A stretch of 64,000 nt of DNA from Paralichthys olivaceus (Eukaryota > Chordata > Actinopteri > Pleuronectiformes > Paralichthyidae), in contig NC_091116.1 in the NCBI RefSeq assembly GCF_024713975.1, forward strand, positions 4,798,463 to 4,862,462, given 5' to 3'. The notes under the pieces are model-generated. The model was not told the origin of the DNA. It worked only from the letters and a program-made list of their open reading frames with translations, and did not search any database. A program made the position numbers and the translations under genes. Positions 1 through 64,000 of the stretch are shown here, piece after piece (within the stretch, counting starts at the first letter, position 1; the number at the start of each line of letters is the position of its first letter).

Positions 1-1692
1 GTCTGCATTGTTCTTTACAAAGTCAAACATTTATTGTATGAAGTGAAAAATGCTAGAAGATGTGTCTTGTCTGTGAATCACTGAAGTTGTATTTAGTTGT
101 ACAAGCAGTGTGTTTGAGAACAGCTTCACATGTGTGTTGCATGGAGTCGACCAAGTTGCGTCACCTGTGTACAGGTATTGTAGTCCAGGATGATCGGAGT
201 GGCCACTCCATTATGTTAGTGTTGTTGGATGTTGAAGATGCTGTGTGCTTACTTGTGTGTTTGGGGTGGTTGTCTTGTTGAAACACACATTTGAAGGGTG
301 TCTCCTCTTTGGCATAAGGCAACACAATGTCTTGAAGTATTGTGCCTGTGCCATCATGCTTCACAGTGTTCTGTGGTTTGAACAGTGTTGCCTTCATCAC
401 TCCACAAAATGTTGTGGTATTGTCCTTTAAGGAAAATTGTAACCTCTTCAGCACATGTTGATTTTTCAACAATTGGACTTTGCGTAGGTGTCATTTTGGT
501 TATTGTTTGATTCATCTGAATGGTAGTGTTCTGTTGTCTTCCACGTCTTTGTGGTTTTGGTTGCTATTTTAAAGGATTTGAGATGATTGAAGTTGAGCGG
601 TTTGTACTTTTCTGGTTTTTTGATACTTTTGAATCAAAGTATGCTGTTGTTGTGAACAATGACCCATGTTCCAGTGATTTTCAGAGAAATGCACTAGAAC
701 TAGCATGTAGAACATTTGCTGCCTTGGTCCTTAAATGAGGGCCACCTGTTTGACTTGAGTAATAGAACTCCACACTGCTGTTCTTTTGAACACAATGACT
801 GTTGTTGAAAGTGGTGAAATTGTGTTAGGGTTGTGTCTTGTCATGCCTCTGTCACAATAGAAAGGTGATTGTTCAGCCAGGAAAAGTCCCAGGTGAGTAT
901 GTTTCTATTCTTTTCTCTTCTCAAAAATCTATTGGGTGAACCTGCATGGTTTTCTAAATAGTAATTTAGTTTTGTGTAAGTCCAGTTTTTGTATGAATGC
1001 CACACAGTGTTTGCTAAATGAGACCCTTGATTGTTTTGACTGTCATACAGGGCCGATGAGGACAGCGGCTCACTGGTTATGTGGAGCGATGTTGTTTGAG
1101 GTAAGTAATGTATTAAGAGCAAATAGTCTGAATAATCTGTACACACTGACGTTGTTAAAGTTGTAAAAACTAAAGACGACCACTTCTGTCCCCTTTCAGA
1201 CATTGTACTGAAAGTCCTTGGTGGTGCGAGGGAACCACATGGAAAATGGTGAGTGTGATTTAAAATAGGTATTGAGCTTTTAAAGATTGTTGTTTAGCAG
1301 CAAATAGGTATGTGTTCCTCCAGGTGAGCCATAAGTCCTGGTTACTGTATGTTAATGTGTTATTGTGTCTAGCAGGTTGTACTTCATGTGGACCTAAGAA
1401 ACCTCTAAGCTGTTCCACCAGTGTTACTGAGGATCAACAGTGGTAAGTGGTTGTACAGTTCAGTGTTTGTTCATTAAATCAAAAGAGACTTTATATTAAT
1501 GTGTGTTTGTAAACCATGTCATGTGTTACAGGTTTGTTGAAGCACCTGGATTGTGTCACTGCTGGATTTGTGAGTAGATTTGAACAGTTATTGTTTGAAT
1601 GTATTTGATCTATTGCTGCTTGTTCCATGTGAGATGTAGAGTTGTGTTCAGAATAATAGCAGTGTGTTAATAAAAAAAAAAAAGATAGCAGT
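1..1692 (+). repeat. Left monomer L1 (type A)
   Basis: The window opens exactly at a monomer start. The Tc1 half covers 1-796, its inner TIR lying at 771-796 and its outer TIR cut off by the window edge. The exon-like half covers 797-1640. The outer TIR of the next Tc1 relic starts at 1641, followed by a T-A12 linker. A-type marks are ACAAGCAG near 100, GGTTTTTTGATAC near 615 and AAATGAGGG near 733. Confidence 0.9.
843..1569 (+). pseudogene. Six-exon ghost gene fragment in monomer L1 (unidentified)
   Basis: Exon-like segments at 843-892, 1051-1100, 1200-1248, 1308-1323, 1357-1442 and 1532-1569 have lengths 50, 50, 49, 16, 86 and 38 bp. Donors are GTGAGT, GTAAGT, GTGAGT, GTGAGC, GTAAGT and GTGAGT. 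Acceptors include CATACAG, CCTTTCAG and GTTACAG. Starting at ATG 843, the joined frame runs through all junctions in phase, giving pieces such as ADEDSGSLVMWSDVV, IVLKVLGG, HGKWYVFLQ, CTSCGPKKPLSC and QQWFVEAPGLCHCWI. It is broken by TAG at codon 6 and by TGA two codons before the end of segment 2. In this monomer the acceptor before segment 5 has been lost to a short deletion. I do not recognise the product. The last donor runs into the Tc1 TIR 71 bp later, so any downstream exons are absent. It could instead be noncoding with chance splice motifs, but the phase agreement makes that less likely. Confidence 0.45.
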
Positions 1693-2489
1693 GTCTGCAT
1701 TGGTCTTTACAAAGTCAAACATTAATTGTATGAAGGGAAAAATGCTAGAAGATGTGTCTTGTCTGTGAATCACTGAAGTTGTATTTAGTTGTACGAGCAG
1801 TGTGTTTGAGAACTGCTTCACATGTGTGTTGCATGGAGTCGACCAAGTTGCGTCACCTGTGTACAGGTATTGTAGTCCAGGATGATCGGAGTGGCCACTC
1901 CATTATGTTAGTGTTGTTGGATGTTGAAGATGCTGTGTGCTTACTTGTGTGTTTGGGGTGGTTGTCTTGTTGAAACACACATTTGAAGGGTGTCTCCTCT
2001 TTGGCATAAGTCAACATGATGTCTTGAAGTATTGTGCTTGTGCCACCATGCTTCACAGTGTTCTGTGGTTTGAACAGTGTTGCCTTCATCACTCCACAAA
2101 ATGTTGTGGTATTTTCCTTTAAGGAAAATTGTAACCTTTTCAGCAGATGTTGATTTTTCAACAATTGGACTTTGCGTAGGTGTCATTTTGGTTATTGTTT
2201 GATTCATCTGAATGGTAGTGTTCTGTTGTCTTCCACGTCTTTGTGGTTTTGGTTGCTATTTTAAAGGATTTGAGATGATTGAAGTTGAGCAGTTTGTACT
2301 TTTCTGGTTGTGTTGATACTTTTGAATCAAAGTATGCTGTTGTTTTGAACAATGACCCATGTTCCAGTGATTTTCAGACAAATGCACTAGAACTAGCATG
2401 TAGAACATTTGCTGCCTTGGTCCTTAAATGACGGCCACCTGTTTGACTTGAGTAATAGAACTCCACACTGCTGTTCTTTTGAACACAAT
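1641..2489 (-). mobile_element. Tc1/mariner-like transposon relic inside monomer L2 (representative left copy)
   Basis: TIRs lie at 1641-1666 (GTTGTGTTCAGAATAATAGC...) and 2464-2489 (...GAACACAAT), inverted and matching over about 26 bp. The transposase remains are on the minus strand. Frame 2207-1941 carries HNILWSDE, the block around the first catalytic Asp of Tc1 transposases. Frame 2164-1853 carries TVKHGG and then FQQDNHPKHTSK, the second-Asp block, followed by NIMEWP where Tc1 proteins have the WP-x-SPDLNPIE region. The third acidic residue is not visible. The two frames overlap, so at least one frameshift separates the blocks. Full-length Tc1 elements are about 1.3-1.6 kb, so this copy is internally shortened. 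It cannot encode a working transposase. Equivalent relics in the left array lie at 3334-4194, 5039-5887, 6722-7570, 8415-9275, 10120-10968, 11812-12660, 13505-14365, 15210-16058, 16903-17751 and 18599-19456. Confidence 0.8.
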
Positions 2490-3398
2490 GACTGTTGTTG
2501 AAAGTGGTGAAATTGTGTTAGGGTTGTGTCTTGTCATGCCTCTGTCACAATAGAAAGGTGATTGTTCAGCCAGGAAAAGTCCCAGGTGAGTATGTTTCTA
2601 TTCTTTTCTCTTCTCAAAAATCTATTGGGTGAACCTGCATGGTTTTCTAAATAGTAATTTAGTTTTGTGTAAGTCCAGTTTTTGTATGAATGCCACACAG
2701 TGTTTGCTAAATGAGACCCTTGATTGTTTTGACTGTCATACAGGGCCGATGAGGACAGCGGCTCACTGGTTATGTGGAGCGATGTTGTTTGAGGTAAGTA
2801 ATGTATTAAGAGCAAATAGTCTGAATAATCTGTACACACTGACGTTGTTAAAGTTGTAAAAACTAAAGACGACCACTTCTGTCCCCTTTCAGACATTGTA
2901 CTGAAAGTCCTTGGTGGTGCGAGGGAACCACATGGAAAATGGTGAGTTTGATCTAAAATAGATTATCAGCTTTTAAAGATTGTTGTTTAGCAGCAAGTAG
3001 GTATGTGTTCCTCCAGGTGAGCCATAAGTCCTGGTTACTGTATGTTAATGTGTTATTGTGTCTAGCAGGTTGTACTTCATGTGGACCTAAGAAACCTCTA
3101 AGCTGTTCCACCAGTGTTACTGAGGATCAACAGTGGTAAGTGGTTGTACAGTTCAGTGTTTGTTCATTAAATCAAAAGAGACTTTATATTAATGTGTGTT
3201 TGTAAACCATGTCATGTGTTACAGGTTTGTTGAAGCACCTGGATTGTGTCACTGCTGGATTTGTGAGTAGATTTGAACAGTTATTGTTTGAATGTATTTG
3301 ATCTATTGCTGCTTGTTCCATGTGAGAAGTAGAGTTGTGTTCAAAGTAATAGCAGTGTGTTTTAAACAATATAATACAATAAAATAAAAGATAGCAGT
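1693..3398 (+). repeat. Left monomer L2 (type B2)
   Basis: This 1706-bp monomer has an ACGAGCAG mark, ATGTCTTGAAG and GGTTGTGTTGATAC. The Tc1 relic is at 1641-2489 and the exon-like segments follow, with the first donor near 2586. It ends in the long linker type TTTTAAACAATATAATAC..., which in this array always precedes an A monomer. Confidence 0.9.
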
Positions 3399-5090
3399 GT
3401 CTGCATTGTTCTTTACAAAGTCAAACATTTATTGTATGAAGTGAAAAATGCTAGAAGATGTGTCTTGTCTGTGAATCACTGAAGTTGTATTTAGTTGTAC
3501 AAGCAGTGTGTTTGAGAACAGCTTCACATGTGTGTTGCATGGAGTCGACCAAGTTGCGTCACCTGTGTACAGGTATTGTAGTCCAGGATGATCGGAGTGG
3601 CCACTCCATTATGTTAGTGTTGTTGGATGTTGAAGATGCTGTGTGCTTACTTGTGTGTTTGGGGTGGTTGTCTTGTTGAAACACACATTTGAAGGGTGTC
3701 TCCTCTTTGGCATAAGGCAACACAATGTCTTGAAGTATTGTGCCTGTGCCATCATGCTTCACAGTGTTCTGTGGTTTGAACAGTGTTGCCTTCATCACTC
3801 CACAAAATGTTGTGGTATTGTCCTTTAAGGAAAATTGTAACCTCTTCAGCACATGTTGATTTTTCAACAATTGGACTTTGCGTAGGTGTCATTTTGGTTA
3901 TTGTTTGATTCATCTGAATGGTAGTGTTCTGTTGTCTTCCACGTCTTTGTGGTTTTGGTTGCTATTTTAAAGGATTTGAGATGATTGAAGTTGAGCGGTT
4001 TGTACTTTTCTGATTTTTTGATACTTTTGAATCAAAGTATGCTGTTGTTGTGAACAATGACCCATGTTCCAGTGATTTTCAGAGAAATGCACTAGAACTA
4101 GCATGTAGAACATTTGCTGCCTTGGTCCTTAAATGAGGGCCACCTGTTTGACTTGAGTAATAGAACTCCACACTGCTGTTCTTTTGAACACAATGACTGT
4201 TGTTGAAAGTGGTGAAATTGTGTTAGGGTTGTGTCTTGTCATGCCTCTGTCACAATAGAAAGGTGATTGTTCAGCCAGGAAAAGTCCCAGGTGAGTATGT
4301 TTCTATTCTTTTCTCTTCTCAAAAATCTATTGGGTGAACCTGCATGGTTTTCTAAATAGTAATTTAGTTTTGTGTAAGTCCAGTTTTTGTATGAATGCCA
4401 CACAGTGTTTGCTAAATGAGACCCTTGATTGTTTTGACTGTCATACAGGGCCGATGAGGACAGCGGCTCACTGGTTATGTGGAGCGATGTTGTTTGAGGT
4501 AAGTAATGTATTAAGAGCAAATAGTCTGAATAATCTGTACACACTGACGTTGTTAAAGTTGTAAAAACTAAAGACGACCACTTCTGTCCCCTTTCAGACA
4601 TTGTACTGAAAGTCCTTGGTGGTGGGAGGGAACCACATGGAAAATGGTGAGTGTGATTTAAAATAGGTATTGAGCTTTTAAAGATTGTTGTTTAGCAGCA
4701 AATAGGTATGTGTTCCTCCAGGTGAGCCATAAGTCCTGGTTACTGTATGTTAATGTGTTATTGTGTCTAGCAGGTTGTACTTCATGTGGACCTAAGAAAC
4801 CTCTAAGCTGTTCCACCAGTGTTACTGAGGATCAACAGTGGTAAGTGGTTGTACAGTTCAGTGTTTGTTCATTAAATCAAAAGAGACTTTATATTAATGT
4901 GTGTTTGTAAACCATGTCATGTGTTACAGGTTTGTTGAAGCACCTGGATTGTGTCACTGCTGGATTTGTGAGTAGATTTGAACAGTTATTGTTTGAATGT
5001 ATTTGATCTATTGCTGCTTGTTCCATGTGAGATGTAGAGTTGTGTTCAGAATAATAGCAGTGTGTTAATAAAAAAAAAAAAGATAGCAGT
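3399..5090 (+). repeat. Left monomer L3 (type A), start of HOR copy 1
   Basis: This 1692-bp A monomer has its Tc1 relic at 3334-4194. A G-to-A change near 4011 (CTGATTTTTTG) distinguishes it from other A monomers. Segment 3 reads GGTGGGAGG, against GGTGCGAGG in most left copies. Confidence 0.9.
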
Positions 5091-6773
5091 GTCTGCATTG
5101 GTCTTTACAAAGTCAAACATTAATTGTATGAAGGGAAAAATGCTAGAAGATGTGTCTTGTCTGTGAATCACTGAAGTTGTATTTAGTTGTACGAGCAGTG
5201 TGTTTGAGAACTGCTTCACATGTGTGTTGCATGGAGTCGACCAAGTTGCGTCACCTGTGTACAGGTATTGTAGTCCAGGATGATCGGAGTGGCCACTCCA
5301 TTATGTTAGTGTTGTTGGATGTTGAAGATGCTGTGTGCTTACTTGTGTGTTTGGGGTGGTTGTCTTGTTGAAACACACATTTGAAGGGTGTCTCCTCTTT
5401 GGCATAAGTCAACATGATGTTTTGAAGTATTGTGCTTGTGCCACCATGCTTCACAGTGTTCTGTGGTTTGAACAGTGTTGCCTTCATCACTCCACAAAAT
5501 GTTGTGGTATTTTCCTTTAAGGAAAATTGTAACCTTTTCAGCAGATGTTGATTTTTCAACAATTGGACTTTGCGTAGGTGTCATTTTGGGTATTGTTTGA
5601 TTCATCTGAATGGTAGTGTTCTGTTGTCTTCCACGTCTTTGTGGTTTTGGTTGCTATTTTAAAGGATTTGAGATGATTGAAGTTGAGCAGTTTGTACTTT
5701 TCTGGTTGTGTTGATACTTTTGAATCAAAGTATGCTGTTGTTTTGAACAATGACCCATGTTCCAGTGATTTTCAGACAAATGCACTAGAACTAGCATGTA
5801 GAACATTTGCTGCCTTGGTCCTTAAATGACGGCCACCTGTTTGACTTGAGTAATAGAACTCCACACTGCTGTTATTTTGAACACAATGACTGTTGTTGAA
5901 ATTGTGTTAGGGTTGTGTCTTGTCATGCCTCTGTCACAATAGAAAGGTGATTGTTCAGCCAGGAAAAGTCCCAGGTGAGTATGTTTCTATTCTTTTCTCT
6001 TCTCAAAAATCTATTGGGTGAACCTGCATGGTTTATAAATAGTAATTTAGTTTTGTGTAAGTCCAGTTTTTGTATGAATGCCACACAGTGTTTGCTAAAT
6101 GAGACCCTTGATTGTTTTGACTGTCATACAGGGCCGATGAGGACAGCGGCTCACTGGTTATGTGGAGCGATGTTGTTTGAGGTAAGTAATGTATTAAGAG
6201 CAAATAGTCTGAATAATCTGTACACACTGACGTTGTTAAAGTTGTAAAAACTAAAGACGACCACTTCTGTCCCCTTTCAGACATTGTACTGAAAGTCCTT
6301 GGTGGTGCGAGGGAACCACATGGAAAATGGTGAGTTTGATCTAAAATAGATTATCAGCTTTTAAAGATTGTTGTTTAGCAGCAAGTAGGTATGTGTTCCT
6401 CCAGGTGAGCCATAAGTCCTGGTTACTGTATGTTAATGTGTTATTGTGTCTAGCAGGTTGTACTTCATGTGGACCTAAGAAACCTCTAAGCTGTTCCACC
6501 AGTGTTACTGAGGATCAACAGTGGTAAGTGGTTGTACAGTTCAGTGTTTGTTCATTAAATCAAAAGAGACTTTATATTAATGTGTGTTTGTAAACCATGT
6601 CATGTGTTACAGGTTTGTTGAAGCACCTGGATTGTGTCACTGCTGGATTTGTGAGTAGATTTGAACAGTTATTGTTTGAATGTATTTGATCTATTGCTGC
6701 TTGTTCCATGTGAGATGTAGAGTTGTGTTCAGAATAATAGCAGTGTGTTAATAAAAAAAAAAAAGATAGCAGT
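5091..6773 (+). repeat. Left monomer L4 (type B1), with 9-bp deletion
   Basis: This 1683-bp B1 monomer has its Tc1 relic at 5039-5887. The sequence near 5895 lacks AAAGTGGTG, which every other left monomer carries after GACTGTTGTTG. This deletion alone explains why HOR copy 1 is 9 bp shorter than copy 2. GGTTTATAAATAG near 6030 replaces GGTTTTCTAAATAG and is shared with L7. Confidence 0.9.
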
Positions 6774-8479
6774 GTCTGCATTGGTCTTTACAAAGTCAAA
6801 CATTAATTGTATGAAGGGAAAAATGCTAGAAGATGTGTCTTGTCTGTGAATCACTGAAGTTGTATTTAGTTGTACGAGCAGTGTGTTTGAGAACTGCTTC
6901 ACATGTGTGTTGCATGGAGTCGACCAAGTTGCGTCACCTGTGTACAGGTATTGTAGTCCAGGATGATCGGAGTGGCCACTCCATTATGTTAGTGTTGTTG
7001 GATGTTGAAGATGCTGTGTGCTTACTTGTGTGTTTGGGGTGGTTGTCTTGTTGAAACACACATTTGAAGGGTGTCTCCTCTTTGGCATAAGTCAACATGA
7101 TGTCTTGAAGTATTGTGCTTGTGCCACCATGCTTCACAGTGTTCTGTGGTTTGAACAGTGTTGCCTTCATCACTCCACAAAATGTTGTGGTATTTTCCTT
7201 TAAGGAAAATTGTAACCTTTTCAGCAGATGTTGATTTTTCAACAATTGGACTTTGCGTAGGTGTCATTTTGGTTATTGTTTGATTCATCTGAATGGTAGT
7301 GTTCTGTTGTCTTCCACGTCTTTGTGGTTTTGGTTGCTATTTTAAAGGATTTGAGATGATTGAAGTTGAGCAGTTTGTACTTTTCTGGTTGTGTTGATAC
7401 TTTTGAATCAAAGTATGCTGTTGTTTTGAACAATGACCCATGTTCCAGTGATTTTCAGACAAATGCACTAGAACTAGCATGTAGAACATTTGCTGCCTTG
7501 GTCCTTAAATGACGGCCACCTGTTTGACTTGAGTAATAGAACTCCACACTGCTGTTCTTTTGAACACAATGACTGTTGTTGAAAGTGGTGAAATTGTGTT
7601 AGGGTTGTGTCTTGTCATGCCTCTGTCACAATAGAAAGGTGATTGTTCAGCCAGGAAAAGTCCCAGGTGAGTATGTTTCTATTCTTTTCTCTTCTCAAAA
7701 ATCTATTGGGTGAACCTGCATGGTTTTCTAAATAGTAATTTAGTTTTGTGTAAGTCCAGTTTTTGTATGAATGCCACACAGTGTTTGCTAAATGAGACCC
7801 TTGATTGTTTTGACTGTCATACAGGGCCGATGAGGACAGCGGCTCACTGGTTATGTGGAGCGATGTTGTTTGAGGTAAGTAATGTATTAAGAGCAAATAG
7901 TCTGAATAATCTGTACACACTGACGTTGTTAAAGTTGTAAAAACTAAAGACGACCACTTCTGTCCCCTTTCAGACATTGTACTGAAAGTCCTTGGTGGTG
8001 CGAGGGAACCACATGGAAAATGGTGAGTTTGATCTAAAATAGATTATCAGCTTTTAAAGATTGTTGTTTAGCAGCAAGTAGGTATGTGTTCCTCCAGGTG
8101 AGCCATAAGTCCTGGTTACTGTATGTTAATGTGTTATTGTGTCTAGCAGGTTGTACTTCATGTGGACCTAAGAAACCTCTAAGCTGTTCCACCAGTGTTA
8201 CTGAGGATCAACAGTGGTAAGTGGTTGTACAGTTCAGTGTTTGTTCATTAAATCAAAAGAGACTTTATATTAATGTGTGTTTGTAAACTATGTCATGTGT
8301 TACAGGTTTGTTGAAGCACCTGGATTGTGTCACTGCTGGATTTGTGAGTAGATTTGAACAGTTATTGTTTGAATGTAGTTGATCTATTGCTGCTTGTTCC
8401 ATGTGAGAAGTAGAGTTGTGTTCAAAGTAATAGCAGTGTGTTTTAAACAATATAATACAATAAAATAAAAGATAGCAGT
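6774..8479 (+). repeat. Left monomer L5 (type B2)
   Basis: This 1706-bp monomer has its Tc1 relic at 6722-7570. It closes HOR copy 1 with the long AT linker. AAACTATGTCATG near 8286 and GAATGTAGTTG near 8372 are private to L5 and L8 among full B2 monomers, tying the two HOR copies together. Confidence 0.9.
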
Positions 8480-10171
8480 GTCTGCATTGTTCTTTACAAA
8501 GTCAAACATTTATTGTATGAAGTGAAAAATGCTAGAAGATGTGTCTTGTCTGTGAATCACTGAAGTTGTATTTAGTTGTACAAGCAGTGTGTTTGAGAAC
8601 AGCTTCACATGTGTGTTGCATGGAGTCGACCAAGTTGCGTCACCTGTGTACAGGTATTGTAGTCCAGGATGATCGGAGTGGCCACTCCATTATGTTAGTG
8701 TTGTTGGATGTTGAAGATGCTGTGTGCTTACTTGTGTGTTTGGGGTGGTTGTCTTGTTGAAACACACATTTGAAGGGTGTCTCCTCTTTGGCATAAGGCA
8801 ACACAATGTCTTGAAGTATTGTGCCTGTGCCATCATGCTTCACAGTGTTCTGTGGTTTGAACAGTGTTGCCTTCATCACTCCACAAAATGTTGTGGTATT
8901 GTCCTTTAAGGAAAATTGTAACCTCTTCAGCACATGTTGATTTTTCAACAATTGGACTTTGCGTAGGTGTCATTTTGGTTATTGTTTGATTCATCTGAAT
9001 GGTAGTGTTCTGTTGTCTTCCACGTCTTTGTGGTTTTGGTTGCTATTTTAAAGGATTTGAGATGATTGAAGTTGAGCGGTTTGTACTTTTCTGGTTTTTT
9101 GATACTTTTGAATCAAAGTATGCTGTTGTTGTGAACAATGACCCATGTTCCAGTGATTTTCAGAGAAATGCACTAGAACTAGCATGTAGAACATTTGCTG
9201 CCTTGGTCCTTAAATGAGGGCCACCTGTTTGACTTGAGTAATAGAACTCCACACTGCTGTTCTTTTGAACACAATGACTGTTGTTGAAAGTGGTGAAATT
9301 GTGTTAGGGTTGTGTCTTGTCATGCCTCTGTCACAATAGAAAGGTGATTGTTCAGCCAGGAAAAGTCCCAGGTGAGTATGTTTCTATTCTTTTCTCTTCT
9401 CAAAAATCTATTGGGTGAACCTGCATGGTTTTCTAAATAGTAATTTAGTTTTGTGTAAGTCCAGTTTTTGTATGAATGCCACACAGTGTTTGCTAAATGA
9501 GACCCTTGATTGTTTTGACTGTCATACAGGGCCGATGAGGACAGCGGCTCACTGGTTATGTGGAGCGATGTTGTTTGAGGTAAGTAATGTATTAAGAGCA
9601 AATAGTCTGAATAATCTGTACACACTGACGTTGTTAAAGTTGTAAAAACTAAAGACGACCACTTCTGTCCCCTTTCAGACATTGTACTGAAAGTCCTTGG
9701 TGGTGCGAGGGAACCACATGGAAAATGGTGAGTGTGATTTAAAATAGGTATTGAGCTTTTAAAGATTGTTGTTTAGCAGCAAATAGGTATGTGTTCCTCC
9801 AGGTGAGCCATAAGTCCTGGTTACTGTATGTTAATGTGTTATTGTGTCTAGCAGGTTGTACTTCATGTGGACCTAAGAAACCTCTAAGCTGTTCCACCAG
9901 TGTTACTGAGGATCAACAGTGGTAAGTGGTTGTACAGTTCAGTGTTTGTTCATTAAATCAAAAGAGACTTTATATTAATGTGTGTTTGTAAACCATGTCA
10001 TGTGTTACAGGTTTGTTGAAGCACCTGGATTGTGTCACTGCTGGATTTGTGAGTAGATTTGAACAGTTATTGTTTGAATGTATTTGATCTATTGCTGCTT
10101 GTTCCATGTGAGATGTAGAGTTGTGTTCAGAATAATAGCAGTGTGTTAATAAAAAAAAAAAAGATAGCAGT
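8480..10171 (+). repeat. Left monomer L6 (type A), start of HOR copy 2
   Basis: This 1692-bp monomer has its Tc1 relic at 8415-9275. It matches L1 closely, including GTGAGTGTGATTTAAAATAGG after segment 3. Confidence 0.9.
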
Positions 10172-11863
10172 GTCTGCATTGGTCTTTACAAAGTCAAACA
10201 TTAATTGTATGAAGGGAAAAATGCTAGAAGATGTGTCTTGTCTGTGAATCACTGAAGTTGTATTTAGTTGTACGAGCAGTGTGTTTGAGAACTGCTTCAC
10301 ATGTGTGTTGCATGGAGTCGACCAAGTTGCGTCACCTGTGTACAGGTATTGTAGTCCAGGATGATCGGAGTGGCCACTCCATTATGTTAGTGTTGTTGGA
10401 TGTTGAAGATGCTGTGTGCTTACTTGTGTGTTTGGGGTGGTTGTCTTGTTGAAACACACATTTGAAGGGTGTCTCCTCTTTGGCATAAGTCAACATGATG
10501 TTTTGAAGTATTGTGCTTGTGCCACCATGCTTCACAGTGTTCTGTGGTTTGAACAGTGTTGCCTTCATCACTCCACAAAATGTTGTGGTATTTTCCTTTA
10601 AGGAAAATTGTAACCTTTTCAGCAGATGTTGATTTTTCAACAATTGGACTTTGCGTAGGTGTCATTTTGGGTATTGTTTGATTCATCTGAATGGTAGTGT
10701 TCTGTTGTCTTCCACGTCTTTGTGGTTTTGGTTGCTATTTTAAAGGATTTGAGATGATTGAAGTTGAGCAGTTTGTACTTTTCTGGTTGTGTTGATACTT
10801 TTGAATCAAAGTATGCTGTTGTTTTGAACAATGACCCATGTTCCAGTGATTTTCAGACAAATGCACTAGAACTAGCATGTAGAACATTTGCTGCCTTGGT
10901 CCTTAAATGACGGCCACCTGTTTGACTTGAGTAATAGAACTCCACACTGCTGTTATTTTGAACACAATGACTGTTGTTGAAAGTGGTGAAATTGTGTTAG
11001 GGTTGTGTCTTGTCATGCCTCTGTCACAATAGAAAGGTGATTGTTCAGCCAGGAAAAGTCCCAGGTGAGTATGTTTCTATTCTTTTCTCTTCTCAAAAAT
11101 CTATTGGGTGAACCTGCATGGTTTATAAATAGTAATTTAGTTTTGTGTAAGTCCAGTTTTTGTATGAATGCCACACAGTGTTTGCTAAATGAGACCCTTG
11201 ATTGTTTTGACTGTCATACAGGGCCGATGAGGACAGCGGCTCACTGGTTATGTGGAGCGATGTTGTTTGAGGTAAGTAATGTATTAAGAGCAAATAGTCT
11301 GAATAATCTGTACACACTGACGTTGTTAAAGTTGTAAAAACTAAAGACGACCACTTCTGTCCCCTTTCAGACATTGTACTGAAAGTCCTTGGTGGTGCGA
11401 GGGAACCACATGGAAAATGGTGAGTTTGATCTAAAATAGATTATCAGCTTTTAAAGATTGTTGTTTAGCAGCAAGTAGGTATGTGTTCCTCCAGGTGAGC
11501 CATAAGTCCTGGTTACTGTATGTTAATGTGTTATTGTGTCTAGCAGGTTGTACTTCATGTGGACCTAAGAAACCTCTAAGCTGTTCCACCAGTGTTACTG
11601 AGGATCAACAGTGGTAAGTGGTTGTACAGTTCAGTGTTTGTTCATTAAATCAAAAGAGACTTTATATTAATGTGTGTTTGTAAACCATGTCATGTGTTAC
11701 AGGTTTGTTGAAGCACCTGGATTGTGTCACTGCTGGATTTGTGAGTAGATTTGAACAGTTATTGTTTGAATGTATTTGATCTATTGCTGCTTGTTCCATG
11801 TGAGATGTAGAGTTGTGTTCAGAATAATAGCAGTGTGTTAATAAAAAAAAAAAAGATAGCAGT
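10172..11863 (+). repeat. Left monomer L7 (type B1)
   Basis: This 1692-bp monomer has its Tc1 relic at 10120-10968. It is the counterpart of L4, with the same TTTATAAATAG change, but it keeps the 9 bp that L4 lost. Confidence 0.9.
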
Positions 11864-13569
11864 GTCTGCATTGGTCTTTACAAAGTCAAACATTAATTGT
11901 ATGAAGGGAAAAATGCTAGAAGATGTGTCTTGTCTGTGAATCACTGAAGTTGTATTTAGTTGTACGAGCAGTGTGTTTGAGAACTGCTTCACATGTGTGT
12001 TGCATGGAGTCGACCAAGTTGCGTCACCTGTGTACAGGTATTGTAGTCCAGGATGATCGGAGTGGCCACTCCATTATGTTAGTGTTGTTGGATGTTGAAG
12101 ATGCTGTGTGCTTACTTGTGTGTTTGGGGTGGTTGTCTTGTTGAAACACACATTTGAAGGGTGTCTCCTCTTTGGCATAAGTCAACATGATGTCTTGAAG
12201 TATTGTGCTTGTGCCACCATGCTTCACAGTGTTCTGTGGTTTGAACAGTGTTGCCTTCATCACTCCACAAAATGTTGTGGTATTTTCCTTTAAGGAAAAT
12301 TGTAACCTTTTCAGCAGATGTTGATTTTTCAACAATTGGACTTTGCGTAGGTGTCATTTTGGTTATTGTTTGATTCATCTGAATGGTAGTGTACTGTTGT
12401 CTTCCACGTCTTTGTGGTTTTGGTTGCTATTTTAAAGGATTTGAGATGATTGAAGTTGAGCAGTTTGTACTTTTCTGGTTGTGTTGATACTTTTGAATCA
12501 AAGTATGCTGTTGTTTTGAACAATGACCCATGTTCCAGTGATTTTCAGACAAATGCACTAGAACTAGCATGTAGAACATTTGCTGCCTTGGTCCTTAAAT
12601 GACGGCCACCTGTTTGACTTGAGTAATAGAACTCCACACTGCTGTTCTTTTGAACACAATGACTGTTGTTGAAAGTGGTGAAATTGTGTTAGGGTTGTGT
12701 CTTGTCATGCCTCTGTCACAATAGAAAGGTGATTGTTCAGCCAGGAAAAGTCCCAGGTGAGTATGTTTCTATTCTTTTCTCTTCTCAAAAATCTATTGGG
12801 TGAACCTGCATGGTTTTCTAAATAGTAATTTAGTTTTGTGTAAGTCCAGTTTTTGTATGAATGCCACACAGTGTTTGCTAAATGAGACCCTTGATTGTTT
12901 TGACTGTCATACAGGGCCGATGAGGACAGCGGCTCACTGGTTATGTGGAGCGATGTTGTTTGAGGTAAGTAATGTATTAAGAGCAAATAGTCTGAATAAT
13001 CTGTACACACTGACGTTGTTAAAGTTGTAAAAACTAAAGACGACCACTTCTGTCCCCTTTCAGACATTGTACTGAAAGTCCTTGGTGGTGCGAGGGAACC
13101 ACATGGAAAATGGTGAGTTTGATCTAAAATAGATTATCAGCTTTTAAAGATTGTTGTTTAGCAGCAAGTAGGTATGTGTTCCTCCAGGTGAGCCATAAGT
13201 CCTGGTTACTGTATGTTAATGTGTTATTGTGTCTAGCAGGTTGTACTTCATGTGGACCTAAGAAACCTCTAAGCTGTTCCACCAGTGTTACTGAGGATCA
13301 ACAGTGGTAAGTGGTTGTACAGTTCAGTGTTTGTTCATTAAATCAAAAGAGACTTTATATTAATGTGTGTTTGTAAACTATGTCATGTGTTACAGGTTTG
13401 TTGAAGCACCTGGATTGTGTCACTGCTGGATTTGTGAGTAGATTTGAACAGTTATTGTTTGAATGTAGTTGATCTATTGCTGCTTGTTCCATGTGAGAAG
13501 TAGAGTTGTGTTCAAAGTAATAGCAGTGTGTTTTAAACAATATAATACAATAAAATAAAAGATAGCAGT
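11864..13569 (+). repeat. Left monomer L8 (type B2)
   Basis: This 1706-bp monomer has its Tc1 relic at 11812-12660. It is the counterpart of L5. GTAGTGTACTG near 12392 is a private T-to-A change. Confidence 0.9.
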
Positions 13570-15261
13570 GTCTGCATTGTTCTTTACAAAGTCAAACATT
13601 TATTGTATGAAGTGAAAAATGCTAGAAGATGTGTCTTGTCTGTGAATCACTGAAGTTGTATTTAGTTGTACAAGCAGTGTGTTTGAGAACAGCTTCACAT
13701 GTGTGTTGCATGGAGTCGACCAAGTTGCGTCACCTGTGTACAGGTATTGTAGTCCAGGATGATCGGAGTGGCCACTCCATTATGTTAGTGTTGTTGGATG
13801 TTGAAGATGCTGTGTGCTTACTTGTGTGTTTGGGGTGGTTGTCTTGTTGAAACACACATTTGAAGGGTGTCTCCTCTTTGGCATAAGGCAACACAATGTC
13901 TTGAAGTATTGTGCCTGTGCCATCATGCTTCACAGTGTTCTGTGGTTTGAACAGTGTTGCCTTCATCACTCCACAAAATGTTGTGGTATTGTCCTTTAAG
14001 GAAAATTGTAACCTCTTCAGCACATGTTGATTTTTCAACAATTGGACTTTGCGTAGGTGTCATTTTGGTTATTGTTTGATTCATCTGAATGGTAGTGTTC
14101 TGTTGTCTTCCACGTCTTTGTGGTTTTGGTTGCTATTTTAAAGGATTTGAGATGATTGAAGTTGAGCGGTTTGTACTTTTCTGGTTTTTTGATACTTTTG
14201 AATCAAAGTATGCTGTTGTTGTGAACAATGACCCATGTTCCAGTGATTTTCAGAGAAATGCACTAGAACTAGCATGTAGAACATTTGCTGCCTTGGTCCT
14301 TAAATGAGGGCCACCTGTTTGACTTGAGTAATAGAACTCCACACTGCTGTTCTTTTGAACACAATGACTGTTGTTGAAAGTGGTGAAATTGTGTTAGGGT
14401 TGTGTCTTGTCATGCCTCTGTCACAATAGAAAGGTGATTGTTCAGCCAGGAAAAGTCCCAGGTGAGTATGTTTCTATTCTTTTCTCTTCTCAAAAATCTA
14501 TTGGGTGAACCTGCATGGTTTTCTAAATAGTAATTTAGTTTTGTGTAAGTCCAGTTTTTGTATGAATGCCACACAGTGTTTGCTAAATGAGACCCTTGAT
14601 TGTTTTGACTGTCATACAGGGCCGATGAGGACAGCGGCTCACTGGTTATGTGGAGCGATGTTGTTTGAGGTAAGTAATGTATTAAGAGCAAATAGTCTGA
14701 ATAATCTGTACACACTGACGTTGTTAAAGTTGTAAAAACTAAAGACGACCACTTCTGTCCCCTTTCAGACATTGTACTGAAAGTCCTTGGTGGTGCGAGG
14801 GAACCACATGGAAAATGGTGAGTTTGATCTAAAATAGATTATCAGCTTTTAAAGATTGTTGTTTAGCAGCAAGTAGGTATGTGTTCCTCCAGGTGAGCCA
14901 TAAGTCCTGGTTACTGTATGTTAATGTGTTATTGTGTCTAGCAGGTTGTACTTCATGTGGACCTAAGAAACCTCTAAGCTGTTCCACCAGTGTTACTGAG
15001 GATCAACAGTGGTAAGTGGTTGTACAGTTCAGTGTTTGTTCATTAAATCAAAAGAGACTTTATATTAATGTGTGTTTGTAAACCATGTCATGTGTTACAG
15101 GTTTGTTGAAGCACCTGGATTGTGTCACTGCTGGATTTGTGAGTAGATTTGAACAGTTATTGTTTGAATGTATTTGATCTATTGCTGCTTGTTCCATGTG
15201 AGATGTAGAGTTGTGTTCAGAATAATAGCAGTGTGTTAATAAAAAAAAAAAAGATAGCAGT
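13570..15261 (+). repeat. Left monomer L9 (A/B hybrid)
   Basis: This 1692-bp monomer has its Tc1 relic at 13505-14365. It starts as type A (ACAAGCAG, TTTTTTGATAC, AAATGAGGG near 14302). After segment 3 it carries B-type GTGAGTTTGATCTAAAATAG and GCAAGTAGG. The switch lies between about 14310 and 14820. Confidence 0.9.
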
Positions 15262-16954
15262 GTCTGCATTGGTCTTTACAAAGTCAAACATTAATTGTAT
15301 GAAGGGAAAAATGCTAGAAGATGTGTCTTGTCTGTGAATCACTGAAGTTGTATTTAGTTGTACGAGCAGTGTGTTTGAGAACTGCTTCACATGTGTGTTG
15401 CATGGAGTCGACCAAGTTGCGTCACCTGTGTACAGGTATTGTAGTCCAGGATGATCGGAGTGGCCACTCCATTATGTTAGTGTTGTTGGATGTTGAAGAT
15501 GCTGTGTGCTTACTTGTGTGTTTGGGGTGGTTGTCTTGTTGAAACACACATTTGAAGGGTGTCTCCTCTTTGGCATAAGTCAACATGATGTCTTGAAGTA
15601 TTGTGCTTGTGCCACCATGCTTCACAGTGTTCTGTGGTTTGAACAGTGTTGCCTTCATCACTCCACAAAATGTTGTGGTATTTTCCTTTAAGGAAAATTG
15701 TAACCTTTTCAGCAGATGTTGATTTTTCAACAATTGGACTTTGCGTAGGTGTCATTTTGGTTATTGTTTGATTCATCTGAATGGTAGTGTTCTGTTGTCT
15801 TCCACGTCTTTGTGGTTTTGGTTGCTATTTTAAAGGATTTGAGATGATTGAAGTTGAGCAGTTTGTACTTTTCTGGTTGTGTTGATACTTTTGAATCAAA
15901 GTATGCTGTTGTTTTGAACAATGACCCATGTTCCAGTGATTTTCAGACAAATGCACTAGAACTAGCATGTAGAACATTTGCTGCCTTGGTCCTTAAATGA
16001 CGGCCACCTGTTTGACTTGAGTAATAGAACTCCACACTGCTGTTCTTTTGAACACAATGACTGTTGTTGAAAGTGGTGAAATTGTGTTAGGGTTGTGTCT
16101 TGTCATGCCTCTGTCACAATAGAAAGGTGATTGTTCAGCCAGGAAAAGTCCCAGGTGAGTATGTTTCTATTCTTTTCTCTTCTCAAAAATCTATTGGGTG
16201 AACCTGCATGGTTTTCTAAATAGTAATTTAGTTTTGTGTAAGTCCAGTTTTTGTATGAATGCCATACAGTGTTTGCTAAATGAGACCCTTGATTGTTTTG
16301 ACTGTCATACAGGGCCGATGAGGACAGCGGCTCACTGGTTATGTGGAGCGATGTTGTTTGAGGTAAGTAATGTATTAAGAGCAAATAGTCTGAATAATCT
16401 GTACACACTGACGTTGTTAAAGTTGTAAAAACTAAAGACGACCACTTCTGTCCCCTTTCAGACATTGTACTGAAAGTCCTTGGTGGTGCGAGGGAACCAC
16501 ATGGAAAATGGTGAGTTTGATCTAAAATAGATTATCAGCTTTTAAAGATTGTTGTTTAGCAGCAAGTAGGTATGTGTTCCTCCAGGTGAGCCATAAGTCC
16601 TGGTTACTGTATGTTAATGTGTTATTGTGTCTAGCAGGTTGTACTTCATGTGGACCTAAGAAACCTCTAAGCTGTTCCACCAGTGTTACTGAGGATCAAC
16701 AGTGGTAAGTGGTTGTACAGTTCAGTGTTTGTTCATTAAATCAAAAGAGACTTTATATTAATGTGTGTTTGTAAACCATGTCATGTGTTACAGGTTTGTT
16801 GAAGCACCTGGATTGTGTCACTGCTGGATTTGTGAATAGATTTGAACAGTTATTGTTTGAATGTATTTGATCTATTGCTGCTTGTTCCATGTGAGATGTA
16901 GAGTTGTGTTCAGAATAATAGCAGTGTGTTAATAAAAAAATAAAAGATAGCAGT
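15262..16954 (+). repeat. Left monomer L10 (type B2-like)
   Basis: This 1693-bp monomer has its Tc1 relic at 15210-16058. Private marks are GCCATACAG near 16262, GTGAATAG near 16834 and a linker of A7-T-A4 instead of A12. The donor after segment 6 is mutated (GTGAAT). Confidence 0.9.
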
Positions 16955-18663
16955 GTCTGCATTGGTCTTTAAAATGTCAAACATTAATTGTATGAAGGGA
17001 AAAATGCTAGAAGATGTGTCTTGTCTGTGAATCACTGAAGTTGTATTTAGTTGTACGAGCAGTGTGTTTGAGAACAGCTTCACATGTGTGTTGCATGGAG
17101 TCGACCAAGTTGCGTCACCTGTGTACAGGTATTGTAGTCCAGGATGATCGGAGTGGCCACTCCATAATGTTAGTGTTGTTGGATGTTGAAGATGCTGTGT
17201 GCTTACTTGTGTGTTTGGGGTGGTTGTCTCGTTGAAACACACATTTGAAGGGTGTCTCCTCTTTGGCATAAGTCAACATGATGTTTTGAAGTATTGTGCT
17301 TGTGCCACCATGCTTCACAGTGTTCTGTGGTTTGAACAGTGTTGCCTTCATCACTCCACAAAATGTTGTGGTATTGTCCTTTAAGGAAAATTGTAACCTT
17401 TTCAGCAGATGTTGATTTTTCAACAATGGGACTTTGTGTAGGTGTCATTTTGGGTATTGTTTGATTCATCTGAATGGTAGTGTTCTGTTGTCTTCCACGT
17501 CTTTGTGGTTTTGGTTGCTATTTTAAAGGATTTGAGATGATTGAAGTTGAGCAGTTTGTACTTTTCTGGTTGTGTTGATACTTTTGAATCAAAGTATGCT
17601 GTTGTTTTGAACAATGACCCATGTTCCAGTGATTTTCAGACAAATGCACTAGAACTAGCATGTAGAACATTTGCTGCCTTGGTCCTTAAATGAGGGCCAC
17701 CTGTTTGACTTGAGTAATAGAACTCCACACTGCTGTTATTTTGAACACAATGACTGTTGTTGAAAGTGGTGAAATTGTGTTAGGGTTCTGTCTTGTCATG
17801 CCTCTGTCACAATAGAAAGGTGATTGTTCAGCCAGGAAAAGTCCCAGGTGAGTATGTTTCTATTCTTTTCTCTTCTCAAAAATCTATTGGGTGAACCTGC
17901 ATGGTTTTCTAAATAGTAATTTAGTTTTGTGTAAGTCCAGTTTTTGTATGAATGCCACACAGAGTTTGCTAAATGAGACCCTTGATTGTTTTGTCTGTCA
18001 TACAGGGCCGATGAGGACAGCGGCTCACTCGTTAGGTGGAGCGATGTTGTTTGAGGTAAGTAATGTATTAAGAGCAAATCGTCTGAATAATCTGTACACA
18101 CTGACGTTGTTAAAAATAAAGACGACCACTTCTTTCCTCTTTCAGACATTGTACTGAAAGTCCTTGGTGGTGGGAGGGAACCACATGGAAAATGGTGAGT
18201 TTGATCTAAAATAGATTATCAGCTTTTAAAGATTGTTGTTTAGCAGCAAGTAGGTATGTGTTCCTCCAGGTGAGCCATAAGTCCTGGTTACTGTATGTCC
18301 TTCATGTGTTTCAGGTGTTATTGTGTCTACCAGGTTGTACTTCATGTGGACCTAAGAAACCTCTAAGCTGTTCCACCAGTGTTACTGAGGATCAACAGTG
18401 GTAAGTGGTTGTACAGTTCAGTGTTTGTTCATTAAATCAAAAGAGACTTTATATTAATGTGTGTTTGTAAACCATGTCATGTGTTACAGGTTTGTTGAAG
18501 CACCTGGATTGTGTCACTGCTGGATTTGTGAGTAGATTTGAACAGTTATTGTTTGAATGTAGTTGATCTATTGCTGCTTGTTCCATGTGAGAAGTAGAGT
18601 TGTGTTCAAAGTAATAGCAGTGTGTTTTAAACAATATAATACAATAAAATAAAAGATAGCAGT
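16955..18663 (+). repeat. Left monomer L11 (B1-like, divergent, shares right-array variants)
   Basis: This 1709-bp monomer has its Tc1 relic at 16903-17751. Segment 2 reads CTCACTCGTTAGGTGGAG, the form seen in several right-array monomers (for example R3, R7, R8 and R12), where other left monomers read CTCACTGGTTATGTGGAG. It keeps CCTTCATGTGTTTCAG before segment 5. The 10 bp AGTTGTAAAA between segments 2 and 3 is missing (GTTAAAAATAAAG). Confidence 0.9.
17798..18527 (+). pseudogene. Ghost gene fragment in monomer L11, best-preserved left splice set
   Basis: This copy keeps a strong acceptor before segment 5, TTCATGTGTTTCAG ending at 18314. Segment 5 is therefore bounded as 18315-18400 (86 bp, 28 codons plus 2 bases). 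Segment 6 is 18490-18527. Segment 3 gives the GGGREPHGKW form. The two stops (TAG at codon 6, TGA near the end of segment 2) are still present. It shows that the weak acceptor in most other left monomers is a secondary loss. Confidence 0.45.
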
Positions 18664-20364
18664 GTCTGCATTGTTCTTTACAAAGTCAAACATTTATTGT
18701 ATGAAGTAAAAAATGCTAGATGTGTCTTGTCTGTGAATCATTGAAGTTGTATTTAGTTGTACAAGCAGTGTGTTTGAGAACAGCTTCACATGTGTGTTGC
18801 ATGGAGTCGACCAAGTTGCGTCACCTGTGTACAGGTATTGTAGTCCAGGATGATCGGAGTGGCCACTCCATAATGTTAGTGTTGTTGGATGTTGAAGATG
18901 CTGTGTGCTTACTTGTGTGTTTGGGGTGGTTGTCTTGTTGAAACACACATTTGAAGGGTGTCTCCTCTTTGGCATAAGGCAACACAATGTCTTGAGGTAT
19001 TGTGACTGTGCCATCATGCTTCACAGTGTTCTGTGGTTTGAACAGTGTTGCCTTCATCACTCCACAAAATGTTGTGGTATTGTCCTTTAAGGAAAATTGT
19101 AACCTCTTCAGCACATGTTGATTTTTCAACAATTGGACTTTGCGTAGGTGTCATTTTGGTTATTGTTTGATTCATCTGAATGGTAGTGTTCTGTTGTCTT
19201 CCACGTCTTTGTGGTTTTGGTTGCTATTTTAAAGGATTTGAGATGATTGAAGTTGAGCGGTTAGTACTTTTCTGGTTTTTTGATACTTTTGAATCAAAGT
19301 ATGCTGTTGTTGTGAACAATGACCCATGTTCCAGTGATTTTCAGAGAAATGCACTAGAACTAGCATGTAGAACATTTGCTGCCTTGGTCCTTAAATGAGG
19401 GCCACCTGTTTGACTTGAGTAATAGAACTCCACACTGCTGTTCTTTTGAACACAATGACTGTTGTTGAAAGTGGTGAAATTGTGTTAGGGTTCTGTCTTG
19501 TCATGCCTCTGTCACAATAGAAAGGTGATTGTTCAGCCAGGAAAAGTCCCAGGTGAGTATGTTTCTATTCTTTTCTCTTCTCAAAAATCTATTGGGTGAA
19601 CCTGCATGGTTTTCTAAATAGTAATTTAGTTTTGTGTAAGTCCAGTTTTTGTATGAATGCCACACAGTGTTTGCTAAATGAGACCCTTGATTGTTTTGAC
19701 TGTCATACAGGGCCGATGAGGACAGTGGCTCACTGGTTATGTGGAGCGATGTTGTTTGAGGTAAGTAATGTATTAAGAGCAAATAGTCTGAATAATCTGT
19801 ACACACTGACGTTGTTAAAGTTGTAAAAACTAAAGACGACCACTTCTGTCCCCTTTCAGACATTGTACTGAAAGTCCTTGGTGGTGCGAGGGAACCACAT
19901 GGAAAATGGTGAGTGTGATTTAAAATAGTTATTGAGCTTTTAAAGATTGTTGTTTAGCAGCAAATAGGTATGTGTTCCTCCAGGTGAGCCATAAGTCCTG
20001 GTTACTGTATGTTAATGTGTTATTGTGTCTAGCAGGTTGTACTTCATGTGGACCTAAGAAACCTCTAAGCTGTTCCACCAGTGTTACTGAGGATCAACAG
20101 TGGTAAGTGGTTGTACAGTTCAGTGTTTGTTCATTAAATCAAAAGAGACTTTATATTAATGTGTGTTTGTAAACCATGTCATGTGTTACAGGTTTGTTGA
20201 AGCACCTGGATTGTGTCACTGCTGGATTTGTGAGTAGATTTGAACAGTTATTGGTTTGAATGTAGTTGATCTATTGCTGCTTGTTCCATGTGAGATGTAG
20301 AGTTGTGTTCAAAATAATAGCAGTGTGTTAATAAAAAATAAATAAATAAATAAAAGATAGCAGT
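18664..20364 (+). repeat. Left monomer L12 (type A)
   Basis: This 1701-bp monomer has its Tc1 relic at 18599-19456. GAAGA is lost near 18718 (GCTAGATGTG). Private changes are CTTGAGGTATTGTGACTG near 18991 and ATTGGTTTGAATG near 20251. The linker has become TAAAAAATAAATAAATAAATAAAAG. Confidence 0.9.
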
Positions 20365-21448
20365 GTCTGCATTGGTCTTTACAAAGTCAAACATTAATTG
20401 TATGAAGGGAAAAATGCTAGAAGATGTGTCTTGTCTGTGAATCACTGAAGTTGTATTTAGTTGTACGAGCAGTGTGTTTGAGAACTGCTTCACATGTGTG
20501 TTGCATGGAGTTGACCAAGTTGCGTCACCTGTGTACACGTATTGTAGTCCAGGATGATCGGAGTGGCCACTCCATTATGTTAGTGTTGTTGGATGTTGAA
20601 GATGCTGCGTGCTTCTATGTCATTGTGGTTTTGGTTGCTATTTTAAAGGATTTGAGATGATTGAAGTTGAGCGGTTAGTAGTTTTCTGGTTGTCTTGATA
20701 CTTTTGAATCAAAGTATGCTGTTGTTGTGAACAATGACCCATGTTCCAGTGATTTTCAGACAAATGCACTAGAACTAGCATGTAGAACATTTGCTGCCTT
20801 GGTCCTTAAATGACGGCCACCTGTTTGACTTGAGTAATAGAACTCCACACTGCTGTTCTTTTGAACACAATGACTGTTGTTGAAAGTGGTGAAATTGTGT
20901 TAGGGTTGTGTCTTGTCATGCCTCTGTCACAATAGAAAGGTGATTGTTCAGCCAGGAAAAGTCCCAGGTGAGTATGTTTCTATTCTTTTCTCTTCTCAAA
21001 AATCTATTGGGTAAACTTGCTGCACTTGCTAACTAGGTGTGTGTCCCTCCATGTGAGCCATAACTCCATTTCCTTCATGTGTTTCAGGTGTTATTGTGTC
21101 TACCAGGTTGTACTTCATGTGGACCTAAGAAACCTCTAAGCTGTTTCACCAGTGTTACTGAGGATCAACAGTGGTAAGTGTTTGTACAGTTCAGTGTTTG
21201 TTCATTAAATCAAAAGAGACTTTATATTAATGTGTGTTTGTAAACCATGTCATGTGTTACAGGTTTGTTGAAGCACCTGGATTGTGTCACTGCTGGAATT
21301 GATAGTAGATTTGAACAGTTATGGTTTGAATGTAGTTGATCTATTGCAGCTTGTTCCATGTGAGATGTAGAGTTGTGTTGAAAATAATAGCAGTGTGTTG
21401 TAAACAAAATAATAAAATAAAATAAAAGATATTGTCTGCATTGTTCTT
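20365..21448 (+). repeat. Left monomer L13, shortened, cut by L2 insertion
   Basis: Two internal deletions are seen. The transposase core is gone: after GATGCTGCGTGCTTCTATGTC near 20620 the sequence passes straight to TTGTGGTTTTGG. Segments 2 and 3 are also gone, the sequence passing from AATCTATTGGGTAAAC to TGCTAACTAGG near 21035. Its Tc1 relic is 20302-20871 (570 bp). The next Tc1 TIR starts at 21372, and array sequence ends after GCATTGTTCTT at 21448, where L2 sequence begins. The same short monomer borders the other two L2 copies (34391-35457 and 63238 onward). Confidence 0.85.
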
Positions 21449-23668
21449 AATTACGTCAATTGTGGACGGAAATTCTATTACAGTCGATGTTTATCCGACA
21501 AAACTGTTCACAAATTTAAAGAACTGCTCCCCTCCTCACTTCCCTCTCAGCCATGTCTCAGTACAATACAAGAAGATTATCAAAACCTTACTCCCACACT
21601 AGTTGATAACTTTGTAAATAGTACTGCAGCCTCACTAAAAACAGCACTTGAAGCTGTCGCCCCATTCAAAAAGAAGAAACTAAGTCAGAGGAGATTAGCT
21701 CCGTGGTATAATTCCCAAACGCGCGTTCTAAAACAGACATCGCGGAAGCTAGAAAGGAAGTGGCGTTCCACCAATCGCCAAGACTTCCAGCTAGCCTGGA
21801 AGAGTAGCCTTATAAATTACAAAAAAGCACTTAGAAATGCCCAAACCTCTTATTATTCATTACTAATAGAAGAAAATAGGAACAACCCCAGGTTCCTCTT
21901 CAGCACTGTAGCCAGGCTGACAGAAAGTCACACCTCTACTGACCCATCTATTCCTCTAGATGTGAGAAGCAATGACTTCATGAGGTTGTTCACTAATGAA
22001 ATTACAACCATCAGGGATAAAATCCACCACCTCCTCCCAGTGAATAACACTGATACATTGTCTGGTCCTGAAACCATAGCACCAGATTTATGTCTAAACA
22101 AATTTTACTCGATTGACCTTCCTGAACTGACCTCGTTAGTTTCATCATCTAAACCAACTACTTGTCAGCTGGACTCTGTTTCAACTAGAATTTTTAAAGA
22201 AGTCCTACCCCTAATTGACCGTTCCATTTTAAATCAGATTAATATGTCTTTGCTAACGGGCTACGTACCACAGGCTTTTAAGGTAGCCGTTATTAAACCT
22301 CTGCTTGAAAAGCCTACGCTTGATCCAGAGGTTTTAGCTAACTGTAGACCCATATCCAACCTGCCCTTCATTTCCAAAATCCTAGAAAAAGCCGTTGCTA
22401 ACCAGCTGTGTGGTTCCTTAGATAGTAACGGTTTATTGGAAAAATTTGAGTCAGGATTTAGAACCCATCACAGCACAGAAACAGCACTATTGAAAGTCAC
22501 CAATGACCTTCTTATGGCATCAGATGATGGACTTGTCTCTGTCCTCGTCTTGTTGGACCTTAGTGCAGCCTTTGACACAATAGATCATAAGATTCTGCTA
22601 CAGAGATTAGAACAACATATAGGAATTAAAGGAACAGCACTACACTGGTTTAAATCATATTTATCAAATAGATTCCAATTTGTTAATGTTAACAATGACT
22701 AGTCCATGCACATGCAAGTTAATCATGGAGTTCCACAAGGTTCTGTCCTTGGACCAATGCTCTTCACCTTATATATGCTCCCCTTAGGCAACATTATCAG
22801 ACAGCACCACATACAATTCCACTGCTATCCAGACGACACCCAATTGTATATTTCCATGAAGCATGATGAATCTAATCGCTTATTTCAACTTCAGGAATGT
22901 CTCAAAGATATCAAGGCGTGGATGACCCAAAATGTTCTACTTTTAAACTCAGACAAAACTGAGGTTGTTGTAATTGACCCTAAACATCTCAGAGAAACAC
23001 TGTCTGAGCAGATAGTCACTTTGGATGGTGTCAGTCTGGCTTCCAGCTCCACTGTGTGGAACCTTGGAGTGTTGTTCGACCAAGACATGTCATTTGACCC
23101 CCATATTAAACTAGTGTCTAGGATGGCTTTTTTCCATCTGCGCAATATTACCAAAATTAGAAACATCCTGTCTAAGCAGGATGCTGAAAAACCAGTCCAC
23201 GTGTTTGTAACCTCTAGATTATATTACTGCAACTCTCTATTAGCAGGATGCTCCATGAAGACTGTTAAAAGTCTCCAGTTGGTCCAAAATGCTGCAGCAC
23301 GAGTGCTGACAGGAACTAGAAGGAGAGATCATATCACTCCTGTCTTAGCTTCCTTACATTGGCTCCCGGTAAAATTTAGAATAGAATTCAAGATCCTGCT
23401 CCTCACTTTTAAAGCCCTCAACAATCACGCCCCTTCATATATCAAAGAGCTGATAACACCTTATTATCCAAGTAGATCACTTTGTTCCCAAAACACAGGC
23501 TCTCTAGTGGTTCCAAGAGTCTGTAAGAGTAGAGCAGGAGGTAGAACATTTAGCTACCAGGCTCCTCTCCTGTGGAACCAGCTCCCACTCTGGGTTCGGG
23601 AGGCAGACACTGTCTCAGCATTTAAAGTAAAACTAAAAACCTTCCTCTTTGACAAAGCCTATAGTTAG
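21449..23668 (+). pseudogene. L2 ORF2 fragment: reverse transcriptase with one stop codon
   Basis: The frame is open from the 5' junction through [17 protein letters not shown] (post-endonuclease linker) into the RT domain, then to DKAYS at 23668. RT landmarks are [15 protein letters not shown] (motif A) at about 22540-22590, [13 protein letters not shown] just after the stop, and the active-site motif near 22827. That motif reads CYPDD instead of YADD. A TAG at 22700-22702 replaces the Tyr codon found in copy 2 (NNDYSMH). The C-terminal region has [20 protein letters not shown] and LASLHWLPV, typical of the L2/CR1 group. The protein would copy LINE RNA into DNA at the target site, but the stop and the YPDD change make this copy inactive. 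Confidence 0.9.
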
Positions 23669-24344
23669 GGCTGGATCAGGTGAGTCCTGAACCATCCCTT
23701 AGTTGTGCTGCTATAGGTCTAGACTGCTGGGGGAACTCCCATCATGCATTGAGCACTTCATCACTTCCCTCTGTCTCTCTGTCTCTCTGCCCCCCCACAC
23801 CTGTTTATTTATTTATTTATTTATTAGTTTGAACATGTCATCATGTCAAAGTGTCACTTTGTCCTCCCATAGTCCCTCTGGCTCTTCTCTCTATCTCGTT
23901 TCAGATAACTCTGGCACCGGGACTGCAGGACAACAACGACCACCATCACCATTGTCATCATTATTTATTTAGTTATTGTTATAGTCAGCCTTGATACTGA
24001 TGGTGCCAAATTGTTCCCGGTCTCTCTCTCTCCACCTCATCTCTCTCTTCTCTCCCCCGCTTTCCACCCATCTCTCCTTTCCTCCCCCCTTACTTTTCTT
24101 TCCTCACCCCAACCGGTCGAGGCAGATGACCGCCCACATTGAGCCTGGTTCTGCCAGAGGTTTCTCCCTGTTAATGAGGGAGTTTTTCCTCTCCACAGTC
24201 GCCTGTGCTTGCTCATTGTGGGAACTGTTGGGTTTCTCTATGTTAATATTGTTTGAAGGTCTTGACCTTTAAATGTAAAGTGCCTTGAGATAATGTAAAT
24301 TATGAATTGGCGCTATATAAATAAAATTGAATTGAATTGAATTG
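21449..24344 (+). mobile_element. L2-clade LINE copy 1 (5'-truncated)
   Basis: A non-LTR retrotransposon without its 5' end and endonuclease domain. The RT-bearing ORF runs to 23668. A ~680-bp 3' UTR follows, with a (TTTA)n tract near 23808, CT-rich stretches near 24020-24110 and a terminal GCGCTATATAAAT plus GAATT-type repeats ending at 24344. That tail is typical of fish L2/Maui elements. The 5' junction, CATTGTTCTT/AATTACG, falls inside an array monomer and recurs at the other two copies. Confidence 0.92.
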
Positions 24345-26602
24345 TCATTTTGCGACACGGATGAGAGCGAAGACGAGCTGGAAATAGCCGCATGGTGACC
24401 TTGAAGTCTGCGAGGAGGAAGAGGAGAAGATGGGAGTGAGAGGTTTAACACTGAAACACACACGTGTATTTATTATCCACAGAGGCAGATTCTGACACAT
24501 GAATCGAATCAAACCAAAAAAACAGCACAAAGCAGTCAATAAAGTTCTCTGATGCTAAAACAAATGTATCTGTCGTCATAATTCCTAATCGATTCAATTG
24601 TTGCTAAATGTTTGTTTTAATCTGAAACGGCAAAGTAGCTTTTCCTAAAGTTGACAGATAAATGAAATGGGGTGAAAAACATCAAGACAGGAATAAGTGG
24701 AACGCACCGTCAAATACACACGCTGCATTCAATATGGAGTAGCTTGTGTGTTTTGTACTTAAGTTTTGAGGTACTTTGCTTTAGTTACCTCTGCCAAGGT
24801 AGTTATGTTGTCACCCCTCTGTCTGTTTGTTCGTAAACAGGATTAAGACCCATAAAAAAGAATGTGACTATAGAAATAAACTGTGTTAACTGAGGGATTA
24901 TGTTAAAATGACCAGATGGATTTCTGTGGAGGTGGAGGGATATGGGTCAGTGAGGATCCAATTACATTGTGGTCCTGTTTCAGATCAGGGGCAAATCAAA
25001 TTATTCAATATTGTGAAATATTTTAACATTATATGTGATTTCTCAGAGAATAATAATTGTATCTTGATAAAAAAAACAACATATTTTCTATTAATGAATG
25101 TTTAGTCCACATTGAAATACATTTTGTGCAGTACTGTGTTCTTTACAGTGCATTGTCACAGTTGAAATTCATGCCTTGTTTTCAGGTGGATGAGAAAATT
25201 GCAGATGAGCAAAGTGAAGTGTAGTGCAGGGTTTAAGAGCTGCACTGTGGGGCAGGAGACAGAAAAAAGTTTGAAAGAAAAATGTAGGGAGCTCCTCGGG
25301 TGTTATTTTTTCTCAATCTCTCCCTGATTTTGCCGTAAGAGAAGGTATCATTCCACTTTTCAGATTGAAACTGTTCTCCTTGAACCTCCACAGACACGGG
25401 GAAAATGCAAATGCCACACAGAATGGTCCGAAGGTAAACAGTGGGTGCGTAGAGCAAAAGAAGTGGAGCATATTGGCTGAAATACATCTGCTGTCTGCCA
25501 TTTAATTTATCTCCATTCATATGCATATAACCAAAACACGCACATAAAATATCGCTCTTCTTGGTGTTTCATTTTTTTTAAACGTTTACCTCGGACTGTA
25601 GACAGGAAGTGAAAGGAAGACACAGTCTTGGCCTGGATATCTGTTGTCTCCACTAGAACCATTGCCCCAGTGGCCAATACATCTTCAGATGATAACCGAT
25701 GGGCCCAGAGATTGTTTTTTACCAACTATGGAAGTGTGAAATCACTCCATAATTATTATATTATTGTTCTCTGTTTATTGTCCTCAAAGTTTACCGCTCA
25801 CCATGGAGCGAGCGATATCGCATCTGTTGCACAGGGATTAGCGAGCGAACGAAAAAGACAGATTTCGGACACGGTCCATATCTGCAGCGGTGGCTACATC
25901 GCAATGAATCCACCCGTGAATTTTGCTGTGGCACTTTCTCAACAAATATTTCTTGTTGGTTGGATGCAATTTATTTTGAATGTAAACCGCCGTCACTGGG
26001 GACAAAGTACAGAAGAAGAAACAGCCAGAAACCCATCGCTATAATAAGAACAACCCTCGAGTAATTCTCAGGCACTGACAAATGAATCGATACCCACGAT
26101 GAACCTTTGAGCTCGTGGTATCTCAATAACTAATGAGTGTCATCATCATCATGATCATTAACTCCATCTTTTCAGCATCAGTAATCATTACAATGACAAC
26201 ACGGAGTGCACCAGTGCTCTCATTTGTGAAATAACCTTCTGTTTAATTGTTAGTAAATAATCCCTGTGTGCAGGAGTGTGATGTATTCAAATGCAAGCTT
26301 TTCAGAGTTATTCGTGGAACTGAAGCTAATTTCATCCTATTCTGAAGTCAAGTCTGTTTTCTGAGCAGGAATTTGCAACTGGGTTGAATAGTTCCTGCAG
26401 AGTTCACACTGGGAACACCTGGTGTCCACAAAATAACCACGATAGAAGGATGCAAATAAATGGCTCAGTGTGAATCATATTGCTAAAACCAAAGATATCG
26501 GCAGACCAGATGGATCCAGTAATATTTGGGACCGTGGCACTTTTTGGTGTATGCGTCACCACTGATATGTCTGTTAATGGAAGGTAAAGAAAAACGTGCG
26601 AC

Positions 26603-26878
26603 TCAGTCACGCTGCCCACATTTCCTCTGCTCTTCGATTTCCTGCTTGCCAAGGCCCAGCACATTGGTGTCCACATTGAGGAGGAGAGAAGAGACATCAT
26701 CTGCCATCCTTGCTGACACCTCATTAGGAAAACGGTGAATTTGAGGCCACGCCACATGGCACGGACGGCACAAGGCTGCCTGCTGCTGGCTCAGTTCACC
26801 AAGCAAGTCTATAAACCAACATGGGCAGTTAAAGGATATTGCTTCGGCTAAGTAATGTGAGAAAAAAAAGGTAAACAT
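26603..26878 (-). other. Unassigned open frame in U (possible host exon, low confidence)
   Basis: A 91-codon frame includes LLGELSQQQAALCRPCH and SSLLLNVDTNVLGLGKQE, with amino-acid use that looks more protein-like than its surroundings. In the inverted copy (58585-58810, plus strand) the same frame has TAG where this copy has GAG (CCTAATTAGG against CCTAATGAGG). So the frame is not maintained in both arms. I cannot match it to a known family. Confidence 0.15.
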
Positions 26879-27491
26879 GCTTTTAAGCTACAATGTATAC
26901 ACATATAGCAGTACTTAGGCACAGGGGCTGAAAATATATAATTCAGTCCAATGCAGTCAGTCCAATCTTCCCATCATAGTTCTCTGATAATATATATATA
27001 ATATCATCAAGATGAATTGTATATTAAGGCAAAAGACCTCAAAAAACCCCATCATTGTATATAAGGTATACAAATTATATTAAAAAGTGCAGTAAATGTA
27101 CATACTTTTCAGAGTAGTAACAACCCTGAAGATCAATTATAATAACTTTATATCATCCTGTCAATGGATGTGGTCATGAGGGATGAATAACATTTAAAAA
27201 TAAATTAAATAAACAGATTGTGATATTTTATTATCATATCATATGATGTGCTATACATTTTTTTTAAATCAGTCGTGCCCACGAATGTTTGGAAATTGTT
27301 TACAATATTTATTGTTTGAGTTAGATAAAGAAACTCCACCCCCGCGAGTCTACGTAACTTGGTTTATTCGAAGTTCCCCTTCTCCATATATCCCATTGGA
27401 GTCCTCCACTTCCTGTTTGCCAGTCGGTACTTCCGCTTGGATGCGGAACTGCTTGGATCGGGAGCCGAGGTGAATACTGTTTCAAATATCA

Positions 27492-27561
27492 ACACAGTTA
27501 TACACAGTTATACACAGTTATACACAGTTATCCACAGTTATCCACAGTTATCCACAGTTAT
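27492..27561 (+). repeat. 10-bp minisatellite (ACACAGTTAT / CCACAGTTAT), 7 units
   Basis: There are four ACACAGTTAT units followed by three CCACAGTTAT units. The inverted copy of U has two units at 57874-57893. Confidence 0.95.
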
Positions 27562-28068
27562 CAGATCTTCTGTGTGTTTGACGTGTCGTTGCACATTTTT
27601 CATTGTTCACTTGCGTTTTCGAGCAAAACGCGTCTCATTAGTTCCTCGTGTCGATGCTAAGCTAAGCTAGCATCCCAAGCTAACCACACCTGAGCGCGTG
27701 TGGAATTCTCTTGTAAAACACTCGATCGCTTCTTTTGTCCTAAAGTAACTAAAGTACGTCCACTTGAATAATGATCAGCTTTTCATTTTCATCAATATCA
27801 AAGTAACACAAGTTCAATACGTGTTGATTTCATAGATTTGTATTGTGTATTAATGCAAACTGAAAAACTAAATAAAAATAAAAACTAATGACAATTTCAA
27901 AACCATAATAACCTTGGTACGTATATGCGTATATATAACCTTTATGATGAATATTAAATTGCAATAAGTATTGATAGTGTTTTGCAGCCATGTAAAACAC
28001 CCAATTGTATATAATTTACCATCATAAATCAATATACATAGAAAATAATGATCATGACGATAAACAGG

Positions 28069-28190
28069 GAGGGAGGGAGTTTTTCCTCTCCACAGTCGCC
28101 AAAGTGCTGCTCATTGTGGGAACTGTTGGGTTTCTCTATGTTAAATGAGATTTTATTATGATTTGGTGCTATACAAATTAAATTGAATTG
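28069..28190 (+). mobile_element. Solo L2 3'-tail fragment
   Basis: GAGTTTTTCCTCTCCACAG, TTGTGGGAACTGTTGGG and a terminal GGTGCTATACAAAT plus AATTGAATTG match the 3' UTR end of the L2 LINE at 24178-24344. The fragment lacks about 23 bp (AAGTGCCTTGAGATAATG region) that its mirror at 57177-57325 keeps. Confidence 0.85.
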
Positions 28191-28530
28191 AAACAGGTTT
28201 ATTGTTTCATGTCTATTTAACAGATTAGATCATTTTAATTGTTTTAATACTATTGCTCTGTTGAATGAGTAAAGAATTGCACTAGACACGTGGCATCTAT
28301 TGCATGTGCTCTACCTCATTAGAGCACATCATTATTGATATTCTTTTATCGCTCAGCCCTGATTTGACCTTTATTAAAATGTTAATGTCACCGTTTGAGC
28401 TCCCTGCTCCATTTAAATGTATTTTATATGAACTAAAGTGTGTTCCTAAGGAAAGCTCGTCTCATTTGTTTGCTATGTTTGCTACTGTCATTAGCTAGGG
28501 ATGGAGGTAGAGGGAGATGCCAGTACGCTG

Positions 28531-28590
28531 GAGATGCCAGGAGATGCCAGGAGATGCCAGGAGATGCCAGGAGATGCCAGGAGATGCCAG
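28531..28590 (+). repeat. 10-bp minisatellite (GAGATGCCAG), 6 units
   Basis: Six exact GAGATGCCAG units. The mirror position at 56794-56803 has one. Confidence 0.95.
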
Positions 28591-28907
28591 GAGCCCACAG
28601 ACCCATCATTTGGTGACTATTGCTTAAAATATCAACACATTTATTGGATCTTCTGTGTGTTTGACGTGTTGCTGCAGCTTTTCCAATAATAGTGGTTTTT
28701 GTTAATAGTGGAATCTGCTGCGACTCTTGATACATTTAAATTTCAGACGTCATATTATACTATGACTTTTTCTAGGCTGTCATGTCGTGTAAAATAAGAA
28801 GAAAAAAAAGTCATAGGTTAGTATGTCGTCTAACATATTCTTACATGTTTGGAAGGAGAAGCTGCAACACACAGCTTCACCACCAGATGTCAGCAGAGTC
28901 TACACAG

Positions 28908-28920
28908 ATATATATATATA
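28908..28920. repeat. AT microsatellite at the U/array junction
   Basis: A short (AT)n tract separates U from array sequence that resumes at TCTTTGTGGTTTTGG. Confidence 0.85.
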
Positions 28921-30006
28921 TCTTTGTGGTTTTGGTTGTTATTTTAAAGGATTTGAGATGATTGTAGTTGAACAGTTTGTACTTTTCTGGTTGTCTTGAT
29001 ACTTTTGAATCAAAGTATGCTGTTGTTGTGAATAATGAGCCATGTTCCAGTGATTTTCAGACAAATGCACTAGAACTAGCATGTAGAACATTTGCTGCCT
29101 TGGTCCTTAAATGAGGGCCACCTGTTTGACTTGAGTAATAGAACTCCACACTGCTGTTATTTTGAACACAATGACTGTTGTTGAAAGTGGTGAAATTGTG
29201 TTAGGGTTCTGTCTTGTCATGCCTCTGTCACAATAGAAAGGTGATTGTTCAGCCAGGAAAAGTCCCAGGTGAGTATGTTTCTATTCTTTTCTCTTCTCAA
29301 AAATCTATTGGGTGCACCTGCATGGTTTTCTAAATAGTAATTTAGTTTTGTCTAAGTCCAGTTTTTGTATGAATGCTGTATGAGACCCTTGATTGTTTTC
29401 TCTGTTTGTCATACAGGGCCGATGAGGACAGCGGCTCACTGGTTATGTGGAGCGATGTTGTTTGAGGTAAGTAATGTATTAAGAGCAAATAGTCTGAATA
29501 ATCTGTACACACTGACGTTGTTAAAAATAAAGACGACCACTTGGAAAATGGTGAGTTTGATCTAAAATAGATGATCAGCTTTTAAAGATTGTAGTTTAGC
29601 AGCAAGTAGGTATGTGTTCCTCCAGGTGAGCCATAAGTCCTGGTTACTTATAAGGTACATGTCCTTCATGTGTTTCAGGTGTTTACCAGGTTGTACTTCA
29701 TGTGGACCTAAGAAACCTCTTACCACTGAGGATCAACAGTGGTAAGTGGTTGTACAGTTCAGTGTTTGTTCATTAAATCAAAGGTGACTTTATATCAATG
29801 TGTGTTTGTAAACCATGTCATGTGTTACAGGTTTGTTGAAGCACCTGGATTGTGTCACTGCTGGATTTGTGAGTAGATTTGAACAGTTATTGGTTTGAAT
29901 GTAGTTGATCTATTGCTGCTTGTTCCATGTGAGATGTAGAGTTGTGTTTAAAATAATAGCAGTGTTAATAAATAAAAAAAATTAATAATAAATGAAAGAT
30001 AGCAGT
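28921..30006 (+). repeat. Partial array monomer after U
   Basis: Array sequence resumes at monomer position ~546. It includes half a Tc1 relic (28921-29172, inner TIR at 29147-29172) and exon-like segments. Segment 1 ends at the GTGAGT near 29269 and segment 2 begins after CATACAG near 29417. Segment 3 is mostly deleted (GACGACCACTTGGAAAATGG). Segment 5 is shortened (CCTCTTACCACTGAGG). It ends with an outer Tc1 TIR near 29939 and an A/T-rich linker. Confidence 0.85.
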
Positions 30007-30375
30007 GTCTGCATTGTTCTTTACAAAGACACAAAGATGTGTCTTGTCTGTGAATCACTGAACTTGTACAAGCAGTGTGTTGATGCGTACAAGCAGTGTG
30101 TTGATGCGTGCTTCTACATCTTAGTGGTTTTGGTTTTTATTTTAAAGGATTTGAGATGATTGAAGTTGAGTGGTTTGTACTTTTCTGGTTGTCTTGACAC
30201 TTTTGAATCAAAGTATGCTGTTGTTGTGAACAATGACCCATGTTCCAGTGATTTTCAGACAAATGCACTAGAACTAACATGTAGAACATTTGCTGCCTTG
30301 GTCTTTAAATGAGGGCCACCTGTTTGACTTGAGTAATAGAACTCCACACTGAAAATTGTGTTAGGGTTGTCTCTT
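30007..30375 (+). repeat. Heavily deleted array monomer next to the palindrome
   Basis: It starts with GTCTGCATTGTTC. Most of the Tc1 half is lost; a 22-bp piece, GTACAAGCAGTGTGTTGATGC, is present twice (near 30066 and 30088). It runs to GTTAGGGTTGTCTCTTGT, where it joins the tRNA-like sequence. The join has a mirror near 31150. Confidence 0.8.
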
Positions 30376-30385
30376 GTTGTCTGAT

Positions 30386-30453
30386 GCAGTGGCTGAGATG
30401 GTTAGAAGGTTGACTCATAGATTGTGGGACGCAAGTTCAATTCTTGCGACATC
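30386..30453 (+). other. tRNA-like module 1, left arm (SINE-type or tRNA pseudogene)
   Basis: TGGCTGAGATGGTTAGAAGG resembles a pol III A box and CAAGTTCAATTCTTG a B box, spaced as in a tRNA. CTCATAG sits where the anticodon loop would be, suggesting a CAT (Met-like) origin. The anticodon stem does not pair, so I do not call a functional tRNA. A near-identical copy lies inverted at 31076-31143. Confidence 0.55.
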
Positions 30454-30524
30454 CAAGCAATTTTCATTGCCCAAACCCAACGCAAATAGTCAAAGGTTCG
30501 AAGAAAACAAAGACTAGTGTCTAG

Positions 30525-30558
30525 GTGAATGGCTCAAGTGGTTAGAGCGCTGCCTTGT
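30525..30558 (+). other. tRNA-like module 2, left arm, cut by the gap
   Basis: GTGAATGGCTCAAGTGGTTAGAGCGC is an A-box-like start interrupted by the run of N. The complete mirror copy is at 30936-31004. Confidence 0.5.
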
Positions 30559-30658
30559 NNNNNNNNNNNNNNNNNNNNNNNNNNNNNNNNNNNNNNNNNN
30601 NNNNNNNNNNNNNNNNNNNNNNNNNNNNNNNNNNNNNNNNNNNNNNNNNNNNNNNNNN
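30559..30658. other. Assembly gap (100 N)
   Basis: Exactly 100 undetermined bases, which usually means a gap of unknown size. It sits inside the inverted repeat formed by 30360-30558 and 30970-31165. Confidence 0.99.
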
Positions 30659-30790
30659 CTGAGAGCGTTTCAACCGGCCTTCTGAGAGCGTTTCAACCGG
30701 CCTACTGAGAGCCCTGCTTGACTCCGCAACCGCCAGAGGCTCTGCTCGGGGTTTGAACCGGCCTACTGAGAGCCCTGCTTGACTCTGCAA
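30659..30790 (+). repeat. Minisatellite beside the gap (23-bp and ~58-bp periods)
   Basis: CTGAGAGCGTTTCAACCGGC plus three bases occurs twice (30659-30681, 30682-30704). Then CTGAGAGCCCTGCTTGACTC occurs twice about 58 bp apart, the second after GGTTTGAACCGGCCTA. It is more GC-rich than its surroundings. The array probably continues into the gap. Confidence 0.85.
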
Positions 30791-30935
30791 CCACAGCCTC
30801 ATCCCCATCCGCCACCGTCATTCCAACAATTTTCTGGTCGTCTTGCATTTCACTTTCAACTTTGATCTCAATAAATTTAAAGTGTGGTCAAACACTTCAA
30901 TGTTTCTCTGGGGTACCAGCATTGAAATTCACTTG

Positions 30936-31004
30936 GCCGAAGCAGGACTTGAACCCACGTCCAAGGATCTACGGGGCAGCGCTCTAACCTCTTGAGCCAT
31001 TCAC
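30936..31004 (-). other. tRNA-like module 2, right arm (complete)
   Basis: On the minus strand it has an A-box-like TGGCTCAAGAGGTTAGAGCG and a B-box-like GGGTTCAAGTCCTGC. The anticodon stem is not complementary. It is best read as a tRNA-derived SINE head or tRNA pseudogene. Confidence 0.55.
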
Positions 31005-31075
31005 CTGGACACTAGTCTTTGTTTTCTTTGAACCTTTGACTATTTGCGTTGGCTTTAGGCGATGAAAATTGCTTG

Positions 31076-31143
31076 GATGTCGCAAGAATTGAACTTGCGT
31101 CCCACAATCTATGGGTCAACCTTCTAACCATCTCAGCCACTGC
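31076..31143 (-). other. tRNA-like module 1, right arm
   Basis: Inverted copy of 30386-30453 with the same length (68 bp). The loop reads CCCATAG instead of CTCATAG. Confidence 0.55.
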
Positions 31144-31151
31144 GTCAGACA

Positions 31152-31710
31152 ACAAGACACAACCCTAACACAATTTCACCACTTTCAACAACAGTCATTG
31201 TGTCCTCATTTAATGACCAAGGCAGCAAATGTTCGACATGTTTAGTTCTAGTGCATTTGTCTGAAAATCACTGGAACATGGGTCATTGTTCACAACAACA
31301 GCATACTTTGATTCAAAAGTATCAAGACAACTAGAAAAGTACAAACCGCTCAACTTCAATCATCTCAAATCCTTTAAAATAACAACCAAAACCACAAAGA
31401 TGTAGAAACACGCAGCATCTTCAACAGCCAACAACACTAACATAATGGAGTGGCCACTCCGATCATCCTGGACTACAATACCTGTACACAGGTGACGCAA
31501 CTTGGCCAACTCCATGCAACACACATGTGAAGCAGTGCTCAAACACACTGCTTGTACAACTACATACAAGTTCAGTGATTCACAGACAAGACACATCTTC
31601 AAGCATTTTTCACTTCATACAATAAATGTTTGACTTTGTAAAGAACAATGCAGACACTATCTTTCATTTATTAATAATTTTTTTTATTTATTAACACTGC
31701 TATTATTTTA
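31152..31710 (-). repeat. Partial array monomer between palindrome and L2 copy 2
   Basis: Tc1-half sequence of the short type: the transposase core is deleted, giving AAAGATGTAGAAACACGCAG. The inner TIR is also deleted, CATTGTGT joining CCTCATTTAATG near 31200. It ends at TTAACACTGCTATTATTTT, the outer TIR, which runs directly into L2 sequence at 31711. Confidence 0.85.
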
Positions 31711-34375
31711 TCAATGTGGGCGCTCATCTGCCTCGACCGGTTGGGGTGAGGAAAGAAAAGTAAGGGGGGAGGAAAGGACAGATGGGTGGAAAGCGGGGGA
31801 GAGAAGAGAGAGATGAGGTGGAGAGAGAGAGACCGGGAACAATTTGGCACCATCAGTATCGAGGCTGACTATAACAATAACTAAATAAATAATGATGACA
31901 ATGGTGATGGTAGTCATTGTTGTCCTGCAGTCCCGGTGCCGGAGTTATCTGAAACGAGATAGAGAGAAGAGCCAGAGGGACTATGGGAGGACAAAGTGAC
32001 ACTTTGACATGATGCCATGTTAAAACTAATAAATAAATAAATAAACAGGTGTGGGGGGGCAGAGAGACAGAGGGAAGTGATGAAGTGCTCAATGCATGAT
32101 GGGAGTTCCCCCAGCAGTCTAGACCTATAGCAGCACAACTAAGGGATGGTTCAAGACTCACCTGATCCAGCCCTAACTATAGGCTTTGTCAAAGAGGAAG
32201 TTTTTTAGTTTTACTTTAAATGCTGGGACACTGTCTGCCTCCCCAACCCAGAGTGGGAGCTGGTTCCACAGGAGAGGAGCCTGATAGCTAAATGTTCTAC
32301 CTCCTGCTCTACTCTTACAGACTCTTGGAACCACTAGAGAGCCTGTGTTTTGGGAACGAATAAGGTGTTATCAGCTCTTTGATATATGAAGGGGCGTGAT
32401 TGTTGAGGGCTTTAAAAGTGAGGAGCAGGATCTTGAATTCTATTCTAAATTTTACCGGGAGCCAATGTAAGGAAGCTAAGACAGGAGTGATATGATCTCT
32501 CCTTCTAGTTCCTGTCAGCACTCGTGCTGCAGCATTTTGGACCAACTGGAGACTTTTAACAGTCTTCATGGAGCATCCTGCTAATAGAGAGTTGCAGTAA
32601 TCTAATCTAGAGGTTACAAACGCGTGGACTGGTTTTTCAGCATCCTGCTTAGACAGGATGTTTCTAATTTTGGTAATATTGCGCAGATGGAAGAAAGCCG
32701 TCCTAGACACTAGTTTAATATGGGGGTCAAATGACATGTCTTGGTCGAACAACACTCCAAGGTTCCACACAGTGGAGCTGGAAGCCAGACTGACACCATC
32801 CAAAGTGACTATCTGGTCAGACAGTGTTTCTCTGAGATGTTTAGGGCCAATTACAACAACCTCAGTTTTGTCTGAGTTTAAAAGTACAACATTTTGGGTC
32901 ATCCACGCCTTGATATCTTTGAGACATTCCTGAAGTTGAAATAGGCGATTAGATTCATCATGCTTCATGGAAATATACAATTGGGTGTCGTCTGCATAGC
33001 AGTGGAATTGTATGTGGTGCTGTCTGATAATGTTGCCTAAGGGGAGCATATATAAGGTGAAGAGGATTGGTCCAAGGACAGAACCTTGTGGAACTCCATG
33101 ATTAACTTGCATGTGCATGGAGTAGTCATTGTTAACATTAATAAATTGGAATCTATCTGATAAATATGATTTAAACCAGTGTAGTGCTGTTCCTTTAATT
33201 CCTATATGTTGTTCTAATCTCTGTAGCAGAATCTTATGATCTATTGTGTCAAAGGCTGCACTAAGGTCCAACAAGACGAGGACAGAGACAAGTCCATCAT
33301 CTGATGCCATAAGAAGGTCATTGGTGACTTTCAATAGTGCTGTTTCTGTGCTGTGATAGGTTCTAAATCCTGACTGAAATTTTTCCAATAAAACGTTACT
33401 ATCTAAGGAACCACACAGCTGGTTAGCAACGGCTTTTTCTAGGATTTTGGAAATGAAGGCCAGGTTGGATATGGGTCTACCGTTAGCTAAAACCTCTGGA
33501 TCAAGCGTAAGCTTTTTAAGCAGAGGTTTAATAACGGCTACCTTAAAAGCCTGTGGTACGTAGCCGGTTAGCAAAGACATATTAATCTGATTTAAAATGG
33601 AACGGTCAATTAGGGGTAGGACTTCTTTAAAAAGTCTAGTTGGAACAGAGTCCAGCTGACAAGTAGTTGGTTTAGATGATGAAACTAACGAGGTCAGTTC
33701 AGGAAGATCAATCGAGTAAAATTTGTTTAGACATAAATCTGGTGCTATGGTTTCAGGACCAGACAATGTATCAGTGTTATTCACTGGGAGGAGGTGGTGG
33801 ATTTTATCCCTGATGGTTGTAATTTCATTAGTGAAGAAGCTCATGAAGTCATTGCTTCTCACATCTAGAGGAATAGATGGGTCAGTAGAGGTGTGACTTT
33901 CTGTCAGCCTGGCTACAGTGCTGAAGAGGAACCTGGGGTTGTTCCTATTTTCTTCTATTAGTAATGAATAATAAGAGGTTTGGGCATTTCTAAGTGCTTT
34001 TTTGTCATTTATAAGGCTATTCTTCCAGGCTAGGTGGAAGTCTTGGCGATTGGTGGAACGCCACTTCCTTTCTAGCTTCCGCGATGTCTGTTTTAGAACG
34101 CGCGTTTGGGAATTATACCACGGAGCTAATCTCCTCTGACTTAGTTTCTTCTTTTTTAATGGGGCGACAGCTTCAAGTGCTGTTTTTAGTGAGGCTGCAG
34201 TACTATTTACAAAGTTATCAACTAGTGTGGGAGTAAGGTTTTGATAATCTTCTTGTATTGTACTGAGACATGGCTGAGAGGGAAGTGAGGAGGGGAGCAG
34301 TTCTTTAAATTTGTGAACAGTTTTGTCGGATAAAAATCGACTGTAATAGAATTTCCGTCCAGAATTGACGTAATT
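31711..34375 (-). mobile_element. L2-clade LINE copy 2 (5'- and 3'-truncated)
   Basis: Its 5' end is at 34375, with the same AATTACG junction to array sequence as copy 1. At the other end the terminal 3' tail is missing: L2 sequence stops at ATGTGGGCGCTCATCTGCC and joins a Tc1 TIR. A LINE inserted by target-primed reverse transcription normally keeps its 3' end, so this loss implies a later rearrangement. Confidence 0.9.
32315..34375 (-). pseudogene. L2 ORF2 fragment, longest open RT frame in the window
   Basis: Open from the truncated 5' end. Counting from codon GTG at 33862, motif A ([14 protein letters not shown]) is at about residues 196-209, VPQGS at 257-261 and an intact YADD active site at 289-292, followed by TQLYIS. 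The endonuclease domain is absent. About 17 bp are lost near 32360 (CCTTATTCGTTCCC where copy 1 reads CCTTATTATCCAAG...). This shifts the frame, so the C-terminus ends early in [14 protein letters not shown]. The RT core looks intact, but without endonuclease and C-terminus it is unlikely to be autonomous. Confidence 0.88.
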
Positions 34376-35457
34376 AAGAACAATGCAGACACTATCTTTT
34401 ATTTATTTATTTATTTTTTATTAACACACTGCTATTATTTTGAACACAACTCTACATCTCACATGGAACAAGCTGCAATAGATCAACTACATTCAAACCA
34501 TAACTGTTCAAATCTACTCTCAAATCCAGCAGTGACACAATCCAGGTGCTTCAACAAACCTGTAACACATGACATGGTTTACAAACACACATTCATATAA
34601 AGTCTCTTTTGATTTAATGAACAAACACTGAACTGTACAACCACTTACCACTGTTGATCCTCAGTAACACTGGTGGAACAGCTTAGAAGTTTCTTAGGTC
34701 CACATGAAGTACAACCTGGTAGACACAATAACACCTGAAACACATGAAGGAAATGGAGTTATGGCTCACATGGAGGGACACACACCTAGTTAGCAAGTGC
34801 AGCAAGTTTACCCAATAGATTTTTGAGAAGAGAAAAGAATAGAAACATACTCACCTGGGACTTTTCCTGGCTGAACAATCACCTTTCTATTGTGACAGAG
34901 GCATGACAAGACACAACCCTAACACAATTTCACCACTTTCAACAACAGTCATTGTGTTCAAAATAACAGCAGTGTGGAGTTCTATTACTCAAGTCAAACA
35001 GCTGGCCCTCATTTAAGGACCAAGGCAGCAAATGTTCTACATGCTAGCTCTAGTGCATTTGTCTGAAAATCCCTGGAACATGGGTCATTGTTCACAACAA
35101 CAGCATACTTTGATTCAAAAGTATCAAGACAACCAGAAAAGTACAAACCGCTCAACTTCAATCATCTCAAATCCTTTAAAATAACAACCAAAACCACAAA
35201 GACATAGAAGCACGCAGCATCTTCAACATCCAACAACACTAACATAATGGAGTGGCCACTCCGATCATCCTGGACTATAATACCTGTACACAGGTGACGC
35301 AACTTGGTCAAGTCCATGCAACACACATGTGAAGCAGTTCTCAAACACACTGCTTGTACAACTAAATACAAGTTCAGTGATTCACAGACAAGACACATCT
35401 TCTAGCATTTTTCACTTCTTACAATAAATGTTTGACTTTGTAAACAACAATGCAGAC
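34376..35457 (-). repeat. Right monomer R1, shortened
   Basis: Lacks both the transposase core (AAGACATAGAAGCACGCAGC) and segments 2-3 (CCTAGTTAGCAAGTGCAGC near 34791), as in L13. Its Tc1 relic is 34951-35526. It abuts the L2 copy 2 5' end. Confidence 0.85.
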
Positions 35458-36879
35458 ACTATCTTTTTTTTTTTTTTTTTTCATTTAATTTTTTTATGAA
35501 CACACTGCTATTATTCTGAACACAACTCTACATCTCACATGGAACAAGCAGCAATAGATCAAATACATTCAAACAATAACTGTTCAAATCTACTCACAAA
35601 TCCAGCAGTGACACAATCCAGGTGCTTCAACAAACCTGTAACACATGACATGGTTTACAAACACACATTCATATAAAGTCTCTTTTGATTTAATGAACAA
35701 ACACTGAACTGTACAACCACTTACCACTGTTGATCCTCAGTAACACTGGTGGAACAGCTTAGAGGTTTCTTAGGTCCACATGAAGTACAACCTGCTAGAC
35801 ACAATAACACCTGAAACACATGAAGGACATACAGTAACCAGGACTTATGGCTCACCTGGAGGAACACATACCTACTTGCTGCTAAACAACAATCTTTAAA
35901 AGCTGATAATCTATTTTAGATCAAACTCACCATTTTCCATGTGGTTCCCTCCCACCACCAAGGACTTTCAGTACAATGTCTGGAAGGGGACAGAAGTGGT
36001 CGTCTTTATTTTTTACAACGTCAGTGTGTACAGATTATTCAGACTATTTGCTCTTAATACATTACTTACCTCAAACAACATCGCTCCACCTAACCAGTGA
36101 GCCGCTGTCCTCATCGGCCCTGTATGACAGACAAAACAATCAAGGGTCTCATTTAGCATCACTGTGTGGCATTCATACAAAAACTGGACTTACACAAAAC
36201 TAAATTACTATTTAGAAAACCATGCAGGTGCACCCAATAGATTTTTGAGAAGAGAAAAGAATAGAAACATACTCACCTGGGACTTTTCCTGGCTGGACAT
36301 TAACCTTTCTATTGTGACAGAGGCATGACAAGACACAACCCTAACACAATTTCACCACTTTCAACAACAGTCATTGTGTTCAAAATAACAGCAGTGTGGA
36401 GTTCTATTACTCAAGTCAAACAGGTGGCCCTCATTTAAGGACCAAGGCAGCAAATGTTCTACATGCTAGTTCTAGTGCATTTGTCTGAAAATCACTGGAA
36501 CATGGGTCACTGTTCACAACAACAGCATACTTTGATTCAAAAGTATCAAGACAACCAGAAAAGTACAAACCGCTCAACTACAATCATCTCAAATCCTTTA
36601 AAATAACAACCAAAACCACAAAGACATAGAAGCACGCAGCATCTTCAACATCCAACAACACTAACATAATGGAGTGGCCACTCCGATCATCCTGGACTAC
36701 AATACCTGTACACAGGTGACACAACTTGGTCGACTCCATGCAACACACATGTGAAGCAGTTCTCAAACACACTGATTATACAACTAAATACAAGTTCAGT
36801 GATTCACAGACAAGACACATCTTCTAGCATTTTTCACTCAATACAATAAATGTTTGACTTTGTAAAGAACAATGCAGAC
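35458..36879 (-). repeat. Right monomer R2 (no transposase core)
   Basis: A 1422-bp monomer with a T-rich linker near 35465-35490. Its Tc1 relic is 36373-36942. Segment 2 uses the CACCTAACCAGTGAG form. A TTAGCATCACTG deletion near 36155 is shared with R13. Confidence 0.85.
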
Positions 36880-38598
36880 ACTGCTATCTTTTATTTATTT
36901 ATTTATTTTTTATTAACACACTGCTATTATTTTGAACACAACTCTACATCTCACATGGAACAAGCTGCAATAGATCAACTACATTCAAACAATAACTGTT
37001 CAAATCTACTCACAAATCCAGCAGTGACACAATCCAGGTGCTTCAACAAACCTGTAACACATGACATGGTTTACAAACACACATTCATATAAAGTCTCTT
37101 TTGATTTAATGAACAAACACACTGAACTGTACAACCACTTACCACTGTTGATCCTCAGTAACACTGGTGGAACAGCTTAGATGTTTCTTAGGTCCACATG
37201 AAGTACAACCTGCTAGACACAATAACACCTGAAACACATGAAGGACATACAGTAACCAGGACTTATGGCTCACCTGGAGGAACACATACCTATTTGCTGC
37301 TAAACAACAATCTTTAAAAGCTGATAATCTATTTTAGATCACACTCACCATTTTCCATGTGGTACCTTCCCACCACCAAGGACTTTCAGTACAATGTCTG
37401 GAAGGGGACAGAAGTGGTCGTCTTTATTTTTTTTACATTTTAACAACGTCAGTGTGTACAGATTATTCAGACTATTTGCTCTTAATACATTACTTACCTC
37501 AAACAACAACGCTCCACCTAACGAGTGAGCCGCTGTCCTCATCGGCCCTGTATGACAGACAAAACAATCAAGGGTCTCATTTAGCAAACACTGTGTGGCA
37601 TTCATACAAAAACTGGACTTACACAAAACTAAATTACTATTTAGAAAACCATGCAGGTTCACCCAATAGATTTTTGAGAAGAGAAAAGAACAGAAACATA
37701 CTCACCTGGGACTTTTCCTGGCTGGACATTCACCTTTCTATTGTGACAGAGGCATGACAAGACACAACCCTAACACAATTTCACCACTTTCAACAACAGT
37801 CATTGTGTTCAAAATAACAGCAGTGTGGAGTTCTATTACTCAAGTCAAACAGGTGGCCCTCATTTAAGGACCAAGGCAGCAAATGTTCTACATGCTAGTT
37901 CTAGTGCATTTGTCTGAAAATCACTGGAACATGGGTCATTGTACACAACAACCGCATACTTTGATTCAAAAGTATCAAGACAACTAGAAAAGTACAAACC
38001 GCTCAACTACAATCATCTCAAATCCTTTAAAATAGCAACCAAAACCACAAAGACGTGGAAGACAACAGAACACTACCATTCAGATGAATCAAACAATAAC
38101 CTAAATGACACCTATGCAAAGTCCCATTGTTGAAAAATTAACATGTGCTGAAGAGGTTACAATTTTCCTTAAAGGAAAATACCACAACATTTTGTGGAGT
38201 GATGACATCACCACTGTTCAAACCACAGAACACGGTGAAGCATGGTGGCACAAGCACAATACTTCAAGACATCGTGGTGACTTATGCCAAAGAGGAGACA
38301 CCCTTCAAATGTGTGTTTCAACAAGACAACCACCCCAAACACACAAGTAAGCACACAGCATCTTCAACATCCAACAACACTAACATTATGGAGTGGCCAC
38401 TCCGATCATCCTGGACTACAATACCTGTACACAGGTGACACAACTTGGTCGACTCCATGCAACACACATGTGAAGCAGTTCTCAAACACACTGCTTGTAC
38501 AACTAAATACAAGTTCAGTGATTCACAGACAAGACACATCTTCTAGCATTTTTCACTCAATACAATAAATGTTTGACTTTGTAAAGAACAATGCAGAC
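36880..38598 (-). repeat. Right monomer R3 (R7/R8 hybrid)
   Basis: A 1719-bp monomer. The exon-like half matches R7 (GGTACCTTCCCACC, TTTTTTTTACATTTTAAC). The transposase half matches R8 (GAAAAATTAACATGTGC, GATGACATCACCAC). Its Tc1 relic is 37802-38661. Confidence 0.85.
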
Positions 38599-39959
38599 AC
38601 TGCTATCTTTTATTTATTTATTTATTTTTTATTAACACACTGCTATTATTTTGAACACAACTCTACATCTCACATGGAACAAGCAGCAATAGATCAACTA
38701 CATTCAAACCAATAACTGTTCAAATCTACTCACAAATCCAGCAGTGACACAATCCAGGTGCTTCAACAAACCTGTAACACATGACATGGTTTACAAACAC
38801 ACATTCATATAAAGTCTCTTTTGATTTAATGAACAAACACTGAACTGTACAACCACTTACCACTGTTGATCCTCAGTAACACTGGTGGAACAGCTTAGAG
38901 GTTTCTTAGGTCCACATGAAGTACAACCTGGTAGACACAATAACACCTGAAACACATGAAGGAAATGGAGTTATGGCTCACATGGAGGGACACACACCTA
39001 GTTAGCAAGTGCAGCAAGTTTACCCAATAGATTTTTGAGAAGAGAAAAGAATAGAAACATACTCACCTGGGACTTTTCCTGGCTGAACAATCACCTTTCT
39101 ATTGTGACAGAGGCATGACAAGACAGAACCCTAACACAATTTCACCACTTTCAACAACAGTCATTGTGTTCAAAATAACAGCAGTGTGGAGTTCTATTAC
39201 TCAAGTCAAACAGGTGGCCCTCATTTAAGGACCAAGGCAGCAAATGTTCTACATGCTAGTTCTAGTGCATTTGTCTGAAAATCACTGGAACATGGGTCAT
39301 TGTTCACAACAACAGCATACTTTGATTCAAAAGTATCAAGACAACCAGAAAAGTACAAACCGCTCAACTACAATCATCTCAAATCCTTTAAAATAACAAC
39401 CAAAACCACAAAGACGTGGGAGAAAACAGAACACTACCATTCAGATGAATCAAACAATAACCTAAATGACACCTATGCAAAGTCCCATTGTTGAAAAATT
39501 TACATGTGCTGAAGAGGTTACAATTTTCAGTAAAGGAAAATACCACAACATTTTGTGGAGTGATGACATCACCACTGTTCAAACCACAGAACACGGTGAA
39601 GCATGGTAGCACAAGCACAATACTTCAAGACATCGTGGTGACTTATGCCAAAGAGGAGACACCCTTCAAATGTGTCTTTCAACAAGACAACCACCCCAAA
39701 CACACAAGTAAGCACGCAGCATCTTCAACATCCAACAACACTAACATAATGGAGTGGCCACTCCGATCATCCTGGACTACAATACCTGTACACAGGTGAC
39801 ACAACTTGGTTGAGTCCATGCAACACACATGTGAAGCAGTTCTCAAACACACTGCTTGTACAACTAAATACAAGTTCAGTGATTCACAGACAGGACACAT
39901 CTTCAAGCATTTTTCACTTCATACAATAAATGTTTGACTTTGTAAACAACAATGCAGAA
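38599..39959 (-). repeat. Right monomer R4 (no segments 2-3), HOR copy 1
   Basis: A 1361-bp monomer with its Tc1 relic at 39163-40022. The transposase remnant has GTGGGAGAAAACAG and ATTTTCAGTAAAGG variants and a stop in GAAGCATGGTAGCAC. Confidence 0.88.
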
Positions 39960-41382
39960 ACTATCTTTTATTTATTATTAATTTTTTTTATTTATTAACA
40001 CTGCTATTATTTTGAACACAACTCTACATCTCACATGGAACAAGCAGCAATAGATCAACTACATTCAAACAATAACTGTTCAAATCTACTCACAAATCCA
40101 GCAGTGACACAATCCAGGTGCTTCAACAAACCTGTAACACATGACATGGTTTACAAACACACATTCATATAAAGTCTCTTTTGATTTAATGAACAAACAC
40201 TGAACTGTACAACCACTTACCACTGTTGATCCTCAGTAACACTGGTGGAACAGCTTAGAGGTTTCTTAGGTCCACATGAAGTACAACCTGCTAGACACAA
40301 TAACACCTGAAAAGGATGAAGGACATACAGTAACCAGGACTTATGGCTCACCTGGAGGAACACATACCTACTTGCTGCTAAACAACAATCTTTAAAAGCT
40401 GATAATCTATTTTAGATCAAACTCACCATTTTCCATGTGGTTCCCTCCCACCGCCAAGGACTTTCAGTACAATGTCTGGAAGGGGACAGAAGTGGTCGTC
40501 TTTATTTTTTACAACGTCAGTGTGTACAGATTATTCAGACTATTTGCTCTTAATACATTACTTAACTCAAACAACATCGCTCCACCTAACCAGTGAGCCG
40601 CTGTTCTCATCGGCCCTGTATGACAGACAAAACAATCAAGGGTCTCATTTAGCAAACACTGTGTGGCATTCATACAAAACTGGACTTACACAAAACTCAA
40701 TTACAAATTAGAAAATCATGCAGGTGCACCCAATAGATTTTTGACAAGAGAAAAGAATAGAAACATACTCACCTGGGACTTTTCGTGGCTGGACATTCAC
40801 CTTTCTATTGTGACAGAGGCATGACAAGACACAACCCTAACACAATTTCACCACTTTCAACAACAGTCATTGTGTTCAAAATAATAGCAGTGTGGAGTTC
40901 TATTACTCAAGTCAAACAGGTGGCCGTCATTTAAGGACCAAGGCAGCAAATGTTCTACATGCTAGTTCTAGTGCATTTGTCTGAAAATCACTGGAACATG
41001 GGTCATTGTACACAACAACAGCATACTTTGATTCAAAAGTATCAAGACAACCAGAAAACTACTAACCGCTCAACTTCAATCATCTCAAATCCTTTAAAAT
41101 AGCAACCAAAACCACAAAGACATAGAAGCACGCAGCATCTTCAACATCCAACAACACTAACATAATGGAGTGGCCACTCCGATCATCCTGGACTATAATA
41201 CCTGTACACAGGTGACGCAACTTGGTCAAGTCCATGCAACACACATGTGAAGCAGTTCTCAAACACACTGCTTGTACAACTAAATACGTGATTCAAGTTC
41301 AGTGATTCACAGACAAGACACATCTTCAAGCATTTTTCACTTCATACAATAAATGTTTGACTTTGTAAACAACAATGCAGAA
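39960..41382 (-). repeat. Right monomer R5 (no transposase core), HOR copy 1
   Basis: A 1423-bp monomer with its Tc1 relic at 40869-41445. The donor after segment 2 is changed: TTACTTAACTC gives GTTAAG instead of GTAAGT. An 8-bp duplicated piece (GTGATTCAAGTTCAGTGATT) lies near 41288. Confidence 0.88.
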
Positions 41383-43088
41383 ACTATCTTTTATTTATTA
41401 TTAATTTTTTATTTATTAACACACTGCTATTATTTTGAACACAACTCTACATCTCACATGGAACAAGCAGCAATAGATCAACTACATTCAAACCATAACT
41501 GTTCAAATCTACTCTCAAATCCAGCAGTGACACAATCCAGGTGCTTCAACAAACCTGTAACACATGACATGGTTTACAAACACACATTCATATAAAGTCT
41601 CTTTTGATTTAATGAACAAACACTGAACTGTACAACCACTTACCACTGTTGATCCTCAGTAACACTGGTGGAACAGCTTAGAGGTTTCTTAGGTCCACAT
41701 GAAGTACAACCTGGTAGACACAATAACACCTGAAAAGGATGAAGGACATACAGTAACCAGGACTTATGGCTCACCTGGAGGAACACATACCTACTTGCTG
41801 CTAAACAACAATCTTTAAAAGCTGATAATCTATTTTAGATCAAACTCACCATTTTCCATGTGGTTCCCTCCCACCGCCAAGGACTTTCAGTACAAGGTCT
41901 GAAAGGGGACAGAAGTGGTCATCTTTATTTTTTACAACGTCAGTGTGTACAGATTATTCAGACTATTTGCTCTTAATACATTACTTAACTCAAACAACAT
42001 CGCTCCACCTAACCAGTGAGCCGCTGTTCTCATCGGCCCTGTATGACAGACAAAACAATCAAGGGTCTCATTTAGCAAACACTGTGTGGCATTCATACAA
42101 AACTGGACTTACACAAAACTCAATTACAAATTAGAAAATCATGCAGGTGCACCCAATAGATTTTTGACAAGAGAAAAGAATAGAAACATACTCACCTGGG
42201 ACTTTTCCTGGCTGGACATTCACCTTTCTATTGTGACAGAGGCATGACAAGACACAACCCTAACACAATTTCACCACTTTCAACAACAGTCATTGTGTTC
42301 AAAATAACAGCAGTGTGGAGTTCTATTACTCAAGTCAAACAGGTGGCCCTCATTTAAGGACCAAGGCAGCAAATGTTCTACATGCTAGTTCTAGTGCATT
42401 TGTCTGAAAATCACTGGAACATGGGTCATTGTACACAACAACAGCATACTTTGATTCAAAAGTATCAAGACAACCAGAAAAGTACAAACCACTCAACTAC
42501 AATCATCTCAAATCCTTTAAAATAGCAACCAAAACCACAAAGACGTGGAAGACAACAGAACACTACCATTCAGATGAATCAAACAATAACCAAAATGAAT
42601 CCTACGCAAAGTCCAATTGTTGAAAAATCAACATGTGCTGAAGAGGTTACAATTTTCCTTAAAGGAAAATACCACAACATTTTGTGGAGTGATGAAGGCA
42701 ACACTGTTCAAACCACAGAACACTGTGAAGCATGGTGGCACAAGCACAATACTTCAAGACATTGTGTTGCCTTATGCCAAAGAGGAGACACCCTTCAAAT
42801 GTGTGTTTCAACAAGACAACCACCCCAAACACACAAGTAAGCACACAGCATCTTCAACATCCAACAACACTAACATAATGGAGTGGCCACTCCGATCATC
42901 CTGGACTACAATACCTGTACACAGGTGACACAACTTGGTCGACTCCATGCAACACACATGTGAAGCAGTTCTCAAACACACTGCTTGTACAACTAAATAC
43001 AAGTTCAGTGATTCACAGACAAGACACATCTTCAAGCATTTTTCACTCAATACAATAAATGTTTGACTTTGTAAAGAACAATGCAGAC
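41383..43088 (-). repeat. Right monomer R6 (full), HOR copy 1
   Basis: A 1706-bp monomer with both halves present. Segment 3 keeps the CCGCCAAGG mark. An acceptor change (CAAGGTCTGAAAG, where most right monomers read CAATGTCTGGAAG) is shared with R11. Confidence 0.88.
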
Positions 43089-43151
43089 ACTGCTATCTTT
43101 TATTTATTTATTTATTTTTTATTAACACACTGCTATTATTTTGAACACAAC
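42292..43151 (+). mobile_element. Tc1/mariner-like relic in monomer R6 (representative right copy)
   Basis: The 5' TIR is at 42292 (ATTGTGTTCAAAATAACAGC...) and the inverted 3' TIR ends at 43151. The plus-strand frame at 42574-42840 has HNILWSDE. The overlapping frame at 42617-42928 has TVKHGG and FQQDNHPKHTSK. Upstream sequence corresponding to the DNA-binding N-terminus is too decayed to recognise. Other right-array relics lie at 37802-38661, 39163-40022, 44011-44859, 45706-46565, 47067-47926, 50196-51055 and 51913-52772. Core-less ones lie at 34951-35526, 36373-36942, 40869-41445 and 48773-49349. Confidence 0.8.
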
Positions 43152-44807
43152 TCTACATCTCACATGGAACAAGCTGCAATAGATCAACTACATTCAAACA
43201 ATAACTGTTCAAATCTACTCACAAATCCAGCAGTGACACAATCCAGGTGCTTCAACAAACCTGTAACACATGACATGGTTTACAAACACACATTCATATA
43301 AAGTCTCTTTTGATTTAATGAACAAACACACTGAACTGTACAACCACTTACCACTGTTGATCCTCAGTAACACTGGTGGAACAGCTTAGAGGTTTCTTAG
43401 GTCCACATGAAGTACAACCTGCTAGACACAATAACACCTGAAACACATGAAGGACATACAGTAACCAGGACTTATGGCTCACCTGGAGGAACACATACCT
43501 ATTTGCTGCTAAACAACAATCTTTAAAAGCTGATAATCTATTTTAGATCACACTCACCATTTTCCATGTGGTACCTTCCCACCACCAAGGACTTTCAGTA
43601 CAATGTCTGGAAGGGGACAGAAGTGGTCGTCTTTATTTTTTTTACATTTTAACAACGTCAGTGTGTACAGATTATTCAGACTATTTGCTCTTAATACATT
43701 ACTTACCTCAAACAACAACGCTCCACCTAACGAGTGAGCCGCTGTCCTCATCGGCCCTGTATGACAGACAAAACAATCAAGGGTCTCATTTAGCAATCAC
43801 TGTGTGGCATTCATACAAAAACTGGACTTACACAAAACTAAATTACTATTTAGAAAACCATGCAGGTTCACCCAATAGATTTTTGAGAAGAGAAAAGAAT
43901 AGAAACATACTCACCTGGGACTTTTTGTGGCTGAACAATCACCTTTCTATTGTGACAGAGGCATGACAAGACAGAACCCTAACACAATTTCACCACTTTC
44001 AACAACAGTCATTGTGTTCAAAATAACAGCAGTGTGGAGTTCTATTACTCAAGTCAAACAGATGGCCCTCATTTAAGGACCAAGGCAGCAAATGTTCTAC
44101 ATGCTAGTTCTAGTGCATTTGTCTGAAAATCACTGGAACATGGCTCATTGTTCACAACAACAGCATACTTTGATTCAAAAGTATCAAGACAACCAGAAAA
44201 GTACAAACCGCTCAACTACAATCATCTCAAATCCTTTAAAATAACAACCAAAACCACAAAGACGTGGGAGAAAACAGAACACTACCATTCAGATGAATCA
44301 AACAATAACCTAAATGACACCTATGCAAAGTCCCATTGTTGAAAAATTTACATGTGCTGAAGAGGTTACAATTTTCAGTAAAGGAAAATACCACAACATT
44401 TTGTGGAGTGATGACATCACCACTGTTCAAACCACAGAACACGGTGAAGCATGGTAGCACAAGCACAATACTTCAAGACATCGTGGTGACTTATGCCAAA
44501 GAGGAGACACCCTTCAAATGTGTCTTTCAACAAGACAACCACCCCAAACACACAAGTAAGCACGCAGCATCTTCAACATCCAGCAACACTAACATTATGG
44601 AGTGGCCACTCCGATCATCCTGGACTACAATACGTGTACACAGGTGACGCAACTTGGTCGACTCCATGCAACACACATGTGAAGCAGTTCTCAAACACAC
44701 TGCTCGTACAACTAAATACAAGTTCAGTGATTCACAGACAAGACACATCTTCTAGCATTTTTCCCTTCATACAATTAATGTTTGACTTTGTAAAAACCAA
44801 TGCAGAC
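43089..44807 (-). repeat. Right monomer R7 (full), HOR copy 1
   Basis: A 1719-bp monomer with its Tc1 relic at 44011-44859. The transposase half is R4-like (GTGGGAGAAAACAG). Its end (from about 44630) carries left-array marks: TACGTGTACAC, CTCGTACAAC, TTTTTCCCTTCATACAATTAATG. Confidence 0.85.
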
Positions 44808-46502
44808 ACTGCTATCTTTTATTTTTTTATTAACACACTGCTATTATTCTGAACACAACTCTACATCTCACATGGAACAAGCAGCAATAGATCAAATACA
44901 TTCAAACAATAACTGTTCAAATCTACTCACAAATCCAGCAGTGACACAATCCAGGTGCTTCAACAAACCTGTAACACATGACATGGTTCACAAACACACA
45001 TTAATATAAAGTCACCTTTGATTTAATGAACAAACACTGAACTGTACAACCACTTACCACTGTTGATCCTCAGTAACACTGGTGGAACAGCTTAGAGGCT
45101 TCTTAGGTCCACATGAAGTACAACCTGGTAGACACAATAACACATTAACATACAGTAACCAGGACTTATGGCTCACCTGGAGGAACACATACCTATTTGC
45201 TGCTAAACAACAATCTTTAAAAGCTAATAATGTAGTTTGGATCACACTCACCACTTTCCATGTGGTTCCCTCCCACCACCAAGGACTTTCAGTACAATGT
45301 CTGAAAGAGGACAGAAGTGGTCGTCTTTATTTTTTTTACAACTTTAACAACGTCAGTGTGTACAGATTATTCAGACTATTTGCTCTTAATACATTACTTA
45401 CCTCAAACAACATCGCTCCACCTAACGAGTGAGCCGCTGTCCTCATCGGCCCTGTATGACAGACAAAACAATCAAGGGTCTCATTTAGCAAACACTGTGT
45501 GGCATTCATACAAAAACTGGACTTACACAAAACTAAATTACTATTTAGAAAACCATGCAGGTGCACCCAATAGATTTTTGAGAAGAGAAAAGAATAGAAA
45601 CATACTCACCTGGGACTTTTCGTGGCTGAACAATCACCTTTCTATTGTGACAGAGGCATGACAAGACAGAACCCTAACACAATTTCACCACTTTCAACAA
45701 CAGTCATTGTGTTCAAAATAACAGCAGTGTGGAGTTCTATTACTCAAGTCAAACAGGTGGCCCTCATTTAAGGACCAAGGCAGCAAATGTTCTACATGCT
45801 AGTTCTAGTGCATTTGTCTGAAAATCACTGGAACATGGGTCATTGTTCACAACAACAGCATACTTTGATTCAAAAGTATCAAGACAACCAGAAAAGTACA
45901 AACCGCTCAACTACAATCATCTCAAATCCTTTAAAATAGCAACCAAAACCACAAAGACGTGGAAGACAACAGAACACTACCATTCAGATGAATCAAACAA
46001 TAACCTAAATGACACCTATGCAAAGTCCCATTGTTGAAAAATTAACATGTGCTGAAGAGGTTACAATTTTCCTTAAAGGAAAATACCACAACATTTTGTG
46101 GAGTGATGACATCACCACTGTTCAAACCACAGAACACGGTGAAGCATGGTAGCACAAGCACAATACTTCAAGACATTGTGTTGACTTATGCCAAAGAGGA
46201 GACACCCTTCAAATGTGTGTTTCAACAAGACAACCACCCCAAACACACAAGTAAGCACGCAGCATCTTCAACATCCAACAACACTAACATAATGGAGTGG
46301 CCACTCCGATCATCCTGGACTACAATACCTGTACACAGGTGACACAACTTGGTCGACTCCATGCAACACACATGTGAAGCAGTTCTCAAACACACTGCTT
46401 GTACAACTAAATACAAGTTCAGTGATTCACAGACAAGACACATCTTCAAGCATTTTTCGCTTCATACAATAAATGTTTGACTTTGTAAAGAACAATGCAG
46501 AC
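44808..46502 (-). repeat. Right monomer R8 (full), HOR copy 1, begins with left-array-type sequence
   Basis: A 1695-bp monomer with its Tc1 relic at 45706-46565. The linker is left-type (TTATTTTTTTATTAAC). The segment 5 acceptor shows the left-type loss (AACACATTAACATACAG). From about 45200 it returns to right-type sequence. Confidence 0.85.
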
Positions 46503-47863
46503 ACTGCTATCTTTTATTTATTTATTTATTTTTTATTAACACACTGCTATTATTTTGAACACAACTCTACATCTCACATGGAACAAGCAGCAATAGATCA
46601 ACTACATTCAAACCAATAACTGTTCAAATCTACTCACAAATCCAGCAGTGACACAATCCAGGTGCTTCAACAAACCTGTAACACATGACATGGTTTACAA
46701 ACACACATTCATATAAAGTCTCTTTTGATTTAATGAACAAACACTGAACTGTACAACCACTTACCACTGTTGATCCTCAGTAACACTGGTGGAACAGCTT
46801 AGAGGTTTCTTAGGTCCACATGAAGTACAACCTGGTAGACACAATAACACCTGAAACACATGAAGGAAATGGAGTTATGGCTCACATGGAGGGACACACA
46901 CCTAGTTAGCAAGTGCAGCAAGTTTACCCAATAGATTTTTGAGAAGAGAAAAGAATAGAAACATACTCACCTGGGACTTTTCCTGGCTGAACAATCACCT
47001 TTCTATTGTGACAGAGGCATGACAAGACAGAACCCTAACACAATTTCACCACTTTCAACAACAGTCATTGTGTTCAAAATAACAGCAGTGTGGAGTTCTA
47101 TTACTCAAGTCAAACAGGTGGCCCTCATTTAAGGACCAAGGCAGCAAATGTTCTACATGCTAGTTCTAGTGCATTTGTCTGAAAATCACTGGAACATGGG
47201 TCATTGTTCACAACAACAGCATACTTTGATTCAAAAGTATCAAGACAACCAGAAAAGTACAAACCGCTCAACTACAATCATCTCAAATCCTTTAAAATAA
47301 CAACCAAAACCACAAAGACGTGGGAGAAAACAGAACACTACCATTCAGATGAATCAAACAATAACCTAAATGACACCTATGCAAAGTCCCATTGTTGAAA
47401 AATTTACATGTGCTGAAGAGGTTACAATTTTCAGTAAAGGAAAATACCACAACATTTTGTGGAGTGATGACATCACCACTGTTCAAACCACAGAACACGG
47501 TGAAGCATGGTAGCACAAGCACAATACTTCAAGACATCGTGGTGACTTATGCCAAAGAGGAGACACCCTTCAAATGTGTCTTTCAACAAGACAACCACCC
47601 CAAACACACAAGTAAGCACGCAGCATCTTCAACATCCAACAACACTAACATAATGGAGTGGCCACTCCGATCATCCTGGACTACAATACCTGTACACAGG
47701 TGACACAACTTGGTTGAGTCCATGCAACACACATGTGAAGCAGTTCTCAAACACACTGCTTGTACAACTAAATACAAGTTCAGTGATTCACAGACAGGAC
47801 ACATCTTCAAGCATTTTTCACTTCATACAATAAATGTTTGACTTTGTAAACAACAATGCAGAA
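46503..47863 (-). repeat. Right monomer R9 (no segments 2-3), HOR copy 2
   Basis: A 1361-bp counterpart of R4 at +7904. I saw essentially no differences in the stretches compared. Its Tc1 relic is 47067-47926. Confidence 0.88.
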
Positions 47864-49286
47864 ACTATCTTTTATTTATTATTAATTTTTTTTATTTATT
47901 AACACTGCTATTATTTTGAACACAACTCTACATCTCACATGGAACAAGCAGCAATAGATCAACTACATTCAAACAATAACTGTTCAAATCTACTCACAAA
48001 TCCAGCAGTGACACAATCCAGGTGCTTCAACAAACCTGTAACACATGACATGGTTTACAAACACACATTCATATAAAGTCTCTTTTGATTTAATGAACAA
48101 ACACTGAACTGTACAACCACTTACCACTGTTGATCCTCAGTAACACTGGTGGAACAGCTTAGAGGTTTCTTAGGTCCACATGAAGTACAACCTGCTAGAC
48201 ACAATAACACCTGAAAAGGATGAAGGACATACAGTAACCAGGACTTATGGCTCACCTGGAGGAACACATACCTACTTGCTGCTAAACAACAATCTTTAAA
48301 AGCTGATAATCTATTTTAGATCAAACTCACCATTTTCCATGTGGTTCCCTCCCACCGCCAAGGACTTTCAGTACAATGTCTGGAAGGGGACAGAAGTGGT
48401 CGTCTTTATTTTTTACAACGTCAGTGTGTACAGATTATTCAGACTATTTGCTCTTAATACATTACTTAACTCAAACAACATCGCTCCACCTAACCAGTGA
48501 GCCGCTGTTCTCATCGGCCCTGTATGACAGACAAAACAATCAAGGGTCTCATTTAGCAAACACTGTGTGGCATTCATACAAAACTGGACTTACACAAAAC
48601 TCAATTACAAATTAGAAAATCATGCAGGTGCACCCAATAGATTTTTGACAAGAGAAAAGAATAGAAACATACTCACCTGGGACTTTTCGTGGCTGGACAT
48701 TCACCTTTCTATTGTGACAGAGGCATGACAAGACACAACCCTAACACAATTTCACCACTTTCAACAACAGTCATTGTGTTCAAAATAATAGCAGTGTGGA
48801 GTTCTATTACTCAAGTCAAACAGGTGGCCGTCATTTAAGGACCAAGGCAGCAAATGTTCTACATGCTAGTTCTAGTGCATTTGTCTGAAAATCACTGGAA
48901 CATGGGTCATTGTACACAACAACAGCATACTTTGATTCAAAAGTATCAAGACAACCAGAAAACTACTAACCGCTCAACTTCAATCATCTCAAATCCTTTA
49001 AAATAGCAACCAAAACCACAAAGACATAGAAGCACGCAGCATCTTCAACATCCAACAACACTAACATAATGGAGTGGCCACTCCGATCATCCTGGACTAT
49101 AATACCTGTACACAGGTGACGCAACTTGGTCAAGTCCATGCAACACACATGTGAAGCAGTTCTCAAACACACTGCTTGTACAACTAAATACGTGATTCAA
49201 GTTCAGTGATTCACAGACAAGACACATCTTCAAGCATTTTTCACTTCATACAATAAATGTTTGACTTTGTAAACAACAATGCAGAA
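47864..49286 (-). repeat. Right monomer R10 (no transposase core), HOR copy 2
   Basis: A 1423-bp counterpart of R5, sharing the TTACTTAACTC donor change and the duplicated GTGATTCAAGTTC piece near 49192. Its Tc1 relic is 48773-49349. Confidence 0.88.
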
Positions 49287-50992
49287 ACTATCTTTTATTT
49301 ATTATTAATTTTTTATTTATTAACACACTGCTATTATTTTGAACACAACTCTACATCTCACATGGAACAAGCAGCAATAGATCAACTACATTCAAACAAT
49401 AACTGTTCAAATCTACTCACAAATCCAGCAGTGACACAATCCAGGTGCTTCAACAAACCTGTAACACATGACATGGTTTACAAACACACATTCATATAAA
49501 GTCTCTTTTGATTTAATGAACAAACACTGAACTGTACAACCACTTACCACTGTTGATCCTCAGTAACACTGGTGGAACAGCTTAGAGGTTTCTTAGGTCC
49601 ACATGAAGTACAACCTGGTAGACACAATAACACCTGAAAAGGATGAAGGACATACAGTAACCAGGACTTATGGCTCACCTGGAGGAACACATACCTACTT
49701 GCTGCTAAACAACAATCTTTAAAAGCTGATAATCTATTTTAGATCAAACTCACCATTTTCCATGTGGTTCCCTCCCACCGCCAAGGACTTTCAGTACAAG
49801 GTCTGAAAGGGGACAGAAGTGGTCATCTTTATTTTTTACAACGTCAGTGTGTACAGATTATTCAGACTATTTGCTCTTAATACATTACTTAACTCAAACA
49901 ACATCGCTCCACCTAACCAGTGAGCCGCTGTTCTCATCGGCCCTGTATGACAGACAAAACAATCAAGGGTCTCATTTAGCAAACACTGTGTGGCATTCAT
50001 ACAAAACTGGACTTACACAAAACTCAATTACAAATTAGAAAATCATGCAGGTGCACCCAATAGATTTTTGACAAGAGAAAAGAATAGAAACATACTCACC
50101 TGGGACTTTTCCTGGCTGGACATTCACCTTTCTATTGTGACAGAGGCATGACAAGACACAACCCTAACACAATTTCACCACTTTCAACAACAGTCATTGT
50201 GTTCAAAATAACAGCAGTGTGGAGTTCTATTACTCAAGTCAAACAGGTGGCCCTCATTTAAGGACCAAGGCAGCAAAGGTTCTACATGCTAGTTCTAGTG
50301 CATTTGTCTGAAAATCACTGGAACATGGGTCATTGTACACAACAACAGCATACTTTGATTCAAAAGTATCAAGACAACCAGAAAAGTACAAACCACTCAA
50401 CTACAATCATCTCAAATCCTTTAAAATAGCAACCAAAACCACAAAGACGTGGAAGACAACAGAACACTACCATTCAGATGAATCAAACAATAACCAAAAT
50501 GAATCCTACGCAAAGTCCAATTGTTGAAAAATCAACATGTGCTGAAGAGGTTACAATTTTCCTTAAAGGAAAATACCACAACATTTTGTGGAGTGATGAA
50601 GGCAACACTGTTCAAACCACAGAACACTGTGAAGCATGGTGGCACAAGCACAATACTTCAAGACATTGTGTTGCCTTATGCCAAAGAGGAGACACCCTTC
50701 AAATGTGTGTTTCAACAAGACAACCACCCCAAACACACAAGTAAGCACACAGCATCTTCAACATCCAACAACACTAACATAATGGAGTGGCCACTCCGAT
50801 CATCCTGGACTACAATACCTGTACACAGGTGACACAACTTGGTCGACTCCATGCAACACACATGTGAAGCAGTTCTCAAACACACTGCTTGTACAACTAA
50901 ATACAAGTTCAGTGATTCACAGACAAGACACATCTTCTAGCATTTTTCACTCAATACAATAAATGTTTGACTTTGTAAAGAACAATGCAGAC
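49287..50992 (-). repeat. Right monomer R11 (full), HOR copy 2
   Basis: A 1706-bp counterpart of R6, including CAAGGTCTGAAAG. A private GCAAAGGTTC change lies near 50274. Its Tc1 relic is 50196-51055. Confidence 0.88.
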
Positions 50993-52709
50993 ACTGCTAT
51001 CTTTTATTTATTTATTTATTTTTTATTAACACACTGCTATTATTTTGAACACAACTCTACATCTCACATGGAACAAGCTGCAATAGATCAACTACATTCA
51101 AACAATAACTGTTCAAATCTACTCACAAATCCAGCAGTGACACAATCCAGGTGCTTCAACAAACCTGTAACACATGACATGGTTTACAAACACACATTCA
51201 TATAAAGTCTCTTTTGATTTAATGAACAAACACTGAACTGTACAACCACTTACCACTGTTGATCCTCAATAACACTGGTGGAACAGCTTAGAGGTTTCTT
51301 AGGTCCACATGAAGTACAACCTGGTAGACACAATAACACCTGAAACACATGAAGGACATACAGTAACCAGGACTTATGGCTCACCTGGAGGAACACATAC
51401 CTATTTGCTGCTAAACAACAATCTTTAAAAGCTGATAATCTATTTTAGATCACACTCACCATTTTCCATGTGGTACCTTCCCACCACCAAGGACTTTCAG
51501 TACAATGTCTGGAAGGGGACAGAAGTGGTCGTCTTTATTTTTTTTACATTTTAACAACGTCAGTGTGTACAGATTATTCAGACTATTTGCTCTTAATACA
51601 TTACTTACCTCAAACAACAACGCTCCACCTAACGAGTGAGCCGCTGTCCTCATCGGCCCTGTATGACAGACAAAACAATCAAGGGTCTCATTTAGCAAAC
51701 ACTGTGTGGCATTCATACAAAAACTGGACTTACACAAAACTAAATTACTATTTAGAAAACCATGCAGGTGCACCCAATAGATTTTTGAGAAGAGAAAAGA
51801 ATAGAAACATACTCACCTGGGACTTTTTGTGGCTGAACAATCACCTTTCTATTGTGACAGAGGCATGACAAGACAGAATCCTAACACAATTTCACCACTT
51901 TCAACAACAGTCATTGTGTTCAAAATAACAGCAGTGTGGAGTTCTATTACTCAAGTCAAACAGGTGGCCCTCATTTAAGGACCAAGGCAGCAAATGTTCT
52001 ACATGCTAGTTCTAGTGCATTTGTCTGAAAATCACTGGAACATGGCTCATTGTTCACAACAACAGCATACTTTGATTCAAAAGTATCAAGACAACCAGAA
52101 AAGTACAAACCGCTCAACTACAATCATCTCAAATCCTTTAAAATAGCAACCAAAACCACAAAGACGTGGAAGACAACAGAACACTACCATTCAGATGAAT
52201 CAAACAATAACCAAAATGAATCCTACGCAAAGTCCAATTGTTGAAAAATCAACATGTGCTGAAGAGGTTACAATTTTCCTTAAAGGAAAATACCACAACA
52301 TTTTGTGGAGTGATGAAGGCAACACTGTTCAAACCACAGAACACTGTGAAGCATGGTGGCACAAGCACAATACTTCAAGACATTGTGTTGCCTTATGCCA
52401 AAGAGGAGACACCCTTCAAATGTGTGTTTCAACAAGACAACCACCCCAAACACACAAGTAAGCACACAGCATCTTCAACATCCAACAACACTAACATTAT
52501 GGAGTGGCCACTCCGATCATCCTGGACTATAATACCTGTACACAGGTGACGCAACTTGGTCGACTCCATGCAACACACATGTGAAGCAGTTCTCAAACAC
52601 ACTGCTTGTACAACTAAATACAAGTTCAGTGATTCACAGACAAGACACATCTTCTAGCATTTTTCACTCAATACAATAAATGTTTGACTTTGTAAAGAAC
52701 AATGCAGAC
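50993..52709 (-). repeat. Right monomer R12 (full), mosaic of R7-type and R6/R11-type
   Basis: A 1717-bp monomer. The exon-like half is R7-type (GGTACCTTCCCACC, TTTTTGTGGCTG). The transposase half is R6/R11-type (AATGAATCCTACGC, GATGAAGGCAAC). Its Tc1 relic is 51913-52772. Confidence 0.85.
51127..51866 (-). pseudogene. Ghost gene fragment in monomer R12 (right-array representative)
   Basis: The six segments of the left array are kept with identical lengths: 51817-51866 (50), 51609-51658 (50), 51460-51508 (49), 51385-51400 (16), 51254-51339 (86) and 51127-51164 (38). Splice borders include CATACAG/, /GTAAGT, /GTGAGT and TGTTTCAG/ before the 86-bp segment. The joined frame shows coding-altering differences from the left array, such as GGGKVPHGKW against GGAREPHGKW and LVRWS against LVMWS. 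The TAG at codon 6 and the TGA near the end of segment 2 are both present. I do not recognise the protein. Confidence 0.45.
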
Positions 52710-54321
52710 ACTGCTATCTTTTATTTATTTATTTATTTTTTATTAACACACTGCTATTATTTTGAACACAACTCTACATCTCACATGGAACAAGCAGCAA
52801 TAGATCAACTACATTCAAACCAATAACTGTTCAAATCTACTCACAAATCCAGCAGTGACACAATCCAGGTGCTTCAACAAACCTGTAACACATGACATGG
52901 TTCACAAACACACATTAATATAAAGTCTCTTTTGATTTAATGAACAAACACTGAACTGTACAACCACTTACCACTGTTGATCCTCAGTAACACTGGTGAA
53001 ACAGCTTAGAGGTTTCTTAGGTCCACATGAAGTACAACCTGCTAGACACAATAACACCTGAAACACATGAAGGACATACAGTAACCAGGACTTATGGCTC
53101 ACCTGGAGGAACACATACCTACTTGCTGCTAAACAACAATCTTTAAAAGCTGATAATCTATTTTAGATCACACTCACCATTTTCCATGTGGTTCCCTCCC
53201 ACCACCAAGGACTTTCAGTACAATGTCTGGAAGGGGACAGAAGTGGTCGTCTTTATTTTTTTACAACTTTAACAACGTCAGTGTGTACAGATTATTCAGA
53301 CTATTTGCTCTTAATACATTACTTACCTCAAACAACATCGCTCCACCTAACGAGTGAGCCGCTGTCCTCATCGGCCCTGTATGACAGACAAAACAATCAA
53401 GGGTCTCATTTAGCATCACTGTGTGGCATTCATACAAAAACTAGACTTACACAAAACTAAATTACTATTTAGAAAACCATGCAGGTTCACCCAATAGATT
53501 TTTGAGAAGAGAAAAGAATAGAAACATACTCACCTGGGACTTTTCCTGGCTGGACATTCACCTTTCTATTGTGACAGAGGCATGACAAGACACAACCCTA
53601 ACACAATTTCACCACTTTCAACAACAGTCATTGTGTTCAAAATAACAGCAGTGGGGAGTTCTATTACTCAAGTCAAACAGGTGGCCCTCATTTAAGGACC
53701 AAGGCAGCAAATGTTCTACATGCTAGTTCTAGTGCATTTCTCTGAAAATCACTGGAACATGGGTCATTGTTCACAACAGCATACTTTGATTCAAAAGTAT
53801 CAAGACAACCAGAAAAGTACAAACCGCTCAACTACAATCATCTCAAATCCTTTAAAATAACAACCAAAACCACAAAGACGTGGGAGACAACAGAACACTA
53901 CCATTTAGATGAATCAGACAATAACCTAAATGACACCTAAGCAAAGTCCCATTGTTGAAGCATGGTAGCACAAGCACAATACTTCAAGACATCGTGGTGA
54001 CTTATGCCAAAGAGGAGACACCCTTCAAATGTGTCTTTCAACTAGACAACCACCCCAAACACACAAGTAAGCACACAGCATCTTCAACATCCAACAACAA
54101 CACTAACATAATGGAGTGGCCACTCCGATCATCCTGGACTACAATACCTGTACACAGGTGACACAACTTGGTCGACTCCATGCAACACACATGTGAAGCA
54201 GTTCTCAAACACACTGCTTGTACAACTAAATACAAGTTCAGTGATTCACAGACAAGACACATCTTCAAGCATTTTTCCCTTCATACAATAAATGTTTGAC
54301 TTTGTAAAGAACAATGCAGAC
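52710..54321 (-). repeat. Right monomer R13, edge monomer, partly deleted
   Basis: A 1612-bp monomer. About 100 bp of the transposase region are gone: GTCCCATTGTTG joins AAGCATGGTAGC near 53956. The Tc1 relic starts at 53630 but its outer TIR is missing. Array sequence stops at GCAGACACTGC and T-rich sequence follows. Private changes include TAACACTGGTGAAAC near 52990 and AACAACAACACTAAC near 54095. Confidence 0.85.
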
Positions 54322-55379
54322 ACTGCTTTTTTTTCTTTTTTTTTTTTAAAAAACAGCCTCATTTTTAGATTTATTGACAGCTGCCATATCCCCCATACAC
54401 AACATTTAACAATTATTATGTGCTTGTGATAACTGGACTCATTATGTGGCCCTATGAGGCAAACAACATGTAAAATCACACCATTGATACAAATCATGAT
54501 GAGAACAATACAATGTATGAGGCCCAGCAGTCTCCACACTGGAAACCTACCTTCTGATGCTAACACAGGAGTTTCCAAGAACCTCAGTCCACCGTCCAGA
54601 TGCACCTCATTGATGACTGATCAGTTAATCACAGTGGAGCTAGAGGAGAGACGAGAGACAAACAGGGACACTACAGGAAACACCCCCACCCTTAAAACAA
54701 TGATTCAACACTTACATCACATTTCACTAACTAACAACTACAATCAGTGTATTCATTACAATGCATTTGCCAACTAATTACTGCTGCTGGATTCAAAGTG
54801 AGCGGCAGACACACAAGTTGTACCACAAGGGAATGTCACTTCACACAAAATGGCTGCCACCACGAGGTGGACAAATCAAACAACAGGTGTTACTCAAGCT
54901 ACCTTCACGCAACACTCACACAGGTGACCAACACAAACGTGGAGTGCAACACCCACCAAACCAAAAGAGTGACGATTACACCACCTACAAAGTTGCTGCC
55001 ATTCACCAACACAACATCAATTTCTATGACAAGTACTGCAGCAGTTGAGTCAATTTACTTGGTGACCTTCAACACTAACATTATTTCTGATTTCATTCAC
55101 ATCTCTACTCATTCTCACATATCAACAACTGTTCACACCTTCAGCTTCCTGTTGTTTGTTTTGTGACTTCACAGAAAGTGAATCACTTCCTGTTTGCCAG
55201 GTTGTCTTCAAATTAACACTCAAGACATTAACTAGTACAATGGCATGAAACATTACACGTGTTTTAAGAATACCACACTGATTACTTACTTATATTTAGT
55301 AGCAGTCATGAGGTGAAGAACTTTCACTTTACTTTTATTCATAATAGAGATGTCACAGTTACCCCTTTTTAAAATATAT
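54322..55379. other. Unassigned sequence beyond the right array edge
   Basis: Starts with a T-rich tract (54327-54348). The rest is CA/AC-rich with short open frames (54454-54777, 54747-55166) that lack recognisable domains. I see no gene and no array or U homology here. Confidence 0.6.
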
Positions 55380-55734
55380 AAGGTACAGAGTGTAGAATTT
55401 AGTGATATCTACTGTTAAAGTTGCATGTTGCAGCTGAACACCTCTCACCTCACCCTCTCCTAAAACATGAAAATAACCTGTGGCAGCTTCAGTTACCTCA
55501 AAAGGGATTTAGTTTGTTCAGTCTGGACTACTGTAAAAAACAAGCAGCCTCCATAGAGAGCACCCCCTCGATGTAAATATGGTGTATTTAAATATTAATG
55601 GCCTTTTCAACAGTAAATAAAACTATATTCATATAATTTAGATGAAGTGAACTAGTGAAAACATCATGGGGATTATCTGACATTCAATTTCTGCCAATAG
55701 ATCCCTTTCACCTAAATTTTACACAGTGAACCTT
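55380..55734. mobile_element. MITE-like nonautonomous DNA element
   Basis: About 355 bp bounded by imperfect inverted repeats: AAGGTACAGAGTGTAGAATT at 55380-55399, and ACACAGTGAACCTT at 55721-55734 preceded by CCTAAATTTT. The interior (GTTGCATGTTGCAGCTGAAC, CTGGACTACTGTAAAAAAC, GCCAATAGATCCCTTTCACC) resembles a short TIR element I recall as common in percomorph fish. There is no coding capacity. Confidence 0.65.
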
Positions 55735-56361
55735 TAAGTGAGAAGATAACAAACAAGTAAATAGGTGGTTGCCACAAATTGGATCAAAAAATAGTAGCAT
55801 CATCATATCGTGAGTTGCGCTTTTAAAGGGGCCTATTGTGAGATGTTACCTTGATCGCCCACACACGCACAGTAAAACTATCAAAGGGCCCAATCCAGGA
55901 ATCCTGGACTTGGAGAATTCCTCCCTCTGTCCAGAATTTACACCAACATACCCAGGACACAAAAGCTTCCATCTTGTGCATTTGGAGCAAGAGTTTGCCA
56001 CATCTTTTGGGGATCTATCATCGTTTATCTCGTCGCTTTGTGCTACTGTGAGAGGCCTTCAGCGTGACGCAGACAGCTGGAGATCTGCAGGAAATAAGAG
56101 TCACAGTTACTCAGGGTTGTGTTCTCCATCAAATCCAACAGCTTAGTGTTTGGGAAATGTACAACTACAACTCACTGTGGATGTTTGGTGATTACTGATT
56201 TTGTTTTCAGTTTTATATCAAATCAAATGTCCTTCTACTTATAAGATCAAAAAAAAACTGAACAACATGGTAGGTAAAAATATAACATAATATATATGAA
56301 TAGAAGTTCCTATAAATGTTAATTAAACATTTGGAAGGGCCTTTTCGTGATGTCACGCTAC

Positions 56362-56398
<37 letters not shown>

Positions 56399-56446
56399 TG
56401 GGGTTTGGTAGGGCTGGGTGATACAACACTATTGATAAAATGTGTG
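55735..56446. other. Unassigned sequence with a CATA/TA microsatellite
   Basis: A 102-codon frame at 55838-56146 has no recognisable domain. A (CATA)n(TA)n tract occupies 56361-56397. Homology to left U has not yet begun here. Confidence 0.6.
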
Positions 56447-57176
56447 GACTCTGCTGACATCTGGTGGTGAAGCTGTGTGTTGCAGCTTCTCCTTCCAAAC
56501 ATGAAAGAATATGTTAGACGACATACTAACCTATGACTTTTTTTGTCATATTTTAGACGACATACTAACCTATGACTTTTTTTTCTTATTATTTTAGACG
56601 ACATGACAGCCTCGCAAAAGTCATAGTATAATATGACGTCTGAAATTTAAATGTATCAAGAGTCGCAGCAGATTCCACTATTAACAAACATGTTAACAAT
56701 GGAAAAGCTGCAGCAACACGTCAAACACACAGAAGATCCAATAAATGTGTTGATATTTTAAGCAATAGTCACCAAATGATGGGTCTGTGGGCTCCTGGCA
56801 TCTCCAGCGTACTGGCTCCCTCTACCTCCATCCCTAGCTAATGACAGTAGCGAACATAGCAAACAAATGATACGAGCTTTCCTTAGGAACACACTTTAGT
56901 TCATATAAAATACATTTAAATGGAGCAGGGAGCTCAAACGGTGACATTAACATTTTAATAAAGGTCAAATCAGGGCTGAGCGATAAAAGAATATCAATAA
57001 TGATGTCCAATATATATCAATGTAATGATTATGCATTGTGAAAACAATGATGAGGTAGAGCACATGCAATAGATGCCACGTGTCTAGTGCAATTCTTTAC
57101 TCATTCAACAGAGCAATAGTATTAAAACAATTAAAATGATCTAATCTGTTAAATAGAGATGAAACAATAAACCTGT

Positions 57177-57325
57177 TTCAATTCAATTTAATTTGTATAG
57201 CACCAAATCATAATATACATTATCTCAAGGCACTTTAAAATCTCATTTAACATAGAGAAACCCAACAGTTCCCACAATGAGCAGCACTTTGGCGACTGTG
57301 GAGAGGAAAAACTCCCTCCCTCCCT
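57177..57325 (-). mobile_element. Solo L2 3'-tail fragment (mirror of 28069-28190)
   Basis: The minus strand reads GAGTTTTTCCTCTCCACAG to GGTGCTATACAAAT with AATTGAATTG. It keeps the AAGTGCCTTGAGATAATG motif that the left mirror lost. Confidence 0.85.
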
Positions 57326-57541
57326 GTTTATCGTCATGATCATTATTTTCTATGTATATTGATTTATGATGGTAAATTATATATAATTGGATGTTTTACA
57401 TGGCTGCAAAACACTATCAATACTTATTGCAATTTAATATTCATCATAAAGGTTATATATACGCATATACGTACCAAGGTTATTATAGTTTTGAAATTGT
57501 CATTAGTTTTTATTTTTATTTAGTTTTTCAGTTTGCATTTT

Positions 57542-57546
<5 letters not shown>

Positions 57547-57581
<35 letters not shown>

Positions 57582-57584
57582 TAA
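57547..57584. repeat. AT microsatellite, right copy of U only
   Basis: A run of about 38 bp of alternating AT. The left counterpart near 27840 has no such run. Confidence 0.95.
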
Positions 57585-60500
57585 TACACAATACAAATCT
57601 ATGAAATCAACACATATTGAACTTGTGTTACTTTGATATTGATGAAAATGAAAAGCTGATCATTATTCAAGTGGACGTACTTTAGTTAGTTTAGGACAAA
57701 AGAAGCGATCGAGTGTTTTACAAGAGAATTCCACACGCGCTCAGGTGTGGTTAGCTTGGGATAGCTAGCTTAGCTTAGCATCGACACGAGGAACTAATGA
57801 GACGAGTTTTGCTCGAAAACACGAGTGAACAATGAAAAATGTGCAGCGACACGTCAAACACACAGAAGATATAATAACTGTGTATAACTGTGTTGATATT
57901 TGAAACAGTATTCACCTCGTGAAGATCTACGGGCTCCCGATCCAAGCAGTTCCGCATCCAAGCGGAAGTACCGACTGGCAAACAGGAAGTGGAGGACTCT
58001 AATGGGATATATGGAGAAGGGGAACTTCGAATAGACCAAGTTACGTAGACTCGCGGGGGTGGAGTTTCTTTATCTAACTCAAACAATAAATATTGTAAAC
58101 AATTTCCAAACACTCGTGGGCACGACTGATTTAAAAAAAATGTATAGCACATCATATGATATGATAATAAAATATCACAATCTGTTTATTTAATTTATTT
58201 TTAAAAGTTATTCATCCCTCATGAGCACATCCATTGACAGGATGATATAAAGTTATTATAATTGATCTTCAGGGTTGTTACTACGCACACTTACTGCACT
58301 TGGGCTTTTTAATATAATTTGTATACCTTACTATACAATGATTGGGTTTTTTGCATTCTTTTGCCTTAATATACAATTCATCTTGATGATATTATATATA
58401 TATTATCAGAGAACTATGATGGGAAGAGGGCTGCATTGGACTGAATTATATATTTTCAGCCCCTGTGCCTAAGTACTGCTATATGTGTATACATTGTAGC
58501 TTAAAAGCATGTTTACCTTTTTTTTTGGTTTCTTCCGCACACACACACAATCTCACATTACTTAGCCGAAGCAATATCCTTTAACTGCCCATGTTGGTTT
58601 ATAGACTTGCTTGGTGAACTGAGCCAGCAGCAGGCAGCCTTGTGCCGTCCGTGCCATGTGGCGTGGCCTCAAATTCACCGTTTTCCTAATTAGGTGTCAG
58701 CAAGGATGACAGATGATGTCTCTTCTCTCCTCCTCAATGTGGACACCAATGTGCTGGGCCTTGGCAAGCAGGAAATCGAAGAGCGGAGGAAATGCGGGCA
58801 GCGTGACTGAGTCGCACGTTTTTCTTTACCTTCCATTAACAGACATATCAGTGGTGACGCATACACCAAAAAGTGCCACGGCCCCAAATATTACTGGATC
58901 AATCTGGTCTGCCGATATCTTTGGTTTTAGCAATATGATTCACACTGAGCCATTTATTTGTATCCTTCTATCGTGGTTATTTTGTGGACACCAGGTGTTC
59001 CCAGTGTGAACTCTGCAGGAACTATTCAACCCAGTTGTGAATTCCTGCTCAGAAAACAGACTTGACGTCAGAATAGGATGAAATTAGCTTCACTTCCACG
59101 AATAACTCTGAAAAGCTTGCATTTGAATTTGGGAGCCACATACATCACACTCCTGCACACAGGGATTATTTACTAACAATTAAACAGAAGGTTATTTCAC
59201 AAATGAGATGCACTCACACTCCGTGTTGTCATTGTAATGATTACTGATGCTGAAAAGATGGAGTTAATGATCATGATGATGACACTCATTAGTTATTGAG
59301 ATACCACGAGCTCAAAGGTTCATCGTGGGTATCGATTCATTTGTCAGTGCCTGAGAATTACTCGAGGGTTGTTCTTATTATAGCGATGGGTTTCTGGCTG
59401 TTTCTTCTTCTGTACTTTGTCCCCAGTGACGGCGGTTTACATTCAAAATAAATTGCATCCAACCAACAAGAAATATTTGTCATAAAGCTGTATCAGCAGA
59501 GTTTACTGAGCTCACCGGACTCCCGCCGTGTGGGCACTCAATGTGTTCGTTATGGACGAGAAAGTGCCACAGCAAAATTCACCGGTGGATTCATTGCGAT
59601 GTAGCCACCGCTGCAGATATGGACCGTGTCCGAAATCTGTCTTTTTCGTTCGCTCGCTAATCCCTGTGCAACAGATGCGATATCGCTCGCTCCATGGTGA
59701 GCGGTAAACTTTGAGGACAATAAACAGAGAGCAATAATATAATAATTATGGAGTGATTTCACACTTCCATAGTTGGTAAAAAACAATGTCTGGGCCCATC
59801 GGTTATCATCTGAAGATGAATTGGCCACTGGGGCAATGGTTCTAGTGGAGACAACAGATATCCAGGCCAAGACTGTGTCTTCCTTTCACTTCCTGTCTAC
59901 AGTCCGAGGTAAACGTTTAAAAAACATGAAACACCAAAAAGAGCGATATTTTATGTGCGTGTTTTGGTTATATGCATATGAATGGAGATAAATTAAATGG
60001 CAGACAGCAGATGTATTTCAGCCAATATGCTCCACTTCTTTTGCTCTACGCACCCACTGTTTACCTTCGGACCATTCTGTGTGGCATTTGCATTTTCCCC
60101 GTGTCTGTGGAGGTTCGAGGAGAACAGTTTCAATCTGAAAAGTGGAATGATACCTTCTCTTACGGCAAAATCAGGGAGAGATTGAGAAAAAATAACACCC
60201 GAGGAGCTCCCTACATTTTTCTTTCAACCTTTTTTCTGTCTCCTGCCCCACAGTGCAGCTCTTAAACCCTGCACTACCCTTCACTTTGCTCATCTGCAAT
60301 TTTCTCATCCACCTGAAAACAAGGCATGAATTTCAACTGTGACAATGCACTGTAAAGAATACAGTACTGCACAAAATGTATTTCAATGTGGACTAAACAT
60401 TCATTAATAGAAAATATGTTTTTTTTTTTATCAAGATACAATTATTATTCTCTGAGAAATCACATATAATGTTAAAATATTTCACAATATTGAATAATTT

Positions 60501-61152
60501 GATTTGCCCCTGATCTGAAACAGGACCACAATGTAATTGGATCCTCACTGACCCATATCCCTCCACCTCCACAGAAATCCATCTGGTAATTTTAACATAA
60601 TCCCTCAGTTAACACAGTTTATTTCTATAGTCACATTCTTTTTTATGGGTCTTAATCCTGTTTACGAACAAACAGACAGAGGGGTGACAACATAACTACC
60701 TTGGCAGAGGTAACTAAAGCAAAGTACCTCAAAACTTAAGTACAAAACACACAAGCTACTCCATATTGAATGCAGCGTGTGTATTTGATGGTGCGTTCCA
60801 CTTATTCCTGTCTTGATGTTTTTCACCCCATTTCATTTATCTGTCAACTTTAGGAAAAGGTACTTTGCCGTTTCAGATTAAAACAAACATTTAGCAACAA
60901 TTGAATCGATTAGGAATTATGACGACAGATACATTTGTTTTAGCATCAGAGAACTTTATTGACTGCTTTGTGCTGTTTTTTTGGTTTGATTCGATTCATG
61001 TGTCAGAATCTGCCTCTGTGGATAATAAATACACGTGTGTTTGAGTGTTAAACCTCTCACTCCCATCTTCTCCTCTTCCTCCTCGCAGACTTCAAGGTCA
61101 CCATGCGGCTATTTCCAGCTCGTCTTCGCTCTCATCCGTGTCGCAAAATGAC

Positions 61153-63222
61153 AATTCAATTCAATTCAATTTTATTTATATAGCGCCAATTCATAATTTA
61201 CATTATCTCAAGGCACTTTACATTTAAAGGTCAAGACCTTAAAACAATATTAACATAGAGAAACCCAACAGTTTCCACAATGAGCAAGCACAGGCGACTG
61301 TGGAGAGGAAAAACTCCCTCATTAACAGGGAGAAACCTCTGGCAGAATCAGGCTCAATGTGGGCGGTCATCTGCCTCAACCGGTTGGGGTGAGGAAAGAA
61401 AAGTAAGGGGGGAGGAAAGGAGAGATGGGTGGAAAGCGGGGGAGAGAAGAGAGAGATGAGGTGTGGAGAGAGAGACCGGGAACAATTTGGCACCATCAGT
61501 ATCAAGGCTGACTATAACAATAACTAAATAAATAATGATGACAATGGTGATGGTAGTCGTTGTTGTCCTGCAGTCCCGGTGCCGGAGTTATCTGAAACGA
61601 GATAGAGAGAAGAGCCAGAGGGACTATGGGAGGACAAAGTGACACTTTGACATGATGACATGTTCAAACTAATAAATAAATAAATAAACAGGTGTGGGGG
61701 GGCAGTCTAGACCTATAGCAGCACAACTAAGAGATGGTTCAAGACTCACCTGATGCAGCCCTAACTATAGGCTTTGTCAAAGAGGAAGTTTTTTAGTTTT
61801 ACTTTAAATGCTGGGACACTGTCTGCCTCCCCAACCCAGAGTGGGAGCTGGTTCCACAGGAGAGGAGCCTGATAGCTAAATGTTCTACCTCCTGCTCTAC
61901 TCTTACAGACTCTTGGAACCACTAGAGAGCCTGTGTTTTGGGAACGAATAAGGTGTTATCAGCTCTTTGATATATGAAGGGGCGTAATTGTTGAGGGCTT
62001 TAAAAGTGAGGAGCAGGATCTTGAATTCTATTCTAAATTTTACCGGGAGCCAATGTAAGGAAGCTAAGACAGGAGTGATATGATCTCTCCTTCTAGTTCC
62101 TGTCAGCACTCGTGCTGCAGCATTTTGGACCAACTGGAGACTTTTAACAGTCTTCATGGAGCATCCTGCTAATAGAGAGTTGCAGTAATCTAATCTAGAG
62201 GTTACAAACGCGTGGACTGGTTTTTCAGCATCCTGCTTAGACAGGATGTTTCTAATTTTGGTAATATTGCGCAGATGGAAGAAAGCCGTCCTAGACACTA
62301 GTTTAATATGGGGGTCAAATGACATGTCTTGGTCGAACAACACTCCAAGGTTCCACACAGTGGAGCTGGAAGCCAGACTGACACCATCCAAAGTGACTAT
62401 CTGGTCAGACAGTGTTTCTCTGAGATGTTTAGGGCCAATTACAACAACCTCAGTTTTGTCTGAGTTTAAAAGTAGAACATTTTGGGTCATGCAGGCCTTG
62501 GTATCTTTGAGACATTCCTGAAGTTGAAATAGGCGATTAGATTCATCATGCTTCATGGAAATATACAATTTGTTTAGACATAAATCTGGTGCTATGGTTT
62601 CAGGACCAGACAATGTATCAGTGTTATTCACTGGGAGGAGGTGGTGGATTTTATCCCTGATGGTTGTAATTTCATTAGTGAAGAAGCTCATGAAGTCATT
62701 GCTTCTCACATCTAGAGGAATAGATGGGTCAGTAGAGGTGTGACTTTCTGTCAGCCTGGCTACAGTGCTGAAGAGGAACCTGGGGTTGTTCCTATTTTCT
62801 TCTATTAGTAATGAATAATAAGAGGTTTGGGCATTTCTAAGTGCTTTTTTGTCATTTATAAGGCTATTCTTCCAGGCTAGGTGGAAGTCTTGGCGATTGG
62901 TGGAACGCCACTTCCTTTCTAGCTTCTGCGATGTCTGTTTTAGAACGCGCGTTTGGGAATTATACCACGGAGCTAATCTCCTCTGACTTAGTTTCTTCTT
63001 TTTTAATAGGGCGACTGCTTCAAGTGCTGTTTTTAGTGAGGCTGCAGTACTATTTACAAAGTTATCAACTAGTGTGGGAGTAAGGTTTTGATAATCTTCT
63101 TGTATTGTACTGAGACATGGCTGAGAGGGAAGTGAGGAGGGGAGCAGTTCTTTAAATTTGTGAACAGTTTTGTCGGATAAAAATCGACTGTAATAGAATT
63201 TCCGTCCAGAATTGACGTAATT
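61153..63222 (-). mobile_element. L2-clade LINE copy 3 (5'-truncated, internal deletion)
   Basis: The 3' tail is complete (GAATT-type repeats at 61153-61170, AGCGCC motif), like copy 1. The 5' junction to array sequence at 63222/63223 is the same AATTACG join. About 40 bp of the 3' UTR near 61700 are lost. Confidence 0.9.
61903..63222 (-). pseudogene. L2 ORF2 fragment lacking the RT core
   Basis: The frame passes from PDLCLNK directly to LYISMKHDE near 62570. The corresponding frame is 268 codons against 515 in copy 2, so 247 codons (741 bp) are deleted in frame. That removes motif A, VPQGS and the YADD site. The C-terminal frameshift of copy 2 ([14 protein letters not shown] end) is present too. 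No catalytic function is possible. Confidence 0.9.
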
Positions 63223-64000
63223 AAGAACAATGCAGACACTATCTTTTATTTATTTATTTATTTTTTATTAACACACTGCTATTATTTTGAAAACAACTCT
63301 ACATCTCACATGGAACAAGCTGCAATAGATCAACTACATTCAAACCATAACTGTTCAAATCTACTCTCAAATCCAGCAGTGACACAATCCAGGTGCTTCA
63401 ACAAACCTGTAACACATGACATGGTTTACAAACACACATTCATATAAAGTCTCTTTTGATTTAATGAACAAACACTGAACTGTACAACCACTTACCACTG
63501 TTGATCCTCAATAACACTGGTGGAACAGCTTAGAAGTTTCTTAGGTCCACATGAAGTACAACCTGGTAGACACAATAACACCTGAAACACATGAAGGAAA
63601 TGGAGTTATGGCTCACATGGAGGGACACACACCTAGTTAGCAAGTGCAGCAAGTTTACCCAATAGATTTTTGAGAAGAGAAAAGAATAGAAACATACTCA
63701 CCTGGGACTTTTCCTGGCTGAACAATCACCTTTCTATTGTGACAGAGGCATGACAAGACACAACCCTAACACAATTTCACCACTTTCAACAACAGTCATT
63801 GTGTTCAAAATAACAGCAGTGTGGAGTTCTATTACTCAAGTCAAACAGGTGGCCCTCATTTAAGGACCAAGGCAGCAAATGTTCTACATGCTAGTTCTAG
63901 TGCATTTGTCTGAAAATCACTGGAACATGGGTCATTGTTCACAACAACAGCATACTTTGATTCAAAAGTATCAAGACAACCAGAAAAGTACTAACCGCTC
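63223..64000 (-). repeat. Start of a further reverse array (short monomer, window edge)
   Basis: Array sequence follows L2 copy 3 with the same junction as at 34376. The monomer lacks segments 2-3 (CCTAGTTAGCAAGTGCAGC near 63632). It is cut by the window end inside its Tc1 half, which starts near 63797. Confidence 0.9.

Follow-up and report, generated by a model that had tools for sequence, protein, structure and literature searches.

A Tc1-associated macrosatellite on contig C24 of Paralichthys olivaceus carries what is probably a dead, formerly spliced fragment

We find that a 1.7-kb tandem repeat on contig NC_091116.1 (C24) of Paralichthys olivaceus is a composite, in which each full monomer joins an internally deleted Tc1-like transposon half to about 843 bp of other DNA (about 798-1640 in the first copy), which we call the gene half. 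We favour, as the probable explanation, that the gene half is a dead, formerly spliced fragment, a non-coding passenger in a Tc1-flanked macrosatellite enlarged by unequal recombination. The window (the whole stretch of 64,000 nucleotides that was analysed, bases 4798463-4862462 of C24 in an assembly of 588 Mb and 25 contigs) holds two arrays of this monomer, in opposite orientations (Table 1).

The copies lie head to tail and are about 94-100% identical among full monomers, as is usual in satellite and macrosatellite DNA. Array 1 extends to the left beyond the edge of the window, and to the right of the window the repeats go on, with interruptions, to about C24:4.870 Mb. Monomers of a deletion type, which lack exons 2 and 3, have also been amplified: there are eight in C24:4.70-4.96 Mb and two in locus L029. 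They differ from full monomers by many substitutions around the 16-bp segment (20950-21185 of the window; 6700-6960 of L029), and look as if they had come from a diverged version of the monomer. The isolated copy in the window is damaged in exons 3 and 5. Between the plus and the minus arrays there is an assembly gap of 100 N (30559-30658), flanked by inverted arms at about 30.1-30.55 and 30.98-31.41 kb, which are 91% alike and, on reading the sequence, contain tRNA-like sequence; because the gap sits between the arrays and between these inverted arms, the reversed direction of array 2 is only as secure as the scaffolding at this point. An inverted duplication of about 7 kb that includes the LINE remnant (21.4-28.9 kb and 56.4-63.2 kb) accompanies the arrays.

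Table 1. Positions of the repeat arrays, the parts of the first monomer and the flanking elements, counted from the first base of the window.
Feature	Position	Strand	Remarks
Array 1	1..20348	+	12 full head-to-tail monomers (~1.69 kb); gene half on +, Tc1-like half on -
Deletion-type monomer	20365..21412	+	without exons 2-3; segment 4 altered
LINE reverse-transcriptase remnant	21416..23665	+	ends array 1; Pfam RVT_1 2.8e-12 and 1.9e-15 in two adjoining open stretches
Isolated damaged monomer pieces	28921..30351	+	no leader upstream
Array 2	34404..54321	-	same monomers as array 1, reversed; full and deletion types mixed
Leader	54358..55016	-	truncated LTR-element remnant directly upstream of array 2 in exon sense; C24:4852820-4853478
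Deleted Tc1-like transposase remnant, first monomer	1..797	-	via match of array 2 counterpart
Tc1-like inverted-repeat arm, left of gene half	771..795	+	25 nt, 88% complementary to 1642-1666
Tc1-like inverted-repeat arm, right of gene half	1642..1666	+	end of next element; pairs with 771-795
Segment 1	843..892	+	50 bp; donor CAG/GTGAGT; in-frame TAG inside; no AG before segment
Segment 2	1051..1100	+	50 bp; acceptor CATACAG, donor GAG/GTAAGT; in-frame TGA at end
Segment 3	1200..1248	+	49 bp; acceptor CCCCTTTCAG, donor ATG/GTGAGT
Segment 4	1308..1323	+	16 bp; doubtful exon
Segment 5	1357..1442	+	86 bp; AT instead of acceptor AG in this copy; donor GTG/GTAAGT
Segment 6	1532..1569	+	38 bp; acceptor TTACAG, donor-like TTT/GTGAGT, both below scoring cut-off

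The transposon half is recognisable by homology and by structure. The corresponding part of array 2 yields a 54-aa peptide that matches the Sleeping Beauty transposase 5cr4_A (E=8.3e-5), and the half ends in terminal inverted repeats (the paired 25-nt arms, 88% complementary); a Pfam search with one longer read-through and three shorter pieces of this half gave no match. A TA is present at one Tc1 border (GATGTA/GAGTTGTG) and is not evident, on reading the sequence, at the other. Because the transposase remnant and the gene half lie on opposite sides of the arms (taking the inner and outer direction of this repeat family in part as an assumption of our own), the gene half stands between elements, and not inside one; it is not enclosed by the inverted repeats of one element, as the host fragment of a Pack-TYPE element is. 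The initial annotation had proposed that a fragment of a split gene was captured and amplified with a transposon, and a formerly spliced fragment amplified with a transposon is still the best reading of this anatomy, but "captured" has to be qualified for a fragment outside the Tc1-like inverted repeats. To judge by its position, it was probably caught between two elements, with recombination then amplifying it. The arrays at loci L029 and L034 both start and end within the Tc1-like half.

The gene half had been annotated as six segments of 50, 50, 49, 16, 86 and 38 bp, and these indeed recur, with the same lengths, in 22 of the 23 full-length gene-half copies of the window and in 79 of 80 copies in a wider sample (C24:4700001-4960000 together with L029). 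The AG/GT borders ascribed to every segment are less constant. Before the 86-bp exon the AG is AT in 12 of the 23 window copies, the copy cited for the annotation included (11 of 12 copies in array 1 and one of ten in array 2; the isolated 23rd copy keeps AG), because the monomer type of array 1 lacks a short stretch there, and in the wider sample this acceptor is gone from 45 of 80 copies. The best remaining acceptor nearby, at 1376, would give a 67-bp exon (1376-1442). Four of the 23 window copies have lost the donor GT that follows exon 2, and one has lost that following exon 6. The 16-bp segment starts with GTATGT and ends with CAG, and its neighbouring introns would be only 59 and 33-45 bp long; as an exon it seems implausible, and it is more likely to be the 3′ end of intron 3, making five exons without it more plausible than six.

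What argues for a splicing past is chiefly the donors. Scored with splice-site matrices entered by hand, the plus strand of the gene half holds eight strong donors against a shuffle mean of 2.4, a number reached in none of 500 dinucleotide shuffles, and the minus strand holds none. Of these, five lie at the end of a proposed exon (893, 1101, 1249, 1324 and 1443) and three do not (865, 1308 and 1629). Segment 6 has neither a donor nor an acceptor that reaches the same cut-off, and the acceptor of segment 4 misses it too. Taken alone, acceptors are not significant, either in array 1 (three sites; 88 of 500 shuffles have as many) or in the array-2 consensus (four sites; 45 of 500). The exons are also richer in GC than the introns (0.481 against 0.351 in the array-2 consensus; 17 of 729 circular shifts are as extreme). 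Thus the donor excess, together with the higher GC of the exons, makes it likely, if short of proven, that the gene half descends from something spliced. The opposite view is that there is no gene fragment here at all, and that T/G-rich repeat DNA with chance splice-like sites has come to look meaningful through hundreds of copies. The unremarkable acceptors and the three donors away from exon ends are what such DNA would give, as are open frames no longer than chance and the outcome of the protein, RNA-family and parent-locus searches given below; against it stand the donor count, with its strict confinement to one strand, and the contrast in GC between exons and introns. We regard this view as unlikely, and as the most serious of the alternatives.

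As a protein-coding gene the proposed exon chain fails. The phases had been said to chain correctly from an ATG across five introns; the frame so formed stops at codon 6 (in exon 1) and again at codon 33 (at the end of exon 2) in all 79 measurable copies, with a further stop in one of them and these two only in the other 78. The agreement of phase is likewise lost in unbiased consensuses, where both arrays give the same stops. A protein from the proposed start can no longer be encoded, and the chain lacks the open frame of a protein-coding split gene. The longest open stretch in the joined exons, which runs mainly through segments 3-6, is 63 codons with the 16-bp segment and 64 codons without it; 469 and 369 of 2000 shuffles, respectively, have one as long. 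This stretch, and the conserved segment lengths, are what could be said for some copies still making protein from a multi-exon gene; against these stand the stops in every measurable copy, the chance length of the open stretch, the lack of a significant Pfam or PDB match, and the fact that conserved length follows from recent copying, so that we find continued coding hardly credible.

Recent copying could also account for the uniformity of the gene half as a whole. In 80 full copies (50 of them distinct) diversity is 0.0157 in exons against 0.0276 in introns, which is the direction that selection would give; selection on the exons is nevertheless not demonstrated, because 46 of 729 shifted annotations are as low. 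The identical segment lengths can be explained by recent copying because monomers without exons 2-3, and a damaged copy, exist alongside the full ones. As part of our favoured explanation as a whole, it is thus probable that the exons are passengers, presumably without function, which owe their uniformity to recent copying rather than to selection.

The initial annotation could not name a protein, and we fared no better: two and then six joined gene-half frames found no Pfam family at E up to 10, and three frames gave only chance matches in the PDB (best E 0.45). No Rfam family reached its gathering score in the window or in loci L029-L033; of five permissive Rfam matches in 640-1692, that with the lowest E, SCARNA7 (E 0.09; 17.1 bits against a cut-off of 65), was set aside as chance. 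An exon-2 pattern had no match in viral contigs; allowing up to three mismatches, it had 254 matches genome-wide (control, none), and all 100 of these that were listed are on C24, near 4.4-4.8 and 8.1-8.2 Mb. When the five exons were joined into one query, none of the best 40 of 340 candidates was an intronless, spliced copy; the matches listed were only exon by exon, all on C24. Patterns with other intron lengths gave 5, 10 and 0 matches, and all 15 were C24 array copies with small intron indels, while a first-module query matched C24 in all 40 of the matches listed. As far as seen, then, the satellite is restricted to this contig.

A parent gene with the same exon borders was not found in this assembly among the matches listed, in lists which array copies filled, so that a diverged parent could be missed. 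Profile searches with the gene half gave no match in the flanks or the LTR loci, and none in the 24 kb surrounding C24:10.48 Mb once the array had been masked; the short DNA matches there were weak (lowest E 0.065; 0.47 for a reversed control). Because no parent was found, the term "gene fragment" rests on the donor sites and the base composition. In locus L034 there are open exon-like stretches downstream of the array (6304-6432, 6509-6607 and 7211-7339; C24 about 10.488-10.489 Mb), the last of which has a weak PDB match to the N-terminal region of syntaxin-6 (E 0.08), and part of these is repeated, at about 79-80%, beside leaders. A link between these stretches and the gene half was tested and was not supported.

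The surroundings of the arrays are shared as well as the monomers. The leader that stands upstream of array 2 has 25 high-identity copies among the matches listed (best 40 of 106 candidates), all on C24, near 4.4-4.9, 5.7-5.8, 8.1-8.2, 10.5-10.9 and 11.2-11.3 Mb. Diverged pieces of it (76-89%) occur on other contigs, and two of the four such places inspected have a pair of direct repeats of about 300 bp (89% and 96% alike), 0.6-1.0 kb apart; because related copies hold these direct-repeat pairs, we identify the leader as the remnant of an LTR element. We had also considered it as a promoter with two spliced exons, which was ruled out by the copies in L030-L032, which are LTR-derived and lack GT donors. 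In the sense of the exons, a leader stands upstream of each of the three arrays that were read directly within C24:4.70-4.96 Mb (at 4740040, 4852820 and 4870543). By its coordinates a fourth array has one as well (4693186), and so do the arrays of L029, L034 and L035. Downstream of the L029 array comes the sequence with which array 1 also ends, namely the LINE of the window; the L034 array is followed by other sequence, not the LINE.

Several further features of the leader copies are worth recording. Three C24 clusters are bounded on either side by full-length leaders that point inward (4.407+/4.870-, 8.112+/8.238- and 10.901+/11.271-, in Mb), and two leaders are unpaired (5.820- and a near-full copy at 10.482+). 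C24 itself is 14.74 Mb long, and four other contigs are 19.8-29.9 Mb. In L029 a leader-adjacent monomer carries an extra insert at the border of the Tc1-like and gene halves (2329-2463), and the same insert is common to two further leader-adjacent copies, at C24 5819715 and 8237099.

This layout could be read as that of a living non-coding transcription unit, in which the LTR remnant would drive a long plus-sense RNA, the repeated exons would be spliced, and the Tc1 elements would lie antisense in its introns, much as in a uni-strand piRNA precursor or a repeat-built lncRNA. The position of the leaders would suit such a unit, as would the TATA and the GATTGG motif in the upstream part of the leader, the antisense orientation of Tc1 to the exons in the copies read, and the nearly intact donors; it is from the layout that the idea of an active, LTR-driven RNA derives. 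Yet the arrays duplicate one arrangement, so that their consistency amounts to a single event; the leader lacks the TTTAAAAA box seen in a related LTR; the segment 5 acceptor is lost from more than half of the copies; and the isolated monomer has no leader. We therefore judge a living unit of this kind improbable. More improbable again is its fullest form, in which each LTR-headed array on C24 would be one long, strand-specific unit with near-identical exon modules spliced together and antisense Tc1 in the introns, serving as a chromosome-restricted source of transposon-silencing or regulatory RNA.

We propose instead, returning to the dead fragment as our preferred reading, that an ancient spliced transcription unit left behind a fragment of about five short exons, on the strand opposite to the Tc1-like element, and that this fragment came to be flanked by two Tc1-like copies of the same orientation. 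Unequal recombination between these flanking copies may then have produced arrays of the form Tc1-(gene-Tc1)n, and larger duplications may have spread the arrays along C24, carrying with them the LTR remnant upstream and, in most arrays read, the LINE downstream. Recombination between elements of the same orientation on either side of the fragment would be expected to leave just this order. Counting against this scheme are the insert at the Tc1/gene border in L029, which a simple model of this kind would leave unexplained, the want of a clear TA duplication at both Tc1 ends, and the L034 array that has no LINE after it.

If this reading is correct, it illustrates how two broken transposons can convert a genic fragment unrelated to them, splice signals included, into a macrosatellite numbering some 250 copies. 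There is a caution here for annotation too: when exons of tandem repeats agree exactly in length, this reflects recent copying and is no proof of a living gene.

Considering systems with which the repeat might be compared, the D4Z4 macrosatellite and the LPA kringle-IV repeats are likewise tandem units on the kilobase scale with gene or exon content, and resemble ours in joining such a unit to exon-like sequence; they differ in that here the proposed frame is not open and a Tc1-like element makes up half of the unit. Pack-TYPE elements, which are transposons carrying pieces of host genes, share with it the association of an intron-bearing gene fragment with a DNA transposon, although here the inverted repeats do not enclose the fragment, which seems to have spread by tandem and segmental duplication.

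In the literature, no title among the matches listed, from queries that did not use the species name, describes this satellite. The nearest published case that we found is the Bari1 cluster of Drosophila melanogaster, in which an element of the Tc1-mariner superfamily forms a tandem cluster of about 80 repeats (PMC9659126). Bari1 and our repeat are alike in that a Tc1-type element has been amplified into a cluster; they differ in that here the element is internally deleted, each unit includes about 843 bp of non-Tc1, donor-site-rich DNA, and copies are found at several loci of one contig. The miDNA4 satellite of Xenopus tropicalis is linked to a MITE and has its motif inside the MITE (PMC9659126). 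It resembles the C24 repeat as a satellite tied to a non-autonomous Tc1-mariner element, and differs in the place of its cargo, since in the C24 repeat the passenger lies outside the inverted repeats, between the elements.
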